Assembly (NCBI RefSeq): GCF_000720255.1
Contig: NZ_JOJE01000016.1
Coordinates: 124,001-188,000 of the forward strand
Length of the DNA: 64,000 bases
From: Streptomyces griseus subsp. griseus
Lineage (GTDB): Bacteria; Actinomycetota; Actinomycetes; Streptomycetales; Streptomycetaceae
Direction of reading: 5' to 3'
Shown: positions 1 to 64,000 of the stretch, piece by piece
Numbering within the stretch: position 1 is the stretch's first letter
Layout of the letters: each line of letters opens with the position of its first letter
Translations under genes and position numbers: made by a program
The notes under the pieces: model-generated
Database searches by the model: none
Seen by the model: only the letters and a program-made list of their open reading frames with translations
What the model was told of the DNA's origin: nothing

Positions 1-62
1 ACGGCACGCCCGTCGCGGACGCGGCTTGCGGCCCTGGCGGCGGACGTGCAGGGTGTGGGGCT
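1..62. other. Left edge, no confident gene
   Basis: All three forward frames are open here, and none gives a recognisable protein end. One frame stops inside the next gene, so this may be the 3' tail of an upstream gene that overlaps it. I make no call. Confidence 0.3.
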
Positions 63-515
63 GTGGCCACCTTGCTGATCGTGCATCACACACCGTCGCC
101 GAACTGTCAGGCCCTTTTCGAGGCCGTCGTCTCCGGTGCGACGGCGCCGGAGATCGAGGGCGTCCGGGTCGTACGGCGGGCGGCCCTCGCCGCCACGGCG
201 TCCGACGTGCTCGCCGCCGACGGTCTCCTGCTCGGCACCCCGGCCAACCTCGGCTACATGTCGGGCGCCCTCAAGCACTTCTTCGACCAGGTCTACTACC
301 CCTGCCTGGACACCACGCGCGGCCGGCCCTACGGCTACTACGTGCACGGCGGCAACGACGTCACCGGCGCGGTCCGCGCCCTCGACGCCATCACGACGGG
401 CCTGGGCTGGCGACGCGCGGCCGACCCGGTCACCGTGACCGGCGAACCGGCCAAGGCGGACATCGAGGCATGCTGGGAACTCGGCGCGACGGTCGCCGCC
501 GGGCTGATGAGCTAG
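63..515 (+). CDS. Flavodoxin/NADPH-dependent FMN reductase family protein
   Basis: This is a 150-residue single-domain protein with the flavodoxin fold. An N-terminal strand (ATLLIVHHTPSPN) leads into the FMN phosphate loop. The central block GTPANLGYMSGALKHFFDQ is typical of NAD(P)H:FMN reductase-like flavodoxins, where the loop contacts the flavin. It is probably a cytoplasmic electron-transfer or quinone/FMN reductase; the substrate cannot be read from sequence. The start is GTG at 63. The stop lies in a CTAG shared with the stop of the convergent TetR remnant, so the two reading frames overlap by 3 bp at their ends. Confidence 0.8.
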   Translation: MATLLIVHHTPSPNCQALFEAVVSGATAPEIEGVRVVRRAALAATASDVLAADGLLLGTPANLGYMSGALKHFFDQVYYPCLDTTRGRPYGYYVHGGNDVTGAVRALDAITTGLGWRRAADPVTVTGEPAKADIEACWELGATVAAGLMS

Positions 516-1022
516 GAGTCCTCCGGCCGGCTGGCGGCCCGTGGGGGCACGCGGCCCGCCACGCCGTCCAACAGGACCGCCAGCCCCGCGTCGAAGGTCC
601 GTTTCGCCTCCCGTACCAGATACGGCACGTCCGCGTCGTCCGCGTGGGAGGCCTCGTCTTTCGCCGCCGCCTCGGCCGCGGCGCTGTTCAGCCAGTGCAC
701 CGTCGGATAGCGCTCGGCGAAGTCGGGAACGACCTGGCCCATGACGGCCGACCGGGCGTACCACCACTCGGTGTCGTCGACGCCGGTCTCCGCGCCGGCC
801 CGCAGCGCCTCGGCGGCCGTCTGCGCCGTCGCCCGCACGAAGTGGTACAGCGTGCCGACCACCCGCCGCACCAGGGTCGCCTCCAGCCCGGCGGCCCGCA
901 GGATGCGCAGCAGTGCCTCCAGTACGGCGTACTCGTTCGGGCCGAGCACGGGCCGGGCCTGGGAGACCTGGAGCACCCAGGGGTGGCGCAGGTAGAAGTC
1001 CCAGCCGTCCCCGGCCAGGCCA
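512..1022 (-). pseudogene. TetR-family regulator, C-terminal ligand domain only (5' truncated)
   Basis: The last ~168 residues match the C-terminal effector domain of TetR-like repressors: a run of helices beginning GDGWDFYLRHPWVLQ and containing LYHFVRATAQTAAEAL and DDTEWWYARSA. The N-terminal helix-turn-helix is absent. The open frame continues upstream to a start codon near 1231, but those ~70 extra residues are antisense to another gene remnant and look like random Arg/Pro/Gly-rich translation. A regulator without its DNA-binding domain should be inactive. It is therefore a truncated gene, even though the ORF is open. Confidence 0.75.
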
Positions 1023-1039
1023 GATGCGGGCGGAGGGCG

Positions 1040-1295
1040 GCGCCGCGGAACGGTCCTGACCCTCCCGCCGCGCACCCGACCTGATCGGGCCGTCCCGGCC
1101 GGCACCTGGGCGGTCTTCACCACCTCCGGGCCGGCCCCGCGGGCCATCCAGGAGCTGTGGCGCGACGTGTTCACGGAGTGGTTCCCGTCCAATCCGTACC
1201 GCAGCCGACCCGGCCCGGAGATCCTCAGCACGCGGTTGTCGCCGGACAGGACCGAGGCCGACGCCGAACTGTGGCTTCCGGTGGAGCGGAGTTGA
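1040..1295 (+). pseudogene. GyrI-like effector domain remnant of an AraC/MerR-type regulator (5' truncated)
   Basis: The frame ending at TGA 1293-1295 encodes about 67 residues that read as the end of a GyrI-like ligand-binding domain: VPAGTWAVFTTSGPAPRAIQ, then ELWRDVFTEWFPSN, then the closing strand DAELWLPVERS. In intact proteins this domain follows an AraC or MerR DNA-binding domain, and no such domain precedes it here. Upstream of ~1090 the frame is low-complexity Arg/Pro. The fragment starts where the TetR remnant on the other strand also starts, so one deletion probably removed both 5' halves. Confidence 0.65.
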
Positions 1296-1316
1296 ACACG
1301 GAGACGGGCCGAGTGA

Positions 1317-2045
1317 TCAGGCGGTGGCCCGCGGTGGGCGGTACTCCGCCCCCAGGCCCATCCGGGTCGCCAGCTCCTGCATCAGCAGCTCGAACATCGG
1401 CTCCTGGTCGGTGATCAGCGGAGCGAAGTGGTCGAACACCTCGAGGGCGATCTGGCCGTACATGGAGCGCCAGCAGGAGAGCATGACGACCAGGGCGCCC
1501 AGGGGGAGCTCGACGCCGGTGGCGGCGCGGTAGTCGGCGATCTGCACGCGCAGTCGGGGGTCCAACTGGTCGTCGGGGAGGACGGGGTAGGGGCGGGTCG
1601 CCCACAGCCGTACGAACTCCGGGCCCCACACCGCGGCGAGTTCCCGGATCCACTCACCGGTCAGGTCCTTCTGAGCGGTGCCGGCGGCCGCGGTGGGCGT
1701 GCCGAAGAGCAGGCTGAACTCCTGACGGTTCGCCAGTGACCACTGGCGGAACACCCGGGAGGGCGTGATCATACGGGCCGCGAGGTCCGTCTCGTCCTCC
1801 GCGGCCACCGCGGCCCGCAGCTGGGCCGCCAGTTCCGCGACGATGTCCCGGGCCGTGTGCCGGACGATGTCCGCGAGGTCGTCGAAGTGCCGGTACAGCG
1901 CCGCCGGGGTCACCCCGATCCGGCGGGCGATCTCGGCGAGCGTGAGGGCCTCCACACCCTGCTGCGTGATGACCTCCCGCGCCACCGCCCTGATGTCCTT
2001 CGACATCTGACGGCGCAGTCGCTCGCGGCGGTTCGGGGCGGGCAT
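1317..2045 (-). CDS. TetR/AcrR family transcriptional regulator with WHG-type C-terminal domain
   Basis: This is a 242-residue one-component repressor. The N-terminal helix-turn-helix covers roughly residues 18-65, with the signature LTLAEIARRIGVTPAALYRHF. The C-terminal half, with FRQWSLANRQEFSLLFGTP and MLSCWRSMYGQIALEVF, resembles the WHG-type ligand domain (TetR_C_13). The ATG at 2045 follows GAGGAAC. It lies 12 bp after the stop of the membrane-anchored hypothetical gene upstream, so the two are probably co-transcribed. The ligand and targets are unknown. Confidence 0.9.
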   Translation of the reverse strand: MPAPNRRERLRRQMSKDIRAVAREVITQQGVEALTLAEIARRIGVTPAALYRHFDDLADIVRHTARDIVAELAAQLRAAVAAEDETDLAARMITPSRVFRQWSLANRQEFSLLFGTPTAAAGTAQKDLTGEWIRELAAVWGPEFVRLWATRPYPVLPDDQLDPRLRVQIADYRAATGVELPLGALVVMLSCWRSMYGQIALEVFDHFAPLITDQEPMFELLMQELATRMGLGAEYRPPRATA

Positions 2046-2057
2046 GGGTTCCTCCTC

Positions 2058-2705
2058 TCACGTCCTCTCATGCCGAAGAGGGATGACGGTACCGTCCGGC
2101 TCGATGGTCAGTGTCGGTGAAGAGGCCGGCCGTGAGCCGAGCGGGCCTCCTGTTCCGGTCACCGCCCACGCCCGCGTCCGCACCGTGTGGTTCCGCAGGC
2201 CGTCGATCCGGCATTCGACGAGTGCGGTGCGCCGGCTGTCGCCCGGGTCGATCACGGCTCCGGTCCATGGGCCGGGCCTCCCGGGACAGTCGAGGGTCTT
2301 CTCGGAGACCACGTACTTCACCAGGACCGACACGTGCGCCGTCTCCTTGCCCCGGTTCTCGATCTCCGCTCCGAAGAACGCCCGTCCGATCCCGTCCACG
2401 GCCTGGACGCAGGCCCTCACCACCACGTTCGCCGAGTTCGTGGTCTGCCACGCACCGCAGTGCACGGCCCTTGAGGCCGAGGCCGTCGTGCCGGGCCGTG
2501 ACTCCCCGGTGTTCGCCGTCTCCGCCGCCCGGGGCGAGTTGGTGGCATGGACGGTGAGCGCGGCCGCGAGCGTCACGACGCCGAAGCCGGAGCCGACGAG
2601 GGCCGCCCGCACCTTCGTCGACATCCATCCGCCGCCGGGGCCCTCGGAAGAGTCGATCTCACCGGCCGGAGAGGTGCGTCCCAGGAACCCCTTGCCGCTC
2701 TTCAC
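2058..2705 (-). CDS. Hypothetical membrane-anchored/secreted protein
   Basis: I do not recognise the family. From GTG 2705 (preceded by GGGTGGGAAC) the protein has ~215 residues. A short polar N-terminus is followed by one hydrophobic segment (VRAALVGSGFGVVTLAAALT) at about residues 31-50, then a Ser/Thr-rich linker and a domain with conserved-looking cysteines (VHCGAWQTT, VVVRACVQAV, TLDCPG, LVECRIDG). These could form two disulfides outside the cell. A longer frame begins at 2852, but its extra N-terminus looks non-coding. It precedes the TetR gene by 12 bp. Confidence 0.6.
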   Translation of the reverse strand: MKSGKGFLGRTSPAGEIDSSEGPGGGWMSTKVRAALVGSGFGVVTLAAALTVHATNSPRAAETANTGESRPGTTASASRAVHCGAWQTTNSANVVVRACVQAVDGIGRAFFGAEIENRGKETAHVSVLVKYVVSEKTLDCPGRPGPWTGAVIDPGDSRRTALVECRIDGLRNHTVRTRAWAVTGTGGPLGSRPASSPTLTIEPDGTVIPLRHERT

Positions 2706-2899
2706 GTTCCCACCCCCGGCGAAGTGCTGAGTCCCGCCGTACCGCCGGCCGCCGCCGGGACCGACAACGCATCCGTCAACACGCCTTCCTCCTGATCGTC
2801 CACTCCACGCGCCCAGCACTGTGGCAATCCGTGTAACGTTCAGGGCCATCACAAAGTAACGGCTCGTTACTCAATGAGATCGAGGCAGTCCACGGGCGC

Positions 2900-3538
2900 T
2901 CAGCCGAGGTCGAGAAGCCCCCTGCGCACGGCCTCCGAGACGGCCGCCGCCCTGTTGTCCACCCCGAGCTTGCGGTAGACACGCACGAGGTGGGTCTTGA
3001 CGGTGGCCTCACTGAGGAACAGCGCCTCGGCGATGGCCCGGTTGCTGCGCCCCTCGGCCATCAGCCGGATCACCTCGACCTCACGTCCCGTCAGCTCCGC
3101 CCGGGGACTGACCACTTGTCCCACGAGTTCGCCGACGATCTCGGGCGCGAGGCCCATGGCCCCGGCGGCGGCGCCGCGCACGGCACGGAAGAGCTCCTCC
3201 GGCGGGCCCGCCTTCAGCACATAACCGCGGGCCCCCGCCTCGATCGCCCGGACCACGTCGGCCCGGCCGGAGTAGCTGGTCAGCATCACCACGGCGACGG
3301 TCGGAGCCGCGGTGGCCAGACGCCGTACCGCCTCGATGCCGTCGATGCCCGCGCCGCCACCGGCCCCGTTGCCCGAGAACCTCAGGTCCATCAGCACCAC
3401 GTCCGGCTCCAGCCCGGCGGCGAGACGCACCGCCTCCTCGGCGCTGCCCGCCTCGGCGACGACGTCGAGGTCCGCTTCCCCTTCCAGCAGGGCACGCAGA
3501 CCGGCCCGTACGACGGTGTGGTCGTCCGCGATCAGCAT
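2900..3538 (-). CDS. NarL/LuxR-type response regulator
   Basis: This is a 212-residue two-domain response regulator. The receiver has the acidic pair in LIADDHT, the phospho-acceptor Asp51 in VVLMDLRF, and the late Thr/Lys landmarks (MLTSYS, GYVLKAG). The C-terminal LuxR helix-turn-helix carries LTGREVEVIRLMAEGRSNR and LFLSEATVKTHLVRVYRKLG. The ATG at 3538 overlaps the stop of the upstream kinase-like gene in ATGCTGA, implying translational coupling. An insertion after the phospho-Asp (NGAGGGAGID) is slightly longer than usual. Its normal partner kinase appears damaged. Confidence 0.9.
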   Translation of the reverse strand: MLIADDHTVVRAGLRALLEGEADLDVVAEAGSAEEAVRLAAGLEPDVVLMDLRFSGNGAGGGAGIDGIEAVRRLATAAPTVAVVMLTSYSGRADVVRAIEAGARGYVLKAGPPEELFRAVRGAAAGAMGLAPEIVGELVGQVVSPRAELTGREVEVIRLMAEGRSNRAIAEALFLSEATVKTHLVRVYRKLGVDNRAAAVSEAVRRGLLDLG

Positions 3539-4215
3539 CCGCAGCGGTGTCGCGGTCGCCGGCTGGTCGTCGAGGTCACCGGCGTCACGGCGCGCCGCTC
3601 GTGAGAGCCGGCAGCCGGCGAGTCCTCGGGCGGTCCGGACAGCGCGGGCACCACGGCCCGTACGCGGGTGCCCCGGCCCGGCGCGCTGCCGAGGTCGAGG
3701 TCGAGGTCGAGGTCGCCGCCGCACTCGCGCAGCCGCGCCCGGGCCGCGGGCAGCCCAAGACCTCGGGCGGGGCGGGGCGCCGGTGGAGGCGCGGCCGGGT
3801 CGAAGCCGACACCGTCGTCCGAGACCTCCAACTCCACCCGGTCCGCCTCCTGCCGCAGGGTGACCCGCACATCCACCGCCCGGGCGTGCTCCCGTAGGTT
3901 CGCCAGGGTCCCCTGAGCGACCCGGAACAGGGTGGCCTCGGACTGCGCGTCCAGTGCGGGCCGGTCCTCCCCAACCGAGCGGAACCGTACGCGGTCCGCG
4001 GTCCCGTCCGCCTGGGAGCGGACGCCGCCGCCCTCCGCGAGGGCGTCCCGGTACAGCTCGTCGAGCGTCCGGGTCTCCTCCGGGCCGGAGTGCTGCCGGG
4101 ATCCGGTGGACACGGCCGCGGTCGCCGGAGTGGCGGTGGCTCCGAGAGCGCCGACGCCGAGGGCCGCACCGGCCCCGGTGGTGAGGACACGTCGCCTGCT
4201 GGGAAAGCTGGACAT
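3532..4215 (-). CDS. Chimeric ORF: solute-binding-protein signal sequence fused to a histidine-kinase ATPase domain
   Basis: The ORF has 227 residues. Residues 1-~45 form a twin-arginine signal (SRRRVLTTGAGAALGVGALG then ATPATAA), followed by TLDELYRDALAEGGG, the usual mature start of an ABC-transporter extracellular solute-binding protein. From there it switches to the end of a NarL-class histidine kinase: LFRVAQGTLANLREHARA (N-box), VSDDGVGFDP (G1), then RGLGLPAARAR (G2). The sensor, membrane segments and the DHp phospho-histidine are missing. The junction lies near 4020-4030. It cannot autophosphorylate and would be exported if expressed, so it is probably non-functional although open. Confidence 0.7.
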   Translation of the reverse strand: MSSFPSRRRVLTTGAGAALGVGALGATATPATAAVSTGSRQHSGPEETRTLDELYRDALAEGGGVRSQADGTADRVRFRSVGEDRPALDAQSEATLFRVAQGTLANLREHARAVDVRVTLRQEADRVELEVSDDGVGFDPAAPPPAPRPARGLGLPAARARLRECGGDLDLDLDLGSAPGRGTRVRAVVPALSGPPEDSPAAGSHERRAVTPVTSTTSRRPRHRCGC

Positions 4216-4351
4216 CCTGCGGAGACCTCTCTGATCTCTGGGGGAGGACAGGGGGTGACCGGCGCCGTTGGGCACGGACGATTCTGGCGCCGGCCGCCCC
4301 ACCTCCGCGTCCTGCGAACGGTGCGCAGGACGCGCTCGGGATGTAATCAAC

Positions 4352-4371
4352 GTTCAACCGAACGATTGAAC
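4352..4371. promoter_or_regulatory. Operator-like palindrome GTTCAA-N8-TTGAAC
   Basis: A perfect 6-bp inverted repeat with an 8-bp spacer lies ~135 bp upstream of the chimeric gene and 20 bp past the GrpB stop. Its A/T content stands out from the surroundings. It may be the original control site of the lost solute-binding-protein gene; no cognate regulator is assigned. Confidence 0.35.
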
Positions 4372-4392
4372 CGGCCGCGGACCCGGCAGAGT

Positions 4393-4947
4393 TCAGCGCT
4401 TCTCCCACACGGGCACCGACGGCAGACCGAGTCGTGCCCTGGCCCGGTCGGTGAGTTCCTGGACCAGCGCCGTCTTGGCGCGCGCGTACGCACCCGGTGG
4501 TGTGCCGGCGGCGACGATCACCCGCTTGAGCCGCGAGTAGCGGGCCGCGTCCGCGGCGTGGGCGCGCAGGTGGTCCCGGAAGATGCGCTGGTTGCGGGTG
4601 GGCCAGCTCTCCAGGGTCACCACATGCAGGATGTGGCTGCGGACCCCGTCCTGCGCGCGGACGTACAGCAACCGGTCGGTCATCCCGTTGTCGTGCGGGT
4701 GGAAGCCGAGGCGGGCGAGCGCCGCCCGGTGGGGTCGAGCGTGCGTGAGGTCGTGGACGGCGGCCATCAGGTCGATGACGGGCTTGGCCGCGAGTCCCGG
4801 CACCGCGGTGGAGCCGATGTGCTCGATCTCCACGAACAGCCCGGGCACCGCTGCCCGCAGAGCGTCCATCGCGGCAGCGGCCTGCCGCGGCCAGTCCGGG
4901 TCGTAGTCGGCGATGTGACTTCCGATGTGCTCTGACACGGCCGTCAT
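4393..4947 (-). CDS. GrpB family (UPF0157) nucleotidyltransferase-like protein
   Basis: This is a 184-residue protein with the GrpB signature EIEHIGSTAVPGLAAKPVID. It contains the nucleotidyltransferase-fold GS motif and the first acidic residue of the active site. Further family blocks are GFHPHDN, RSHILHVV and RDHLRAHAADAARYSRLKR. The biochemical role of the family is poorly defined. I chose ATG 4947 because the protein then begins just before the conserved HIADYDPDWP region; a longer frame upstream has no family similarity. It lies 50 bp downstream of the P450 in the same orientation and may be read through from it. Confidence 0.85.
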   Translation of the reverse strand: MTAVSEHIGSHIADYDPDWPRQAAAAMDALRAAVPGLFVEIEHIGSTAVPGLAAKPVIDLMAAVHDLTHARPHRAALARLGFHPHDNGMTDRLLYVRAQDGVRSHILHVVTLESWPTRNQRIFRDHLRAHAADAARYSRLKRVIVAAGTPPGAYARAKTALVQELTDRARARLGLPSVPVWEKR

Positions 4948-4997
4948 CCTGCGCCGACGCATCCACGATGTCCACCGGCCCGGCCCCGGTGGGGACG

Positions 4998-6284
4998 TCA
5001 GACCGGCGTCAACTCGACCGGCAGCCTTTTGATGCCGTTGACGAAGTTGGAGCGCACGCGTGGCACGTCGCCGGTCAGGCGGATGTCGGCGATGCGGGGG
5101 ATCAGCTCCTCGAACATGATCCTGATCTCGGTGCGGGCGAGGAGGTTGCCCAGGCACAGATGGGGGCTGCCCTTGCCGAAGGTGACGTGGTCGTTGTTCT
5201 GCCGGGTGACGTCGAAGTCGTAGGGGTTGCCGAAGACCTCCTCGTCGCGGTTGCCGGAGGCGAACCACATGACGACCTTGTCGCCCTCCTTCACCTGCTT
5301 GCCGCCGAGCTCGACGTCCCGGGTGGCGGTGCGCCTGAAGTGGTAGACGGGGGAGGCCCAGCGCAGGAACTCCTCGACCGCGGTCGGGATGAGGGAGGGG
5401 TCCTCCTGGAGGCGGGCGAGCTGCTCGGGGTGCTGGAGCAGGGCCAGCATGGAGTGGGAGATGGTGTGCCGGGTGGTCTCGTTGCCCGCCACCACCAGCA
5501 GCAGGAAGTAGTTGTCGAAGTCCTGCGCCGACAGCGGCACCCCGTCGCGCGGAGTGGTGTTGACCAGCTTCGACACCAGGTCCGTGCCCGCGCCGCCGCG
5601 CCGCTGCCGGGCCAGCTCCCGCCCGTACGCGAAGACCTCCAGCGAGGCGGGGGAGCGGAACGGCAGATCGCGGTAGCGCTCGCTCTCGGCGCTGTGCAGC
5701 AGCACGTCCGCGTAGTCGGGGTCGGTGTTGCCGATGATGCGGTTGCCCCAGTCGATGAGCTGCTGGTTGTCCTCCGGCGGCACGTCGAGGAGCCTGGCCA
5801 GGACGTTGATCGGGAAGTCCGCGGAGACCTCCTTGACGAAGTCGAAGCTTCCCTTGGCCAGCGCCGCGTCCAGCGTCTTGGCGGTCAGGCCGCGCAGGAA
5901 GTCGCCGTAGCTGTTGATGACGCTCGCGCCGAACTGCCGCTGGATCACGCTGCGCAGGGCGCGGTGGCGGACACCGTCCAGCTCCAGGATGGAGGCGCGC
6001 TTCTTGATCTGGTCGTCGTCGACCTCCTCCAGGTTGACGAACCGGGTCGAGGTGAAGGTCTCCGGGTCACGGTCGACGGCGGCGATGTCCGCGTGCCGGG
6101 TGACCGCCCAGAAACCGGAGTTGGGGGCCTCCTCGGGCTGCCAGTGGACCGGGTCCCGGTGGCGCAGCGTGTGGAACATCCGCCATGGCGTCACGCCGTC
6201 GGTGAAGTTGTCGAGGTCGGCGAGGTCCACGTCCTGAAGGGGCATGGGCTCGTGCGCGGCGGTGGTCAGGGTGTCGGTCATCAA
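4998..6284 (-). CDS. Cytochrome P450 monooxygenase
   Basis: This is a 428-residue soluble bacterial P450. It has the oxygen-activating I-helix AGNETT (residues 266-271), the K-helix ExxR (E305-R308), and the heme loop FGKGSPHLCLG with the axial thiolate at Cys377. The C-terminal NGIKRLPVELTP resembles actinobacterial CYP families acting on alkyl chains or hydrophobic rings, but I cannot assign a CYP number. It is the second gene of a leftward operon, 13 bp after the gamma-glutamyl ligase. The divergent operon opens with a [3Fe-4S]-type ferredoxin and a ferredoxin reductase, the likely electron donors. It probably hydroxylates the cluster's amine-derived substrate. Confidence 0.95.
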   Translation of the reverse strand: MMTDTLTTAAHEPMPLQDVDLADLDNFTDGVTPWRMFHTLRHRDPVHWQPEEAPNSGFWAVTRHADIAAVDRDPETFTSTRFVNLEEVDDDQIKKRASILELDGVRHRALRSVIQRQFGASVINSYGDFLRGLTAKTLDAALAKGSFDFVKEVSADFPINVLARLLDVPPEDNQQLIDWGNRIIGNTDPDYADVLLHSAESERYRDLPFRSPASLEVFAYGRELARQRRGGAGTDLVSKLVNTTPRDGVPLSAQDFDNYFLLLVVAGNETTRHTISHSMLALLQHPEQLARLQEDPSLIPTAVEEFLRWASPVYHFRRTATRDVELGGKQVKEGDKVVMWFASGNRDEEVFGNPYDFDVTRQNNDHVTFGKGSPHLCLGNLLARTEIRIMFEELIPRIADIRLTGDVPRVRSNFVNGIKRLPVELTPV

Positions 6285-6297
6285 ATGGTCCTCGAGG

Positions 6298-7653
6298 TCA
6301 CAGGTGGTACGCGTACTCGGTGAACTCCCAGTCGGTCACGTGCCGTTGGAAGCGTTCGACCTCGTTGCGCTTGTAGCTCAGGAACGAGGTCACGAAGTCC
6401 TTGCCGAGCAGCTCGGCGAGGGCGGTGTCCGCCTCCAGCGCGTCCAGCGCGGCGGGCAGGCTCGTCGGCAGCACGGCGGACCTCGCCGCGTCGTAGCCGT
6501 AGCCCTCCAGTGGGGCGGGCGGCTCCTCACCGGCCAGCACACCGAGCAGCGCGGCGGCGATCGTGCCGGCGATCAGCAGATAGGGGTTGGCGCCGGCATC
6601 GCCGAGGCGCAGTTCCAGCCGGGCGCCGCCGCCCCGCTCCGGCGGGACGCGCACCATGGCGCTGCGGTTGTCCAAACCCCAGTCGATCAGCCAGGGCGCG
6701 AGGGTGTCCGGACCGAAGCGCTTGTACGAGTTCACCGTGGGGTTGGCCAGCGCGGCGAGCGCGGGCGCGTGGGCGAGGATGCCCGCCAGGGCGTGCCGCG
6801 CGGCGGCCGACAGCCCGTACGCGCCCGAGGGGTCGTCGAAGGCGTTGCGACCTTCGGCGTCCTCGCAGGACAGGTGGAGGTGGAAGCCGGAGCCGCCCGC
6901 GTCGCCGAAGGGCTTCGCCATGAACGTGGCCAGCTTGCCCTCCTTGCGGGCCAGCTCCTTGACGGCCGACTTGAAGCGGAAGGCGCGGTCGGCGGCGTCC
7001 AGAGCGCCGGAGTGGATGAGGTTGATCTCGTACTGCCCGCCGTCGAACTCGTGGTTGCCGGTGACGACACCCAGCCCCGCGTCCCGCAGCTGCCGCAGGG
7101 TGCGCAGCAGGTGGTTGTCGGGGTCGGCGCGCAGGCCCGCGGTGTAGACGGCGCCGGGGGTCTCCGGGGAGCGGCGCCATCCTGAGGGCCGCTCGGGGGC
7201 GGGCTCCAGCAGGAAGTACTCCAGCTCTGGTCCCACGACCGGCGACAGCCCGTGGTCGGCGCAGCGGGCGAGCACCGCGCGCAGCAGGTCCCGCGGCGAC
7301 TCCGCCGCCGGGCCGCCGGCCGCCGGATCGCCGACCTCGCCCAGACAGACGGCGACCCCGGGCTCCCACGGCAAAGCGGCCAGGGTCGACAGATCCGGCC
7401 GTACGCAGACGTCCGGCAGGCCCGCGTCCAGTCCACCGGCGACCGGGACCACGTCGCCCTGTGGGGAGGTGTGGTAGACGGCCCGGCAGAAGGCGAGGCC
7501 GTGCGCGCAGGCGGCGGGCAGGTGGTCCAGCAGGACGTCGCGGGCCCTGTCGGTGCCGATGAGGTCGGGATAGGTCACCCGGACCACGTCGATACCGTCG
7601 GCGGCGAGCCGCTCCAGGTGCCGGGCGATGTCTGGGGTGTCGTGAGCGCTCAC
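6298..7653 (-). CDS. Glutamine-synthetase-like gamma-glutamyl amine ligase (PuuA/GlnA3-4 type)
   Basis: This is a 451-residue class I GS fold, expected to join glutamate to an amine using ATP. All key residues appear intact: the metal pair E144/E146 (GPELEYF), E202 and E209 (NHEFDGGQYEINL), the His in GSGFHLHLS (~258-260), NRSAMVRVP (329-337), and E347/R349 in RLELRLGD. It lacks the adenylylation-loop context of nitrogen-assimilating GS. The neighbours PuuC, PuuD and an APC permease point to gamma-glutamylation of an amine rather than ammonia assimilation. The start is GTG 7653, with GAGGAGA seven bases upstream. It is the first gene of the leftward operon. Confidence 0.9.
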   Translation of the reverse strand: MSAHDTPDIARHLERLAADGIDVVRVTYPDLIGTDRARDVLLDHLPAACAHGLAFCRAVYHTSPQGDVVPVAGGLDAGLPDVCVRPDLSTLAALPWEPGVAVCLGEVGDPAAGGPAAESPRDLLRAVLARCADHGLSPVVGPELEYFLLEPAPERPSGWRRSPETPGAVYTAGLRADPDNHLLRTLRQLRDAGLGVVTGNHEFDGGQYEINLIHSGALDAADRAFRFKSAVKELARKEGKLATFMAKPFGDAGGSGFHLHLSCEDAEGRNAFDDPSGAYGLSAAARHALAGILAHAPALAALANPTVNSYKRFGPDTLAPWLIDWGLDNRSAMVRVPPERGGGARLELRLGDAGANPYLLIAGTIAAALLGVLAGEEPPAPLEGYGYDAARSAVLPTSLPAALDALEADTALAELLGKDFVTSFLSYKRNEVERFQRHVTDWEFTEYAYHL

Positions 7654-7782
7654 CGGGGTCTCCTCGGGCGGATGGTGGGCACCCCCGGCCCTTCGGGGCG
7701 CTGGGGGAGGGTGGCGTGACGAGGACGCGAGGCCGCGGTGCGGGGGATCCGGACGGACCGCCCCGGAGCACCGCCGGGCCAT

Positions 7783-7800
7783 TCGTTTGACTCCGAACGG
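7783..7800. promoter_or_regulatory. Putative TetR operator, site 1 (leftward operon)
   Basis: TCGTTTGACTCCGAACGG is an imperfect 18-bp dyad sharing the TCGTTTG-N4-CRAACGR pattern with two other sites in the cluster. It overlaps the -10 proposed for the leftward gamma-glutamyl ligase/P450 operon, so a bound repressor would block polymerase. The cluster's own TetR (13606-14232) is the obvious candidate. Confidence 0.6.
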
Positions 7801-7825
7801 TATGGAGATGGTGACCGTCCCGCAA
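7797..7825 (-). promoter_or_regulatory. Putative promoter of the ligase/P450 operon
   Basis: On the minus strand, TTGCGG (7825-7820) and TACCGT (7802-7797) are separated by 17 bp. The match to a vegetative promoter is moderate, but the position relative to operator site 1 mirrors the arrangement at the divergent promoter. Confidence 0.4.
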
Positions 7826-7862
7826 GGGGGCGGTCCGAAAAATTTATCCACCTGGACAGGTA

Positions 7863-7891
7863 TTGACCAGGGTCGGTCGGCTTCCTATGTT
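7863..7891 (+). promoter_or_regulatory. Putative promoter of the ferredoxin operon
   Basis: TTGACC (7863-7868) and TATGTT (7886-7891) are spaced by exactly 17 bp, a good vegetative-type promoter. Operator site 2 starts at the last bases of the -10. Transcription would begin near 7898, leaving a leader of about 120 bases before the ferredoxin start. Confidence 0.6.
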
Positions 7892-7907
7892 GTTTGAAGC
7901 CAAACGA
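7890..7907. promoter_or_regulatory. Putative TetR operator, site 2 (ferredoxin operon)
   Basis: TTGTTTGAAGCCAAACGA is an 18-bp dyad (TTGTTT, 6-bp spacer, AAACGA). It covers the -10 end and the likely start point of the ferredoxin promoter. It matches sites 1 and 3 in half-site sequence and spacing. Confidence 0.65.
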
Positions 7908-8020
7908 GTGGGGGAGGCGGCTGGACCGCCTCCCTTTGGCCGAGGGCCCGGCCGTCACCACGGCCGGGCTCCCTCCCCTCCACCTCGCTCCGACGCCCTC
8001 ACCCTCAGGAGGACCGCACC

Positions 8021-8209
8021 ATGAAGGTCGTCGTCGACATGAACAAGTGCCAGGACCACGGCCAGTGCGTCTTCGCTTCCCCCGATGTCTTCTCCATGGA
8101 CGACGACGGTCACCTGGCCTACGTCCCCGACCCCGACGACGCCCTGCGCGACGAGGTCGAGGAGGCCGCGGACGTCTGCCCGCTCCAGGCCATCCGGATC
8201 GAGGGCTGA
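8021..8209 (+). CDS. P450-type [3Fe-4S]/[4Fe-4S] ferredoxin
   Basis: This is a 62-residue ferredoxin. The cluster ligands are Cys10 and Cys16 in CQDHGQC and the Cys-Pro near the C-terminus (DVCPLQAI). The second usual cysteine position is His, as in many P450-partner ferredoxins that carry a 3Fe cluster. The acidic surface (DDDGH, PDPDDALRDEVEEAAD) suits docking to P450 and reductase. The ATG follows AGGAGG. It is the first gene of the rightward operon, and its stop is 5 bp from the ferredoxin reductase start. It very likely feeds electrons to the divergently encoded P450. Confidence 0.93.
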   Translation: MKVVVDMNKCQDHGQCVFASPDVFSMDDDGHLAYVPDPDDALRDEVEEAADVCPLQAIRIEG

Positions 8210-8214
8210 CCCCC

Positions 8215-9432
8215 ATGACCGAGCTGCCCGGACGCATCGTCGTCGCCGGCGCCTCCCTGGGCGGCCTGCGCGCCGCCGAACAGCTGCGCGCGGCGGGCTG
8301 GACCGGGGCCGTCACCGTCGTCGGCGACGAGCCCCACATGCCCTACAACCGGCCCCCGCTGTCGAAGGAGGTGCTGGCCGGGAAGGCCCCCTTCGAGTCC
8401 CTCGCCCTCACTCCGAAGCCGGCCGCCGCCGACGTCGAGTGGCGCCTCGGGACCAAGGTCGTCGAGGCACGGCTCGCCGAGCGGACCGTCGAGTTGGACG
8501 ACGGTTCGGTCCTGCCCTACGGCGGACTGGTCGTCGCCACCGGCATGCGCCCCCGGCGACTGTCGTGCCCGGGCCCCCTCGTCGGGCGCCACACCGTCCG
8601 CACTCTCGCCGACGCCCGCGCCCTGCGCGACGAACTGGCCCGGCCCGGCGCGCGGGTGGTCGTGATCGGCGCCGGATTCATCGGCTGCGAGGTCGCCGCC
8701 ACCGCCGTCGGCCTCGGCGTCCGCGAGGTCACGGTCGTCGACCCGCTGCCCCTGCCCATGGTGGGCCCGCTCGGCGAACTCCTCGCCCGTGCGCTGCGCA
8801 CACGGCACGAGCAGCGCGGGGTGCGGTTCGCGCTCGGGGCGACGGTGGCCGGGTTCGAGGGCGACGACCGGGTCACCGGTGTCGTCCTGGGCGACGGCTC
8901 CGTACTGGCGGCCGACGTGGTCGTCGAATCCGTCGGTTCCGTCGCCAACGTCGAGTGGCTCCGGGGCAACGGGCTCGACCTGGCCGACGGTGTGCTCACC
9001 GACGAGCAGCTGCGCGTCGGCGGACGGCCCGAGGTCGTCGCGGTCGGCGATGTGGCCCGCTTCCCCAACGCCCGCTACGACGGCGTGGCCCGCCGGGTCG
9101 AGCACTGGTCGGTCCCGAGCGACACCGCCCGACACGCGGCACGCGTCCTCGCCTCCCATCTCAACGGCGCCGACGCGGAGTTGCCGCCCTTCGCGCCGCT
9201 GCCCACCTTCTGGAGCGACCAGCACGACTTCCGGCTCCAGTCCTTCGGGGCGCCGGCGCTCGGCCGGGACGACGTCCGTGTCCTGGACGGCGACCCGGCC
9301 GATGACGTACTCGCCGGCTACCACGCCGACGGCCGGCTCGTCGGCGTCGTCGCCCTCGGCGGCCAGGCCGCCACCCGGGGCGCCGCCCGCTACCGCGCCC
9401 AGCTGCTGCGGCAGCCCGCCCTCACCGCGTAA
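8215..9432 (+). CDS. FAD-dependent ferredoxin reductase
   Basis: This is a 405-residue pyridine-nucleotide-disulfide-type flavoprotein. The N-terminal FAD-binding Rossmann motif reads IVVAGASLGGLRAAEQL, PYNRPPLSKE follows, and a second nucleotide fold for NAD(P)H reads VVVIGAGFIGCEVAATA. The FAD-contacting VVAVGDVARFPN sits near residue 275. The C-terminal domain with FWSDQHDFRLQSFG is typical of rubredoxin/putidaredoxin-reductase relatives. It should transfer electrons from NAD(P)H to the ferredoxin next door. Translation begins 5 bp after the ferredoxin stop. Confidence 0.93.
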   Translation: MTELPGRIVVAGASLGGLRAAEQLRAAGWTGAVTVVGDEPHMPYNRPPLSKEVLAGKAPFESLALTPKPAAADVEWRLGTKVVEARLAERTVELDDGSVLPYGGLVVATGMRPRRLSCPGPLVGRHTVRTLADARALRDELARPGARVVVIGAGFIGCEVAATAVGLGVREVTVVDPLPLPMVGPLGELLARALRTRHEQRGVRFALGATVAGFEGDDRVTGVVLGDGSVLAADVVVESVGSVANVEWLRGNGLDLADGVLTDEQLRVGGRPEVVAVGDVARFPNARYDGVARRVEHWSVPSDTARHAARVLASHLNGADAELPPFAPLPTFWSDQHDFRLQSFGAPALGRDDVRVLDGDPADDVLAGYHADGRLVGVVALGGQAATRGAARYRAQLLRQPALTA

Positions 9433-9454
9433 GGAACCCTAAGGAACCCCCGCC

Positions 9455-10261
9455 ATGCCCTCAGTCCGTGGTTACTTCCCTCCCAAGACGGCGAGCGGTG
9501 CCTCGTCGCTGATCCCGTCCCCGCCGTGGCGCTACTCCGGCGACCTGCTCACCGTCGAGTACCGCACGGATCCCACGCGTGTGCGTGAACTGCTGCCCGA
9601 ACCACTGGAGTTGGCGGACGAGGATCCCGGCGCGGTCGCTCTCATCTGGGCCGACTGGCAGTCCTGCGCCGCTTCCGGCGACGAGCTGCTCGACCCCGTG
9701 CTCTCCCAGTACAAGGAGGCGTTCGCGGTCGTGCGTTGCGCGTACCGGGGGCGGACCTTCTCGCGGTGCGTGTACATCTGGGTCGACAAGGACTTCGCCA
9801 TCGCGCGTGGGCTGCACCAGGGCTATCCGAAGAAGCTCGGCTCGATCCACCAGACCCGCCCGCACCTCTACGGGCCCGCTCCGCGGATCGAGGCGGGAGC
9901 GCGCTTCGGGGCGACGCTGGCGGCGGCGGACCGGCGGCTCGCCCAGACGGTCGTCACCCTGCGGGAGCCGTCGCCGACCAATGGGTTCGTCAACGGTCAC
10001 CCCATGCTTCACCACCGCTGGCTGCCGTCCATCGAGAAGGGCAAGGGACTCGCCCTGGACGAGCTGATCGAGTCGGGGGCCGCGTCCTTCGAGGGCGGCC
10101 AGGCGTGGGTGGGTGATGCCGAGCTGGAGCTGTTCGAGGCGCCCACGGAGGAGTTGGCCCGGCTGGAGGTCCGCGAACCGATCGCCGCGTACTACCGCCA
10201 GGTCGGCGTGGTGTGGGACGGCGGACGGCTGTTGGAGTCCGGCACGTCCGGAGCCGAGTGA
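9455..10261 (+). CDS. Acetoacetate decarboxylase (ADC) superfamily enzyme
   Basis: This is a 268-residue ADC-fold protein. GYPKKLGSI carries the adjacent lysine pair of the family, where one Lys forms a Schiff base with a keto substrate and its neighbour lowers the pKa. The block YKEAFAVVRCAYRGR and the C-terminal EPIAAYYRQVGVVWDGG also fit. Within this meta-cleavage operon the substrate is more likely a keto acid or ring-cleavage product than acetoacetate; decarboxylation, or an aldolase/dehydratase role as in some ADC-like enzymes, is possible. It lies 22 bp after the reductase. Confidence 0.85.
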   Translation: MPSVRGYFPPKTASGASSLIPSPPWRYSGDLLTVEYRTDPTRVRELLPEPLELADEDPGAVALIWADWQSCAASGDELLDPVLSQYKEAFAVVRCAYRGRTFSRCVYIWVDKDFAIARGLHQGYPKKLGSIHQTRPHLYGPAPRIEAGARFGATLAAADRRLAQTVVTLREPSPTNGFVNGHPMLHHRWLPSIEKGKGLALDELIESGAASFEGGQAWVGDAELELFEAPTEELARLEVREPIAAYYRQVGVVWDGGRLLESGTSGAE

Positions 10262-10304
10262 CCGGAGTGACCCCCCTTACCCACGCAGGACTTGGAGACC
10301 GGAC

Positions 10305-11768
10305 ATGACCGAGCACACCCTCACGGTGGCCGGGGTCGCCGTCGACACCCGGCACTGGATCGGCGGCGAACGCGTCGCGTCCCCCGACACCTACACCGAC
10401 TTCTCTCCCATCGACGGAAGCGCCCTCGGGGAGATCGCCCGCGGCGGGCCCGCCGAAGCCGAGGCCGCCGTGGCCGCCGCCAAGGCCGCCTTCCCCTCCT
10501 GGGCCGCCACCCCCCGCGCCGAACGCGCCCGCCTCCTGCACGCCGTCGCCGACGGCGTGGAGAAGCGGCTGGAGGATCTCGCGATCGTCGAGACCACCGA
10601 CAACGGCGCGCTGCTGCGTTCGCACCGGCGGGGCGTGATGCCCCGGGTCGCGCACAACTTCCGCTTCTTCGCGGACTGGTTGTCGAGGCTGGACCACGAG
10701 GACTTCGAGACCCGGGGGCACACCAACCACGTGAGCTGGGACCCGGCCGGGCCGTCCGTGCTGATCACTCCGTGGAACGCCCCGCTGATGCTGGCCACCT
10801 GGAAGGTCGCCCCGGCGCTCGCGGCCGGCAACACCGTCGTCCTCAAGCCGGCCGAGTGGTCCCCGCTCACCGCCTCGCTGCTGGCGGACATCGCGGCGGA
10901 GGCGGGGCTGCCGGCCGGTGTCCTCAACGTCGTCCAGGGCTACGGCGCCGAGATCGGCGACGCCCTGACCTCCCACCCGGACGTCCGCCGGATCAGCTTC
11001 ACCGGGTCGGTGCCCACCGCCCGGCGGATCGCCGCGTCGGCCGCCGCCAACCTCACCCCGCTCAGCCTCGAACTCGGCGGGAAGTCACCCCTGTTGGTGT
11101 TCGCCGACGCCGATCTCGACCTGGCCGTCGACCTCGCGGTGGAGCAGTACGACAACGCCGGACAGGTCTGCCTCGCCGCGACCCGCATCCTCGTCGAGGA
11201 GAGTGCCGCCGAGGAGTTCACCCGCCGGTTCGTCGAGAAGGCCTCCCGGCTCACGCAGGGCGACCCGCGCGACGAGGGCACCGACATCGGGCCGAACATC
11301 CACCCCCGTCAGCTGGAGAAGATCGACGGCTTCGTGCGGCGGGCGATCGCGGACGGCGCCCGCGCGCTGATCGGCGGTCACCGCAAGGACGGTCAGTACT
11401 ACGCCCCGACGCTCCTCACGGAAGTCGCCCAGGACGCGGAGATCGTCCAGGAGGAGGTGTTCGGTCCGGTCCTGACCCTCCAGACCTTCACCACCGAGGA
11501 GGAGGCCGTCCGCCTCGCCAACGACACCCGCTTCGGCCTGGCCGCCACCCTCGCCACCGGCGACCCGGAACGGGCCGACCGGGTCACCGCCCGGCTCGTC
11601 GCCGGCACGGTCTGGGTCAACTGCTTCTTCGTACGCGACCTCCAGGCCCCCTTCGGCGGCTCCCGCCTCTCCGGTGTCGGCCGTGAGGGCGGCACCTGGA
11701 GCTTCGACTTCTACTGCGACCTGAAGAACACCGTCACCGCCCCGAAGGGATTCAGGGACCATGGGTGA
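10305..11768 (+). CDS. Aldehyde dehydrogenase, HpaE-like (5-carboxymethyl-2-hydroxymuconate semialdehyde dehydrogenase)
   Basis: This is a 487-residue NAD(P)-dependent ALDH. Landmarks are ITPWNAPLMLATWK (cofactor), FTGSVPTAR, the general base Glu256 in LELGGKS, and the nucleophile Cys289 in NAGQVCLAATR. The C-terminal VRDLQAPFGGSRLSGVGREG and FDFYCDLKNT resemble HpaE, which oxidises the ring-fission aldehyde of homoprotocatechuate. The next gene is an HpaD-like dioxygenase whose ATG overlaps this stop by 8 bp, which supports that assignment. A different aromatic semialdehyde remains possible. Confidence 0.85.
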   Translation: MTEHTLTVAGVAVDTRHWIGGERVASPDTYTDFSPIDGSALGEIARGGPAEAEAAVAAAKAAFPSWAATPRAERARLLHAVADGVEKRLEDLAIVETTDNGALLRSHRRGVMPRVAHNFRFFADWLSRLDHEDFETRGHTNHVSWDPAGPSVLITPWNAPLMLATWKVAPALAAGNTVVLKPAEWSPLTASLLADIAAEAGLPAGVLNVVQGYGAEIGDALTSHPDVRRISFTGSVPTARRIAASAAANLTPLSLELGGKSPLLVFADADLDLAVDLAVEQYDNAGQVCLAATRILVEESAAEEFTRRFVEKASRLTQGDPRDEGTDIGPNIHPRQLEKIDGFVRRAIADGARALIGGHRKDGQYYAPTLLTEVAQDAEIVQEEVFGPVLTLQTFTTEEEAVRLANDTRFGLAATLATGDPERADRVTARLVAGTVWVNCFFVRDLQAPFGGSRLSGVGREGGTWSFDFYCDLKNTVTAPKGFRDHG

Positions 11769-12693
11769 GATCGTCGGGGCGGGCCTGCTCGCCCATGTAC
11801 CCACCATCGTGCTGCCCGAGGCCGACCGGCTGGAGCTCAACGAGGGCAAGGAGATCACCCTCGTCACGGGCTTGGAGCAACTGCGCAAGGACGTCTTCGA
11901 TCGGGACGACTACGACACCGTCGTCGTCCTCGACTCCCACTGGGCGACGACCGTCGAGTTCGTCGTCACCGCCCAACAGCGGCGCGCGGGCCTGTTCACC
12001 TCCGAGGAGCTGCCGCGCGGCATGTGCCGGATGCCGTACGACTTCCCCGGCGACCCCGAACTCGCCCACAACATCGCCTCGTTCGCCGACAAGCACGGCA
12101 CCTGGATCACCGCGATCGAGGACGACTACCTACCGATCTACTACGCCACCATCAACCTCTGGAAGTTCCTCGGCGAGGGCCTGCCCGACAAGCGGTGGGT
12201 GACGATCGGCGTCTGTCAGACCGGCGACATGGAGGACCACCTGCGCCTGGGCCGCGCCCTCGCCGACGGCATCGCCGCCACCCCGGGACGCCGGGTGCTG
12301 CTCATCGCGTCCGGCGCGCTCTCGCACACCTTCTGGCCACTGCGCGAGATCCGCGACCACGAGGCCAGCGATCCGGTCCACATTCGTACCCCCGAGGCCC
12401 GCGAGGCCGACTACGAGCGCATCGCCTGGTTCAAGGAGGGCCGCCACGACAAGGTCCTCGACACCATGGACGCGTTCTGGAAGCTCAAGCCCGAAGCGAA
12501 GTTCTTCCACTACCTAATGCTGGCCGGCGCACTCGGCGAGCGGGCCTGCGTGGCCGGGGCCCGCCAGTACGGGGAGTACGAGAACTCCGTCGGCACCGGC
12601 CAGGTCCACCTCTGGTTCGACCGCCCCGCCGACGGCTGGACCGGCGCCCCGGCCCCCGCGGCCGCCGCCCCCCGCCACCCCCACCGCCTCTAG
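11761..12693 (+). CDS. LigB-type extradiol dioxygenase, HpaD-like (3,4-dihydroxyphenylacetate 2,3-dioxygenase family)
   Basis: This is a 310-residue class III extradiol ring-cleavage enzyme using non-heme Fe(II). The candidate metal ligands His12 (LLAHVPTIVLPE) and His60 (VVLDSHWATTVEF) sit where the family expects them. The blocks GLFTSEELPRGM, LLIASGALSHTF and SVGTGQVHLWF parallel enterobacterial HpaD. The expected reaction opens a catechol next to a hydroxyl group, giving a hydroxymuconic semialdehyde for the overlapping HpaE-like enzyme. The exact catechol cannot be read from sequence. Confidence 0.88.
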   Translation: MGEIVGAGLLAHVPTIVLPEADRLELNEGKEITLVTGLEQLRKDVFDRDDYDTVVVLDSHWATTVEFVVTAQQRRAGLFTSEELPRGMCRMPYDFPGDPELAHNIASFADKHGTWITAIEDDYLPIYYATINLWKFLGEGLPDKRWVTIGVCQTGDMEDHLRLGRALADGIAATPGRRVLLIASGALSHTFWPLREIRDHEASDPVHIRTPEAREADYERIAWFKEGRHDKVLDTMDAFWKLKPEAKFFHYLMLAGALGERACVAGARQYGEYENSVGTGQVHLWFDRPADGWTGAPAPAAAAPRHPHRL

Positions 12694-12733
12694 CCCACCG
12701 CCTCTGGCCCCACCGCCTTCAGGAAGGCCCGCC

Positions 12734-13579
12734 ATGCCCGAGTACCGCCGCATCCTCCTCGACGGCGCCGCCGTCCAGGTCACCGTCGACGGTGACGAAC
12801 TCGTCGCCGGGGACGGCCGCCGCGTCAAGACCGAGGACGCCCAGCACCTGCCGCCGGTGGTCCCCTCCAAGGTGATCGCCGTCCACCTCAACCACCGCAG
12901 CAGGGTCGAGGAGTTCCAGATCGGGCTCCCCGGCACGCCCACCTATTTCCACAAGCCGACCTCGGCCCTCAACTCCCACCGGGGTGCGATCGTCCGCCCC
13001 GAGGGCTGCAAGTGGCTCAACTACGAGGGGGAGGTCGCCATCGTCATCGGCAGGACCGCCCGCAACATCGCGCCGGAGGAGGCGGGGGAGTACATCGCGG
13101 GCTACACCATCGCCAACGACTACGGCCTGCACGACTTCCGCGACACCGATGCCGGCTCCATGCTCCGCGTGAAGGGCTCCGACACCCTCTGCCCGCTCGG
13201 CCCGGGCCTGGTCACCGACTGGGACTTCCACGGCAAGCGGCTGCGGACATACGTCAACGGCGAGGTGGTGCAGGACGGTTCGACCGACGAGATGACGTGG
13301 GACATGCACTACCTCGTCGCCGACATCGCCCGCACCATCACCCTGTACCCCGGTGACGTCCTGCTGTCCGGCACCCCCGCCAACTCCCGCCCCGTCCAGC
13401 CGGGAGACGTGGTGGAGGTGGAGGTGGACGGTCTCGGCCGGCTCACCAACCACGTCGTCACCGGCCCCGCCCCCGTCCGCGCCGACGTCGGCGCCCAGCC
13501 CACCGAGTCGGAGGAGGTGCTGTCCACCGCGCTCGGCGGCGACTGGGAGTTCCGGGGCGTCCGCCCGCCGAAGCGGTGA
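12734..13579 (+). CDS. Fumarylacetoacetate hydrolase family protein (HpaF/HpaG-like isomerase/decarboxylase or hydratase)
   Basis: This is a 281-residue single FAH domain. The metal-binding acidic cluster is visible as YEGEVAIVIGR, and other family blocks are GYTIANDYGLHDFRD, KGSDTLCPLGPGLVT, and the closing VLLSGTPANSRPVQPGDVVEVEV. In the homoprotocatechuate route such enzymes isomerise or decarboxylate 5-carboxymethyl-2-hydroxymuconate. E. coli HpaG is a two-domain fusion, but only one domain is present here, so one step may be done by the ADC-like enzyme. It ends in a GTGA overlap with the longest possible frame of the TetR gene. Confidence 0.87.
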   Translation: MPEYRRILLDGAAVQVTVDGDELVAGDGRRVKTEDAQHLPPVVPSKVIAVHLNHRSRVEEFQIGLPGTPTYFHKPTSALNSHRGAIVRPEGCKWLNYEGEVAIVIGRTARNIAPEEAGEYIAGYTIANDYGLHDFRDTDAGSMLRVKGSDTLCPLGPGLVTDWDFHGKRLRTYVNGEVVQDGSTDEMTWDMHYLVADIARTITLYPGDVLLSGTPANSRPVQPGDVVEVEVDGLGRLTNHVVTGPAPVRADVGAQPTESEEVLSTALGGDWEFRGVRPPKR

Positions 13580-13605
13580 GCGGACGGGCGGGTAGGGTCG
13601 CAGCC

Positions 13606-14232
13606 ATGACCGACTCCGCCGAGGGTGCCGACAGCCGTGAGCCGCGCCGGCGCATGGCCTACGGGGAAGGCCGCGAGGCCCTGCTCAACGCCGCCGTGCG
13701 GGTCGTCGCCCGGGGCGGGCTGCGCAAGCTCACCTACCGGGCTGTCGCGCAGGAGGCGGGCACCACCCACGGCCTCGTCGTCCACCACTTCGGCTCCCGG
13801 GACGCCCTCATCGAGGAGGCGCTCGCCCACGCCGTGCGCACCAGCCTCAATGTGAGCGACGTCGAGCCGGGCACCGGCAAGGTCACGGACTTCTCGGCCG
13901 GCCTGTCCGACATGGTCACCGCAGACCCCGACACCCAGGCCTTCCAGTACGAGCTGCTCCTGGAGTCCCGGCGCCGCCCTGAACTGCTGCCGCAGATCCG
14001 CGCCCTGTACGACGACTACTTCGACGCCACCGAGCGCGAGCTGTCCCGGATGCTCCCCGACGACGCCGGCCGCCCGCTGACCCGGCTGGTGTTCGCCGCC
14101 CTCGACGGGCTCGTCCTGCACCAGCTCGTGTTCGGCGAACCCGAGGTCACCGACGCGGCCCTGGAGCAGCTGCGCGGGCTCCTGCGCCTGCTGGACGCCA
14201 ACGGGGACACCCCTTCCGCCACCGACGGCTGA
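13606..14232 (+). CDS. TetR family repressor, likely local regulator of the amine/aromatic cluster
   Basis: This is a 208-residue TetR protein. The N-terminal helix-turn-helix reads LTYRAVAQEAGTTHGLVVHH followed by FGSRDALIEEAL; the C-terminal helices form a ligand domain. ATG 13606 is preferred, with GGGTAGGG ten bases upstream. A GTG at 13576 would overlap the FAH stop and is a possible longer start. Being the last gene of the ferredoxin operon, it would be autoregulated through operator site 2. Sites 1 and 3 would extend control to the P450 operon and the permease operon. The inducer is probably a pathway intermediate. Confidence 0.88.
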   Translation: MTDSAEGADSREPRRRMAYGEGREALLNAAVRVVARGGLRKLTYRAVAQEAGTTHGLVVHHFGSRDALIEEALAHAVRTSLNVSDVEPGTGKVTDFSAGLSDMVTADPDTQAFQYELLLESRRRPELLPQIRALYDDYFDATERELSRMLPDDAGRPLTRLVFAALDGLVLHQLVFGEPEVTDAALEQLRGLLRLLDANGDTPSATDG

Positions 14233-14251
14233 TCCGCCCACCCGGCAACCC

Positions 14252-14281
14252 CGGGCCCCGGGCGCGGTCGTCCGGGGCCCG
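14252..14281 (+). terminator. Strong GC hairpin after the TetR gene
   Basis: A perfect 10-bp stem (CGGGCCCCGG / CCGGGGCCCG) with a 10-base loop begins 20 bp past the TetR stop. There is no adjacent U-tract, which is usual in Streptomyces; CTTTTT follows only 15 bases later. It probably ends the ferredoxin-to-TetR operon. Confidence 0.6.
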
Positions 14282-14362
14282 ACCTCTTCCCGCCTCTTTT
14301 TGCAGGGCAATGCGCCGCCACCCCCTTGCCAAACGGATAGTTCCAGCCCACCATGAGGCAAC

Positions 14363-14380
14363 TCGTTTGGCCTGAAACGA
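14363..14380. promoter_or_regulatory. Putative TetR operator, site 3 (permease operon)
   Basis: TCGTTTGGCCTGAAACGA has perfect 6-bp half-sites (TCGTTT / AAACGA) and the same 6-bp spacer as site 2. It lies 32-49 bp upstream of the permease start. A lone half-site, CCAAACGG, occurs ~34 bp further upstream (14329-14336). Confidence 0.65.
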
Positions 14381-14411
14381 CATCCTCTCCCCTCTCTGGC
14401 AGGTGATCCGA

Positions 14412-15857
14412 GTGGACAGTCAGACAGCGGTCAGAAACCAGGCCGCGCCCGACGCCTCCACCGCAGGCAAGCTCAAGCCCAACTCCCTCGGCGTCCTGGG
14501 CATCCTCTTCTTCGTCCTCTCCGCCCAGGCGCCGCTGACCGGCATCGCGGGCTCCGTCCCCATCTCCGTCGCCATCGGCAACGGTCCCGGCACCCCCGCC
14601 GCCTACGCGGCCGCCGGTGTGATCACCCTGCTGTTCGCCGTCGGCTTCGTGGCCATGGGGCGCCACGTGGTGAACGCCGGCGCCTTCTACAACTACATCG
14701 GCAAGGGCCTCGGCCGGTCCGTCGGCACCGGCAGCGCCGGGATCGCCCTCTTCGCCTACTGCGCGATCCAGGCCGCCATGTACGGCCTGTACGGCGCGAC
14801 CGTGAGCGCCCTGCTCGCCCACCACACCGGCCTCGACGCGCCCTGGTGGGCATGTGCCCTGGTCACCATGGCGATCGTCCAGGTGCTGGGCGCCGCGGGC
14901 ATCGAGATGGGCGCCAAGGTGCTGGCGGTCTTCGTGCTGGCGGAGTTCAGCATCCTGACCGCCTTCGCGCTCGTCACCTTCGCCAAGGGAGGCGGCCCCG
15001 AGGGGCTCGGCCTCGGTCAGTCCTTCTCACCGGGTGCGGCACTGGAGGGCGCCCCGGGCGTGGCACTGATGTTCGCCGTGGCGTCGATGATCGGCTTCGA
15101 GGCCACCGCGATCTACGGCGAGGAGGCCCGCGAACCCCGCAGGACCGTCCCCCGGGCCACCTATCTGGCGGTCGCCCTCGTCACCGGATTCTTCGCCTTC
15201 ACCTCCTGGATGCTGGTCTCCTCCTACGGCGCGTCGAAGGCGACCGCGGCCGCCGGCAAGGCGCTGGGCAGCGGCGACTCGACGAGTTTCGTCTTCGCCC
15301 CGATCGCCGCCCAGTTCGACGCCTGGGTCAACGACGTGCTGCCGATCCTGCTGGCCACCTCCCTCTTCGCCGGCATCCTCGCCTTCCACAACTCCGCCAA
15401 CCGCTACCTGTTCTCCCTCAGTCGCGACGGACTGCTGCCCCGCAGGCTGTCGTCCATCAACCGCCGCCACTCGCCGGGCGCCGCGGGCACCGTCCAGACG
15501 GCGATCGCCGTGCTGCTGGTCGTCCCCTTCGCCCTGGCCGGCAAGGACCCGGTGCTGACCCTGTTCTCCTGGGGCAGCGGCGTCGCCGTCCTTGGGATCA
15601 TGCTCCTGTATCTGCTGACCTCGGCCTCCGTGGTCGCCTTCTTCCGCCGGCACCGTTTGGACACCCGGCCCTGGAACACACTGATCGCCCCCGCCCTGGG
15701 CGCCGTCGGCATCGCCGGCGCGATCTGGCTGATCGTCGAGAACTTCAGCACCCTCATCGGCGGTGAGCAGACCACCGCCCTCTGGCTCGAACTGACCGTC
15801 CCGGCGGTGCTGGCCCTGGGCGTGATCGCGGCCCGGCTGACCCGGCACCGCTCGTGA
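14412..15857 (+). CDS. APC-superfamily amino acid/amine permease (PuuP-like role)
   Basis: This is a 481-residue polytopic membrane protein with about 12 hydrophobic segments. The first, LGVLGILFFVLSAQAPLTGI, is typical of APC transporters, as are GAFYNYIGKGLG and MIGFEATAIYGEEAREPRRT. It probably imports the amine or amino acid that the cluster degrades. GTG 14412 is chosen because AGGTGAT lies at ribosome-binding distance; GTG 14403 is an alternative only three codons longer. It heads a unit with PuuC- and PuuD-like genes and is preceded by operator site 3. Confidence 0.9.
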   Translation: MDSQTAVRNQAAPDASTAGKLKPNSLGVLGILFFVLSAQAPLTGIAGSVPISVAIGNGPGTPAAYAAAGVITLLFAVGFVAMGRHVVNAGAFYNYIGKGLGRSVGTGSAGIALFAYCAIQAAMYGLYGATVSALLAHHTGLDAPWWACALVTMAIVQVLGAAGIEMGAKVLAVFVLAEFSILTAFALVTFAKGGGPEGLGLGQSFSPGAALEGAPGVALMFAVASMIGFEATAIYGEEAREPRRTVPRATYLAVALVTGFFAFTSWMLVSSYGASKATAAAGKALGSGDSTSFVFAPIAAQFDAWVNDVLPILLATSLFAGILAFHNSANRYLFSLSRDGLLPRRLSSINRRHSPGAAGTVQTAIAVLLVVPFALAGKDPVLTLFSWGSGVAVLGIMLLYLLTSASVVAFFRRHRLDTRPWNTLIAPALGAVGIAGAIWLIVENFSTLIGGEQTTALWLELTVPAVLALGVIAARLTRHRS

Positions 15858-15917
15858 CCGGCCGCACCCTCCCCCCGTACCAACCCGAACGCACCGTCTG
15901 ACCTGGAGGCCCCACGC

Positions 15918-17408
15918 ATGCCGGACATCACCCACGACGAGTGGCTGCGCCGCGCCAAGGTCCTGGAGGTGTCCGGCGCGCACCACATCGACGGCGCCGA
16001 CGAGAGCGGCGGGGGAGCGGCCTACGCCGTCGTCTCGCCCCGGGACGGACAAGTGCTGGGGGAGGTCGCCGACGGGGGAGCCGCCGAGGTGGACGCGGCC
16101 GTCGCCGCCGCCCGCCGGGCGTTCGACTCCGGCCCCTGGCCATGCCTGACACCCGCCGAACGCGGCCGGACGCTCGTGCGGATCGCCGAGCTGCTCGAGG
16201 AACACCGGGAAGAGCTCGCCCTCACCGTCAGTCTGGAGATGGGCAAGCCGGTCACCGACGCGTACGAGATCGAACTGCGCGCCGCCATCACCACCTTCCG
16301 CTGGTACGGGCAGCTCGCCGACAAGCTCACCGACGAGTCGCCGCACACCGCTCCCGACGCCCTGGCGCTGGTCACGCGGGAGCCGACCGGCGTCGTCGGC
16401 GCGGTCGTCCCCTGGAACTTCCCGCTCACCCTGGCTAGCTGGAAGATCGCCCCGGCGCTCGCCGCCGGCTGCACGGTGGTGCTCAAGCCTTCCGAGACCA
16501 CTCCGCTGTCCGCCCTGCTGCTGGGCCGGATCGCCACCGAGGCCGGGCTGCCGCCGGGCGTCCTCAACGTCGTCAACGGCAACGGGCCGGTCGCCGGACG
16601 GGCCCTCGGCCTCCACCCCGACGTCGACGTCCTCGCCTTCACCGGCTCCACCGCCGTCGGCCGCCACTTCCTGCGCTACGCCGCCGACTCCAACCTCAAG
16701 CGTGTCTGGCTGGAGCTGGGCGGCAAGTCACCCAACATCATCCTGCCCGACGCCCCCGACCTGGCGAAGGCGGCCGCCACCGCCGCCTGGGGCATCTTCT
16801 TCAACCAGGGTGAGATGTGCACCGCCCCCTCCCGGCTGCTGGTGCACTCCTCGATCGCCGACCAGGTCACCGAGGCCGTCGTGGCCGGGGCCCACGCCCT
16901 GCGCGTCGGTGATCCCCTCGACCCCGCGACCGAGATGGGCGCGCTGGCCGGTGAGAGCCACCTCGTCCGCGTACTGGACCACATCGACGCGGGCCGGGCG
17001 GCGGGTGCCCGCCTGCGCACGGGCGGCGAGCGCATCCTCACCGCCACCGGAGGCACGTACCTGGAGCCGACCGTCTTCGACCGCGTCGACCCGGGCATGC
17101 GGCTGGCCCGTGAGGAGATCTTCGGCCCCGTCCTGTCCGTGCTCGCCTTCGACGACCTCGACGAGGCGGTACGCCTGGCCAACGCCACGGAGTACGGCCT
17201 CGCGGCGGGCCTGTGGACCTCCGACCTGTCCACGGCCCACCGGGTCTCCCGCGCCCTCAAGGCCGGCACGGTCTGGGTGAACTGCTACGAGGAGGGCGAC
17301 CTGACCGTGCCCTTCGGCGGCATGAAGCAGTCCGGCAACGGCCGCGACAAGTCCGCCCACGCCCTGGAGAAGTACACCGAGCTCAAGACGACCTGGATCC
17401 AGCTGTGA
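15918..17408 (+). CDS. puuC: Gamma-glutamyl-aminoaldehyde dehydrogenase (PuuC-like)
   Basis: This is a 496-residue ALDH. Catalytic Glu266 (LELGGKS) and Cys301 (FNQGEMCTAPSR) are present. The C-terminal block DLTVPFGGMKQSGNGRDKS, then ALEKYTELKTTWI, is strongly PuuC-like. E. coli PuuC oxidises gamma-glutamyl-gamma-aminobutyraldehyde. Here the substrate would be a gamma-glutamylated aldehyde made by the upstream steps. The next gene is a PuuD-like hydrolase starting 4 bp before this stop ends, so the two are translationally coupled. No PuuB-type amine oxidase is encoded in the cluster. Confidence 0.88.
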   Translation: MPDITHDEWLRRAKVLEVSGAHHIDGADESGGGAAYAVVSPRDGQVLGEVADGGAAEVDAAVAAARRAFDSGPWPCLTPAERGRTLVRIAELLEEHREELALTVSLEMGKPVTDAYEIELRAAITTFRWYGQLADKLTDESPHTAPDALALVTREPTGVVGAVVPWNFPLTLASWKIAPALAAGCTVVLKPSETTPLSALLLGRIATEAGLPPGVLNVVNGNGPVAGRALGLHPDVDVLAFTGSTAVGRHFLRYAADSNLKRVWLELGGKSPNIILPDAPDLAKAAATAAWGIFFNQGEMCTAPSRLLVHSSIADQVTEAVVAGAHALRVGDPLDPATEMGALAGESHLVRVLDHIDAGRAAGARLRTGGERILTATGGTYLEPTVFDRVDPGMRLAREEIFGPVLSVLAFDDLDEAVRLANATEYGLAAGLWTSDLSTAHRVSRALKAGTVWVNCYEEGDLTVPFGGMKQSGNGRDKSAHALEKYTELKTTWIQL

Positions 17409-18109
17409 CAACGCCCGCACGCCCGCTCATCGCCGTCCCCGCCCGCTTCTCCGCCACCACCTCCGCACTCAGGTACGCCGCCGAGGTCAACGCCCGCGCG
17501 CTGATCGAGGCGGTGTGGCGGGCCGGCGGCGAACCGGTGAGCGTCCACCCGGCGACCACCGAGGTGCCCGCCCGCCTCACCCGCTTCGACGGCGTCCTGC
17601 TGCCCGGCGGCGGTGACCTGGCCCCGCACCGCTACGGCGCCGCCGACACCCACGCGAGCGTCTACGACGTGGACGACCTCCAGGACACCTTCGACCTCGC
17701 CGTCGCCCGGGAGGCACTGGAGCAGGGCCTGCCCCTGCTGGCGGTCTGCCGCGGCCTCCAGGCTGTCAACGTCGCCCTCGGCGGCACCCTGGAACAGGAC
17801 ATGGGCGGCCCGCAGCGCGAGCACCGGCACCTCGTGCACCCCGTGGAGGTCCGGCGCGGCACGGCACTGGAGCGGGCCGTCGGCGCCGAGAAGATCGAGG
17901 TCTCCTGCTACCACCACCAGCGGGTCGACCGCCTCGGCGCGGGCCTCACCGTCACGGCCCGTGCGGCCGACGGCACCGTGGAGGGACTCGAACTCGTCAC
18001 GGCCACCGGATGGTTCACCGCCGTCCAGTGGCACCCCGAGGACACCGCCCACGAGGACCCCGCCCAGCAGGGGCTCTTCGACGCCCTCGTCCGAGCTGCC
18101 GGAGGGTGA
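17405..18109 (+). CDS. puuD: Gamma-glutamyl-gamma-aminobutyrate hydrolase-like class I glutamine amidotransferase (PuuD-like)
   Basis: This is a 234-residue class I GATase-fold hydrolase. The nucleophile is Cys115 in LLAVCRGLQAVN, with His210 and Glu212 in FTAVQWHPEDT; DGVLLPGGGDLAP forms the oxyanion region. It should release glutamate from the oxidised gamma-glutamyl intermediate. The start is GTG 17405, overlapping the PuuC stop in GTGA. With the GS-like ligase it bounds a complete protect-and-release gamma-glutamylation route. Confidence 0.88.
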   Translation: MTTPARPLIAVPARFSATTSALRYAAEVNARALIEAVWRAGGEPVSVHPATTEVPARLTRFDGVLLPGGGDLAPHRYGAADTHASVYDVDDLQDTFDLAVAREALEQGLPLLAVCRGLQAVNVALGGTLEQDMGGPQREHRHLVHPVEVRRGTALERAVGAEKIEVSCYHHQRVDRLGAGLTVTARAADGTVEGLELVTATGWFTAVQWHPEDTAHEDPAQQGLFDALVRAAGG

Positions 18110-18175
18110 ACGACCCGTCACGTTACGTAGTTCCCGCGAGAACTGGGAATGCGCTTCGGTCCGTGAAAGGTTGGT

Positions 18176-18181
18176 ATATAC
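18176..18181 (+). promoter_or_regulatory. A/T-rich promoter-like block upstream of the third aldehyde dehydrogenase
   Basis: The sequence GGTTGGTATATACATCTAG is exceptionally A/T-rich for this genome and contains a TATATA -10-like element about 40 bp before the GTG start. An inverted repeat, AGTTC-N6-GAACT (18129-18144), lies further upstream. A separate promoter for the following gene is likely. Confidence 0.4.
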
Positions 18182-18218
18182 ATCTAGCTGATCCGACCCC
18201 GACGAACCGAGGCACGAC

Positions 18219-19541
18219 GTGACCACCGCACTGCCCGAGACGCCCGCCGACACCGTCGCCCGGCTGCGCGCCACCTTCCGTACCGGCCGCACCAAGTCCG
18301 TCGAGTGGCGCACGACCCAGCTGCGCCGCCTGCGCGCGATGCTCACGGAGAACGGCCCCGACCTCGCCGCCGCCCTCCGTACCGATCTCGGCAAGAGCGC
18401 CACCGAGGCCCACCGCACCGAGATCGACTTCACGGTCCGCGAGATCGACCACACCCTCGACCACCTCGCCGACTGGCTGCGCCCCGAGCCCGCCCCGGTC
18501 CCGGCCCACCTCGGTGCCGACATTCGCGTCTGGACCCAGTACGACCCGCTGGGTGTCGTCCTCGTGATAGCCCCCTGGAACTACCCCGCACAGCTGCTCC
18601 TCGCCCCCGTCGTCGGCGCGCTCGCCGCGGGCAACGCGGTCGTCGCCAAGCCCAGCGAACTCGCACCCGCCACCTCCGCCGCCGTGGCCCGGCTGCTGCC
18701 CGCGTACCTCGACACGGACGCGGTCGCCGTCGTCGAGGGCGGCGTCCCGGAGACCACGGCCCTGCTGGCCGAGCGCTTCGACCACGTCTTCTACACCGGC
18801 AACGGCACCGTCGGACGCATCGTCATGCGCGCCGCCGCCGAGCACCTCACCCCGGTCACCCTCGAACTCGGCGGCAAGTCACCGGTGTTCGTCGACCGCG
18901 ACACCGACCTCGACGTCGTCGCCGACCGGCTGGCCCGTGGAAAATTCCTCAACGCCGGCCAGACCTGCGTCGCCCCCGACTACGTCCTGACCGACCCGGA
19001 GACCGCCGCCGCCCTCGAACCCGCCCTCGCCCGAGCCGTGGAGGCGGTCTACGGCGCCGACCCGCAGGCCTCCTCCGAGTACGGCCGGATCGTCAACGAG
19101 CGCCACTTCGACCGGCTGACCGGCCTGCTCGGCTCGGGCCGTGTCGTCGTGGGCGGCGACAGCGACCGCACCGACAAGTACATCGCCCCGACCGTCCTGG
19201 CCGACGTCGACCCCAAGTCGCCCGTCATGGGGGAGGAGATCTTCGGCCCGATCCTGCCCCTCGTGACCGTCGACGGCCTCGACGAGGCCATCGCCTTCAT
19301 CAACGACCGCGACAAGCCGCTCGCGCTGTACGTCTTCAGCGAGACCGAGGCCACCCGCGGCCGCATCGCCGCCGAGACCTCCTCCGGCGGCCTCGGCCAC
19401 GGCCTGCCGCTCGCCCATCTCACCGTCTCCGACCTGCCGTTCGGCGGGGTGGGGGAGAGCGGCATGGGCAACTACCACGGCCGGTACTCCATCGAGACGT
19501 TCAGCCACCGCAAGGCGGTGCTGGAGAAGCCGCTGAGCTGA
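18219..19541 (+). CDS. Aldehyde dehydrogenase, class 3-like
   Basis: This is a 440-residue ALDH, shorter than the two upstream paralogues. It resembles class 3 fatty/aromatic aldehyde dehydrogenases: VVLVIAPWNYPAQLLLAP, YTGNGTVGRIVM, Glu216 in LELGGKSPVFVD and Cys250 in LNAGQTCVAPDYV. The C-terminal GGVGESGMGNYHGRYSIETF also fits. It would oxidise a hydrophobic or aromatic aldehyde. The start is GTG 18219. A 109-bp gap with its own promoter-like A/T block separates it from PuuD, so it may belong to the pathway functionally but be expressed independently. Confidence 0.9.
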   Translation: MTTALPETPADTVARLRATFRTGRTKSVEWRTTQLRRLRAMLTENGPDLAAALRTDLGKSATEAHRTEIDFTVREIDHTLDHLADWLRPEPAPVPAHLGADIRVWTQYDPLGVVLVIAPWNYPAQLLLAPVVGALAAGNAVVAKPSELAPATSAAVARLLPAYLDTDAVAVVEGGVPETTALLAERFDHVFYTGNGTVGRIVMRAAAEHLTPVTLELGGKSPVFVDRDTDLDVVADRLARGKFLNAGQTCVAPDYVLTDPETAAALEPALARAVEAVYGADPQASSEYGRIVNERHFDRLTGLLGSGRVVVGGDSDRTDKYIAPTVLADVDPKSPVMGEEIFGPILPLVTVDGLDEAIAFINDRDKPLALYVFSETEATRGRIAAETSSGGLGHGLPLAHLTVSDLPFGGVGESGMGNYHGRYSIETFSHRKAVLEKPLS

Positions 19542-19556
19542 GCAGCCGAGCACCAG

Positions 19557-19573
19557 GAGAACGTAAAGTTCTC
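19557..19573. repeat. Perfect inverted repeat GAGAAC-N5-GTTCTC
   Basis: The dyad (GAGAACGTAAAGTTCTC) lies between the ALDH stop and the aldo/keto reductase start, 45 bp before the latter. It could be an operator for the reductase gene or a weak terminator; position alone does not decide. Confidence 0.45.
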
Positions 19574-19617
19574 GGCCGACCGTCCGACTGTCCGTCCGCC
19601 CGTGCGAAACTCCGTCG

Positions 19618-20514
19618 ATGAGCTCGCAGACCATCACCGCGGACGCCGCGGGCACCTGGAAACTCGGCGACCACACCGTCGGCCGCGTCGGCCTCGGCGC
19701 GATGCGGCTGACGGGCAGCGCCGCCTTCCACCTCGGGACACCGAGCGACCGCGACCGCTCGATCGCCGTTCTGCGCAGGGCGGTCGAGCTCGGCGTGAAC
19801 CACGTCGACACGGCCGCCTTCTACTTCTCCTCGCTGCGCTCCGCCAACGAACTGATCAACAGCGCGCTGGCGCCGTACGCCGACGACCTGCTCATCGCCG
19901 TCAAGGTCGGCCCCTACCGCGACTACGCGGGTGAGTGGGGCACCGCGGCCCGCCCGGAGGACCTGCGCGGCCATGTCGAGGAGAACCTCCGCCAGCTCGG
20001 CCGCGACCACCTCGACCTCGTGTATCTGCGCCGCATGCGCCAGGACTCCATCGCCGAGCACTTCGGCGCGCTCGCCGGCCTGCGCGAGGCCGGCCTGGTC
20101 CGCCACCTCGGCATCTCCGACGTCGAGCCCCGCCACCTCGCCGAGGCGCAGGCCATCGCGCCGGTGGTGAGCGTGCAGAACCGGTACGGACTAGGCCGCC
20201 ACGCCCCCGCGACCGACGAAGTCCTGCGCCTCTGCGGTGAACAGGGCATCGCCTTCGTACCGTTCTTCGCCATCGCGGGCGACGGCGGCGCCCACGGTCC
20301 GTCTCCCACCCACGACGAGGAGCTCCGCGGCGTCGCGGACGCCCATGGCGCGACCCCCAGCCAGATCCGCCTCGCCTGGACCCTCGCCCAGGGCCCCCAC
20401 GTCCTCGCCATCCCGGGCACCGGCAACCCCGACCACCTCACCGAGAACGTGGCCGCGGGGGCGGTGCGACTGACGGCTGAGGAATTGAAGCGGCTTGATG
20501 TTGAACGGACTTGA
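19618..20514 (+). CDS. Aldo/keto reductase
   Basis: This is a 298-residue (alpha/beta)8 NADPH-dependent oxidoreductase. Key blocks are the N-terminal VGLGAMRLTG, NHVDTAAFYFSS carrying the Asp and catalytic Tyr of the tetrad, LLIAVKVG with the Lys, and the cofactor-site segment IPGTGNPDHLTENV. The natural substrate is unknown. ATG 19618 is the first plausible start. Its stop codon lies inside the dyad that precedes the MarR gene, so the two genes are close but probably separately controlled. Confidence 0.9.
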   Translation: MSSQTITADAAGTWKLGDHTVGRVGLGAMRLTGSAAFHLGTPSDRDRSIAVLRRAVELGVNHVDTAAFYFSSLRSANELINSALAPYADDLLIAVKVGPYRDYAGEWGTAARPEDLRGHVEENLRQLGRDHLDLVYLRRMRQDSIAEHFGALAGLREAGLVRHLGISDVEPRHLAEAQAIAPVVSVQNRYGLGRHAPATDEVLRLCGEQGIAFVPFFAIAGDGGAHGPSPTHDEELRGVADAHGATPSQIRLAWTLAQGPHVLAIPGTGNPDHLTENVAAGAVRLTAEELKRLDVERT

Positions 20515-20541
20515 CCTCAAGTCAGGTTGAGTTTCTACGGT
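20511..20541 (+). promoter_or_regulatory. Dyad promoter with a 19-bp spacer upstream of the MarR gene
   Basis: TTGACC (20511-20516) and TACGGT (20536-20541) are separated by 19 bp. The spacer contains the dyad CTCAA-N6-TTGAG, and a second perfect dyad, ACTTGA-CC-TCAAGT (20509-20522), overlaps the -35. Long-spacer dyad promoters of this kind are typical of MerR-family control, but the dyad could equally serve the downstream MarR protein. Confidence 0.5.
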
Positions 20542-20583
20542 CGATCTGTCGAACCAGTTGAGGCAAAGGCGGAGGGACCGGCC

Positions 20584-21042
20584 ATGGAGTACTCGCACAA
20601 CGACGCCGAACTGATCAGGCAACCGATCGGCTACTGGAGTTGGGCGGCCTACAAGGCCGTCGTCAGCCGCACCCGGGCAGCCCTCGCCGGGATAGGCACG
20701 ACCCAGCCGCAGTGGTGGGTTCTCGCGCAGGTCGCACGCGCCGAAACCGTCAAAACCCGCGACGAGGTGTCCCGCCTCCTCCGCAACTATCTCGACACAG
20801 GTCCGGGAGCCATGGAGTCGGAGATCGACACGACCATCGCCCAAGGCTGGATCACCGAGGACGCCGAGGGACGCCTCGGCATCACGACGGAAGGCCGGGC
20901 GTTCTATGACAAGGCCGCGGCCCTCCAGGACGAGTTGTGGGCGGAACGGCACGCGGGCATCTCAGAAGAGGAGTACCTGAGCACCCTCAAGGTGCTGCAG
21001 CGATTCATCCACAACACTGGCGGGCGTGCTTGGCACCACTGA
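20584..21042 (+). CDS. MarR-type winged-helix transcriptional regulator
   Basis: This is a 152-residue protein with the layout of MarR regulators: an N-terminal dimerisation helix (GYWSWAAYKAVVSRTRAAL), then a winged helix around residues 38-105 (TQPQWWVLAQVARAE, KTRDEVSRLL, MESEIDTTIAQGWI, RLGITTEGRAFYDKA), and a C-terminal helix. ATG 20584 is preferred over the longer frame because GGAGGGACC precedes it and similarity begins there. A dyad promoter lies ~45-75 bp upstream, suggesting autoregulation. Confidence 0.8.
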   Translation: MEYSHNDAELIRQPIGYWSWAAYKAVVSRTRAALAGIGTTQPQWWVLAQVARAETVKTRDEVSRLLRNYLDTGPGAMESEIDTTIAQGWITEDAEGRLGITTEGRAFYDKAAALQDELWAERHAGISEEEYLSTLKVLQRFIHNTGGRAWHH

Positions 21043-21640
21043 GGTTTCGGCGCACAGGTGAACGACGGCTGTGCCGAGGGTGCTGACGCGGTTCTCGTAC
21101 TCACGGCGAACCTTGCGCTGGGCCGGGACGACCGGCAGGCCGTGGGCGCCATCGAGGGGCTGGCATCGGGCGAGGAGCCCGCGGTGTACCGCAGGGACGG
21201 TGCTGATACGCAGGGTGTAGCGCCGGCCGCGCCGTACGGTCACCCCGTGGTCGAGCGCGGCCCGCTCGGCGGGCTCCAGCTCGGTGGTGCGGAGGAAGTC
21301 GGCGACCTTGCCGGGCATGTCGAGGGTGATCGGCAGCTCCGGTGGCGGGGCGTCCTCGTGGCCGGCCGCGGTGTGCTCGGCATCAGGTCGGCGATGGCCG
21401 ACCACGGCTGACGCCGTGTTCGCGGGCCAGGGCGGCGATTGGACCGGCCCTCCAGGTGCGCGGTACGCACGGCGTCGGTCTTCGGCTGGGATGGCCGGAC
21501 GGCGCCCGCCCTTGTTGCCTTTGGCCTCGGCGGCCCGCAGGCCGTCGTAGGTCAGCTCCCGTTGGAGGTCGCGCTGGAGTTCTCCGGCTGCGGCGAGGGT
21601 CTGCACCATGAACTTGATTGGATCTGAGCCTCCAGCAGGA
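21040..21640 (-). pseudogene. Serine recombinase (resolvase) remnant, truncated and frameshifted
   Basis: Reading leftward from ~21625, DPIKFMVQTLAAAGELQRDL, then QRELTYDGLRAAEAKGNKGG, is the end of a serine-recombinase catalytic domain and its long E helix. The C-terminal helix-turn-helix is split between frames: AHLEGRS, then IAALAREHGVSRG in another, then AIADLMP. A further C-terminal stretch (LPITLDMPGKVADFLRTTEL) continues in the first frame. The N-terminal half with the catalytic serine is missing. It marks a decayed mobile element at the left border of the ArsR/SDR/MFS island. Confidence 0.65.
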
Positions 21641-21693
21641 CCCGAAAAGTGTCGCCCGGTCAGGCGGGGTTGGGCGGAGGCGACTGCTGATCC

Positions 21694-22701
21694 TCAGCTG
21701 TCGTGAGTTCGCGGTCCGGTAGCGGTGGTCGTGAGCCGGTCGCCGAGCGTGCTTCTCCGGTACAACACATGCCGTCCGTCACGTGTCCGGGTGACCAGTC
21801 CTGTGGAGTGCAGGACGCGCAGGTGTTGGGAGACAGCGCTTGGGGTGACCCTGAGACGGCGGGCGAGCTCTACGGTGGGCAGCGGCTCTTCCAGGAGGCT
21901 GAGCAGTCTGGCTCGGGATGAACCGAGCAGAGACACCAGGGCGGTTGTGTCGACGGTCGGCATCTCCGAGCCCCACAGTGTGGCTACTCCCCGGCTGGGA
22001 TAGACGAGGCTCGGCGGCTCGTCCGGGCTTACGGGGGGCGCGGGCTTGTGTGCGAAGACGGACGGCAGGAGCAGCAGCCCCCGGCCAGATGCCGCCACCC
22101 GGTGCCTGCTGATCATCTTGTGGATGTACAGCTCTCCCCTTTGCCAGCGCAGGTTCGGGTGCATGTCGGCGAAGAGCAGTCGCGCGCCCCCCAGGGCGAG
22201 CTGGCGGGCGCGGTAGGTCATGTCGGCTTCCAGCACCAGTCGCATCTGTGGCCACATCGGCTCGATGGCCACCGCCCAGTACTGGCGCAGGAGATCGCAG
22301 ATGGCGTCGCGGAGTCTGGCGACCGGTGCGTCTTCGGCGGCGGTGGCGTCGTGGAGGGCTTCGGGAACAGGGTCGGGTGCGTGCGCGAGCAGCAGGTCGT
22401 GGCGGACCCGAGCGCAGGACGCCTGGCGGACGGCGGAGAGTTCTTCTTCGAAGGCCGGCGCGAAGCTCGCGGGATTCGGGGTCAGGAAGTCGGGGAGGGT
22501 ACGCCGCTGGGCGACCAGGGACATGAGGAGACCGGTGTCGAGCGTGCCGAGTCTGCCGAGTACGGACCTGCGCCAGGGCAGATGCAGCGCCGAAAGGCCG
22601 GGATCCTGGAGCACCCGCAGGCTGAACAGGGTTTCGTGCAGGGGTGAGAGGGCGAAGCGGGTGTCTGCGAGGTCCTCGACGCCGAGCACAAAGCTGATCA
22701 T
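21694..22701 (-). CDS. ArsR-type winged-helix regulator with DUF5937-like N-terminal domain
   Basis: This is a 335-residue regulator. A long N-terminal domain beginning MISFVLGVEDLADTRFALSP is followed near the C-terminus by an ArsR winged helix: LLSLLEEPLPTVELARRL, VTPSAVSQHLRVLHSTGLVT, RDGRHVLYRRS. The ATG 22701 start matches the conserved beginning; earlier ATG and GTG codons would overlap the divergent SDR gene. No convincing ribosome-binding site precedes it, so the transcript may be leaderless. It is divergent from, and probably controls, the SDR-MFS pair. Confidence 0.8.
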   Translation of the reverse strand: MISFVLGVEDLADTRFALSPLHETLFSLRVLQDPGLSALHLPWRRSVLGRLGTLDTGLLMSLVAQRRTLPDFLTPNPASFAPAFEEELSAVRQASCARVRHDLLLAHAPDPVPEALHDATAAEDAPVARLRDAICDLLRQYWAVAIEPMWPQMRLVLEADMTYRARQLALGGARLLFADMHPNLRWQRGELYIHKMISRHRVAASGRGLLLLPSVFAHKPAPPVSPDEPPSLVYPSRGVATLWGSEMPTVDTTALVSLLGSSRARLLSLLEEPLPTVELARRLRVTPSAVSQHLRVLHSTGLVTRTRDGRHVLYRRSTLGDRLTTTATGPRTHDS

Positions 22702-22757
22702 TAAGCCATACGCTACATCGATTGGCGACGCGACGTCGATGCCGTGGACTTCCTCCC

Positions 22758-23525
22758 ATGACACCCACAACTCATGTGCGGCGGACGGCGATTGTCACCG
22801 GTGCTGCCCGCGGTATCGGCGCCGCTGTTGCCAGGCGCCTGGCGGGCGACGGCATGGCGGTCGGCGTGATCGATCTGGACGAGGCGGACTGCGCCGATAC
22901 CGTGGAGGCCATCACCAGTGTCGGCGGGGCAGCGCTGGCCGTCGCCGCTGATGTCGCCGACGAGGCCGCGGTCACTGCGGCCGTCGCCCGGATCGGCGAC
23001 GCGTTCGGGCCGCCGACGGTGCTGGTCAACAACGCCGGCATCGGACCCCGTGCTGACCTTGTGGACATGACCACGCAGCAGTGGGACACGGTTTTGGGGA
23101 TCAACCTCAGCGGCCCTTTCTTCGCCGCCCGGGCCGTCTGCCCGCACATGGTGGCGGCAGGATGGGGACCCATGGTCAACATGTCGAGCGTCTCCGCTGT
23201 CGGTGATGCCGGCCGCGTCGACTACGCCGGCGCGAAGGCGGGTTTGATCGGATTCACCAAATCCCTCGCTCTCCAGCTCGGCCCGCATGGCGTGACCGCG
23301 AACGCCATCGCGCCGGGATTCGTCGTGAGCGACATGACCAGGGCCTCGGCCCGGCGGCTCGGCCTGAGTTTCGAGGAGTTCCGGTACAGGGCGGAGCAGT
23401 CCATCACGGTCGGCCGGGTGGGCCTGCCGGACGACATCGCGCATACCGCCTCCTTCCTCGTAAGTCCCGGGGCGGGGTTCGTCTCCGGCCAGGTCATCTA
23501 CGTCGCGGGCGGGCCGGTGGACTGA
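22758..23525 (+). CDS. SDR-family NAD(P)-dependent oxidoreductase (FabG-like)
   Basis: This is a 255-residue classical short-chain dehydrogenase. It has the cofactor motif TGAARGIG, the structural NNAG (VLVNNAGIGPR), the active-site Ser in NMSSVSAVG, and YxxxK in YAGAKAG. It closes with FVSGQVIYVAGGPVD, the usual FabG-like end. The substrate is unknown. ATG 22758 is chosen because the Rossmann fold starts directly after it. The MFS transporter begins 3 bp after its stop, so the two form an operon, perhaps modifying and exporting a toxic compound. Confidence 0.9.
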   Translation: MTPTTHVRRTAIVTGAARGIGAAVARRLAGDGMAVGVIDLDEADCADTVEAITSVGGAALAVAADVADEAAVTAAVARIGDAFGPPTVLVNNAGIGPRADLVDMTTQQWDTVLGINLSGPFFAARAVCPHMVAAGWGPMVNMSSVSAVGDAGRVDYAGAKAGLIGFTKSLALQLGPHGVTANAIAPGFVVSDMTRASARRLGLSFEEFRYRAEQSITVGRVGLPDDIAHTASFLVSPGAGFVSGQVIYVAGGPVD

Positions 23526-23528
23526 AGG

Positions 23529-24758
23529 ATGAGCCGCCGGATGGTCTTGATCCTGGCTGTCACATGCGCCGTGGCGGTGGGCAACATCTACTTTCCCCAG
23601 GCCATTGGTCCACTGGTCGCCGCCGGGCTGCACGTGTCGCCCGATTCGGCCGCTGCGGTGGTGACCGCCACACAGATCGGCTACACGGCCGGGATGGTCT
23701 TGCTGGTGCCGCTTGGCGACCGGTTCCCGCACCGCTCGTTCCTCGTCGTCCTCCTCGCCCTGAACGGTCTGGCACTGCTCGCAGCGGGTTGTGCACCGGC
23801 TCTGCCGGCCCTCATTGCCGCCAGCGCCCTTGTCGGCCTGACCACCGTGGGCGCGCAGATCGTCGGCCCTCTGGCGGCTGGTCTCGTGGCCGCCGACCGC
23901 CAAGGAGCGGTGATCGGCACCCTGCTGAGCGGATCGACCGGCGGCATGCTGCTGGCCCGGACCTTCAGCGGCACGCTCGGTGAGTGGCTGGGCTGGCGGG
24001 CCCCCTACCTGGTCGCAGCGGTCCTGGCTCTGACCCTCGCCACCGTCTTGGCGTTCGCGGTGCCGTCCACAACCCCGTCCTCCCGCCAGCGGTACACAGC
24101 ACTCCTGGTCGAGCCGCTGCGCCTGCTGCGTACCGAGCCAGAATTGCGCCGCTCGTGCTTCTACCAGGCAACCGTCTTCGCCGGGTTCTCCGCGGTCTGG
24201 ACCTGCCTGGCGCTCCTGCTCGCCGGACCGGCTTACGGGCTGGGTGCCCAGGCGGTAGGAATGATCGCCCTGGTCGGCGCGGCGACCATGGTCTGCACCC
24301 CGCTCGCCGGCCGCCTGGTGGACCGCTACGGCCCCGATCCAGTGAACCTGGTCTGCATGCTTGGTGTCCTCGTCTCGGCCGCGATCCTCACCCTTGGCGC
24401 CCGGGGCGGCACGCTGGGGCTGACCTCCCTGACAGTCGGCACGCTGCTCCTCGACACCGCGATGCAGTCCGGCATGGTCGCCAATCAAGTCCGCGTCTAC
24501 GCCCTGCGCGTCGACGCCCGCAGCAGGCTCAACACCGCCTACATGACCTGCGCCTACCTGGGCGGCAGCGCGGGATCCTGGCTCGGGATACGCGTCTGGA
24601 GCCAGGCCGGCTGGTGGGGCGTGTGCGTGCTCGTCGCGCTGCTTGCCACACTTGCCCTGGCCCGCCAAGGCAAAACGGGCACGTCACCGAACCGGAATCA
24701 AGATCGCTCCGCTACCGCTGATTCCGGTTCGGATACTCCCCGAGGGCCATACCGTTGA
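23529..24758 (+). CDS. MFS transporter
   Basis: This is a 409-residue, 12-segment major facilitator protein with the motif A-like loop [12 protein letters not shown] between segments 2 and 3 and a repeat at [14 protein letters not shown]. The order ArsR-like regulator, SDR, MFS suggests an inducible efflux system. The last ~25 residues are polar and unconserved-looking, and their codons form one arm and the loop of a 14-bp inverted repeat, so the reading frame may originally have ended earlier. Confidence 0.9.
24687..24732. repeat. Perfect 14-bp inverted repeat with 18-bp loop at the MFS 3' end
   Basis: CCGAACCGGAATCA (24687-24700) is repeated inverted at 24719-24732. It lies inside the last codons of the MFS gene and could be its intrinsic terminator, or a recombination end left by the island's mobile element. 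Confidence 0.55.
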
Positions 24759-24850
24759 GGGAGCACACGGCCGCATTTGTTTTGCGTCTCGCCGAGGCTC
24801 GCCCTTGAAGTGGCCGCGGCCTCCCTGTTCTCCCTCGCCGTGGCGGCCAG

Positions 24851-24879
24851 GCTGTTCCGCGCTGTTCCGCGCTGTTCGG
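24851..24879. repeat. Three tandem copies of GCTGTTCCGC
   Basis: Two perfect 10-bp units and a partial third lie between the convergent MFS and PPOX genes. No function is evident. Confidence 0.6.
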
Positions 24880-24891
24880 AGGCAGCTTTCC

Positions 24892-25350
24892 CTAGACGAT
24901 CCAGACCCCGTCCCGCATCAGGTGCCGCTTCGGCAGCTCCTGCACCTCGTACCAGGCCTGCACCACCAGCGGCCGCACCCGGTAATAGTCGTAGGGCGCG
25001 CTGTCCTCGCGGGGATCCCAGCCGGTCTTCACGCTGAACGCTCCGGCCGCATCCGGCGGTACCTCCCGCGCGGTGTACGCCGTCACCTCGCCGTCGATCA
25101 GCACGACGTCCCGTGTGTCCCCGAACGCCAGCCGGGCCCGCCCGCCGTGCCTGAGGTTGCGGCCCGTGGGATTGCCCGGGCGGGTCGCCAGCCACACGGA
25201 CTCGTCGTGCCAGACGAACCACAGCGGGACGAGACACGGCAGCCCGTCCGGGTCCGCCGTGGCCACCCAGATGTCGATCTCACGTTCCAGCCGGTCCAGA
25301 ACGTCCTGCCTGCGCTGCTCACGGCCACGGGACGGCCTGGTGATCTCCAT
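24892..25350 (-). CDS. Pyridoxamine 5'-phosphate oxidase (PPOX)-fold flavin-binding protein
   Basis: This is a 152-residue split-barrel protein. The pattern [54 protein letters not shown] is typical of PPOX-fold proteins that bind FMN or F420. The closing [12 protein letters not shown] also fits. It probably reduces or binds a flavin-type cofactor; the substrate is unknown. It converges on the MFS gene. Confidence 0.85.
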
Positions 25351-25468
25351 GCCGGGACGCTAGCCGGAGCGATGGCGGGCCCGCGTCGGGCCGCGCTCCC
25401 AGGTCCCGCTCGGCCTCCGGTCCTAGGCCCGGGGACAGGGACTCGAAACAGTCACTGGCGCAGTCGAA

Positions 25469-25482
25469 GTTTTACGTATAAC
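25469..25482. promoter_or_regulatory. Palindrome GTTTTACGTATAAC overlapping a -10-like element
   Basis: The 14-bp sequence is palindromic at 12 of 14 positions and contains TATAAC, a near-consensus -10, about 35 bp before the VOC gene. It is probably the promoter/operator of the VOC-adenosine deaminase unit. Confidence 0.45.
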
Positions 25483-25516
25483 CTCTCCCGTCAACCACCC
25501 CTCCCGGAAGGCTCCG

Positions 25517-25909
25517 ATGAGACGCGTCGCCCTGGTCACCCTCGTCGTCGACGACTACGACGAGGCGATCCGCTTCTGCACCGAGGCCCTGGGCTTCCAT
25601 CTCGTCGAGGACGCGCCCCGCCCCGACGGCTCCCGCTGGGTCGTCGTGCGGCCGGACGCCGGGGAGGGTGGCACCGATGTGCTGCTCGCCCGCGCCAAGG
25701 ACGAGGCCCAGCGCGGGCGGGTCGGGGACCAGACCGGCGGACGGGTCGGGTTCTTCCTGCACACCGACGACTTCGCCCGCGACCACGCCCGCATGCTCGC
25801 GGCGGGTGTGACCTTCCTGGAGGAGCCGCGCCACGAGCCCTACGGCTCCGTCGCCGTCTTCCAGGACCTGTACGGAAACCGCTGGGACCTGCTCCAGCCC
25901 GCCGACTGA
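25517..25909 (+). CDS. VOC (glyoxalase/bleomycin-resistance) family protein
   Basis: This is a 130-residue single-module VOC protein. The first betaalphabetabetabeta unit starts [20 protein letters not shown]; the second contains [15 protein letters not shown] and ends [14 protein letters not shown], where the Asp and the later acidic position can bind metal. It may be a dioxygenase, lyase or binding protein. The ATG follows GGAAGG. It is 47 bp upstream of the adenosine deaminase, so co-transcription is likely. Confidence 0.88.
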
Positions 25910-25956
25910 CCCTCCCTCCGCCGCTTCGAACCACCCTGCACCAGGAAAGACCCGCC

Positions 25957-27030
25957 ATGATTGCTACGCGCGTAGACTCCGATGTGATCCGCCGCCTCCC
26001 GAAGGCCGTCCTGCACGACCACCTCGACGGCGGCCTGCGCCCCGCCACCGTGGTCGAACTCGCGGACGCGGTCGGGCACACCCTGCCGACCACCGACCCG
26101 GACGAACTCGCCGCCTGGTACGTCGACGCCGCCGACTCCGGCGACCTGGTCCGCTACATCGCCACCTTCGAGCACACCCTCGCCGTCATGCAGACTCGCG
26201 AAGGCCTGCTGCGCACGGCTGAGGAGTACGTCCTCGACCTCGCCGCCGACGGCGTCGTCTACGGAGAGGTGCGCTACGCCCCCGAGCTGATGCTCCAGGG
26301 CGGGCTCGTCCTGTCCGAGGTCGTCGAGACGGTGCAGGAGGGCCTCGCGGCCGGCATGGTGAAGGCGGCCGCCGCCGGCACCCCGGTCCGGGTCGGCACC
26401 CTGCTGTGCGGCATGCGGATGTTCGACCGCACCAAGGAGACCGCCGACCTGGCCGTCGCCTTCCGGGACGGGGGCGTGGTCGGCTTCGACATCGCCGGCG
26501 CCGAGGACGGCTTCCCGCCCGCCGACCACCTCGCCGCCTTCGACCACCTGCGCCGCGAGAACGTACCGTTCACCATCCACGCCGGCGAGGCGCACGGCCT
26601 GCCCAGCATCCACCAGGCCCTCCAGGTCTGCGGCGCCCAGCGCATAGGCCACGGCGTCCGTATCACCGACGACATCCCCGACCTCGCGGTGGGCAAGCTC
26701 GGCCGCCTCGCGGGCTGGGTGCGCGACCGCAGGATCGCCCTGGAGATGTGCCCGACCTCCAACCTGCAGACCGGCGCGGCCACCTCCATCGCCGAGCACC
26801 CGATCACGGCCCTGAAGGACCTCGGCTTCCGCGTCACGCTCAACACCGACAACCGTCTGGTGTCGGGGACGACGATGACCCGCGAGATGTCCCTCCTGGT
26901 CGAGCAGGCGGGCTGGACGGTCGAGGACCTGCGCACGGTGACGGTCAACGCCCTCAAGAGCGCCTTCATCCCGTTCGACGAGCGCAGGGCGCTCATCGAG
27001 GACGTGGTCCTTCCGGGTTACGAGGTCTGA
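25957..27030 (+). CDS. add: Adenosine deaminase
   Basis: This is a 357-residue amidohydrolase that converts adenosine to inosine in purine salvage. Zinc ligands include the HxH pair His20/His22 (LHDHLDGG); the catalytic Glu lies in HAGE (208-211), with a further block RIGHGVR. The usual metal-site Asp lies in [12 protein letters not shown], where the common NTDDP is NTDNR, a minor variant. ATG 25957 follows AGGAAAG. The 3' end overlaps that of the convergent DinB-like gene by 13 bp. Confidence 0.93.
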
Positions 27031-27545
27031 AGGAGCCCCCGGGCGTAGGCGGCCTGTCCGACGTGCTGGAGGTCGTCGGACAGCACGCTCACCAGCCGTA
27101 CGCCCAGAGTGACCGGTGGATCCCAGCGCTCGTCCACGACGCGCTCCAGGTCCGCGGCGGTCAGCCCGCGCAGCGCCTTCAGCGTCTGCTCGTGCACGGC
27201 GTCGTAGTAGCCGGTCAGCAGGTCGCCGGAGTCCACCCGTACCTTGGCGACCTTCGACGGGCTGTGGCCGTACCCGGTGTCATGGCGCGGCAGGCCGAGG
27301 CCGAAACGCTTCTCCCAGTCCTGTGACAGCCATACCTGCTCGAGGTCGAAGGCGTCCGCGAGGTGGTCGTCCTGCACCCGGGTGAGGTGCCAGGCCAGCC
27401 ACGCGATCGAGTTGGCGTCGTCGGAGGGCCGGGCGTGCAGCTCGTCGGTGCCCAGGTCCTCGACGACCGCGTGGACCTCTTCCCGGATGCGGTTGAAACC
27501 GTCGATGAGGATGTCCTTTGCATGCATGCGTCCACCATCGCGCAT
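27018..27545 (-). CDS. DinB/DUF664-family (mycothiol-dependent transferase-like) protein
   Basis: This is a 175-residue four-helix protein of the DinB fold. The metal-ligand histidines would be in [15 protein letters not shown] and near the end in [16 protein letters not shown]. Such proteins in actinobacteria often use mycothiol or act as metal-dependent thiol transferases. ATG 27545 is preferred because GGGAGGA precedes it by five bases; the internal ATG 27527 lacks such a site. Confidence 0.85.
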
Positions 27546-27692
27546 CGGGTCCTCCCATGCGCACCGTATCCTTGTGGATCTTGACGAACACATATGGGGA
27601 ACCCGTCCACGCATATGACCCTTTGACAAATGACCACTTGGGCGGGCGAGGTGGCGCGCGTGCCGTGCGGGCACCGCGCCGGGGAGTGGGGC

Positions 27693-28388
27693 ATGGGAAA
27701 GAGCGGTACCCCAGGGGCGCCCGAGGGCGGTGGCCGGTTACGCGGTCGCCTGGGTACGGCGCGGGACCGGGCGTTCGTGGGCGGGGAGGCGGAGACGGCG
27801 CACTTCCGTGGCATGCTGGCCGGGGTCGCGCCGCCGGTGCTCTTCGTGCACGGCCCCGGCGGGATCGGGAAGTCCACGCAGCTGCGCCGGTTCGCCCGGG
27901 AGGCGGCCGCGTCGGGGCGGCCGGTCGTCGAGGTGGACGCCAGGACGACCGCCCCGAGACCGGAGGGCTTCCAGCGGGCCGCCGCCGACGTGCTGGAACT
28001 GCCGAACGCCGTCCTGCTCGTCGACACGTTCGAAATGTGCCAAGGGCTGGAAGGCTGGCTCTGGGAGCGGTTCCTGCCCTAACTCCCGCTGGACGCACTC
28101 GCCGTGCTGGCCGGACGCACGGCTCCGGACTCCCGCTGGACCGCGGACACGGGCTGGGCGGACCACCTCGCGGTCGTACGCCTCAACGCGCTGTCGCGGG
28201 ACGACGCCGTCACGCTCCTGAACCGACAGGGCGTCCCGGCCCGTGTGCACGGTGAGCTGCTGGACTTCACGGGCGGCAATCCACTGGCGCTCTCCCTCGC
28301 GGCCGCTGTGACGGTGGCACCGAGGCGCGGGGCCGTGGCGCGGCCGACGACCGCTCCCGGACGCGCTGGACACCTGACCAGAACGTGA
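27693..28388 (+). pseudogene. AAA/NB-ARC-type ATP-binding regulator, interrupted by an in-frame TAA
   Basis: The first 129 residues carry a complete P-loop (VHGPGGIGKST) and a Walker-B-like AVLLVDTFE, followed by WLWERFLP and then TAA at 28080-28082. The same frame continues directly with LPLDALAVLAGRTAPDSRW, VVRLNALSRDDAVTLLNRQG and FTGGNPLALSLAAA, as expected for the rest of a regulator-type ATPase. The rest of the protein is missing after ~28388. It has therefore suffered both a nonsense mutation and 3' loss. Confidence 0.75.
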
Positions 28389-28459
28389 TCGCGGCCCTGC
28401 TCTCACGCCTCGCGGACAACCAGCCGTCCCACCAGCGGGTGGGCGAGAGACGGATCAGG

Positions 28460-29374
28460 TCAGGAGAGGCGCGCCCCGTCGTGGGGTGTCGCCGGCCCCT
28501 CCCTTTCCAGCAGGGCCATCAGGGCGCGCGCCGCCGGGCTGGTGGCCTGGGCGGGTGGCAGCAGGGCGACCGTCTCGTACACCGTCTCGTCGGTGCCCTT
28601 CACCGGCAGCGCGGTCAGTGACGCGCGCTTGTGCCGGAAGTGCCGGGGTACGACGGCGATGCCCAGGTCCTCGTCGACCAGGTCGAGCAGGCTGTGCACG
28701 TCGTTGACCTCCAGGGCCACCGTCCGCCGCACGCCCGCCGCGGCGAACGCGGCGTCGGTGGTGCGGCGCGGCCCCCAGTCCGGGTGGAAGTCGACGAACA
28801 CCTCACCGCCCAGATCCTCCGGCGTGACGGCCGCGCCGGTGGCGGCCAGCCGATGGCTCGGATGGCACAGGACCGTCATCGGTTCGCTGGTCAGCGACAC
28901 GGATCTCAGCTGGTCGGTGTCCTCCTGGGTGCGCACCCCGAAGGCCAGGTCGAGCCGCCCGGCCGCGACTTCCTCCGCCAGCGCCCCCGAGCCCGCCTGC
29001 CTGAGGCAGATCTCCACATCCGGGTGCTGCCGCCGGAACGCGGCAAGGAGCCCGGCCACGTCGACGCCGGCGATGCACTGCTCGGAGCCGAGCGCCAGCA
29101 TGCCGCGCAGCACGCCCTGCACCGCGGCCACCGCCTCGTGGGCCGCCCGCACCTGCGCCAGGATCCGCTCCGCCTCCACGAGCAGCGCCCGCCCGGCCGG
29201 GGTCAGCGTCACCCGGCGGGTCGTGCGCACGAACAGCGGCGCCCGAAGCTCCCGCTCCAGCGCGCGGATCGACGCCGACAGGCCCGACTGGGACACCATC
29301 AGCCGTTCCGCCGCCCGGGTGAAGTGCTGGTCCTCGGCGACGGCGACGAAGTGCTGGAGATGACGCAGTTCCAT
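28460..29374 (-). CDS. LysR-family transcriptional regulator
   Basis: This is a 304-residue LysR regulator. The N-terminal winged helix reads MELRHLQHFVAVAEDQHFTR, then AAERLMVSQSGLSASIRALE, followed by the linker helix and a periplasmic-binding-protein-like effector domain from ~residue 90 (GMLALGSEQ, LDLAFGVRTQ, EDLGIAVVPRHF). It is divergent from the aldo/keto reductase at 29488 with a 113-bp shared upstream region, the classic arrangement for a LysR protein controlling its neighbour. ATG 29374 is chosen because the domain begins there. Confidence 0.92.
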   Translation of the reverse strand: MELRHLQHFVAVAEDQHFTRAAERLMVSQSGLSASIRALERELRAPLFVRTTRRVTLTPAGRALLVEAERILAQVRAAHEAVAAVQGVLRGMLALGSEQCIAGVDVAGLLAAFRRQHPDVEICLRQAGSGALAEEVAAGRLDLAFGVRTQEDTDQLRSVSLTSEPMTVLCHPSHRLAATGAAVTPEDLGGEVFVDFHPDWGPRRTTDAAFAAAGVRRTVALEVNDVHSLLDLVDEDLGIAVVPRHFRHKRASLTALPVKGTDETVYETVALLPPAQATSPAARALMALLEREGPATPHDGARLS

Positions 29375-29487
29375 GACTGAGAAGCGTATCCGCTCAATCC
29401 CATCCGATTCTTCTGTTGGACCACTGGCCGCAGGTCGCGAAAGAGTGGTGCTCGGATTTACCTCGTGCCAACCCCTCAGGAGTCGCG

Positions 29488-30483
29488 TTGTACACCGCAC
29501 ACCCCGACCGCTATGCCGACATGCCCTACCGGCGCACCGGGCGCAGCGGCCTGAAGCTCCCCGCGCTGTCGCTCGGCCTGTGGCACAACTTCGGCCCGGA
29601 CCGCGCGGTCACCACCCAGCGCGCCATCCTGCGTCGCGCCTTCGACCTCGGCGTCACCCACTTCGACCTGGCCAACAACTACGGCCCGCCGCCCGGCGCC
29701 GCCGAGTCCGCATTCGGCGAGGCCCTCAAGGCGGACTTCGCGTCGTACCGCGACGAGCTGATCATCTCCACCAAGGCGGGCTACCTGATGTGGCCCGGCC
29801 CGTACGGCGAGTGGGGTTCGCGCAAGTACCTGCTGTCCTCGCTGGACCAGAGCCTCACCCGGATGGGCCTGGACTACGTCGACATCTTCTACTCGCACCG
29901 CCCGGACCCGGAGACTCCCCTGGAGGAGACGATGGGCGCGCTGCACTCCGCGGTCCAGCAGGGCAAGGCGCTGTACGTCGGCATCTCCAACTACTCCGCG
30001 GAGCAGACCCGCGAGGCCGCCCGCATCCTGGGCGAGCTCGGCACCCCGCTCCTCATCCACCAGCCGCGCTACTCGATGCTCGACCGGCGACCCGAGGACG
30101 GGGGCCTGCTGGACGCGCTGGACGAGCTCCAGGTCGGTTCCATCGTGTTCTCCCCGCTGGAGCAGGGCCTGCTCACCACGCGCTACCTCGACGGCATCCC
30201 GGAGGACTCGCGGGCCGCGAGCGACAGCCCGTTCCTGAACTCCGACGCGCTCACCGAGGAACTGGTGGGCCGGCTGCGCACCCTCGACGACATCGCCAAG
30301 TCGCGCGGCCAGACCCTGGCCCAGATGGCCCTGGCGTGGGTCCTGCGCGGCGGCCGAGTCACCTCCGCCCTCGTGGGCGCGAGCAGCCCCCAGCAGATCG
30401 AGGACAGCGTCGGGGCCATCCGGAACCTCGACTTCGACGCGGACGAGCTGGCCCGCATCGACGCCGCAGTCCGGTCGGCATAG
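29488..30483 (+). CDS. Aldo/keto reductase, YghZ/GprA-like (L-glyceraldehyde 3-phosphate reductase family)
   Basis: This is a 331-residue aldo/keto reductase. The start YTAHPDRYADMPYRRTGRSG and LPALSLGLWHNFG are characteristic of the YghZ group. The tetrad is visible as THFDLANNYG (Asp, Tyr), IISTKAGY (Lys) and FYSHRPDPETPLEET (His). The TTG start at 29488 is supported by CAGGAG five bases upstream. It probably reduces small aldehydes with NADPH and is likely controlled by the divergent LysR. Confidence 0.88.
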   Translation: MYTAHPDRYADMPYRRTGRSGLKLPALSLGLWHNFGPDRAVTTQRAILRRAFDLGVTHFDLANNYGPPPGAAESAFGEALKADFASYRDELIISTKAGYLMWPGPYGEWGSRKYLLSSLDQSLTRMGLDYVDIFYSHRPDPETPLEETMGALHSAVQQGKALYVGISNYSAEQTREAARILGELGTPLLIHQPRYSMLDRRPEDGGLLDALDELQVGSIVFSPLEQGLLTTRYLDGIPEDSRAASDSPFLNSDALTEELVGRLRTLDDIAKSRGQTLAQMALAWVLRGGRVTSALVGASSPQQIEDSVGAIRNLDFDADELARIDAAVRSA

Positions 30484-30519
30484 CGCCCATCGACCACGAC
30501 GCCTCCCGCACCCGCCCGC

Positions 30520-30960
30520 CTGTCCGTGCGGGGCCTGCGGCGCAGGCGGCGTGTCGGTGGGTGGCCTCCCGAGTTGGTGCGGGTGCTCCGGCCCAGGCGG
30601 CCTGTTGGTGCCGGCCTCCCGCCCCGGCGGCCTGTTGGTGCGGGGCTCCGGCCCCGGCGGCCGCTTGTTGGGTGCGGGGCCTCTCCCGAGGTGGCCTGTT
30701 GGTGCGGGGCCTCCAGCGCAGGCGGCTTGTTGGTGCGGGGCTGCGGTACCCGGCCGCTTGTTGAGTGCGGGGCCTCCCAGAAAGGCCGCCTCTCGGTGCG
30801 GGTCTCCTGCGCCCAGCCGCCTTCGGGCGTGGCATGCTTCCCGTACCCAGCCGCCTGTCAGGCGCGGCGGGTCTTCTGCGCCCAGCCGCCTTCGGGCGTG
30901 GCACGCCTCCCGTACCGAGCCGCCTTCGGGCGTGGCATGCTTCAGCCGCCGGGCGGCTCA
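30520..30960. repeat. Degenerate tandem repeat array, unit ~30-35 bp, about 12 copies
   Basis: Between two convergent genes there are ~440 bp of repeats. In the first part the unit contains GGCGGCCTGTTGGTGCGGGG with a 30-bp period (copies near 30601, 30631, 30661, 30695, 30725, 30755). In the second part it drifts to CCGCCTTCGGGCGTGGCATG with a 31-35 bp period (near 30818, 30852, 30887, 30921). The frames are open but encode only Ala/Cys/Gly/Arg-rich repeats. I see no gene here. Confidence 0.8.
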
Positions 30961-31245
30961 CGTGTCCAGGCGCTCCTCCAGGCGCACGGTCACCGTGTCA
31001 CCCTCCTCCTTCCCGATCGCCCTGCGCACGTCGGCCTTCACGGGCAGCTTGTGCGTCCCGTCGCCCAGGGCCATGAACGAGCTCCGGAACGGATGCCCGT
31101 CGATCGTGCCGCGGACCTTGACCAGGCCGCGGGTCCCGAAGAACTCCACGGACTCGGGCCAGACGAGATACGTCCAGCCGCCCTTGCTCGGGCTCCTGCG
31201 CAGGACGGCGGTAAATTCCGCGTCCACCTCTCCGGTCGTGACCAT
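30958..31245 (-). CDS. DUF1905 domain protein
   Basis: This is a 95-residue small beta-rich protein resembling DUF1905: [76 protein letters not shown]. The function of the family is not established; in other proteins it is often paired with a YdeI/OmpD-like domain. ATG 31245 follows GCGGAGG. The tandem-repeat array runs up to its stop codon. Confidence 0.85.
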
Positions 31246-31553
31246 GGGGCCTCCGCTCCTCTGTGGCTCGTCCACGTGTCCTCACCCACACAGACCCCTG
31301 TGCCCGGCGGAACTCATCGCTCCCTCCGCTCGTCACTCGGCGTGATCACCGGCCGGCCCCGACGGTGCTCCCGAATGGCCCGTCACGATCCGGCCACGAC
31401 AATCACCGAATATGCCAAGAGACTGGCCAAAAAGTCATGGTGACACTGTGTCAGGAGTGGCGATACTCAAAGTAGGGACTGTTGAAAGCCAGACGAGCCG
31501 CACGGGAAGCGAGGCCGCACCGGCAAGCGATCGACGCATCGGGGGAGTGGGAC
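31246..31553. other. Intergenic region with one palindrome
   Basis: It contains TGACACTGTGTCA (31441-31453), a perfect 13-bp palindrome ~100 bp upstream of the next gene, and a weak TACTCA -10-like element near 31464. A 22-codon ATG frame (31374) has no ribosome-binding site. Nothing else is recognised. Confidence 0.4.
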
Positions 31554-31964
31554 GTGCACGACGAATTCCTGTGCCATGTCACGGCGTACGGCATCTGCGA
31601 CGGCCGCCGCATCGGGGTACCGCTGGGGACGTACCGGGCGCCCACCCTGGCCCTGGCCCTGTGGTGGCTGCGCGACCGGGCCTCCTGGATGGCCGAGCGG
31701 CTCGACCCGCGGCCGGGGAGCGGACACTTCCCGCCCGGTGCGCTGGTCCCGGTCCTCGACACCGCGCCCGACGTACCCGCCCTGCTGCGCGCCTGGTGCG
31801 CCGACGTCGACCGGCAGGAACTGGTCGCCGACCAGCTGGCCGCCGGACGCCTGGTGCGGATCGCCGTGAGTGACGAGACCACCGAGTACGAACTGCTCGC
31901 CGAGTCCGTCGACGCGCTGCGCATGCAGCGGGTGGTCCCGGCCCTGGTCATGCCCGTGGCCTGA
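31554..31964 (+). CDS. Hypothetical protein
   Basis: I do not recognise a named family. GTG 31554, preceded by GGGGGAGTGGG, gives 136 residues beginning VHDEFLCHVTAYGICDGRR; a TTG 24 codons upstream is also open. The protein is soluble and acidic, with an aromatic cluster LALALWWLRDRASWM and a C-terminal sheet/helix region. It lies 80 bp upstream of the FHA-ABC transporter on the same strand and may be part of that unit. Confidence 0.6.
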   Translation: MHDEFLCHVTAYGICDGRRIGVPLGTYRAPTLALALWWLRDRASWMAERLDPRPGSGHFPPGALVPVLDTAPDVPALLRAWCADVDRQELVADQLAAGRLVRIAVSDETTEYELLAESVDALRMQRVVPALVMPVA

Positions 31965-32044
31965 CCTCGCGGCGCGTTCCCACGGACGGCCGCCCGGGGT
32001 GTTCAACCCGGTCGCGTGTACGGGCGAATCGATAGAATCCTGGC

Positions 32045-34387
32045 ATGGCGGAGCGGCCTCTCGCCTCGACCGCGCCCGAGCTCGTGCTGGAGACCGAGAC
32101 GGGCTCCGTGGTGATGAGCCCGAGCCAGACCTACCGCGTCGGCCGCGACCCGCTCAGTGACATCGTCCTCGACGATGTCCGGATCTCCTGGCACCACGCG
32201 GTCCTCAGGCCGGACGGCGACCACTGGACGCTGGCGGACGAGCACAGCACCAACGGCACCTATACCGACGGGCACCGCGTCCACGAGCGGGACGTCGGCC
32301 CCGGCAGCGTGATCCGCTTCGGCAGCCCCACGGACGGCCCGCGCGCCGTCCTGGCCGACCGCCCCCTGCCGACGCCGCAACCGCTGTCCGCGGTCTCCCG
32401 TCCCGTACTGACCGGAACGTACCGGCGGCCCACCTCCGTACGGCCGCTGCCCTCCCGCGCCGTCCGCATCGGCCGCGCCGCGGACAACGACCTCGTCCTC
32501 GACGACCTGATCGTCTCCCGCCGCCACGCCGAGCTGCACTTCCTGCCGTACGGCACCTACGAGATCGTCGACCTCGGCAGCCACAACGGCACCTACCTCA
32601 ACGGACAGCGCGTCGAGGACCGGGCCCGGATCGGCCCCGGGGACATCGTCGGCATCGGCCACTCGGCATTCTGCCTGGTCGGCGACCAGTTCCAGGAGTA
32701 CGTCGACACCGGCGAAGTCTCCCTCGACGTCCAGGACATCACCGTCGTCGTCGACCACGGCCGCAAGGCGCTGCTCGACCGGGTGACGTTCCCGGTCGGG
32801 GAGAAGTGCCTGCTCGCGGTGGTCGGCCCGAGCGGCGCCGGCAAGTCCACCCTGCTGAACGCCCTCACCGGGCAGCGTCCCGCCGACCACGGCACCGTCC
32901 TGCACGACGGCCGCGATCTCTACCGCGACTATGCCGAGCTGCGCCAGCGCATCGGCCTCGTCCCGCAGGACGACATCCTGCACACGCAGCTGACCGTGCG
33001 CAGCGCCCTGTCGTACGCCGCCGAACTGCGCTTCCCGCAGGACACCGCCCGGGCCGAGCGCCGGGAGCGGGTCGACGAGGTCATCGGCGAACTGGGCCTC
33101 GAACAGCGGGCTGGGCAGCCCGTGCACAGCCTCTCGGGCGGCCAGCGCAAGCGGGTCAGCGTCGCCCTCGAACTGCTCACGAAGCCGTCGCTGCTCTTCC
33201 TCGACGAGCCGACCTCCGGACTGGACCCCGGCATGGACCGCTCGGTGATGCACATGCTGCGCGGCCTCGCCGACGACGGCCGTACCGTCATCGTCGTCAC
33301 CCACAGCGTCCTCAGTCTCGACGTCTGCGACCGGCTCCTGGTGCTCGCGCCCGGCGGCAGGATCGCCTACTACGGCCCGCCCCAGGAGGCCCTCGTGTTC
33401 TTCGGCTTCACCCAGTGGCCGGAGGCCTTCGAGGCGTTCGAACGGGACACCGAACGGGACTGGGCCGGGGAGTACCGCGCCTCGCGCTTCCACCGCCAGT
33501 ACATCGCCGACGCGACCGCGCAGCCCCGCCTGCCCCGCTCCGGCCCGGTCATCATGACCCCGCCGCCCCGGCCCCACAGCCACGGCGCCCAGCTCGGCAC
33601 CCTGGCCCGCCGGTACACCGCCGCGCTCGCCGCCGACCGCGCCTTCCTCGTCATCATGGTCGCGCTGCCCTTCGTGATGGGCACCATGGCCCGCGCCCTG
33701 GCCGGCGGCTCGCTCACCCGGGACACCGCGATGAACGCCCTGCTGATCCTGTGCGTCGGCGGTGTGCTCACCGGCGCGGCCAACGCGGTGCGCGAACTCG
33801 TCAAGGAACGCGTGATCTACCAGCGGGAGCGGGCCGTGGGCCTGTCCAGATCGGCCTACCTGATGTCCAAGGTCGTGGTGCTGGGCACGGTCACGGTCCT
33901 GCAGGCCGTGGTGCTGACCCTGGTCGCCCTCTACGGCGTCGACCTCAACGCGCCGGGCGCGCACGGCGTACTGTTCCCGCCGCTCGTCGAGATCACCGTG
34001 GCCGTCGCTCTGCTGGCCTTCACGGCGATGATGCTCGGCCTGCTCGTCTCCGCGCTGGTGCGCAGGGAGGAGGTGACGATGCCGCTGCTGGTGCTGCTCG
34101 CCATCGTCCAGGTGGTCTTCTGCGGCGCCCTGCTGAAACTGGACGGCGTGCCCGGACTGGCGCAGGCGGCTTGGCTGGTGCCCTCACGATGGGCGCTCGG
34201 TGCGATGGCCGGGACCATCGACCTGGCCCGGATCGTCCCCGGCGACCTGACCGGCGACCCGCTCTTCCGGCACTCGACAGGGGTGTGGTTGCTCGACATC
34301 GCCATGCTCGTCGTCCTGTCGGCCCTCTTCGGCTACGGGGTCTCCCGGCTGCTGCGCCGGCGCGAACCCGTCGTGATGCGTGAGTAG
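32045..34387 (+). CDS. FHA-FHA-ABC transporter fused to membrane domain (ABCG-like, Rv1747-type)
   Basis: The protein has 780 residues. Two forkhead-associated domains lead: YRVGRDPLSDIVLDD to STNGTYTDG (~30-75), then VRIGRAADNDLVLDD to SHNGTYLNG (~140-190). An ABC ATPase follows with Walker A VGPSGAGKST (~262), signature LSGGQRKRVSVALEL and Walker B LLFLDEPTSGLD. From ~535 there are about six membrane segments. The FHA domains should bind phosphothreonine, so a Ser/Thr kinase probably controls the exporter, as reported for mycobacterial Rv1747. The cargo is unknown. Confidence 0.92.
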   Translation: MAERPLASTAPELVLETETGSVVMSPSQTYRVGRDPLSDIVLDDVRISWHHAVLRPDGDHWTLADEHSTNGTYTDGHRVHERDVGPGSVIRFGSPTDGPRAVLADRPLPTPQPLSAVSRPVLTGTYRRPTSVRPLPSRAVRIGRAADNDLVLDDLIVSRRHAELHFLPYGTYEIVDLGSHNGTYLNGQRVEDRARIGPGDIVGIGHSAFCLVGDQFQEYVDTGEVSLDVQDITVVVDHGRKALLDRVTFPVGEKCLLAVVGPSGAGKSTLLNALTGQRPADHGTVLHDGRDLYRDYAELRQRIGLVPQDDILHTQLTVRSALSYAAELRFPQDTARAERRERVDEVIGELGLEQRAGQPVHSLSGGQRKRVSVALELLTKPSLLFLDEPTSGLDPGMDRSVMHMLRGLADDGRTVIVVTHSVLSLDVCDRLLVLAPGGRIAYYGPPQEALVFFGFTQWPEAFEAFERDTERDWAGEYRASRFHRQYIADATAQPRLPRSGPVIMTPPPRPHSHGAQLGTLARRYTAALAADRAFLVIMVALPFVMGTMARALAGGSLTRDTAMNALLILCVGGVLTGAANAVRELVKERVIYQRERAVGLSRSAYLMSKVVVLGTVTVLQAVVLTLVALYGVDLNAPGAHGVLFPPLVEITVAVALLAFTAMMLGLLVSALVRREEVTMPLLVLLAIVQVVFCGALLKLDGVPGLAQAAWLVPSRWALGAMAGTIDLARIVPGDLTGDPLFRHSTGVWLLDIAMLVVLSALFGYGVSRLLRRREPVVMRE

Positions 34388-34476
34388 GCAACGGGACATG
34401 GGCGCCGCGTGTCGGCTGCCGTGGAGGACCTCACGGCCGGCGGCCTGGACGGCGAGTCGTTCCCGCGCCGTACACG

Positions 34477-35745
34477 TCAGCTTCCGTCAGTCTCGCCCCG
34501 GTGCCGCACCCCTCGGGCGAGCAGCCCGCCCAGGAACCCGGTGACCAGCCCCCACAGCAGGGCGAGACCCACGGCGGCCCAGGTCTCGGGGCGCAGGAAC
34601 AGCTTCCCGGAGAGACCGCCCACAAGGTCCTCGATGCCGAGCACCGACAGGCCGAAGTGTGCGTCGACGCGGCCGACCAGGCAGATCATGAGGACCGTGA
34701 GGGCGAGGGCGACCGCCATGTGCAGGGCGTGCTGCCAAGGGCGGGTACGGGCCGGGGAGCGGGCCGCCATCACGAACGCGGCGGCCAGCAGCAGCGCCGC
34801 GTCGACGGCGACGAGCCACCACATCCGGGCGTCCTGTTCGGCCAGCGTGCGCAGATCCAGCGTGGCGGTGTCGCGGGAGCGCAGCACCTCGTCGAGCACG
34901 TGCGGCATCGGCAGCCCGAACGGGCCTTCCACCTGTCCGTTCCAGGTGGCGCCCAGGCCGATCGTCAGCGCGAGCCAGACCAGGTTCGGCAGGCCGAGCA
35001 GCAGCACGGCCAGCGTCTCCACCGGATGGCCGCGGGTCACCGCGACGACGAGGCCGACGACGACGCCCAGGGCGACGCAGGCGAGCAGCAGGGCGACCAT
35101 GGCGTACGCGGCCGGGCGGACCGACTCCTGGAAGCGCAGCAACCGGGCCGGCAGGGGCGCCCCGCGCGCGACCACCAGGGCGAGCAGCAGGACGGCGGCC
35201 AGCCACAGCAGGCCGAAGAACAGGGTCGGTGGTACGTCCGTGGTGAAGCCGACCTTCGGGGTGACGCCGAAGACGTCACCGAGCTCGTCGAGCGTCTCGT
35301 CGCCCACCGAGAGCGTGAAAGTCTGGCGGGCGCCGAAGGACAGCGCCAGGAGCGCGAGCAGCCACACGAGGGTGATCCGGGCCGCCCAGCCGGCGAGTTC
35401 ACCGGCACCGGCGACGGCACGGTGCCGCAGCGGCCGTAGGAACCCCGCGGCGATCACCAGGGCGCCCGTCAGGGTGACCGACAGTGGGATCACGGTCAGC
35501 CCGGCCTCGGTACCGGCGAGGTCCCCGGCGTTCCCCGAGAGCTCCACGGTGCCTCCGACCGCGGTGACCACGGTCGCGGCGACGACGCGAGGGAACGCCC
35601 CGTCCGGCAGGTCGGCGGCTCCCGCCGCCCACAACCCCAGCGCTGCCACCACCCCCATGGCGACCATCCCCGCCAACGCGGATCCCCCGGCCCGCACCCA
35701 ACCGTGCCGCGCCCCCACGGGTACGGACCGCATCACCGAACGCAC
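34477..35745 (-). CDS. Streptophobe family membrane protein
   Basis: This is a 422-residue polytopic protein with roughly 10 hydrophobic segments. GMVAMGVVAALGLWAAGAAD near the N-terminus is characteristic of the streptophobe family, named for its abundance in Streptomyces. The function is unknown. A long loop between segments (VGDETLDELGDVFGVTPKVG) is probably extracellular. The GTG at 35745 or the ATG at 35733 could start it; neither has an ideal ribosome-binding site. It converges on the FHA-ABC transporter. Confidence 0.8.
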   Translation of the reverse strand: MRSVMRSVPVGARHGWVRAGGSALAGMVAMGVVAALGLWAAGAADLPDGAFPRVVAATVVTAVGGTVELSGNAGDLAGTEAGLTVIPLSVTLTGALVIAAGFLRPLRHRAVAGAGELAGWAARITLVWLLALLALSFGARQTFTLSVGDETLDELGDVFGVTPKVGFTTDVPPTLFFGLLWLAAVLLLALVVARGAPLPARLLRFQESVRPAAYAMVALLLACVALGVVVGLVVAVTRGHPVETLAVLLLGLPNLVWLALTIGLGATWNGQVEGPFGLPMPHVLDEVLRSRDTATLDLRTLAEQDARMWWLVAVDAALLLAAAFVMAARSPARTRPWQHALHMAVALALTVLMICLVGRVDAHFGLSVLGIEDLVGGLSGKLFLRPETWAAVGLALLWGLVTGFLGGLLARGVRHRGETDGS

Positions 35746-35882
35746 CCTGCCACGCTAAGCACCCCGGCCTCCCCCCGCCCGCCGAGCGCCCCCGGGGAAG
35801 GGTCCGACTCCCCGTCGACGTCGCAGGAGTCGCCGGGAACGTGAATCGCAACACATGTTCGACGAGGGCGTAACCGTCACTG

Positions 35883-35907
35883 GAGTGTCCGGCCCGGCTC
35901 GGGGTAC
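35883..35907 (+). promoter_or_regulatory. SigB-type promoter upstream of the RsbW-like gene
   Basis: GAGT (35883-35886), 15 bp, then GGGTAC (35902-35907) is an exact match to the Streptomyces stress-sigma consensus GNNT-N14-16-GGGTAY, about 50 bp before the start codon. Confidence 0.6.
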
Positions 35908-35959
35908 GAGCACCAGTGCAGCAAGCGTCCGGCCAGGCCGGCCTCCGAGAGAGAAACGC

Positions 35960-36424
35960 ATGATCGAGCACCTGGACGGGGCAGTGGTACCGACTGGTTT
36001 CGATGTGCCCGTGGACCCGCTCCGGCGGGCGGCGCACTATACCGGTGAGCCGGGATGCATCGCCGAGGCGCGCACCTTCGCCGCGCACTTCGTCGACACG
36101 CTCAAGACCGAGTGGTGCGCCAGGATCGACGAGCGCCTGGGCGGTGACCTGCTGATCGTGGTGAGCGAGCTGGTCACCAACGCGGACCGGCACAGCAACG
36201 GCCCCTACATCCTGGAACTGGAAGGCACCGACGACGCGGTCACGGTGAGCGTCTACGACAGCAGCGTCGCCCTGCCCCTGAAGTTCCCACGCGACCCCCG
36301 ACGGGTGGGCCGGCACGGTCTGGAGATCGTCCACGCGCTGGCCGCCCAGGTCAGCGTGGAGCGCGTACCGGTCGGCAAGCGCGTCAGCGCGGTGGTACGG
36401 CTGGCGGGTCCGGACGCTGAGTGA
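35960..36424 (+). CDS. ATP-binding protein, RsbW/SpoIIAB-like anti-sigma kinase fold
   Basis: This is a 154-residue HATPase protein. The N-box reads LIVVSELVTNADRHSNGP; the G1 motif is degenerate (VSVYDSSVALPLKF replaces the usual DxGxG), and G2 reads RRVGRHGLEIVHALA. Such proteins in Streptomyces act as anti-sigma factors or serine kinases of partner-switching stress modules. The ATG follows GAGAGAG. A SigB-type promoter precedes it and a convergent SigB/F/G-like sigma factor gene lies next door, so it may bind that sigma factor. Confidence 0.85.
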   Translation: MIEHLDGAVVPTGFDVPVDPLRRAAHYTGEPGCIAEARTFAAHFVDTLKTEWCARIDERLGGDLLIVVSELVTNADRHSNGPYILELEGTDDAVTVSVYDSSVALPLKFPRDPRRVGRHGLEIVHALAAQVSVERVPVGKRVSAVVRLAGPDAE

Positions 36425-36486
36425 ACCGCCGTGGCACGCGTAAGGCAGACCGGTGCGCGCGGGCACGAGGGCACCAGGACCGCCGA

Positions 36487-36531
36487 TGCCGTCCCACCTC
36501 TCCGGCATTCGAGCTTTCGAGTGGGACGGCA
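36487..36531. terminator. Bidirectional terminator hairpin
   Basis: Perfect 11-bp arms TGCCGTCCCAC / GTGGGACGGCA flank 23 bases that can form a smaller inner stem. It sits between the convergent anti-sigma-like and sigma factor genes and could end both transcripts. Confidence 0.6.
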
Positions 36532-36558
36532 CACGTGACTTCGGGGGAGGCCGACGCG

Positions 36559-37446
36559 TCAGGCGCAGCCGAGTTCGCCGAGCATTCCCTCACGCAGTCG
36601 CGTGATGATGCGCTTGATCAGGCGGGACACATGCATCTGCGAGCAGCCGAGCCGTTCGCCGATCTCCGCCTGGGTGGCCTCTTCCACGAACCGCATGTGA
36701 ATGATCTGCCGGTCGCGTTCGCTGAGCTCGGCCATGAGCGGGGCGAGGGACTGGAAGTCCTCGACGAGCCGCAGCCCCTCCTCCTCCACGCCGATGAAGT
36801 CGGCGAGGACCGCCTCGCCGTTCTCCGGGCCGTCGCCGGTGAGCGCGGCGTCCAGCGATGAGGAGTTGTATCCGTTGGCGGCGATCTGGGCCTCGATCAC
36901 CTCGTTCTCGGAGAGGTTCATGAGTGTGGCGAGCTCCGCCACGGTCGGCTCCCGATCGAGACGGCTGGCGAGTTCGTCACGCGCCTTGGCCAGCTCCACG
37001 CGCAGCTCCTGAAGCCGGCGCGGGACGTGCACCGCCCAGGTGGTGTCGCGGAAGAACCGCTTGATCTCGCCCACGATGTACGGAAGCGCGAAGGACGTGA
37101 ACTCGACCTCACGGGCCAGCTCGAACCGGTCGATGGCCTTGATCAGACCGATCATGCCGGTCTGGACGATGTCCTCCATGTCGTCCCCGCGGCCCCGGAA
37201 GCGACCGGCCGCGAAGCGCACCAGGGAGATGTTCATCTCGATGAGGGTGTTACGGGCGTACTGGTATTCGTGCGTACCCTCTTCGAGTTCCGCGAGACGC
37301 CGGAAGAACTGCCTCGACAGCTCTCGCGCGTCCCGCGGCGCCACGCTCCGCGGTTCCAGGACACCGGGCAGTGGTCCGCCACCCGTGCTGGTGCCGGCGG
37401 TCTTCTCGACGACCTGTGCCTCCGACCCGATCACGGCGGTGTGCAT
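36559..37446 (-). CDS. sigL: SigB/SigF/SigG-family RNA polymerase sigma factor (SigL-like by context)
   Basis: This is a 295-residue type III sigma factor with regions 2, 3 and 4. Region 2 contains DDMEDIVQTGMIGLIKAIDR and FTSFALPYIVGEIKRFFRD. Region 3 follows, and region 4 contains SERDRQIIHMRFVEEATQAE and LGCSQMHVSRLIKRII. It belongs to the stress/development group that recognises GNNT-N-GGGTAY. Its place beside popR and clpP3-clpP4 matches the neighbourhood I recall for sigL in S. coelicolor, so the symbol rests on synteny. A SigB-type promoter upstream suggests autoregulation or a cascade. Confidence 0.9.
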   Translation of the reverse strand: MHTAVIGSEAQVVEKTAGTSTGGGPLPGVLEPRSVAPRDARELSRQFFRRLAELEEGTHEYQYARNTLIEMNISLVRFAAGRFRGRGDDMEDIVQTGMIGLIKAIDRFELAREVEFTSFALPYIVGEIKRFFRDTTWAVHVPRRLQELRVELAKARDELASRLDREPTVAELATLMNLSENEVIEAQIAANGYNSSSLDAALTGDGPENGEAVLADFIGVEEEGLRLVEDFQSLAPLMAELSERDRQIIHMRFVEEATQAEIGERLGCSQMHVSRLIKRIITRLREGMLGELGCA

Positions 37447-37524
37447 TACCTCTCCCTAAAGTCACGGTTCGACGCGTACTTCTTCCGCTGAGCAACGAAG
37501 GGCGCGTGGCCCTCTGAACCGCGA

Positions 37525-37549
37525 ATACCCGGGGTTCCGCTTCGCATGC
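37525..37549 (-). promoter_or_regulatory. SigB-type promoter of the sigma factor gene
   Basis: On the minus strand GCAT (37549-37546), 15 bp, GGGTAT (37530-37525) fits GNNT-N14-16-GGGTAY. It lies ~80 bp before the sigma start codon. Confidence 0.55.
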
Positions 37550-37720
37550 CCCCTGACTTGTGAGAGTGGCAAAAAATCGTCGCTCAGCCCCGTCGCAGTT
37601 TCGCACGGCGTCGGCCGGGGTGGCGAGTGACCGGACACGGGCCGGAGGTTTCGTCCGATTCCACCGAGGGCGGAACGCCGACACGGCCCCTACGGCGGAC
37701 CGGGCTCCTAGGCTGAGGGA

Positions 37721-38125
37721 GTGACGAGCCAAGCGACCGACCGAGCCCGTGTCATCCCCCTGCGCCCCGCGGCCGCGCCGAAGAACACCGCCGCCCGCCC
37801 CGCTGCGCCGGCCCCCGCACCGGCACCCCGGGAACCCCTCTGGCGCGACCTGATCGGTGACGTCCTGAGGCGTGAACGCCTCGCCCAGGAACGCACCCTG
37901 AAGGACGTGGCGGACGCCGCCCGGATCTCCATGCCCTATCTGTCCGAGGTGGAGCGCGGCCGCAAGGAGGCCTCCTCCGAGGTCCTCGCGGCCGCCGCCC
38001 AGGCCCTCGGCCTGGGCCTGGGCGACCTGCTGTCGCTGGCGCAGAGCGAACTCACCCGACACGCCGTGAGGAGCCGCCGCCCCTCCACGACGGCGCATCA
38101 CGGGCCGCTCTGCCTGGCCGCCTGA
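37721..38125 (+). CDS. popR: XRE-family regulator PopR, activator of clpP3-clpP4
   Basis: This is a 134-residue protein. A Pro/Ala-rich N-terminus is followed by a lambda-type helix-turn-helix at ~45-110 (IGDVLRRERLAQERTLKDVA, ARISMPYLSEVERGRKEASS). It ends in CLAA. PopR of S. lividans is an unstable activator of clpP3-clpP4, degraded by ClpP1/P2 through its C-terminal alanines; the C-terminus, the adjacent clpP pair and a matching operator all agree. The start is GTG 37721 after GAGGGA. Confidence 0.88.
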   Translation: MTSQATDRARVIPLRPAAAPKNTAARPAAPAPAPAPREPLWRDLIGDVLRRERLAQERTLKDVADAARISMPYLSEVERGRKEASSEVLAAAAQALGLGLGDLLSLAQSELTRHAVRSRRPSTTAHHGPLCLAA

Positions 38126-38146
38126 CGAGCCCCGCCGGCCGGCGCC

Positions 38147-38749
38147 TCAGACCATCACGGGGCGCCGGCTCAGCACCTCGTCGGCCAGCCCGTACGCCAC
38201 CGCCTCCTGCGCGGTGAACACCTTGTCGCGGTCCATGTCCGCGCGCAGCGTGGGGATGTCGTGGTGGGTGTGCCGGGCCAGCACCTCCTCGACCTGGGAG
38301 CGGATCCGCACCATCTCCTGGGCCTGGAGCGCCAGATCGGAGACGGTGCCCTGCCGTCCGCCACTGGCGGGCTGGCCGAGCAGCACACGCGCGTGCTCCA
38401 GCACCAAACGCCGCCCGGGGTCCCCTCCGGCCAGCAGCACGGCCGCCGTCGAGGCCGCCTGCCCGACGCAGAGCGTCGAGATCGGCGCCTGCACGAACGT
38501 CATCGTGTCGTAGATGGCCATCAGTGAAGTGAACGATCCGCCGGGCGAGTTGATGTAGATCGAGATCTCCGTGTCCGGCGCCGTCGACTCCAGATGGAGG
38601 AGTTGCGCGATGACGACGTTGGCGACACCGTCGTCGATCTCCGTGCCGAGGAAGATGATCCGCTCCGACAGCAGCCGGCTGAACACGTCGTAGGACCGCT
38701 CGCCCTGCGGGGTCCGTTCGACGACGTTCGGAATCGTGTAGCTCCCCAT
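38147..38749 (-). CDS. clpP4: ClpP4-type protease subunit lacking the catalytic His
   Basis: This is a 200-residue ClpP-fold subunit. The nucleophile Ser100 ([12 protein letters not shown]) and the Asp region ([12 protein letters not shown]) are present. The catalytic His position is Gly125 ([12 protein letters not shown] instead of the usual MxHQP), so this subunit may be inactive or non-classical on its own. It is the second gene of the operon: ATG 38749 lies one base after the ClpP3 stop. It probably assembles with ClpP3 into a mixed barrel. It converges on popR. Confidence 0.9.
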
Positions 38750-38750
38750 G

Positions 38751-39389
38751 TCACAGCCCCATCCGTCGTCGGGCGGACGCGGGGCGCACGTCGGTCATCG
38801 ACTCGACGACCCGGTCCACGATGCCGTACTCCCTGGCCTCCTCGGCCGTGAACCAGCGGTCGCGGTCGCCGTCCCGGGCGATGGTCTCCGGGGTCTGACC
38901 GGTGTGGTCGGCGGTGATCCGCTCGATGGTCCGCTTGGTGAACTCCAGGTTCTCCGCCTGGATCTCGATGTCCGCGGTGGTGCCGCCGATCCCGGCCGAC
39001 GGCTGGTGCATCATGATGCGCGCGTTCGGCAGCGCGTACCGCTTGCCGGGCGCCCCGACGGACAGCAGGAACTGGCCCATGCTGGCCGCGAACCCCATGG
39101 CGAGCGTCGAGACGTCGTTGGGGATCAGCCGCATGGTGTCGTAGATGGCGAGGCCGGCGTGCACCGACCCGCCCGGGCTCTGGATGTACAGGCCGATGTC
39201 GCCGCGCGGGTCCTCAGCCGACAGGATCAGCAGCTGGGCACAGACCCGGTTGGCGGAGACCTCGTCGACCTGGGTGCCCAGGAGAATGACGCGCTGGGCG
39301 AGGAGTTGGGCGGCCAGGTGGTCGTCGAAGCGGGTCGGAGGGGTGTCGCCCTCCTCGGCCCGCGGGGCGAGCGCGGTGAGTGGAGTCAT
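38751..39389 (-). CDS. clpP3: ATP-dependent Clp protease proteolytic subunit ClpP3
   Basis: This is a 212-residue ClpP with a full triad: Ser103 ([11 protein letters not shown]), His128 ([10 protein letters not shown]) and Asp177 ([12 protein letters not shown]). [19 protein letters not shown] is a hallmark of the family. ATG 39389 follows GAGGAGA at ideal spacing. In Streptomyces the clpP3-clpP4 operon is a backup to ClpP1/P2, induced through PopR when ClpP1/P2 activity falls. A PopR-type palindrome lies 73 bp upstream. Confidence 0.93.
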
Positions 39390-39461
39390 CGGTTCTCCTC
39401 GTGGTCGTGGGGATGCCGTCGACTTCACTCTTGACCCCGGGCGCCGCCCGCACCCCGTTTC

Positions 39462-39476
39462 TCTGCCCGGGGCAGA
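39462..39476. promoter_or_regulatory. PopR operator TCTGCC-N3-GGCAGA
   Basis: TCTGCCCGGGGCAGA is a perfect dyad matching the core of the PopR-bound palindrome described in S. lividans (TCTGCC-N3-GGCAGA within longer arms, from memory). It lies upstream of clpP3 at activator distance. A further half-site GGCAGA occurs at 39486-39491. Confidence 0.7.
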
Positions 39477-39609
39477 TTCGCCACGGGCAGAGCGCGCCCT
39501 CAGCGCTCGGTGGCAGGGCCATTCGGATCAACCGGCGCCCCGACCGATGAGTTCCGGAGCGAGGATCGGTCGATACAGGTGACCGTGTTCCACGCCCCAG
39601 GAGGTACCC

Positions 39610-40092
39610 ATGACCACCGACGGTTTCACCACATGTCTCTGGTTCGACGGCCAGGCCGAGGAAGCCGCCCACCACTACGTTTCGATCTTCAAGAACTCCA
39701 GTGTCGGGAAGGTCACCCGCTACACCGAGGCCGGACCGGGCACCCCCGGCTCCGTGCTCACCGTGGACTTCACGGCGAACGGCCAGAAGTTCGTCGCGCT
39801 GAACGGCGGCCCGGAGTTCAAGTTCAACGAGGCGATCTCCTTCCAGATCCACTGCGCCGACCAGGAGGAGGTCGACCACTACTGGAACAAGCTCCTCGAA
39901 GGCGGCGGCGAGCCCGGCCCCTGCGGCTGGCTCAAGGACAAGTACGGCGTGTCCTGGCAGGTCGTCCCCACCGAGCTGATGGAGATGGTCACCGGACCCG
40001 AGAAGGAGAAGGCCGCCCGGGCCATGAAGGCCATGCTGGAGATGGGCAAGCTCGACATCGCCGCCCTGAAGAAGGCGTACGACGGCGAGTGA
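39610..40092 (+). CDS. VOC/PhnB-like (3-demethylubiquinone-9 3-methyltransferase-type) protein
   Basis: This is a 160-residue protein of the PhnB/VOC group: TTCLWFDGQAEEAAHHYVSI, VLTVDFTANGQKFVALNGGP, FNEAISFQIHCADQEEVDHY, GPCGWLKDKYGVSWQVVP and a helical tail. Despite the common annotation, a methyltransferase activity is unproven; these are metal-binding VOC proteins of unknown substrate. The ATG follows GGAGG. Confidence 0.88.
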   Translation: MTTDGFTTCLWFDGQAEEAAHHYVSIFKNSSVGKVTRYTEAGPGTPGSVLTVDFTANGQKFVALNGGPEFKFNEAISFQIHCADQEEVDHYWNKLLEGGGEPGPCGWLKDKYGVSWQVVPTELMEMVTGPEKEKAARAMKAMLEMGKLDIAALKKAYDGE

Positions 40093-40109
40093 CCCAGGCG
40101 TGCGGGGGA

Positions 40110-40412
40110 GAGTGATCGGCGTCGTCCGCGCCCACCTCCTCGCGGAAGGTGGCGCGGTCCGACGCCGGCAGCAGGTTCCAGGCCACGATCAGGTCCACGG
40201 CGGGATCGCCCACGCCGACACCCTGCCCTCCAGCTGGGCGATCGCCGAGCGGGTGAACTCGTCCCGTGTCGATCCCGCGCACGGCGCTGCGCGGGATCGC
40301 GTCCGTCCGGCCGGCGGTACACCGACCAGGGCCATGGGAACCCCGCGCCGGCCCTGGCCCGCCCCACCGGCTCGGGCGCCGCTGTGGACACCGAGTCGCC
40401 GACCGGATTCAA
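40110..40412 (-). pseudogene. Aminoglycoside phosphotransferase (APH) family remnant
   Basis: Two pieces of one APH-type kinase lie in different minus-strand frames. EPVGRARAGAGFPWPWSVYR near 40400-40330 belongs to the lobe hinge. VGVGDPAVDLIVAWNLLPAS, followed by DRATFREEVGADDA, near 40220-40130 belongs to the region carrying the DxD-like motif. The catalytic loop between them and both ends are missing. The gene is broken by deletion and frameshift. No other gene is visible between 40093 and 40447. Confidence 0.65.
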
Positions 40413-40447
40413 CGCTCCGTCAGTCCCTGAGCCGCCTCCCCGGTAGC

Positions 40448-41326
40448 TCAGACCCGGTCGGCCGCGATCAGCAGGTACTGGAAACTGCCGTTGCGGTAGG
40501 CGGTCAGGAACGTCTCCTCGATTCCCGTGACCAGGTGCTGGGCCTCCTTGCGCAGCTCCCAGTAGGGGACGGCCGCCGCCGTCAGGTCCTCCACGTGCAC
40601 CGGCACCAGCCGGTTGCGGGCCATGGCCCGGAAGTACGCCGAGCGCGGATGGATGTCGCAGATGTAGTGGGCGTTGATCAGCGACACCTCACGCGAGGCC
40701 TGCCCGTAGGTGTCGTTGTAGCAGCCGGTGATCACCACGTACCGCCCGCCGCGGCGCAGGAGCCGCGCGTGCTCGGCGAACAGCAGGTCCAGCTCGACGT
40801 ACATGGACGACTCGTTGTTCCAGGACGCCGTGTACGCGCCGCTCGGCAGGCCGGTGTCGAGCATGTTGCGGTGGTGGTAGCGGACCTTGGCGTCGATGTC
40901 CCGTTTGCGGGCCTGCTCGCCCGCGAACTCCGCCTGCTTCGCGGAGATCGTGACGCCGTCGGCGTGGCAGCCGTAGCGCAGGTGCGCCACCACGCTGCCG
41001 CCGCCGCGCCCACAGCCGGCGTCGAAGACGCGGTCGGCGGGGCCGAGCGGCCCGAGATGCCCGGCGAGCAGTTCCGCCTGGGCGTGCTCCAGGCGGTGCA
41101 GCTCGGCGGTGATCCGGTCCCGGCGCACCCCGGCGTCGGGTTCGTCGAGCACCGACCAGTCCGCCTCGCCGATGCCGTAGTGGTGGTGGTAGAGGTCGTC
41201 GATCCTCCCGAGTTCGAGGTTGACCGGGTTCTCCTCGGCGTTCCAGTAGTCCGCGACACGGTTCTGGTACGTCGACTGGGTCGGGACGGGTACGTTCCTG
41301 GTGCCGGCGTCGGGGGTCGTGGTCAA
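40448..41326 (-). CDS. gppmt: Geranyl diphosphate 2-C-methyltransferase
   Basis: This is a 292-residue SAM-dependent methyltransferase. Motif I reads VFDAGCGRGGGSVV. The N-terminal YQNRVADYWNAEENPVNLEL and the aromatic DLYHHHYGIGEADW are typical of the GPP methyltransferase that makes 2-methyl-GPP for 2-methylisoborneol. The active-site stretch NNESSMYVELDLLFAEHARL and the end FLTAYRNGSFQYLLIAADRV also agree. It is the last gene of the operon, 50 bp after the cyclase, matching the S. coelicolor SCO7699-7701 order. Confidence 0.95.
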   Translation of the reverse strand: MTTTPDAGTRNVPVPTQSTYQNRVADYWNAEENPVNLELGRIDDLYHHHYGIGEADWSVLDEPDAGVRRDRITAELHRLEHAQAELLAGHLGPLGPADRVFDAGCGRGGGSVVAHLRYGCHADGVTISAKQAEFAGEQARKRDIDAKVRYHHRNMLDTGLPSGAYTASWNNESSMYVELDLLFAEHARLLRRGGRYVVITGCYNDTYGQASREVSLINAHYICDIHPRSAYFRAMARNRLVPVHVEDLTAAAVPYWELRKEAQHLVTGIEETFLTAYRNGSFQYLLIAADRV

Positions 41327-41376
41327 CGGTCACTCCTCGTGCTGATGCGTATGACGGTGGGGCGGGCGGCGCTCGT

Positions 41377-42438
41377 TCACCAGTAGTCGGGCAGGTGGTA
41401 GCGGTGGGTGTTGGTGGCGTGCCACTCGTGGTTTCCGGCCACCCAGTCGGACAGACCCCGGGCGTAGCGCTCCACGAGCGGGGAGGTGGCGGACAGCAGG
41501 GCCGACTCCTCCTCGAAGGCCGCCATGATCTCGTTGTGGATCTCGACGGACCGCAGATAGGCGGCCTTCAGTCCGCACCGCTCGTTCGCGGCCACGACCT
41601 GCGGCAGGTTGAGGTGGGTGGGGTCGCTCGCCAGCTCCCTGGTGAAGGAGTACAGGTCGTTGACGATCGTGGTGGCGTTGCAGGCGAGCGCGGTGACGCG
41701 CTGGATCTCCGGCCGGGCGTAGACGTGCTCGGGCAGCTCGTAGCCGTCCACGGCGTCGACGATCGACAGACACGGCCGGAAGCTGTTGAACTGCCGCATC
41801 ACCAGGTACTCCCAGACCCGGGGCCGGTACCGCGTCTCCGCCCACGCCGCCTCGGCGACGTACCCGAGGTGCAGCCGTGCGATGTCGTGCACGAACCGGT
41901 CGACCTGGCTGGGAGTGGCGACGGCCGCGTAGTCCTTGACCGCCCCGTGGTACGCGCGCAGCGGTCCGTCGGCCTGGACACCGCGCGCCCACTCCTCCTG
42001 GAGCGCGGGCGGGCCGTGGAAGGGGTCGAGCGCCGACTGGGCGGTGATCAGCCGGCCTCCCAGGCCGCGGTGCGCTCCGCCCCGGCCCTCGTCCTCCTCG
42101 CAGTAGCAGTTGTCGACGATGTTCTCGGCGAGCAGCAGCTTGCCCGCCACGGTGAGGCGTTCCATGTCGGCCGCCCCCGGGTGCTGGAGGACCACCGCCC
42201 GGCCGAACTGGAAGTCGGCGAAGTCCCCCTTCCATGCCTCGGGGAACAGCTGGAGCCGCCGGGCCCAGGCCTCCAGCCTGCGGTCGAGCTCCGCCGCCTT
42301 CCCGGGATCGGCCGGGGCGACCTGTCGGTGGCGCAGCCCGGGGACCGCCCCGCCGCGCCGGGCCCGCAGGGTGCGGGCGAGATTCGGCGGCCCGGGCAGC
42401 GGCGGCGCGGCGGCGGGGGAGCGGGGAGCCGTACTCAT
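41377..42438 (-). CDS. mibs: 2-methylisoborneol synthase (terpene cyclase)
   Basis: This is a 353-residue class I terpene cyclase. The Mg-binding aspartate-rich motif is DNCYCEED (109-116) and the NSE motif is NDLYSFTRE (260-268). It closes with the RY pair ([10 protein letters not shown]). It converts 2-methyl-GPP to 2-methylisoborneol, the earthy odorant. The first ~45 residues are Pro/Ala/Arg-rich and likely disordered; in family 2B encapsulin systems this part directs cargo loading. It is shorter than the S. coelicolor protein (~440 aa, from memory), mostly in that segment. The ATG overlaps the shell-gene stop in ATGA. Confidence 0.95.
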
Positions 42439-43877
42439 TCGGCCGTCCGGCCGATCTGGACGTTCTCCAGGACCCCGACCGCGTCGGGGACCAGGATCGC
42501 CATCGAGTAGTACGCGGTGACCAGGTAGCGGATGATCGCGTTGCCGTCGATGCCCATGAACCGCACGTTCAGACCCGGCTGGTACTCCTCGGGGATACCC
42601 GTCTGGTACAGGCCGACCGCGCCCTGGTCACCCTCCCCGGTGCGCAGCGCGATGATGCTGCTGGTGTGCTGCTCGCTGACCGGGATCTTGTTGCACGGGA
42701 AGATCGGCACGCCCCTCCAGGCCGGGATCTCGTGCCCCTCGACGGTCGCGGTACCCGGCACCAGACCGCGCCGGTTGCACTGCCGGAAGAAGGCCGCGAT
42801 GGCCTTCGGATGGGCCAGGAACAGCTTGGTCTTGCGGCGCATCGACAGCAGCTCGTCCATGTCGTCCGGGGTCGGCGGGCCCGTGAAGGTGCTGACGCGC
42901 TGCCCGTGGTCGGCGTTGTGCAGCAGCCCGAAATCCCGGTTGTTGACCAGCTCCCACTCCTGGCGCTCGCGGATCTCCTCGATGGTCAGCCGCAGCTGCT
43001 GCTCGGTCTGGTTCATCGGGTCGTTGTAGAGGTCGGCGACCCGGGTGTGGACCCGCAGCACGGTCTGGGTGAGCGACAACTCGTACTCGCGCGGGGTGAG
43101 TTCATAGTCGACGAAGCCGCCGGACAGCGTCGGCTCGCCCATGTGACCGGCCTGCACGGGGACGTCGGCCTCGCCCTTGCGGTTCATCGGCCTGCTCTGG
43201 CGCTCCGCGTAGGCGTCCAGGTGCGCCGCGAGGGAGGGCGCGCGTCCGGCGAACTCCATCAGGGTGTCCCAGGACAGCACCAGTACCACGCCCGCGGTCT
43301 CCGCCCGCACCGAGCTGAGCCACAGCGGATCGGCCCGGCCGACGGCCTCGTCGCCCAGCCCGGCGCCGTCGGTGACGACCCCGAGGACCTCCTCCCCGCC
43401 GTACTTGCCGGTCACGAAGCGGGTGAAGCGGCCGTGCACGACGAGATACGCCTCCGTGACCGGCTGACCGGCCTCGAACAGGAGCTGCCCGGCCCGGATC
43501 TCCCGGACCCGGAAACGGGTGGCGATCTCCCTCAGGACGTCGCCGTCGGGGTAGCCGCGCAGCGCCGGCAGCTCGGTCAGTGATTGCGGGATGACCCTGA
43601 TGTCGTCGGCGCCGTTGTGCTCGAAGTGCACCCGGCCCCGGCCCACCCGGATCTGCAGACGCCGGTTGACCCGGTAGGCGCCGCCCCTGACGTCCACCCA
43701 CGGCAGCATCCGCAGCAGCCACCGCGAGCTGATGGCCTGCATCTGGGGTTCGGACTTGGTGGTCGTGGCGAGCCGCCGCGCGGCCTCGGTGCTGAGACTG
43801 GTGAGCTGACCGCCGGCAGCGGGCTCGGGGGCGGGTTCGTCAGTGGCGGGACCGGTGGCGCTGTCCGGAGTGGACAC
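42435..43877 (-). CDS. Family 2B encapsulin shell protein with cyclic-nucleotide-binding-like domain
   Basis: This is a 480-residue protein. The N-terminal arm and shell-fold segment ([20 protein letters not shown]) are interrupted by a CRP-like cyclic-nucleotide domain at ~110-220 ([30 protein letters not shown]). The rest of the HK97-type shell follows ([60 protein letters not shown]). It was once annotated as a Crp regulator; such proteins form compartments enclosing 2-MIB synthase. GTG 43877 is chosen because GGGAGGGA lies just upstream; the frame extends to 43937. Confidence 0.9.
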
Positions 43878-44058
43878 ATTCCCTCCCGGGAGAAGAACAG
43901 AGGTGAGCGACGCGGTCATACGCGTGCTTCCAGGCAAGCAGCGGCCGTGGCGGTCGGGTACGGCGTGAAAGGGGCGGCTTCGGGCCCTGGAGGTGCCAAA
44001 CCTCGCTGATGAGGCGGAGGGAGCGTGGCGGCCGGCGCCGTACGCCGGAGGGCGGCGC

Positions 44059-45081
44059 TCAGGACAGGTCGTTCACCAGTACGGCGGCCCCGTCGAAACG
44101 TCCCGCCTTGAGATCGGCCAGCGCCTGTCCGGCTCGCGACAGCGGATAGGGGTGCGTGGTCGCGCGTACGCCGTGCCGGGCGGCCAGTGCGAGGAACTCC
44201 CGCCCGTCCGTGCGGGTGTTGGAGGTGACGCTGCGCAGCTCCTTCTCGTAGAACAGCTCGCTCTCGTAGCGCAGCGGCGGTACGTCGCTCAGGTGGATGC
44301 CCGCGACGGCCAGCACCCCGCCCCGGTCCAGGGCCCGCAGCGCGACCGGCACCAGGTCGCCGACGGGAGCGAACAGGATTGCGCTGTCCAGCGGCTCGGG
44401 CGGCGCCTCGTAGGCGTCACGCGCGGAGGCGGCGCCCAGGTCGAGCGCCAGCCGCCGCGCCGCCGCCCCGCGCGTCAGGACGTGCACCGTGGCGCCCTCG
44501 GCCAGGGCCACCTGCGCGCACAGGTGGGCGCTGCCGCCGAAGCCGTACAAACCGAGCCGCCCGCCCGGCGGCAGGGCGGCGCGGCGCAGCGCGCGGTAAC
44601 CGATGATGCCCGCGCACAGCAGCGGCGCGAGCGTCACGTCGTCGACGCCGGCGGGCAGCGGGTAGGCGAATGGGGCGGGCACGGTCGTGTACTCGGCGTA
44701 ACCACCGTCGGTGTCCCAGCCGGTGTACCGCGACGCCGGGCACAGGTTCTCCGCCCCTCGGGCGCAGTACGGGCAGCTCCCGTCCGTACGGCGCAGCCAA
44801 GCCACCCCCACCCGGTCGCCGAGCGCGAACCCGTCCACCGCCGGTCCACCCCCCGCCACCACCCCCACCACCTCGTGCCCCGGCGTCACACCCGGCCGGC
44901 GCACCGGCAGGTCTCCCTCGGTGACGTGCAGGTCGGTGCGGCACACCCCGCACGCGCGCACCCGCACCAGCAGTTCGTCCGCGCCGGGCACGGGCACCGG
45001 CTTCTCGACGAGCCGCAGCGAGCCGCGCTCGACCGGCCCCGGCGCCGCCACCGACCACGCGCGCATCGTCCCGTCCGCCAT
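44059..45081 (-). CDS. Zinc-dependent alcohol dehydrogenase (MDR superfamily)
   Basis: This is a 340-residue medium-chain dehydrogenase. The catalytic zinc site is [15 protein letters not shown] and GHEVVG; the structural zinc site is [12 protein letters not shown]. The NAD(P) Rossmann motif is [17 protein letters not shown], a variant of GxGxx[20 protein letters not shown] and [11 protein letters not shown] suggest a broad-range alcohol dehydrogenase. ATG 45081 or 45066 may start it. A longer frame runs to 45618 across the divergent VOC gene and is not real. Confidence 0.9.
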
Positions 45082-45243
45082 CTCGCCGCCCCCGTCCTGC
45101 CTCGGACTTCCAGTCTGGTGCGGAAACCGACATTCAGCGCGCGAGCGGGACAAGTGGTGACTAGCGTGAGGATTCGGACAAGCCATCGGGCATCCCAGGG
45201 GGACGGCCCTTCGGCGACGCATCGACCGGGAAGGGGCCGCGCC

Positions 45244-46038
45244 ATGGCCGCACAACCCGCAGGAGCCCCGTGCTGGGCCGACGCGATGTTCAGTGACGTC
45301 GAGGGGGCGAAGAGCTTCTACGGCGACGTCCTCGGCTGGACCTTCGGCGAGCAGTCGTCGGAGTACGGCAACTACACCCAGGCCTACGCCGACGGCAAGG
45401 CGGTCGCCGCCGTCGTACCGCCGATGCCGGGGCAGGAGGGCCACTCGCAGTGGTGTCTCTACATCGCCTCGGACGACGCGGAGGCCACCGCCGCCCGGAT
45501 CCGCGACAACGGCGGCGAGGTGCTGATGGGGCCGATGCAGGTCGGCGACTTCGGCACGATGGTCCTGGCCCGGGAACCCAGCGGCGCGGTGTTCGGCGTG
45601 TGGCAGGCGGGCCGGCACGAGGGGTTCGAGGCGACGGGGGTGCCCGGCGCGTACGCCTGGGCCGAGGTCTTCACGCGCGAGCCCGAGAAGGTGGACACGT
45701 TCTTCCCGGCCGTCTTCTCCTACCGGGCGCGGCAGTTGCAGGACGACACGATGGACTTCCGCATGTTCCAGGTCGGCGACACCATGGCGTTCGGCCGGAT
45801 GAGGATGACCGACGACTTCCCGCCCGAGGTCCCGCCGTACATCAACGTCTACTTCACGGTCGCCGACTGCGACGACGCGGTCGCCAAGGCCACCAAGCTC
45901 GGCGCCACCCTGCGGTTCGGGCCGATGGGCACCCCCTACGGCCGGTTCGCGGCCCTGACCGATCCGCAGGGCGCGAACTTCTCGGTGATCGACGTCACCA
46001 CCACCGAGGGTGAGATGCCGAAGACCACGGACGTCTGA
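45244..46038 (+). CDS. Two-domain VOC family protein (hydroxylase-like)
   Basis: The protein has 264 residues with two tandem VOC modules: [20 protein letters not shown] (module 1) and [20 protein letters not shown] (module 2). Each ends in a GAVFGVW or GANFSVID strand. Streptomyces members include antibiotic-modifying or binding proteins; no substrate is inferred here. ATG 45244 follows GGAAGGGG. Confidence 0.88.
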
Positions 46039-46081
46039 CCGACGGCGAGACGCCCTCTGACGTCATGGCATGATCGTGCCC

Positions 46082-46780
46082 ATGCGTGAACGTGTGGTGG
46101 CCGCGTGCGACGGGGCCTCGAAGGGCAATCCCGGACCGGCCGCCTGGGCGTGGGTGGTCTCCGACGACTCCGAGGCCCCGGCCCGCTGGGAGGCGGGCCC
46201 GCTGGGCAGGGCCACCAACAACGTCGCCGAACTCACCGCGTTGGAGCGGCTGTTGACGGCGACCGAGCCCGATGTGCCGCTCGAGGTCCGGATGGATTCG
46301 CAGTACGCCATGAAGGCGGTCACCACCTGGCTGCCCGGCTGGAAGCGCAACGGCTGGAAGACGTCCGCGGGCAAGCCGGTCGCCAACCAGGAGCTCGTCG
46401 TCCGTATCGACGAACTGCTCGACGGACGCGACGTCGACTTCCGCTACGTCCCCGCCCACCAGGTCGACGGCGACCCGCTCAACGACTTCGCCGACCGCGC
46501 CGCCAGCCAGGCGGCGACCGCCCAGCAGGCCGCGGGCAGTGCCCTCGGATCGCCCGAGCCGCCGCCCTCGCCCGACACCCCTGCCGCCGGCACGACACGC
46601 CGCCGCGCCGCCGGGGCGAAGGCACCCCGACAGCGCGGCGGCGGTTCGTCGGCCCGCACGATCAAGGCGAAGTTCCCCGGCCGCTGCGTGTGCGGGCGCA
46701 CCTACGCGGCCGGGGAACAGATCGCCAAGAACGACCAGGGCTGGGGTCACCCGGAGTGCCGGACGGCAGCTGTGGGGTGA
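46082..46780 (+). CDS. RNase H-type ribonuclease with C-terminal zinc-ribbon-like tail
   Basis: This is a 232-residue protein. Residues 1-145 form an RNase HI domain with all four carboxylates: Asp10 (ACDGASKGNPG), Glu50 (NNVAELTALE), Asp72 (RMDSQYAMKAV) and Asp138 (LNDFADRAA). A Pro/Ala/Arg linker follows, then a tail FPGRCVCGRTYAAGEQIAKN and GWGHPEC with a C-x-C...H-x2-C pattern that may bind zinc. It should cut RNA in RNA:DNA hybrids. ATG 46082 or the ATG four codons upstream (46070) could start it. Confidence 0.88.
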   Translation: MRERVVAACDGASKGNPGPAAWAWVVSDDSEAPARWEAGPLGRATNNVAELTALERLLTATEPDVPLEVRMDSQYAMKAVTTWLPGWKRNGWKTSAGKPVANQELVVRIDELLDGRDVDFRYVPAHQVDGDPLNDFADRAASQAATAQQAAGSALGSPEPPPSPDTPAAGTTRRRAAGAKAPRQRGGGSSARTIKAKFPGRCVCGRTYAAGEQIAKNDQGWGHPECRTAAVG

Positions 46781-46804
46781 CCCCGGCAGCGGGGCATGGG
46801 CCGG

Positions 46805-47257
46805 TCAGGTGACCACGCCGCGCCAGCCGCCGGTTTCACGGCCGCGCTCCTCGATGAACTCCTTGAAGCGCTTGAGATCGCCCTTCGTCTGCCTCTTGAC
46901 GAACCCGAGCTTGTCACCGACGGTCTCGGCGATGCCCTCGGGCTCGTAGTCCAGCTGGAGCATCACCTTGGTGTGCTCCTCATCGAGGCGGTGGAAGGTC
47001 ACGACACCGGCCTGCCGTGCCTCACCGGCGACAGTCGTCCAAGCGACCCTCTCGTCCGGGATCTGCTCGGTGATCTCCGCGTCGAACTCCTTGTGCACGC
47101 CACTTATGTCCGTCACCCAGTGTGTGAGCGTGTCCGTGCGCTGCTCCACGCGCGACACCCCGCTCATGAACTCCGGGAACGTCTCGAACTGCGTCCACTG
47201 GTTGTAGGCCGTGTGCACGGGGACTTCGACCTCGATGGATTCCTCGACCTTCGTCAC
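46805..47257 (-). CDS. SRPBCC-family (polyketide cyclase/dehydrase-like) protein
   Basis: This is a 150-residue START-like fold protein: VEESIEVEVPVHTAYNQWTQ, FETFPEFMSGVSRVEQRTDT, AWTTVAGEARQAGVVTFHRL, MLQLDYEPEGIAETVGDKLG. Such single-domain proteins bind small hydrophobic ligands; many are stress-induced. The GTG 47257 start is supported by GGAGGAGACG. A near-perfect SigB-type promoter begins 41 bp upstream, placing it in the general stress response. Confidence 0.88.
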   Translation of the reverse strand: MTKVEESIEVEVPVHTAYNQWTQFETFPEFMSGVSRVEQRTDTLTHWVTDISGVHKEFDAEITEQIPDERVAWTTVAGEARQAGVVTFHRLDEEHTKVMLQLDYEPEGIAETVGDKLGFVKRQTKGDLKRFKEFIEERGRETGGWRGVVT

Positions 47258-47297
47258 GGTCGTCTCCTCCTTCGCTCTCTCGGGTACGTCGCCGCGA

Positions 47298-47321
47298 GTA
47301 CCCCTGACCTGCGAGGCAAAC
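47298..47321 (-). promoter_or_regulatory. SigB-type promoter of the SRPBCC gene
   Basis: Minus strand GTTT (47321-47318), 14 bp, GGGTAC (47303-47298) is an exact fit to GNNT-N14-16-GGGTAY. It lies between the melC2 stop and the SRPBCC start. Confidence 0.65.
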
Positions 47322-47332
47322 CGTTCCGTCAC

Positions 47333-48157
47333 TCAGTCCGTGTCGAACGTGTAGTGCGGGGTGTGGTCCAGCAGATCCGCCGGAGCCGTGTCGTTCCACG
47401 GCTTCATCCGCTCGTCGAGATCGATCACGTCCGGCGTCCCGGCCGCCGGGACGTAGCCCGAGCCGGGGTGCCGGCGCTGCCACTCGGCCCACAGCTTGTC
47501 GACGTAGGCGTGGTGGAGCCAGAACACGGGGTCGTTGGGGGAGACTCCGGTGGCCATCTGGCCGCCGACCCAGACGTGCACCCTGTTGTGCAGGTTCACG
47601 CCGCGCCAGCCCTCCAGATGATTGCGGAAGCCGTCCGACGCGCTGTTCCAGGGCGCCATGTCGTACGTCGCCAACCCCAGCACCGACTCCACCTCCCGAC
47701 GGGTCGGCAGCTCCCGTACGGCGCTGCCCAGTGAGCGGCGCAGAAACGTACGGCCGTCGACGCGCACGGTGATCGGCCAGTTCCCGGTGGCGGCGGCGAA
47801 CGGGCCGTCCATCACCCGGCCGTCCAGGGCGCGCCCGGTGCCGCCGAGGAAGTCCGGGGCCCACAGGGAGGCCCGGGCGGAACGGTCGGCGGACCAGTCC
47901 CAGTACGGGAGCGCGACCGAGGAGTCCACCGACTGCAGGGCGCGCTCGAACTCCAGCAGGAATCTGCGGTGCCACGGCAGGAAGGACGGTGAACGGTGGC
48001 CGGTGCGCTCGCCGTTGTCGGTGTCGCCGAGGATGAAGGCGTTGTGCGTGGTGACGAAGGTGTCGTAGCGGCCGCTGCGCTTCAGCTCCAGGACGGCGGC
48101 GACGAAGCGGCGCTTCTCGTCGGTGGTCAGGGCGGCCTGGTTCTTGCGGACGGTCAT
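47333..48157 (-). CDS. melC2: Tyrosinase MelC2
   Basis: This is a 274-residue binuclear copper enzyme that oxidises tyrosine and DOPA to quinones for melanin. All six copper ligands are at their classic positions: CuA His38, His54, His63 (TTHNAF, GHRSPSFLPWH) and CuB His190, His194, His216 (NLHNRVHVW, VFWLHHAYVD). It has no signal peptide of its own and is exported with MelC1. ATG 48157 follows GGAG. The gene starts 32 bp after the melC1 stop. Confidence 0.97.
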   Translation of the reverse strand: MTVRKNQAALTTDEKRRFVAAVLELKRSGRYDTFVTTHNAFILGDTDNGERTGHRSPSFLPWHRRFLLEFERALQSVDSSVALPYWDWSADRSARASLWAPDFLGGTGRALDGRVMDGPFAAATGNWPITVRVDGRTFLRRSLGSAVRELPTRREVESVLGLATYDMAPWNSASDGFRNHLEGWRGVNLHNRVHVWVGGQMATGVSPNDPVFWLHHAYVDKLWAEWQRRHPGSGYVPAAGTPDVIDLDERMKPWNDTAPADLLDHTPHYTFDTD

Positions 48158-48189
48158 CTGCGGATGCTCCAAGTACGGTCGTGCGGCGG

Positions 48190-48555
48190 TCAGTTCGACG
48201 GGAACGGCAGCAGTCGGGCGCCCTGGAGCTCGTCGACGGCGGCGCGGGCGGCGGCGCGCGGGGTGGGCACCGGGTCGTAGTGGCTGACGACGCTGATCCA
48301 GGTCCCGTCGGCGTTGCGCATGACGTGCAGCTCCACCCCGTCGACGAACACGGCATACTCGGCGCCGTGGTGGTGATGACCGCCCCCGGCCCGCGGCCGG
48401 CCCTGTATCCGGCGGCCCTTGTAGACCTCGTCGAACGACTCGGGTGAGCCGTGCGGGTGTTCCGCGGCCACCGCGGCCGCGGCGGGGACGCCGGTGGTGG
48501 TGGCGACGACGGCGGCCGCGGCGGTGAGGGCGCGTCGGCGGGTGAGTTCGGGCAT
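48190..48555 (-). CDS. melC1: Tyrosinase co-factor/copper chaperone MelC1
   Basis: This is a 121-residue protein with a twin-arginine signal ([20 protein letters not shown], cleavage near PAAAAVAA). A His-rich stretch [13 protein letters not shown] follows, then the conserved end [14 protein letters not shown]. MelC1 loads copper into MelC2 and carries it through the Tat system. The His-rich region is shorter than in some melC1 proteins. It is the first gene of the melC operon. Confidence 0.96.
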
Positions 48556-48858
48556 GCGGTATCTCCCAAAGGGGTGTTCGACAGGTGACTCCGCATGCCT
48601 ATCGAGCGCGCCGGGAGGGGGAGAAATCGGCCGGAGTCGGTTGGCTCCGATCCGGACAATTACCTACATGTCATACAGCATTGAACAAAGTTGATCTTGC
48701 TGTCGGCGGACGCCCGTGACGCCGGGAAGGGGCAATTCCTGCCCCTGGCGGCGGATTTCCGGATGATCTTTCCCTGCCCCGCCGGAGTGCCGTGTCGTGG
48801 CTCACGCGGTCGAACTGGCGCGATCTGCAAGGAGCCACGGGGCGGTCGCACCCCGGCC
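48556..48858. other. melC upstream region
   Basis: The melC1 promoter should lie here. A dyad CGGAG-N8-CTCCG occurs at 48632-48649. The segment 48655-48715 is unusually A/T-rich, but no convincing -35/-10 pair could be fixed. The left-facing cholesterol-oxidase-like gene ends at 48859. No other gene is visible. Confidence 0.4.
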
Positions 48859-50580
48859 TCACACGAACAGCCGGCCCAGCAGGGTCGTGTCGAACACCCG
48901 GTGCGGATCGAGCCGTCGGAGCACACGGGCGGCCTCGCCCCAGGCGGAGCCGAACGAGGCCGGGACGGCCGTCCCCAGCACCTCGTCGTCGCTCCAGGCG
49001 GCCTCGTCCGTGTACCCCCACCCCTTCGACCACTCGACCCGGGTGAGCGCGTGGGTGCCGTCGTAGGTGTCGAGCAGGAACCGCTCCAACTCCCGGTAGA
49101 AGGCGTCCGCGTGCGGGGTGCCCGGGAGGGTCAGCACATCCAGCCAGACGGCGGTGTCCCACTCGGGGTGGTTCTCGACCGGCCGCAGCGCGGACAGCGC
49201 CGGTGGACGGGCGCCCGCGAGTCCGGTGTCCGCCGGGTCGTCGAGACCGGTGACCCGGATCTCCACGGAGCCGTTCACCGGGAACCGCCCCTCGGCCGCG
49301 TACGCCGTCAGCCGCTCCCGGTAGAAGGCGGTGAACTCGCTGACGACACGCTGCACCTGGTCACGGCCGGTCAGCACCGCGTAGCCGTTGGCGTGCACCC
49401 GCAGCGTGGTCGGTCTGATGTAAAGCAGCGTGTTCTTCGACGGCCCCCAGATGTCGGCGGACAGCGTCGCCACCAGCCCTGCCGTCGCCACGTCGAGCTG
49501 CGCGTTGCCGAGCACCGGAGCCAGGTACCAGGTGCCGTCCGACACCATCCGCCCGGCGAGATCGGCCACCACGGTGGGGACGTTGTCGGAGAACGGGTAG
49601 GGGTAGGGCCGCGTCACCCGGCGCGAGGTCAGCGGCTTGGCCGGGGCGACGCTCCACACCTTGAACCACGGGAACTCGGTGAAGGCGAACCAGATCGCCT
49701 CCACCCGCCCCTCGGACTCCAGGAAGCTCGCGAACGTGCGCCCGTCGCCCCCGGGCGCCGCGAACAGCTCGGCCGCCGGGATGTCCGTACGGCTGACACA
49801 CCGCAGGTTGGCATTGGCGCCCACCCGCAGCACCACCTCGGTGACCAGCGACCGCCCGAGATGCGTGAGCAGGGCGACGCAGTCGGCCTCGTCACGGGTG
49901 AACGTCCGCAGCGCGTAGGCACCGCTCGCCTCGTCCCAGACCACGGCGGTCAGTTCGAGGACGAGATTGCTGAGCGAGCCGTACGTGTGTCCCGCCGGCC
50001 GTTCCTCGCCCCGCGCCGGTACGGCCGTGCCGTGCGCGTCGACCGCCAGGGCGCCGCCCAGGGTGAGGTCGCCGGGCGCCGGACTGGCGGTGACGCCGAG
50101 ACCGTGTCCCTCCAGGCAGGTGAGCAGGGCCTCCAGCGTCACCCCGGTCCCGGCGCGCACGGTGGTCGGGGACTCCAGGGACAGGCCCGTGAGGTGCGGG
50201 GCGGTGTCGACCAGGAGGACCCGGGCGTCCGCCCGGGTGTCCGGCGGGATCGTCAGCGGCGACCAGCCGTGCGAGGAACCCCGGGGGCGGACCGTCCAGC
50301 CGTGGCCCCAGGCCCAGTTGACGACGGCGACGACCTGCTCCGGCGCCCCGGGCGCGCACGCCCACAGCCCGGTCGCGGTGATCTCCCCGTCCCAGTTCCG
50401 GTAGGCCGTGCGCTGGAGGGGGACGTCCGCCGGGAAGTCCGGCAGCTCCTCGGCCGCCACGGCCGGATCCGCCGCCACGAGCACCGGTACGGCTGCCAGG
50501 GCGGCGGCGCCGCGCAGGAAGCCGCGACGGCTCCAGGAGGGGTCTGCCGACAGGAAGTTGCTCACTGAACGATCGGTCAC
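48859..50580 (-). CDS. Tat-exported FAD-linked oxidase, class II cholesterol-oxidase-like
   Basis: This is a 573-residue secreted flavoenzyme. The twin-arginine signal SRRGFLRGAAALAAVPVLVA ends near residue 43. A VAO-type FAD domain follows, with VRPRGSSHGWSPLTI, whose His is the likely covalent FAD attachment, and GVTASPAPGDLTLGGALAVD. A cholesterol-oxidase substrate-binding domain covers the C-terminal half (FPWFKVWSVAP, GSVEIRVTGLD, EWSKGWGYTDEAAW). It may oxidise 3-hydroxysterols or other alcohols, producing peroxide. Confidence 0.85.
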   Translation of the reverse strand: MTDRSVSNFLSADPSWSRRGFLRGAAALAAVPVLVAADPAVAAEELPDFPADVPLQRTAYRNWDGEITATGLWACAPGAPEQVVAVVNWAWGHGWTVRPRGSSHGWSPLTIPPDTRADARVLLVDTAPHLTGLSLESPTTVRAGTGVTLEALLTCLEGHGLGVTASPAPGDLTLGGALAVDAHGTAVPARGEERPAGHTYGSLSNLVLELTAVVWDEASGAYALRTFTRDEADCVALLTHLGRSLVTEVVLRVGANANLRCVSRTDIPAAELFAAPGGDGRTFASFLESEGRVEAIWFAFTEFPWFKVWSVAPAKPLTSRRVTRPYPYPFSDNVPTVVADLAGRMVSDGTWYLAPVLGNAQLDVATAGLVATLSADIWGPSKNTLLYIRPTTLRVHANGYAVLTGRDQVQRVVSEFTAFYRERLTAYAAEGRFPVNGSVEIRVTGLDDPADTGLAGARPPALSALRPVENHPEWDTAVWLDVLTLPGTPHADAFYRELERFLLDTYDGTHALTRVEWSKGWGYTDEAAWSDDEVLGTAVPASFGSAWGEAARVLRRLDPHRVFDTTLLGRLFV

Positions 50581-50727
50581 GCGCTCACGCTAGGACGCCC
50601 TGGACACACGATCGACCCCGGTCGAACATCGTCACTCGTGTGGGTGAAAGATTCACAGGGCGCGGGCAGGACACGGGCAGGAGCGACCCAGTCCGCACAC
50701 GGCCGTGACGAGTGACAGACTGACGCC

Positions 50728-51711
50728 ATGGACGAGCGCGAATTCCGTAGGTCTGGTCAGCACGCATCCGTCGTCGGTCTCGGCACCTGGCAGCTGGGCG
50801 CCGACTGGGGAGACGTCGACGACAAGGAGGCCCTGGCGGTGCTGGAGGCGGCGGCCGAGTCGGGCGTGACCTTCTTCGACACCGCGGACGTCTACGGCGA
50901 CGGGCGCAGCGAGCAGACCATCGCCACCTTCCTCGGCGGCCGCCCCGACCTGCATGTGGAGGTGGCGACCAAGATGGGCCGCCGCCTCGAGCAGATCCCG
51001 GAGAACTACGTCCTGGACAACTTCCGCGCCTGGAACGACCGCTCCCGGCGCAACCTCGGCGTCGACCGCATCGACCTGGTGCAGCTGCACTGCCCGCCGA
51101 CCCCCGTCTACTCCAACGACGAGGTGTTCGACGCCCTCGACACCCTGGTCGAGGAGGAGCGCGTCGCCGCGTACGGCGTCAGCGTCGAGACCTGCGCCGA
51201 GGCGCTCACCGCGATCGCCCGGCCGGGCGTGGCGAGCGTGCAGATCATCCTCAACCCGTTCCGCATGAAGCCCCTGCGCGAGGTGCTCCCGGCGGCCCAG
51301 GAGGCGGGCGTCGGGATCATCGCCCGCGTTCCGCTCGCCTCCGGCCTGCTGTCGGGCAAGTACACCAAGGACACCGTCTTCTCCGAGAACGACCACCGCA
51401 CCTACAACCGGCACGGCGAGGCCTTCGACCAGGGCGAGACCTTCTCCGGCGTCGACTACGCCACCGGCGTGGAGGCGGCCGCCGAGTTCGCCGCCCTGGC
51501 CCCCGAGGGATGCACCCCGGCTCAGCTGGCCCTGCGCTGGGTCGTCCAGCAGCCCGGCGTGACCACCGTGATCCCCGGCGCCCGCTCGCCCGAGCAGGCC
51601 CGCGCCAACGCGGCCGCCGCCCGGCTGCCCGAGCTGTCCGACGACACGCTGGCCGCGATCCGGGACCTCTACGAGCGGCGGATCAAGGAGCAGGTCGAGG
51701 ACCGCTGGTAG
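50728..51711 (+). CDS. Aldo/keto reductase
   Basis: This is a 327-residue aldo/keto reductase. It has VVGLGTWQLGADWGDVDDKE at the N-terminus, VTFFDTADVYGDGRSE with the Asp and Tyr of the tetrad, VEVATKMGRR with the Lys, and LVQLHCPPTPVYSND with the His. The cofactor segment is VTTVIPGARSPEQARANAAA. It is divergent from the cholesterol-oxidase-like gene over ~147 bp. The substrate is unknown. Confidence 0.92.
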   Translation: MDEREFRRSGQHASVVGLGTWQLGADWGDVDDKEALAVLEAAAESGVTFFDTADVYGDGRSEQTIATFLGGRPDLHVEVATKMGRRLEQIPENYVLDNFRAWNDRSRRNLGVDRIDLVQLHCPPTPVYSNDEVFDALDTLVEEERVAAYGVSVETCAEALTAIARPGVASVQIILNPFRMKPLREVLPAAQEAGVGIIARVPLASGLLSGKYTKDTVFSENDHRTYNRHGEAFDQGETFSGVDYATGVEAAAEFAALAPEGCTPAQLALRWVVQQPGVTTVIPGARSPEQARANAAAARLPELSDDTLAAIRDLYERRIKEQVEDRW

Positions 51712-51804
51712 GACGGTCGGGCGGCGGCCCGACAGAATCGCCGTTCACGGGGTACTCGCGGGAAACAGAAGGACGCAAAAACGTTCGAGAGCCCGGGAGG
51801 AACG

Positions 51805-52302
51805 GTGACGGTCACCGGAGACGGTGAGAACAGGCGCAGGGGACGCAACGAGACGGAGGAGGAGAGAGCCGACCGGATGTGGGGGGAGCTCATCCAGGAG
51901 GTCCGGGTGGCCCAGACGGGCGTCCAGATCCTCTTCGGCTTTCTGCTCACCGTGGTGTTCACGCCCGTCTACCGGAGCCTGGGGGACACGGACCACACGA
52001 TCTACATCGTGACCGTGGTCATGGGCGCCTGCGCGACCGGCGCCCTCATAGGCCCCGTGTCCCTCCACCGCCTGGTCTCCGGTCGCCTCGTGAAGCCCCA
52101 GGCGGTCCAGTGGGCCTCCCGACTGACCTTCGTCGGCCTGGTCCTGCTGCTCGGCACGATGACCGCCGCGCTGCTGCTGGTCCTGCGGGTGGCCACCCAC
52201 GACGGCTTCGTGCCCTGGCTGGTCGGCGCGGTGGTCCTGTGGTATGTGCTGTGCTGGTTCGCCCTGCCCCTGTGGACGAGGCGCCGCTACACGTCCCGCT
52301 GA
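51805..52302 (+). CDS. DUF6328 family membrane protein
   Basis: This is a 165-residue protein with four membrane segments: VQILFGFLLTVVFTPVY, IYIVTVVMGACATGALIGPV, LTFVGLVLLLGTMTAALLLV and FVPWLVGAVVLWYVLCWFAL. The cytosolic start is acidic (ETEEERADRMWGELIQEVRV). This matches DUF6328, of unknown function. The GTG start at 51805 is supported by GGGAGGA. A GGGTAC -10 of the SigB type lies ~50 bp upstream, but no matching GNNT element at the right distance was found. Confidence 0.88.
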   Translation: MTVTGDGENRRRGRNETEEERADRMWGELIQEVRVAQTGVQILFGFLLTVVFTPVYRSLGDTDHTIYIVTVVMGACATGALIGPVSLHRLVSGRLVKPQAVQWASRLTFVGLVLLLGTMTAALLLVLRVATHDGFVPWLVGAVVLWYVLCWFALPLWTRRRYTSR

Positions 52303-52331
52303 GGGGCGCGGCGGGGTGCGAGGTGGACACT

Positions 52332-52359
52332 GTGGGGCTCCTCGTCGTGGGAGCCCCAC
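52332..52359. terminator. Bidirectional terminator hairpin
   Basis: Perfect 10-bp arms GTGGGGCTCC / GGAGCCCCAC with an 8-base loop lie between the convergent DUF6328 and oxidoreductase genes. Confidence 0.65.
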
Positions 52360-52375
52360 TCCCCGCGCGCCCGCC

Positions 52376-53347
52376 TCAGCCCAGGGCGTCGCGCAGCGCG
52401 GGCAGCAGCGTCTTGCCCGCCCACTCCGTGTACGCCTCCTGCGACTCGCCGCCGATCTGCACCAGGGCGATCTCGGTGAACCCGGCCTCGGCGTACGGGC
52501 GTACGGCCTCGACGAAGTCCTCCGGGTCGTCGCCGCAGGGGATCGACTCGGCGACGTCGTCCGGGGTGACGAACTGGGTGGCCGCGTCGAAGGAGTCCGG
52601 GTGCGGCAGCTCGGAGTTGACCTTCCAGCCGCTGCCGAACCAGCGGAACTGGTCGTGGGCGCGCTTGACGGCCGCGTCGCGGTCGGGGTCGTAGCAGACG
52701 GGGAGTTGGCCCACGCGGGGCTTGCCCGTGCCGCCGTGCCGGTCGAAGGCCTCCAGGAGGTCGGCCTTGGGTTCGGTGGCGATGACCAGGTCGGCGAGCC
52801 GGCCCGCGAGGGCGCAGGACTGCTCGCCGGAGACGGCGATGCCGATCTGCGGCGGCTCGTCGGGCAGGTCCCACAGCCGGGCCGACTCGACGTCGAAGTG
52901 GGTTCCGCGGTGGTTGACGTGACGGCCCTCGAAGAGCGCGCGGATGATCTCCACGGCCTCCTCGAGCATCTCGTGCCGTACGTCGGCGGCGGGCCAACCG
53001 CCGCCCACCACGTGCTCGTTGAGGTTCTCACCGGAACCGAGCCCCAGCCGGAAGCGGCCCTCGGACAGCAACTGCAGCGTCGCCGCCTTCTGGGCCACCA
53101 CGGCCGGGTGGTAGCGGAACGTCGGACACGTCACGTAGGTCATCAGCGGAATGCGCGACGTGGCCTGCGCGGCGGCGCCCAGGACGGCCCACGCGTACGG
53201 CGAGTGCCCCTGCGAACGCAGCCACGGGAAGTAGTGGTCCGAGGTCACCGAGAAGTCGAAGCCCGCCTCCTCCGCCCGTACCACGTGGTCCACGAGCTCT
53301 CGGGGGCCGGCCTGCTCGGTCATCATCGTGTATCCGATTTGCACCAT
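52376..53347 (-). CDS. LLM-class F420-dependent oxidoreductase
   Basis: This is a 323-residue luciferase-like monooxygenase-fold enzyme, of the F420-dependent glucose-6-phosphate-dehydrogenase-like group. It has DFSVTSDHYFPWLRSQGHSP near the N-terminus, PLMTYVTCPTFRYHPAVVAQ, FRLGLGSGENLNEHVVGGGW and IGIAVSGEQSCALAGRLADL. It probably uses F420 for hydride transfer; the substrate is open. ATG 53347 is the natural start; the frame upstream of it overlaps the divergent hydrolase. Confidence 0.9.
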   Translation of the reverse strand: MVQIGYTMMTEQAGPRELVDHVVRAEEAGFDFSVTSDHYFPWLRSQGHSPYAWAVLGAAAQATSRIPLMTYVTCPTFRYHPAVVAQKAATLQLLSEGRFRLGLGSGENLNEHVVGGGWPAADVRHEMLEEAVEIIRALFEGRHVNHRGTHFDVESARLWDLPDEPPQIGIAVSGEQSCALAGRLADLVIATEPKADLLEAFDRHGGTGKPRVGQLPVCYDPDRDAAVKRAHDQFRWFGSGWKVNSELPHPDSFDAATQFVTPDDVAESIPCGDDPEDFVEAVRPYAEAGFTEIALVQIGGESQEAYTEWAGKTLLPALRDALG

Positions 53348-53420
53348 GGGGTGCGAGTCCCCGTCCATGGGTGCGCAAAACGGCTCGATCACCGCCCGAT
53401 CACCGGGGGAGGATGGCCGT

Positions 53421-54866
53421 ATGAGTGTTCGCCCACTGCCTTCGAGCACGCCCGCCGCCCAAGGTGTCGACGCCACCGGGGTCCTCGCCTTCCTGGACGC
53501 CCTCGACGCCGCCCCGGACATCGAACCCCACAGCCTGATGATCCTGCGCCATGGTCGCTTGGTGGCGTCCGGCTGGTGGGCGCCGTACACCCCCGAGCGC
53601 CCCCACCTCCTCTACTCGCTCAGCAAGAGCTTCACCTCCTCGGCCGCCGGATTCGCCGTCGCCGAGGGGCTGATCCGGCTCGACGACCCGGTGATCTCGT
53701 ACTTCCCCGAGTTCGAGGCCGACATCGCCGACCCGCGCAGCCGAGCGATGCTCGTCCGGCACGTCGCGGCGATGGCCAGCGGGCACGAGGACGAGACCGT
53801 CGACAGGGCCCACGCGCTCGACCGCGACGAGATGGTCCGAGGGTTCCTGCTGCTGCCCCCGGACCGCGATCCGGGCACCGTCTTCGCCTACAACCAGCCC
53901 GCCACCTACACGCTGGGCGCGATCGTCCAGCGCGTCACGGGACAGTCGCTCACCGACTACCTGCGGCCCAGGCTGCTGGATCCGGTCGGCGCCGGCGAGG
54001 TGGCGTGGCTGCGTGACCGGGCCGGCCGCGAGCTGGGCTTCAGTGGGCTGCACGCCACGACCGACGTCGTCGCCCGGCTCGGCCAGCTGTATCTGAACGG
54101 CGGTGTGTGGGAGGGCGAGCGCCTGCTGGGGGAGGAGTGGGTGGCCGAGGCGACCCGCGAACACATCCCGACGGCGGGCGCCACGGCCCCGCAGGACCGG
54201 CAGGACTGGGACCAGGGCTACGGCTTCCAGTTCTGGAGGTCCCGGCACGGCTACCGGGGCGACGGCGCGTACGGCCAGTTCTGCCTGGTCCTGCCCGAGC
54301 AGGACGCCGTGATCGCGGCGACCGCGGCGACCGCGGACATGCAGGCTTGGCTGAACCTGGCCTGGAAGCACCTGCTGCCCGCGTTCGCCGACGGACCGCT
54401 GCCCGACGGGCACGGCGCCGACGAGGCGCTGCGGGAGCGGCTCGCGCGGCTCGCGCTGCCCCCGGCTCCGGGCAAGCCCGCGCCGCCGGAACGGGCCGAG
54501 GAGTGGTCCGCCACCGAGTTCACCCCGGCCGGCGGCGTCTGCGCGGCCCGGCGGACCCTGGCCTGCGTCGCCCTCGCGCCCGGTGCGGACGGCTGGACGG
54601 TCACGCTCACCGAGGACGGACACCGGCTGGAGCTGGCGCTCGGCGGGGCCGACTGGAGCGTGGGCGAGGATCCGCTACCGACCGCGGTGAGCGGCGGCTG
54701 GACCGACGCCGGCACCCTCACCGTCGATGTCGCGTTCCTGGAGACCCCGCACCACCTCGTCGTGACGTGCTCGCTCACCGACCGCACGTTCACGGCCCAC
54801 TGGGCCACGGAACCACTGCACGGCGGCCCCCTGCGTTCCCTGCGCGCCCCGCGCCCTTCGGACTGA
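53421..54866 (+). CDS. Serine hydrolase of the beta-lactamase/class C family
   Basis: This is a 481-residue protein with no obvious signal peptide, likely cytoplasmic. The SxxK motif is S66-K69 (LLYSLSKSFTSSA); the YxN-like element is FAYNQPATYTLG. The C-terminal ~130 residues form an extra beta-rich domain (EEWSATEFTPAGGVCAARRT). The natural substrate could be an ester, peptide or beta-lactam. It starts 73 bp from the divergent F420-type gene; the ATG follows GGGGGAGG. Confidence 0.88.
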   Translation: MSVRPLPSSTPAAQGVDATGVLAFLDALDAAPDIEPHSLMILRHGRLVASGWWAPYTPERPHLLYSLSKSFTSSAAGFAVAEGLIRLDDPVISYFPEFEADIADPRSRAMLVRHVAAMASGHEDETVDRAHALDRDEMVRGFLLLPPDRDPGTVFAYNQPATYTLGAIVQRVTGQSLTDYLRPRLLDPVGAGEVAWLRDRAGRELGFSGLHATTDVVARLGQLYLNGGVWEGERLLGEEWVAEATREHIPTAGATAPQDRQDWDQGYGFQFWRSRHGYRGDGAYGQFCLVLPEQDAVIAATAATADMQAWLNLAWKHLLPAFADGPLPDGHGADEALRERLARLALPPAPGKPAPPERAEEWSATEFTPAGGVCAARRTLACVALAPGADGWTVTLTEDGHRLELALGGADWSVGEDPLPTAVSGGWTDAGTLTVDVAFLETPHHLVVTCSLTDRTFTAHWATEPLHGGPLRSLRAPRPSD

Positions 54867-54895
54867 GGCCGGCCGTCACGTCCGGCCGTCGGCCG

Positions 54896-56554
54896 TCAGT
54901 CCGACGCCGGCCGGAAGGTCTTCAGGGCGGTGTCCAGGGCGCGCTGGTTCTGGGCACCGTCCCAGTCGGCGGCGGGCGCCGTCCAGCGCAGCGAGAAGCC
55001 GCGGTGGCCGCCGAGGAGGAAGCCGCGGCCGAAGGTGCGGACGCGGGTGCCGTCGTAGTCGCTGAGCCACTCCATGTCGGCCGCCTTGTACCCCTGGTAC
55101 GTCGTCGCCTCGATGTCGCCGATGCGCCGAAAGCCGTCCTCCTTCCGCAGCCCGGGTTCGACGTCGTCACGCCAGACGGCGACCGGATCCGGGCCGACGC
55201 GCTCGCTGTAGGTCACCGCGAGCGTGCGCGCGTCGCCCGGCGCGCCGAACGTGACGCGGTAGGCCAGGTCCCCCTGGCGTTGGGTGTTCAGACGCTTCCA
55301 GCCATCGGGGAGGGCGACGGAGAAGCCCTCCGCCGCGTCGTAGCGGTGGAAGCCGGACGGCAGACCGCCGGGGGAGGAGGGCGGCGCCGATTCGGGGGCC
55401 GAGGAGGCTGAGGAGGCGGACGGCGGCTTCGACGCGGTGGGGGTCGGCTTCACGGACGGCTCGGTCGCCTGCCCGTCCGGGCTCTGGGCGGACGCGCCGC
55501 CGGAGGCCGACGGGACGGGCGGGGTGGCGGGCGCGTCGATCGAGGAGGAGGGTCGCGCCTGCGCGTCGGACGACGAGGTGCCGCTGCCGGACAGCAGGTC
55601 CGTGGCGGCGAGGACGGCGACCGCGACGGTGACCACGGCAAGGGCCGTCCCGGCCACCATGGTGCGCCCGCTCCACCCGGGCCCGGCGTGCACGACCGCG
55701 GTGTAGGCGCGGCGCAGCAGCGGCTCGGACCCCTCCTCGAACGCGCCGTCCGGGTCCTCGGTCAGGACCCGGGTGAGGGCCGCGCGGACCACCGGCCGGG
55801 TCAGCCGCTCCCGGGACTCCTTGCGCAGCAGTCCCTGCACGACCTGGTTGAGGGATCCGGCGCGCACCGGTGTGCGCAACGGCAGCCGGTCCACGCCCTT
55901 GAGCGTGGCCTCCGGCCGGCCCCGGTCACGGAAGGGCGGGCGTCCCTCCACCATCGTGTAGAGGATCGCCCCCAGCGCCCACAGGTCGGCCGCGGGCCCG
56001 ATGCGCTGGTCGCGGGCCTGCTCGGGGGAGGCGAACGACGGTGCGGTCAGCCGGGGCGCGAGCGTCGCGCCGGCCAGGCCGAAACCGGTGACCACGATCG
56101 GGCCGCGGTCCCGCACGAACACCTGGCCGGGGCTGAGTTCGCCGTGGGTGATGCCCTGGCCGTGCGCGCTGTTCAGTACGTCGAGCAGTTCGAGGCCGAT
56201 GCGGGCCGCTTTGACATGGCTCAATGTGCCCTGCTGTGCGAGGACTTCGCCCAGTGGTGTGCCGTCGACGCAGTCGGTGACGGTCCACAGGGTGCCGGAC
56301 TCCATCAGCGCGCCGATGACGGGCGCGACCTGGCCGGGGCACAGGCGCGCCATCGTCTCGGACATACGCAGTATCCGGCCGGTGGTCTCCTCGCCCACGT
56401 CGGGTGGCAGTCCGATGCCGGTGAGCAGACACGGCCGGGAGGTCTCGACATCCTCGCCGTACCAGCACACACGGTTCGTCTCCTGGTGGACGACATCGAG
56501 GAGCCGGTACCTTCCGGCGACCAACTCATGTGCGGAGACGTGCGCCTTGACCAT
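54896..56554 (-). CDS. Membrane-anchored Ser/Thr kinase-like protein, probable pseudokinase
   Basis: This is a 552-residue protein. The kinase-like domain (~10-270) lacks the active-site residues: no glycine loop or VAIK-type Lys (LLDVVHQETNRVCWYGEDVE), HRD is replaced by HGELSPGQVFV, and DFG by GFGLAG. The C-lobe (ADLWALGAILYTMVEGRPPF) is well kept. One membrane segment (AVVTVAVAVLAATDLL) follows, then a Ser/Pro-rich linker and an extracellular domain (GFHRYDAAEGFSVALPDGWK). ATG 56554 is preferred, with GAGGG at proper spacing. Confidence 0.85.
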   Translation of the reverse strand: MVKAHVSAHELVAGRYRLLDVVHQETNRVCWYGEDVETSRPCLLTGIGLPPDVGEETTGRILRMSETMARLCPGQVAPVIGALMESGTLWTVTDCVDGTPLGEVLAQQGTLSHVKAARIGLELLDVLNSAHGQGITHGELSPGQVFVRDRGPIVVTGFGLAGATLAPRLTAPSFASPEQARDQRIGPAADLWALGAILYTMVEGRPPFRDRGRPEATLKGVDRLPLRTPVRAGSLNQVVQGLLRKESRERLTRPVVRAALTRVLTEDPDGAFEEGSEPLLRRAYTAVVHAGPGWSGRTMVAGTALAVVTVAVAVLAATDLLSGSGTSSSDAQARPSSSIDAPATPPVPSASGGASAQSPDGQATEPSVKPTPTASKPPSASSASSAPESAPPSSPGGLPSGFHRYDAAEGFSVALPDGWKRLNTQRQGDLAYRVTFGAPGDARTLAVTYSERVGPDPVAVWRDDVEPGLRKEDGFRRIGDIEATTYQGYKAADMEWLSDYDGTRVRTFGRGFLLGGHRGFSLRWTAPAADWDGAQNQRALDTALKTFRPASD

Positions 56555-56909
56555 GGTCATCCCTCGCTGAACCCCCGGTTCTGGCCCTTTCCCAGTGGTA
56601 CGGCGAGCGTGCCGGTGTGCGTTCAACGAAACCGCAACTCGGGGCCGCTTCTTGTCTTTCATTCAAAAAGGGTGAGCGTATGTGCGACGAAAGGGCGTAC
56701 GTGCCGCCCTCGCGCACGTGGACGCCGGGGCAATTCCGTCGCGTGAGGCCGCCGTACGAATATCTGTACGCCGAACTGGTGGTAACCCGCGGTAAACCGA
56801 ACCGTCGGCACCCGGAAAGCCAACTCCGGGCGCCGACGTATTCGGTCCGGCCGTCTTTTCGATTTACCGGCGCGGCCCGAACCGCTCCACCGAGGACAGT
56901 GTGGGGGCC
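56555..56909. other. Intergenic region upstream of the pseudokinase gene
   Basis: It contains an A/T-rich stretch (TTTCATTCAAAAAGGG, ~56655-56670), likely the promoter zone for the leftward pseudokinase gene. A forward ATG frame beginning 56680 (~143 codons) runs into the antisense of the next gene and matches nothing I know. No gene is called. Confidence 0.4.
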
Positions 56910-58443
<1,534 letters not shown>

Positions 58444-60240
58444 GTGCGTAGAGCACACATACGCAGCCTCGCGGTTGCCGTGGCCGTGGCGACGGCCGCC
58501 ACGGGCCTGACGGGCACGGCCCTCGCGGCCCCGTCCGCGGGGGACACCCCCGCCCTGGCCACCGCCGCCGGATCACCGGCAGCGGCCGTCGTCGAGGCAG
58601 CCCGGGCCGCCGCCTTCGCGCACGCCTCGGCGACCGGCGTCACCGACGGCGACGCGCTCGAACCCCAGGACGTGCTGATCGACCCGGAGGGCGCACGACA
58701 CGTCCGCTTCGCCCGGACACACGAGGGGATGCCCGTCCTCGGCGGCGACCTCGTCGTCCACCTCACCGAGCGGCTCGCCTACGCCGGTGTCACCCGCGCC
58801 GCCGACCGCACCGTCCGTCCCGCCACCGTCACGGCGAAGCTGACGGCCCGGCAGGCCGAGACGAAGGCCGCCGCGGCGGCCAAGGGCCGCGCGGCCGCCG
58901 CCGAACTCGTCGTGGACGCCCGGGACGGCGCCCCGGCCCTCGCCTACCAGGTGCGCGTCACCGACGCCGACACCACCGGGGCCGGCGGCTCCCGTACGGT
59001 CGTCGTCGACGCCCTCACCGGCAAGGTGCGCAGCAGCGCGCCCGACAGCGACGAGTTCCTCTCGCCCCGGCTGCTGGACACCCTGCGCGAGCGCGGCGAC
59101 AGGCTCGACCCGCAGACCGGCACCGCCCCGCCCGCCAACGGCCTCACCGCCGCTCCGGCACCGGGCGCCGCCGCCTACCCGTCGACCGCCACGGGCACCG
59201 GCGCCTCCCTCTTCGCGGGCTCCGTCAAGCTCACCACCACCCGCACGGCCCGCACGAGCTACCTCCTGAAGGACCCCACCCGCTGGGGGACGGAGACCCG
59301 CGACGCCAAGGGGCAGGAGCTGGAGAACTTCGCTCAGGGCCGGAAGTTCACCTCCACCAACAACAAGTGGGGCAACGGGACGGTCTCCAACCGCACCAGT
59401 GCCGCGGTCGACGCCCAGTACGGCGTCACCCAGACCCTGGATTTCTACAAGAAGACCTTCAACCGCAAGGGCATCAAGAACAACAGCAAGGGCGCCCTCG
59501 CCATGGTCCACTTCGGCAACAAGGTGGGCAACGCGTTCTGGTACCCGGAGTGCGGCTGCATGCTCTACGGCGACGGTGACGGGGAGATGCTCAAGAAGCC
59601 GCTCGTCGTCCTCGACGTCACCGGCCACGAGCTCACCCACGGCGTCGTCGACGCGACCGCCCGCCTGGAACCCACGCGGGTCGACTCGGCCGGCAACCAG
59701 TACGGCGAGCCCGGCTCGCTGAACGAGTCCCTGGCGGACATCTTCGGCTCCAACGTCGAGTTCAGCGCCAACAACGCGAAGAACCCGCCCAACTACCTCA
59801 TCGGCGAGAAGCTCGGCCTGGACCAGAAGTTCCTGCGCCGTCTGGACCGCCCGTCCCTCGACCGGCTGGAGGGCGCGATCGACTACTGGTCACCGGCCGT
59901 GTACAACGCCGAGGTCCACGCCGGCTCCGGCGTCTCCTCGCACGCGTACTACCTCCTCGCCGAGGGCAGCGGCCGCAAGACCATCGGCCGCGTCACCTAC
60001 AACTCGCCCACCTACGACCGCTCCACGGTCAGGGGAATCGGCCGAGCCAAGGCCACGGCCATCTACTACCGGGCCCTGACCCGCTACATGGTCTCCTCGA
60101 CCGACTTCCACGGAGCGCGCATCGCGACGCTGAAGGCGGCCAAGGACCTCTACGGCGCGACCAGCGTCGAGTACAAGACGGTCAACACGTCGTGGGCGGC
60201 CGTCAACGTGACCGCCGCGAACACGCCCGCCCGGCACTGA
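58444..60240 (+). CDS. Secreted M4 (thermolysin-like) neutral metalloprotease
   Basis: The protein has 598 residues. The signal peptide (LAVAVAVATAATGLTGTALA) is cleaved near 28. An FTP/PepSY propeptide to ~200 has QDVLIDPEGARHVRFARTHE. The catalytic domain has zinc ligands His395 and His399 and general base Glu396 (VTGHELTHGVVD), the third ligand Glu428 (NESLADIFGSN) and the active-site His of VSSHAYYLLAEG. It should be secreted as a zymogen and degrade external proteins. The GTG 58444 start follows GAAGGAAC. It is about the usual M4 length. Confidence 0.94.
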   Translation: MRRAHIRSLAVAVAVATAATGLTGTALAAPSAGDTPALATAAGSPAAAVVEAARAAAFAHASATGVTDGDALEPQDVLIDPEGARHVRFARTHEGMPVLGGDLVVHLTERLAYAGVTRAADRTVRPATVTAKLTARQAETKAAAAAKGRAAAAELVVDARDGAPALAYQVRVTDADTTGAGGSRTVVVDALTGKVRSSAPDSDEFLSPRLLDTLRERGDRLDPQTGTAPPANGLTAAPAPGAAAYPSTATGTGASLFAGSVKLTTTRTARTSYLLKDPTRWGTETRDAKGQELENFAQGRKFTSTNNKWGNGTVSNRTSAAVDAQYGVTQTLDFYKKTFNRKGIKNNSKGALAMVHFGNKVGNAFWYPECGCMLYGDGDGEMLKKPLVVLDVTGHELTHGVVDATARLEPTRVDSAGNQYGEPGSLNESLADIFGSNVEFSANNAKNPPNYLIGEKLGLDQKFLRRLDRPSLDRLEGAIDYWSPAVYNAEVHAGSGVSSHAYYLLAEGSGRKTIGRVTYNSPTYDRSTVRGIGRAKATAIYYRALTRYMVSSTDFHGARIATLKAAKDLYGATSVEYKTVNTSWAAVNVTAANTPARH

Positions 60241-60273
60241 CACCAACCCGGCGCCGACGGCGAGCCCCCAGGG

Positions 60274-63243
60274 TCAGGGGGACGCCGTCGGCTCGGGGGT
60301 GACCAGGCCCAGGCGGTAGGCGATCGCCACCGCCTCCGTGCGGCTCGCGGCGCCGAGCTTGCCGAGGATGTTGGAGACGTGCACGCTCGCCGTCTTCCCG
60401 CTGATGAACAGCTCCTCGCCGATCTGACGGTTGCTGCGGCCCCGGGCGAGCAGTCGCAGCACGTCCTGCTCGCGAGCCGTGAGCGGCGAGGCCCGGTTGG
60501 CCATGGTGCCCTCCGCGGCGGGTTCCGTGAGACGGCCGCGGCGGACCAGCGCGTCCACCCGCTCCAGCAGCGCGGCGGCACCGAGCCGCACGGCGGTCTC
60601 CCGCGCCGCCCCGGCCTCGGCGGCCGCCTCCTCGCGCCGCTCGGCCACCAACAGAGCCTCGGCGAGCCGCAGTCGGCAGCGCGCCCGCTCGTACACGTCG
60701 CCGTAGGCGAAAGCGGCGACCGCCTTCTCCCAGGCCGCCACGTCCGGCCCCGACACGGCGCGTATCCGCTCCGCCTCCACACGGGCCAGCCAGGCGAGCC
60801 CCTCCGGCCCCTGCCGCGCTCCGCCCTCCTCCGGCAGGACCGTCGGGCGGGCCAACTCCTCCAACTCGGCCGCAGTGCCCGCCCAGCGGCGCGCCGCAGC
60901 CTCGTCGCCGGTCAGGCGCGCGGCGCAGGCCGCGTCGGCGACGGCCGACAAGGCGAGCGCGGCGAGCCGCACCGTGACGTACGGGCGGTTGCCCGCCTCG
61001 TCCGTGAGGGCCTCGACGGTGGACCGCAGCCGCGCCACGGCCCCTGGCGGATCCCCGCGCAGCGCGGCCGCGTCGGTCAGGACGATGCCCGCGACGAGCG
61101 CGGCCATCCAGTCGAACGGCCCCTTCAGCAGCGCCTCGGCCCGCTCCGTGGCCCCCATCAGGTCCCCCCGGGCCACCGACACGTACAGCGCGGGCCCGAC
61201 CGTGTACACGCCGGCCGCGGGCAGCACCTCGGCGTCCTCCGCCACCGCACCGAGGCACTCGTCCCAGCGGCCCAGCGCGTACAGCACCAGCAGTCGGAGG
61301 TAGCGCATCTCCAGGGGATACAGCGACGACAGCAGCCCCGCGCGGCGGGCGCGGTCCAGCCCCTCGGTCACCCAGGGCACGCACTCCTCCAGGGCCCCGG
61401 CCTCGAAGGAGCCGATGGCGAGGTTGAACAGGGCCCGCCCCTCCACCTGCGCGTTGCCCGACCGCCGGGCCAGCTCCCGGGCCTCACGGAGCCGCTCGCG
61501 ACCCCCGGCGCTCTGTCGGCCGCCGCCCTCGAGGAGGGCGAGCGACACCATCAGGTCGGCCTGCGCGTCCGTCAGGCCCAACTCCTCGGCGGCGCCCAGG
61601 GCCTGCCGGGCGACGCGCAGCGCGGTGTCGTTGTCCCCGACGTGCCGCGCCGCCATGACGTGGGTGGCCGCGGCCCACACCCAGGTGGGCGACGGCGGCT
61701 CGGCGGGGATCATCGCCAGCGCCTCACTGCTGTGGGCGAAGGCCGCTGACAGGCTGTCGACGTTCATCAGGTTCCCGGCGAGCGTGTAGCGCACCCGGGC
61801 GGCGAGCTCGGAATCGGCGTCCTGGCCGACCCCGGCCAGCGCGGAGCGGGCCAGGGCGACCGCGCGGTGGGTGTCCCCGGCGTGTGCGGCCGCCGCCGAG
61901 GCGCGCAGCGTGAGCGTGACCCGGTCGACGCCCTCGCCCCAGGGCCGCGCGGCCGACTCCACCGCCGCCCACAGGTCGAGGACCGCCTCCAGATGGCGCA
62001 GCTCCTCGGCCGGCGCGCCCACCCGCTGGGCGTGGTCGGCGGCCTCCATCGACGCCGCGAGCGCCTCGGCGAGTTCGTGGCTCTCGCGGTGGTGGTGGGC
62101 GCGCTCGGCCGCGTTCTCCGGCCGGCCGCCCGCGGCGAGCAGCCGCGCGAACGCGCCGTGCAGGCGGGCCCGTTCGCCCGGGAGCAGATCCGCGTACACG
62201 GCCTCGCGGGCGAGGGCGTGCCGGAACGCGTACGTGTCCCCGTCCCCGGCGACCAGCAGCTGGCGCCCGACCGCCTCGCGCAGCGCCGACTCCAGCTCGT
62301 CCTCGGCAAGGCGCACCGCGTCCCGCAGCAGCTCGTGCTCGACGCGGCGCCCGGCGACGGCGGCCGTGCGCAGCACCTGCTGGGCGGTGTCGGACAACTG
62401 CTCGACGCGGATGAGCAGGACGTCGGCCAGACCACTGGGCACGCCCCCGGCCTCCGTGTCCGTCGCGGCGAGCAGTTCCTCGGCGTAGAAGGCGTTGCCC
62501 TCGGCCCGCTCCACGATCCGGCGCACCGTCGTCTCCGGCAGGGGCCGCGCCTCCAGGGCCCGCACCAGCCGGGTCACCTCCGCGTCCGCCATGGGTTGCA
62601 GCTCCAGCCGCTCCACGGAGGGCAGCCGTACCAGCTCGGCGAGCAGCGGGCGCAGCGGATGACGGCGGTGCAGGTCGTCCGCGCGGTACGACGCGAGGAC
62701 CGCCAGCCGGTGGCCGGGCGCACCGCCGGCCGGGCGCTGCACGATGCCCCGGCTGAGCAGGAACCGCAGCAGGTCACGGGAGGACTGGTCGGCCCAGTGC
62801 AGGTCCTCCAGGACGAGCAGCAGCGGGGCGGTGTCCGACAGGTCGGCCAGCAGCGCCGCCATGCCCTCGAACAGCCGCAGCCGCCCGCCCACGTCCCGCA
62901 CGGCGTCCGTCCCGGCACCCAGCAGCCGGTCGACCACGGGATGCCCGGCGAGGACGTCCGCGAAGCGCTCGTCGGCGGTGAGCGCGCCCAGGATCTCGGT
63001 GAACGGCAGATACGGCAGACCGACGTCACCGAGGTCGACACAGTGACCGGTGAGCACGGTCGTCCCCGCCGCGGCGGCCCGGGCGGCGACCTCGTCCAGC
63101 ACCCGCGTCTTGCCGACACCGGCGTCCCCGGCGAGCAGCACGGCCCGCGCCTCCCCGGCCCGGGTACGCTCCAGAACACCGGCGAGTCGGGCGAGCTCCT
63201 CGTCCCGGCCGATCAGCGGCGGGGTGAACACATTCTGCGGCAC
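60274..63243 (-). CDS. LAL-type LuxR family regulator with N-terminal AAA ATPase
   Basis: This is a 989-residue large ATP-binding regulator. The N-terminal P-loop is LLAGDAGVGKTRVLDE (39-46 core), with the Walker-B-like LLLVLEDLHWADQSSRDLLR. A long tetratricopeptide-like helical middle (~350-880) follows. The C-terminal LuxR domain (~925-989) has LTAREQDVLRLLARGRSNRQ, IGEELFISGKTASVHVSNIL and GKLGAASRTEAVAIAYRLG. LAL proteins often activate secondary-metabolite or catabolic genes after binding a ligand. No such target is adjacent. ATG 63243 is the natural start. Confidence 0.93.
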   Translation of the reverse strand: MPQNVFTPPLIGRDEELARLAGVLERTRAGEARAVLLAGDAGVGKTRVLDEVAARAAAAGTTVLTGHCVDLGDVGLPYLPFTEILGALTADERFADVLAGHPVVDRLLGAGTDAVRDVGGRLRLFEGMAALLADLSDTAPLLLVLEDLHWADQSSRDLLRFLLSRGIVQRPAGGAPGHRLAVLASYRADDLHRRHPLRPLLAELVRLPSVERLELQPMADAEVTRLVRALEARPLPETTVRRIVERAEGNAFYAEELLAATDTEAGGVPSGLADVLLIRVEQLSDTAQQVLRTAAVAGRRVEHELLRDAVRLAEDELESALREAVGRQLLVAGDGDTYAFRHALAREAVYADLLPGERARLHGAFARLLAAGGRPENAAERAHHHRESHELAEALAASMEAADHAQRVGAPAEELRHLEAVLDLWAAVESAARPWGEGVDRVTLTLRASAAAAHAGDTHRAVALARSALAGVGQDADSELAARVRYTLAGNLMNVDSLSAAFAHSSEALAMIPAEPPSPTWVWAAATHVMAARHVGDNDTALRVARQALGAAEELGLTDAQADLMVSLALLEGGGRQSAGGRERLREARELARRSGNAQVEGRALFNLAIGSFEAGALEECVPWVTEGLDRARRAGLLSSLYPLEMRYLRLLVLYALGRWDECLGAVAEDAEVLPAAGVYTVGPALYVSVARGDLMGATERAEALLKGPFDWMAALVAGIVLTDAAALRGDPPGAVARLRSTVEALTDEAGNRPYVTVRLAALALSAVADAACAARLTGDEAAARRWAGTAAELEELARPTVLPEEGGARQGPEGLAWLARVEAERIRAVSGPDVAAWEKAVAAFAYGDVYERARCRLRLAEALLVAERREEAAAEAGAARETAVRLGAAALLERVDALVRRGRLTEPAAEGTMANRASPLTAREQDVLRLLARGRSNRQIGEELFISGKTASVHVSNILGKLGAASRTEAVAIAYRLGLVTPEPTASP

Positions 63244-63322
63244 GGCCCCATCCTGGCACGGGCCTCCGGCGGCACCCCGCTGAGCCCGGAAGGGAGACGT
63301 ACCCGGGCTCTCCCCGCCCGCG

Positions 63323-63672
63323 TCAGCGCCTCAACGTCCGTGCCCAGTCCGCCGGGACACGTCCCGCCGGGCCGGGGACCGGCTGGTCCTCGGGGTGGGC
63401 GGCCGGGGGTGCCAGGTCCGGGCCCGACTCGTACAGCTCGTTCGTGGCGTAGTCCCAGAACCACTCCTCGCCCGGCTCGAAGCTGCGCACCAGCGGATGC
63501 CCCGTGGCCTTGTAGTGGGCCGTGGCGTGCTGCGCGGGGGAGGAGTCGCAGCAGCCGACGTGGCCGCAGGTCGCGCAGCGCCGCAGATGGAACCACCAGC
63601 CGCCGGCCTCGTCGCACTCCAGACAGCCCGCGCCGCTCGGCAGGGCCGTGGGGTCGATCGCGTTCTCGCTGG

Positions 63673-63676
<4 letters not shown>
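63323..63676 (-). CDS. UBP-type zinc finger protein
   Basis: This is a 117-residue UBP zinc finger. The ligands are CLECDEAGGWWFHLRRCATC, then GHVGCCDSSPAQHATAHYKA, then GHPLVRSFEPGEEWFWDY. In eukaryotes the fold binds ubiquitin tails; the bacterial role is unknown. In actinobacteria it is commonly beside sensor kinases. Its ATG overlaps the stop of the kinase gene in ATGA, so the two are translated together. Confidence 0.9.

Positions 63677-64000
<324 letters not shown>

What the first reader, a model, noticed from the sequence alone, without database searches (positions are those of the whole stretch)
4998..18109. Candidate new hybrid pathway: gamma-glutamylation plus P450 plus homoprotocatechuate-type ring cleavage
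Two modules that are normally separate share one divergent cluster. One is the Puu logic (GS-like ligase, permease, PuuC, PuuD) that masks an amine with glutamate and later removes it. The other is meta-cleavage (HpaE-, HpaD-, HpaF/G-like). A P450 with ferredoxin and reductase links them. No PuuB amine oxidase or HpaBC hydroxylase is present. I infer degradation of an aromatic or arylalkyl amine (for example a tyramine- or dopamine-like compound) in which the P450 supplies the hydroxylation or oxidative deamination. The substrate is not known from sequence.
Basis: partly seen in the sequence, partly recalled or inferred. Interest (0 to 1): 0.85.

Follow-up and report, generated by a model that had tools for sequence, protein, structure and literature searches.

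The report
Masked-amine route for tyramine breakdown
This stretch of a soil bacterium's DNA probably encodes an undescribed way to use tyramine- or dopamine-like amines as food: the amine is capped with glutamate, the aromatic ring is opened with the cap still on, and the cap comes off only at the end, leaving GABA.

Summary
The genes are really there (4998-18109), plus an acetoacetate-decarboxylase-like (ADC) gene the finding does not name. The two halves are inherited together: in 296 genomes of the class, all 21 with the dioxygenase also have the ligase, P450 and ADC; only two have the ligase without the dioxygenase. Gamma-glutamyl-dopamine taken through the homoprotocatechuate route with its cap on would give pyruvate and 4-(gamma-glutamylamino)butanal, exactly PuuC's substrate. 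That explains the missing PuuB. The ADC protein, related to a pyruvate aldolase, could replace hydratase and aldolase; the P450 could replace HpaBC, of which HpaB is absent from the genome. In 7 of 21 genomes a PLP decarboxylase gene lies within 10 kb of the dioxygenase (0.44 expected). Against: PuuC is not clearly identifiable in 11 of 23 genomes, hydratase-like genes exist elsewhere in the genome, the decarboxylases' substrate is uncertain, and nothing is assayed. Best reading (0.55): a deamination-free tyramine/dopamine pathway, not described in anything my searches listed. New variant of a known kind.

The parts
4998..6284 (-). Cytochrome P450, proposed ring hydroxylase (tyramine or its gamma-glutamyl amide to the catechol)
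   Evidence: PF00067; nearest solved chains CYP125MRCA 424 bits, then CYP124 270 bits; matched at E<=1e-130 in 23 of 296 genomes, the same 23 as the ligase
6298..7653 (-). GS-like ligase, proposed gamma-glutamyl-arylalkylamine synthetase
   Evidence: PF00120; flap Glu of GS aligned with Leu; Leu in 84 and Ile, Val, Ala or Thr in 4 of 88 motif matches
7654..8020 (.). Divergent intergenic region, presumed promoters; several inverted repeats
   Evidence: sequence, inverted repeats; not tested further
8021..8209 (+). Single-cluster ferredoxin
   Evidence: PF13370/PF13459
8215..9432 (+). FAD ferredoxin reductase
   Evidence: PF07992, PF14759
9455..10261 (+). ADC-superfamily protein, proposed hydratase/retro-aldolase releasing pyruvate
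   Evidence: PF06314; nearest solved relatives 6eej/4zbo 158 bits and MppR 149 bits, lysine of the PK motif aligned; QGYPKKLG in all 80 motif matches; in 22 of 296 genomes
10305..11768 (+). HpaE-like semialdehyde dehydrogenase
   Evidence: NCBIfam HpaE 532 bits, next 449
11761..12693 (+). LigB-type extradiol dioxygenase, HpaD-like
   Evidence: PF02900, TIGR02298 122 bits, best solved chain 8iq8 64 bits; in 21 of 296 genomes
12734..13579 (+). FAH-family HpaG-like isomerase/decarboxylase
   Evidence: PF01557; 1gtt 222 bits, 1wzo 164 bits
13606..14232 (+). TetR-family regulator
   Evidence: PF00440; not near the cluster in the more distant loci
14403..15857 (+). Amino-acid permease family transporter, presumed amine uptake
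   Evidence: PF00324, PF13520
15918..17408 (+). PuuC-like gamma-glutamyl-aminobutyraldehyde dehydrogenase
   Evidence: NCBIfam PuuC 563 bits, next 480
17405..18109 (+). PuuD-like gamma-glutamyl hydrolase
   Evidence: PF07722; PRK11366 79 bits, cut-off 266

Best explanation
A deamination-free pathway for a phenethylamine, most likely tyramine (through dopamine). (1) The GS-like ligase caps the amine with glutamate. (2) The P450 with ferredoxin and reductase makes the catechol; the order of 1 and 2 is unknown. (3) The LigB enzyme opens the ring of gamma-glutamyl-dopamine beside the side chain. (4) The HpaE-like dehydrogenase oxidises the semialdehyde. (5) The HpaG-like enzyme isomerises and decarboxylates. 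(6) The ADC-like protein adds water and cleaves, giving pyruvate and 4-(gamma-glutamylamino)butanal. (7) PuuC oxidises this to gamma-glutamyl-GABA. (8) PuuD releases glutamate and GABA. The cap keeps the free amine from cyclising with the ring-cleavage aldehyde or with the C4 aldehyde. Shown: homology, conserved residues, co-inheritance. Inferred: every reaction, the substrate and the order.
For: Ligase, P450, ADC and LigB co-occur across 296 genomes, also when ligase and dioxygenase lie on different contigs (G042, G045, G127); distances of six proteins correlate, r 0.92-0.97, in 74 of 100 loci. Carbon bookkeeping of the recalled homoprotocatechuate route ends at PuuC's substrate, and the two ALDHs sort as HpaE-like and PuuC-like. 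Ligase lacks the flap Glu, the argument used for GlnA4 and PauA7 (PMC6529630, passages). HpaB and HpaI have no match in the genome. ADC relatives MppR and a proposed ADC-type aldolase in a phenol meta-cleavage route (PMC7820114, passages). PLP decarboxylase within 10 kb of LigB in 7 of 21 genomes, 0.44 expected; JGI names for relatives of the L119 one are aromatic-L-amino-acid decarboxylase.
Against: No assay. PuuC not beside the cluster in most distant loci and not clearly identifiable genome-wide in 11 of 23 genomes; no clear PuuD in 5 of 23. HpaH has two sub-threshold matches elsewhere in the genome (197 and 110 bits, C26) and CHMI one weak match (32 bits), so hydratase or isomerase could be supplied from outside. 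The decarboxylases' best NCBIfam models, far below cut-off, are diaminobutyrate decarboxylase. P450's nearest structures oxidise steroids and lipids. L012, L037 and L055 lack a nearby P450. G128 has ligase, P450 and ADC but no LigB match. No decarboxylase lies in the window.
Confidence: 0.55

Rival explanations
1. Same cap-on logic with a different arylalkylamine: methoxylated phenethylamines such as 3-methoxytyramine, or octopamine-type amines. The P450 would demethylate or hydroxylate accordingly.
For: A VanA-like Rieske oxygenase occurs in 5 loci (L110, L111, L121, L122, L128) and a PDR-like reductase in 7, beside ligase or P450 (Pfam run on the L121 pair only). The three P450-less loci have other neighbours: ABC importer, aldo/keto reductase, methyltransferase-like genes by eye in L012 and L055.
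Against: The window and most Streptomyces loci have no Rieske gene nearby among the genes I labelled; the P450 is kept in all 23 ligase genomes, which one substrate with a fixed need for hydroxylation explains more simply.
Confidence: 0.2
2. Deamination first: the amine is oxidised to the acid (homoprotocatechuate), which the meta-cleavage half degrades, while ligase, PuuC and PuuD serve polyamines or detoxify the amine.
For: The dioxygenase's listed homologues are named 3,4-dihydroxyphenylacetate 2,3-dioxygenase or catechol dioxygenase; the known route in P. putida U goes through that acid (title cited in PMC10606097, passages).
Against: No amine oxidase among the cluster ORFs; no HpaI and no HpaB in the genome; it does not explain why ligase and dioxygenase are inherited together, also unlinked; and the dioxygenase scores only 122 bits against a cut-off of 316 with the HpaD model.
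Confidence: 0.12
3. A biosynthetic cluster making a gamma-glutamyl or ring-cleaved amine natural product.
For: P450 and extradiol enzymes occur in such clusters (recalled). In Lentzea (L075-L080) the ligase sits beside a MarR gene and a decarboxylase with no ring-cleavage gene within the fetched 10 kb.
Against: A permease, a hydrolase that undoes the cap, a full set leading to pyruvate and GABA, and conservation even in genomes of 1.8-3.3 Mb.
Confidence: 0.08

Closest known systems
Aniline / 1-naphthylamine degradation (AtdA1-A5, NpaA1-A5; PMC11335346, passages)
   Same: A GS-like glutamyl organic amide synthetase caps an aromatic amine before oxygenation; ring cleavage follows.
   Different: There a Rieske dioxygenase turns the capped amine into a catechol, so the cap and nitrogen are gone before ring cleavage. 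Here the amine is on a side chain and is proposed to stay capped to the end; P450 instead of Rieske enzyme; PuuC and PuuD present.
Puu pathway (PuuA-PuuB-PuuC-PuuD, E. coli; recalled, also listed in PMC10606097)
   Same: GS-like ligase, permease, PuuC and PuuD; proposed shared intermediates gamma-glutamyl-aminobutyraldehyde and gamma-glutamyl-GABA.
   Different: No PuuB; the aldehyde is proposed to come from aromatic ring cleavage, not from oxidation of a second amine.
Homoprotocatechuate (Hpa/Hpc) meta-cleavage pathway (recalled)
   Same: HpaE-, HpaD- and HpaG-like enzymes.
   Different: No HpaBC, HpaF, HpaH or HpaI in the cluster; an ADC-superfamily protein instead; proposed capped amine side chain instead of acetate.
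GlnA4 ethanolamine pathway of Streptomyces coelicolor (PMC6529630, passages)
   Same: Ligase without the flap Glu, aldehyde dehydrogenase, amidotransferase; cap kept until the end (later steps predicted in that paper).
   Different: Aliphatic substrate, no ring chemistry.
Saccharolobus phenol meta-cleavage (PMC7820114, passages)
   Same: ADC-superfamily proteins proposed as the aldolase of a meta-cleavage route, with a FAH-family protein.
   Different: Archaeal; catechol without side chain; no cap; the aldolase role is proposed there, not shown.

Membership tests
Puu pathway | PuuC- and PuuD-like enzymes with a GS-like ligase and permease | tested here: met
   PuuC best of NCBIfam models but below cut-off (563 of 850 bits), PuuD-like 79 of 266 bits, permease, ligase
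Puu pathway | PuuB amine oxidase | tested here: not met
   no such domain among the cluster ORFs; not searched genome-wide
Homoprotocatechuate pathway | HpaE, HpaD and HpaG relatives | tested here: met
   best or near-best models, each below its equivalog cut-off; 1gtt 222 bits
Homoprotocatechuate pathway | HpaBC, HpaH and HpaI | tested here: not met
   HpaB none, HpaI none, HpaH only sub-threshold in the genome; HpaC not searched
Glutamyl organic amide synthetase (GoaS) | GS fold without the ammonium-handling flap Glu | tested here: met
   Leu in its place
Glutamyl organic amide synthetase (GoaS) | ligation of glutamate to an organic amine | not testable with these tools
   needs an enzyme assay
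ADC superfamily, aldolase branch (MppR-like) | Schiff-base lysine and closest relatives being aldolases | tested here: inconclusive
   lysine aligned and conserved, closest solved relatives 6eej/4zbo and MppR, MppR model 173 of 380 bits; activity of 6eej/4zbo is recalled
Aniline dioxygenase (Atd/Npa) system | Rieske dioxygenase acting on the capped amine | tested here: not met
   no Rieske domain among the cluster ORFs scanned

The most novel reading that the evidence does not exclude
A widespread, undescribed actinobacterial pathway that breaks down tyramine/dopamine without first removing the nitrogen: meta-cleavage opens the aromatic ring while the side-chain amine stays masked as a gamma-glutamyl amide, an acetoacetate-decarboxylase-superfamily enzyme does the terminal hydration and aldol step, and the products are pyruvate, glutamate and GABA.
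Probability: 0.5. Interest if true: 0.82.

Novelty: new variant of a known kind. Interest (0 to 1): 0.75.

Why it matters
The known bacterial route for tyramine and dopamine begins by oxidising the amine away. A cap-on route would be a second solution with a clear chemical reason: no free amine beside reactive aldehydes. It would join two pathway types through one shared intermediate, give an ADC-superfamily protein a role in aromatic breakdown, and give testable functions to genes now labelled only 3,4-dihydroxyphenylacetate dioxygenase or acetoacetate decarboxylase in many Streptomyces. It would also be a microbial link from tyramine or catecholamines to GABA.

Tried and rejected
Two unrelated pathways side by side: rejected on co-occurrence and distance correlation. 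Neighbours 18219-20514 (benzaldehyde-dehydrogenase-like ALDH, aldo/keto reductase) as part of the unit: not supported, no relative beyond about 35% seen in the related loci, but many of those loci end at or before PuuD. A cyclic-amine (morpholine/piperidine-type) P450 cluster: considered from memory, dropped because of the ring-cleavage half; not tested. P450 as a terminal-methyl oxidase, as its CYP125/124 relatives suggest: not excluded, but it would give the dioxygenase no catechol. Protein P0003 used as query carries 66 residues upstream of the likely start. ALDH1 was first scanned in the wrong frame, redone. My heme motif was written wrongly and matched 1 of 69 P450s; the result was not used. 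Literature: seven searches aimed at this pathway, two at ADC aldolases, one at gamma-glutamyl amides (83). None of the listed titles or abstract starts describes bacterial breakdown through gamma-glutamyl-tyramine or -dopamine; several searches listed only the best 15-20 of 59-147 papers, and most subscription journals are not in the library. PMC9814775 (passages) has no occurrence of 'glutamyl'. Structure prediction and fold search were not used.
Full report
What is in the window. From a 367-base intergenic region run, leftwards, a GS-like ligase (about 7653-6298) and a P450 (6284-4998), and, rightwards, a 62-aa ferredoxin, a ferredoxin reductase, an acetoacetate-decarboxylase-superfamily (ADC) protein, an HpaE-like dehydrogenase, a LigB/HpaD-like extradiol dioxygenase, a single-domain HpaG-like FAH protein, a TetR regulator, a permease, PuuC and PuuD, ending at 18109. 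The finding does not name the ADC gene. The two aldehyde dehydrogenases divide cleanly: the first scores best with HpaE (532 bits, next 449), the second with PuuC (563, next 480). None reaches the NCBIfam cut-off of the function named, so they are relatives, not certified members.

Is it one unit? Eighty named loci fetched by the ligase (the best 80 of 570 relatives) show the same gene set in most Streptomyces loci and, rearranged, in Actinomadura and Microtetraspora, and also in Nonomuraea, Thermocatellispora and Kibdelosporangium. Of the 80, LigB is in 64 and P450 in 68. The 16 without LigB are L018, three short contigs (L029, L046, L050), two further contigs that end nearby (L053, L054), L056, L059, L060, L069 and the six Lentzea loci L075-L080. 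Because these loci were chosen by the ligase, I repeated the test from the dioxygenase side in 296 genomes drawn evenly from the class. LigB is in 21 (E<=1e-30), the ligase in 23 (E<=1e-100), ADC in 22 (E<=1e-60), P450 in 23 (E<=1e-130). Every LigB genome has the three others. The two ligase-only genomes also have the P450; G128 has ADC, and G247 has a partial ADC at a contig end. Fisher tests give p about 1e-30 to 1e-31 for LigB with each of the three; shared ancestry is not corrected for, but LigB occurs in ten genera of eight families. In G042, G045 and G127 ligase and dioxygenase lie on different contigs and are both kept. In 74 of 100 loci that hold all six core genes, pairwise distances of the six proteins correlate at r 0.92-0.97.

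What the chemistry would be. The homoprotocatechuate route (recalled) opens the ring next to the side chain, oxidises the aldehyde, loses that carboxyl as CO2, hydrates and cleaves off pyruvate, and leaves succinate semialdehyde: one aldehyde carbon and one further carbon from the ring plus the two side-chain carbons. Replace the acetate side chain by CH2CH2NH-gamma-glutamyl, and the same steps give pyruvate and 4-(gamma-glutamylamino)butanal. That is PuuC's substrate; PuuC and PuuD then give glutamate and GABA. PuuB is not needed, because the aldehyde arises from the aldol step. HpaBC can be replaced by the P450 (no HpaB in the genome; P450 in all 23 ligase genomes). HpaH and HpaI can be replaced by the ADC-like protein: HpaI has no match in the genome, HpaH two matches below cut-off on another contig, so supply from there is not excluded; a weak CHMI match (HpaF-type isomerase) also lies elsewhere. 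The nearest solved relatives of the ADC-like protein are 6eej/4zbo (recalled to be an aldolase-dehydratase) and MppR. PMC7820114 (passages) describes MppR as an aldolase and proposes ADC-related proteins, induced about 80-fold on phenol, as the aldolase of an archaeal meta-cleavage route. The cap has a plausible purpose: an uncapped amine would cyclise with the ring-cleavage semialdehyde, and 4-aminobutanal would cyclise to pyrroline (recalled chemistry).

Is the ligase a glutamine synthetase? Probably not. The flap glutamate of GS (GYEAP) aligns with leucine (DTLAP); the methylamine ligase 9qur has tryptophan there. It is Leu in 84 and Ile, Val, Ala or Thr in the other 4 of 88 motif matches, never Glu. 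PMC6529630 (passages) uses the same loss, to Phe in GlnA4 and Trp in PauA7, as an argument against ammonium as substrate.

Which amine? PLP decarboxylase genes (PF00282) lie within 10 kb of LigB in 7 of 21 genomes (G042, G177, G201, G238, G256, G261, G280) against 0.44 expected from their genome-wide counts, and in 4 of 8 families against 0.19 (simple Poisson, f34 genomes are related). The enrichment is the firm part; the substrate is not. The 120 listed relatives of the L119 gene, where JGI names them, are aromatic-L-amino-acid (or L-tryptophan) decarboxylases, while one NCBI name is L-2,4-diaminobutyrate decarboxylase; NCBIfam scores the three genes tested best, far below cut-off, with diaminobutyrate decarboxylase. 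The L124 gene is nearest to 4obu (recalled to be a tryptophan decarboxylase) and ranks a DOPA decarboxylase third. A decarboxylase also lies near the ligase in Lentzea, L051 and L057. With a catechol-type dioxygenase and a P450 kept in all 23 genomes, tyrosine to tyramine is the simplest reading. Some loci add a VanA-like Rieske oxygenase and a reductase, which would fit entry of methoxylated amines.

Results against. PuuC is not beside the cluster in most distant loci. Genome-wide a match of 55% identity or more exists in 12 of 23 genomes: seven of the window's genus, G158, G177 and G256 on the same contig as LigB and 19-25 kb from it, and G157 and G272 on other contigs. In 11 the best match is 42-53%, which I cannot tell from general aldehyde dehydrogenases. 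A PuuD match of 48% or more is in 18 of 23; in four of the other five the best is 38-44%, and G201 has none at the threshold. The P450's nearest structures are steroid and lipid oxidases. L012, L037 and L055 keep ligase, ADC, LigB, FAH, PuuC and PuuD without a nearby P450; their whole genomes were not searched. The window has no such decarboxylase; the genome has six PF00282 matches elsewhere.

Known relatives. Aniline and 1-naphthylamine degradation also begin by capping with glutamate (PMC11335346, passages), but there the cap leaves when the dioxygenase makes the catechol. Tyramine and dopamine breakdown in P. putida U goes through 3,4-dihydroxyphenylacetate (title in the reference list of PMC10606097, passages). 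In seven searches aimed at it no listed title or abstract start describes a cap-on meta-cleavage. Verdict: a real, coherent, widely inherited unit; the pathway as above at 0.55; new variant of a known kind; interest 0.75.

Noticed in passing
L075-L080 (Lentzea), about 7.6-11.3 kb of each locus: A close relative of the ligase (65-66%) stands beside a MarR gene and a PLP decarboxylase-family gene, with no ring-cleavage gene within the fetched 10 kb: perhaps a stand-alone amine-capping unit.
   Followed up: partly
L110, L111, L121, L122, L128: A VanA-like Rieske oxygenase and a PDR-like reductase lie beside the P450 or ligase, possibly an O-demethylation entry module or alternative P450 electron donor.
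   Followed up: partly
L111, L112, L116, L118, L119, L120, L122, L126, L130: A luciferase-like (LLM) oxidoreductase recurs near the cluster (Pfam on the L119 copy); its role in the pathway is unexplained. A class I glutamine amidotransferase recurs likewise in nine loci.
   Followed up: no
L003, L024, L028, L033, L068, near 2-3.3 kb: A probable second P450 (by its N-terminal sequence, not scanned) lies between the TetR and permease genes; L104 and L107 show a 24-25% P450 match with a ferredoxin in the same place.
   Followed up: no
L012 and L055: In these loci without a nearby P450 the neighbours include an ABC importer, an aldo/keto-reductase-like and a methyltransferase-like gene (named by eye).
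   Followed up: no
window 18219-20514: A benzaldehyde-dehydrogenase-like ALDH (378 bits, cut-off 550) and an aldo/keto reductase follow PuuD; not seen conserved with the cluster.
   Followed up: partly
window 32045-34387: One 780-aa ORF combines two FHA domains with an ABC-2 type transporter.
   Followed up: no
window 43993-46038: A 681-aa ORF whose C-terminal third has glyoxalase/dioxygenase-superfamily matches while the rest matches no Pfam family at the threshold used.
   Followed up: no
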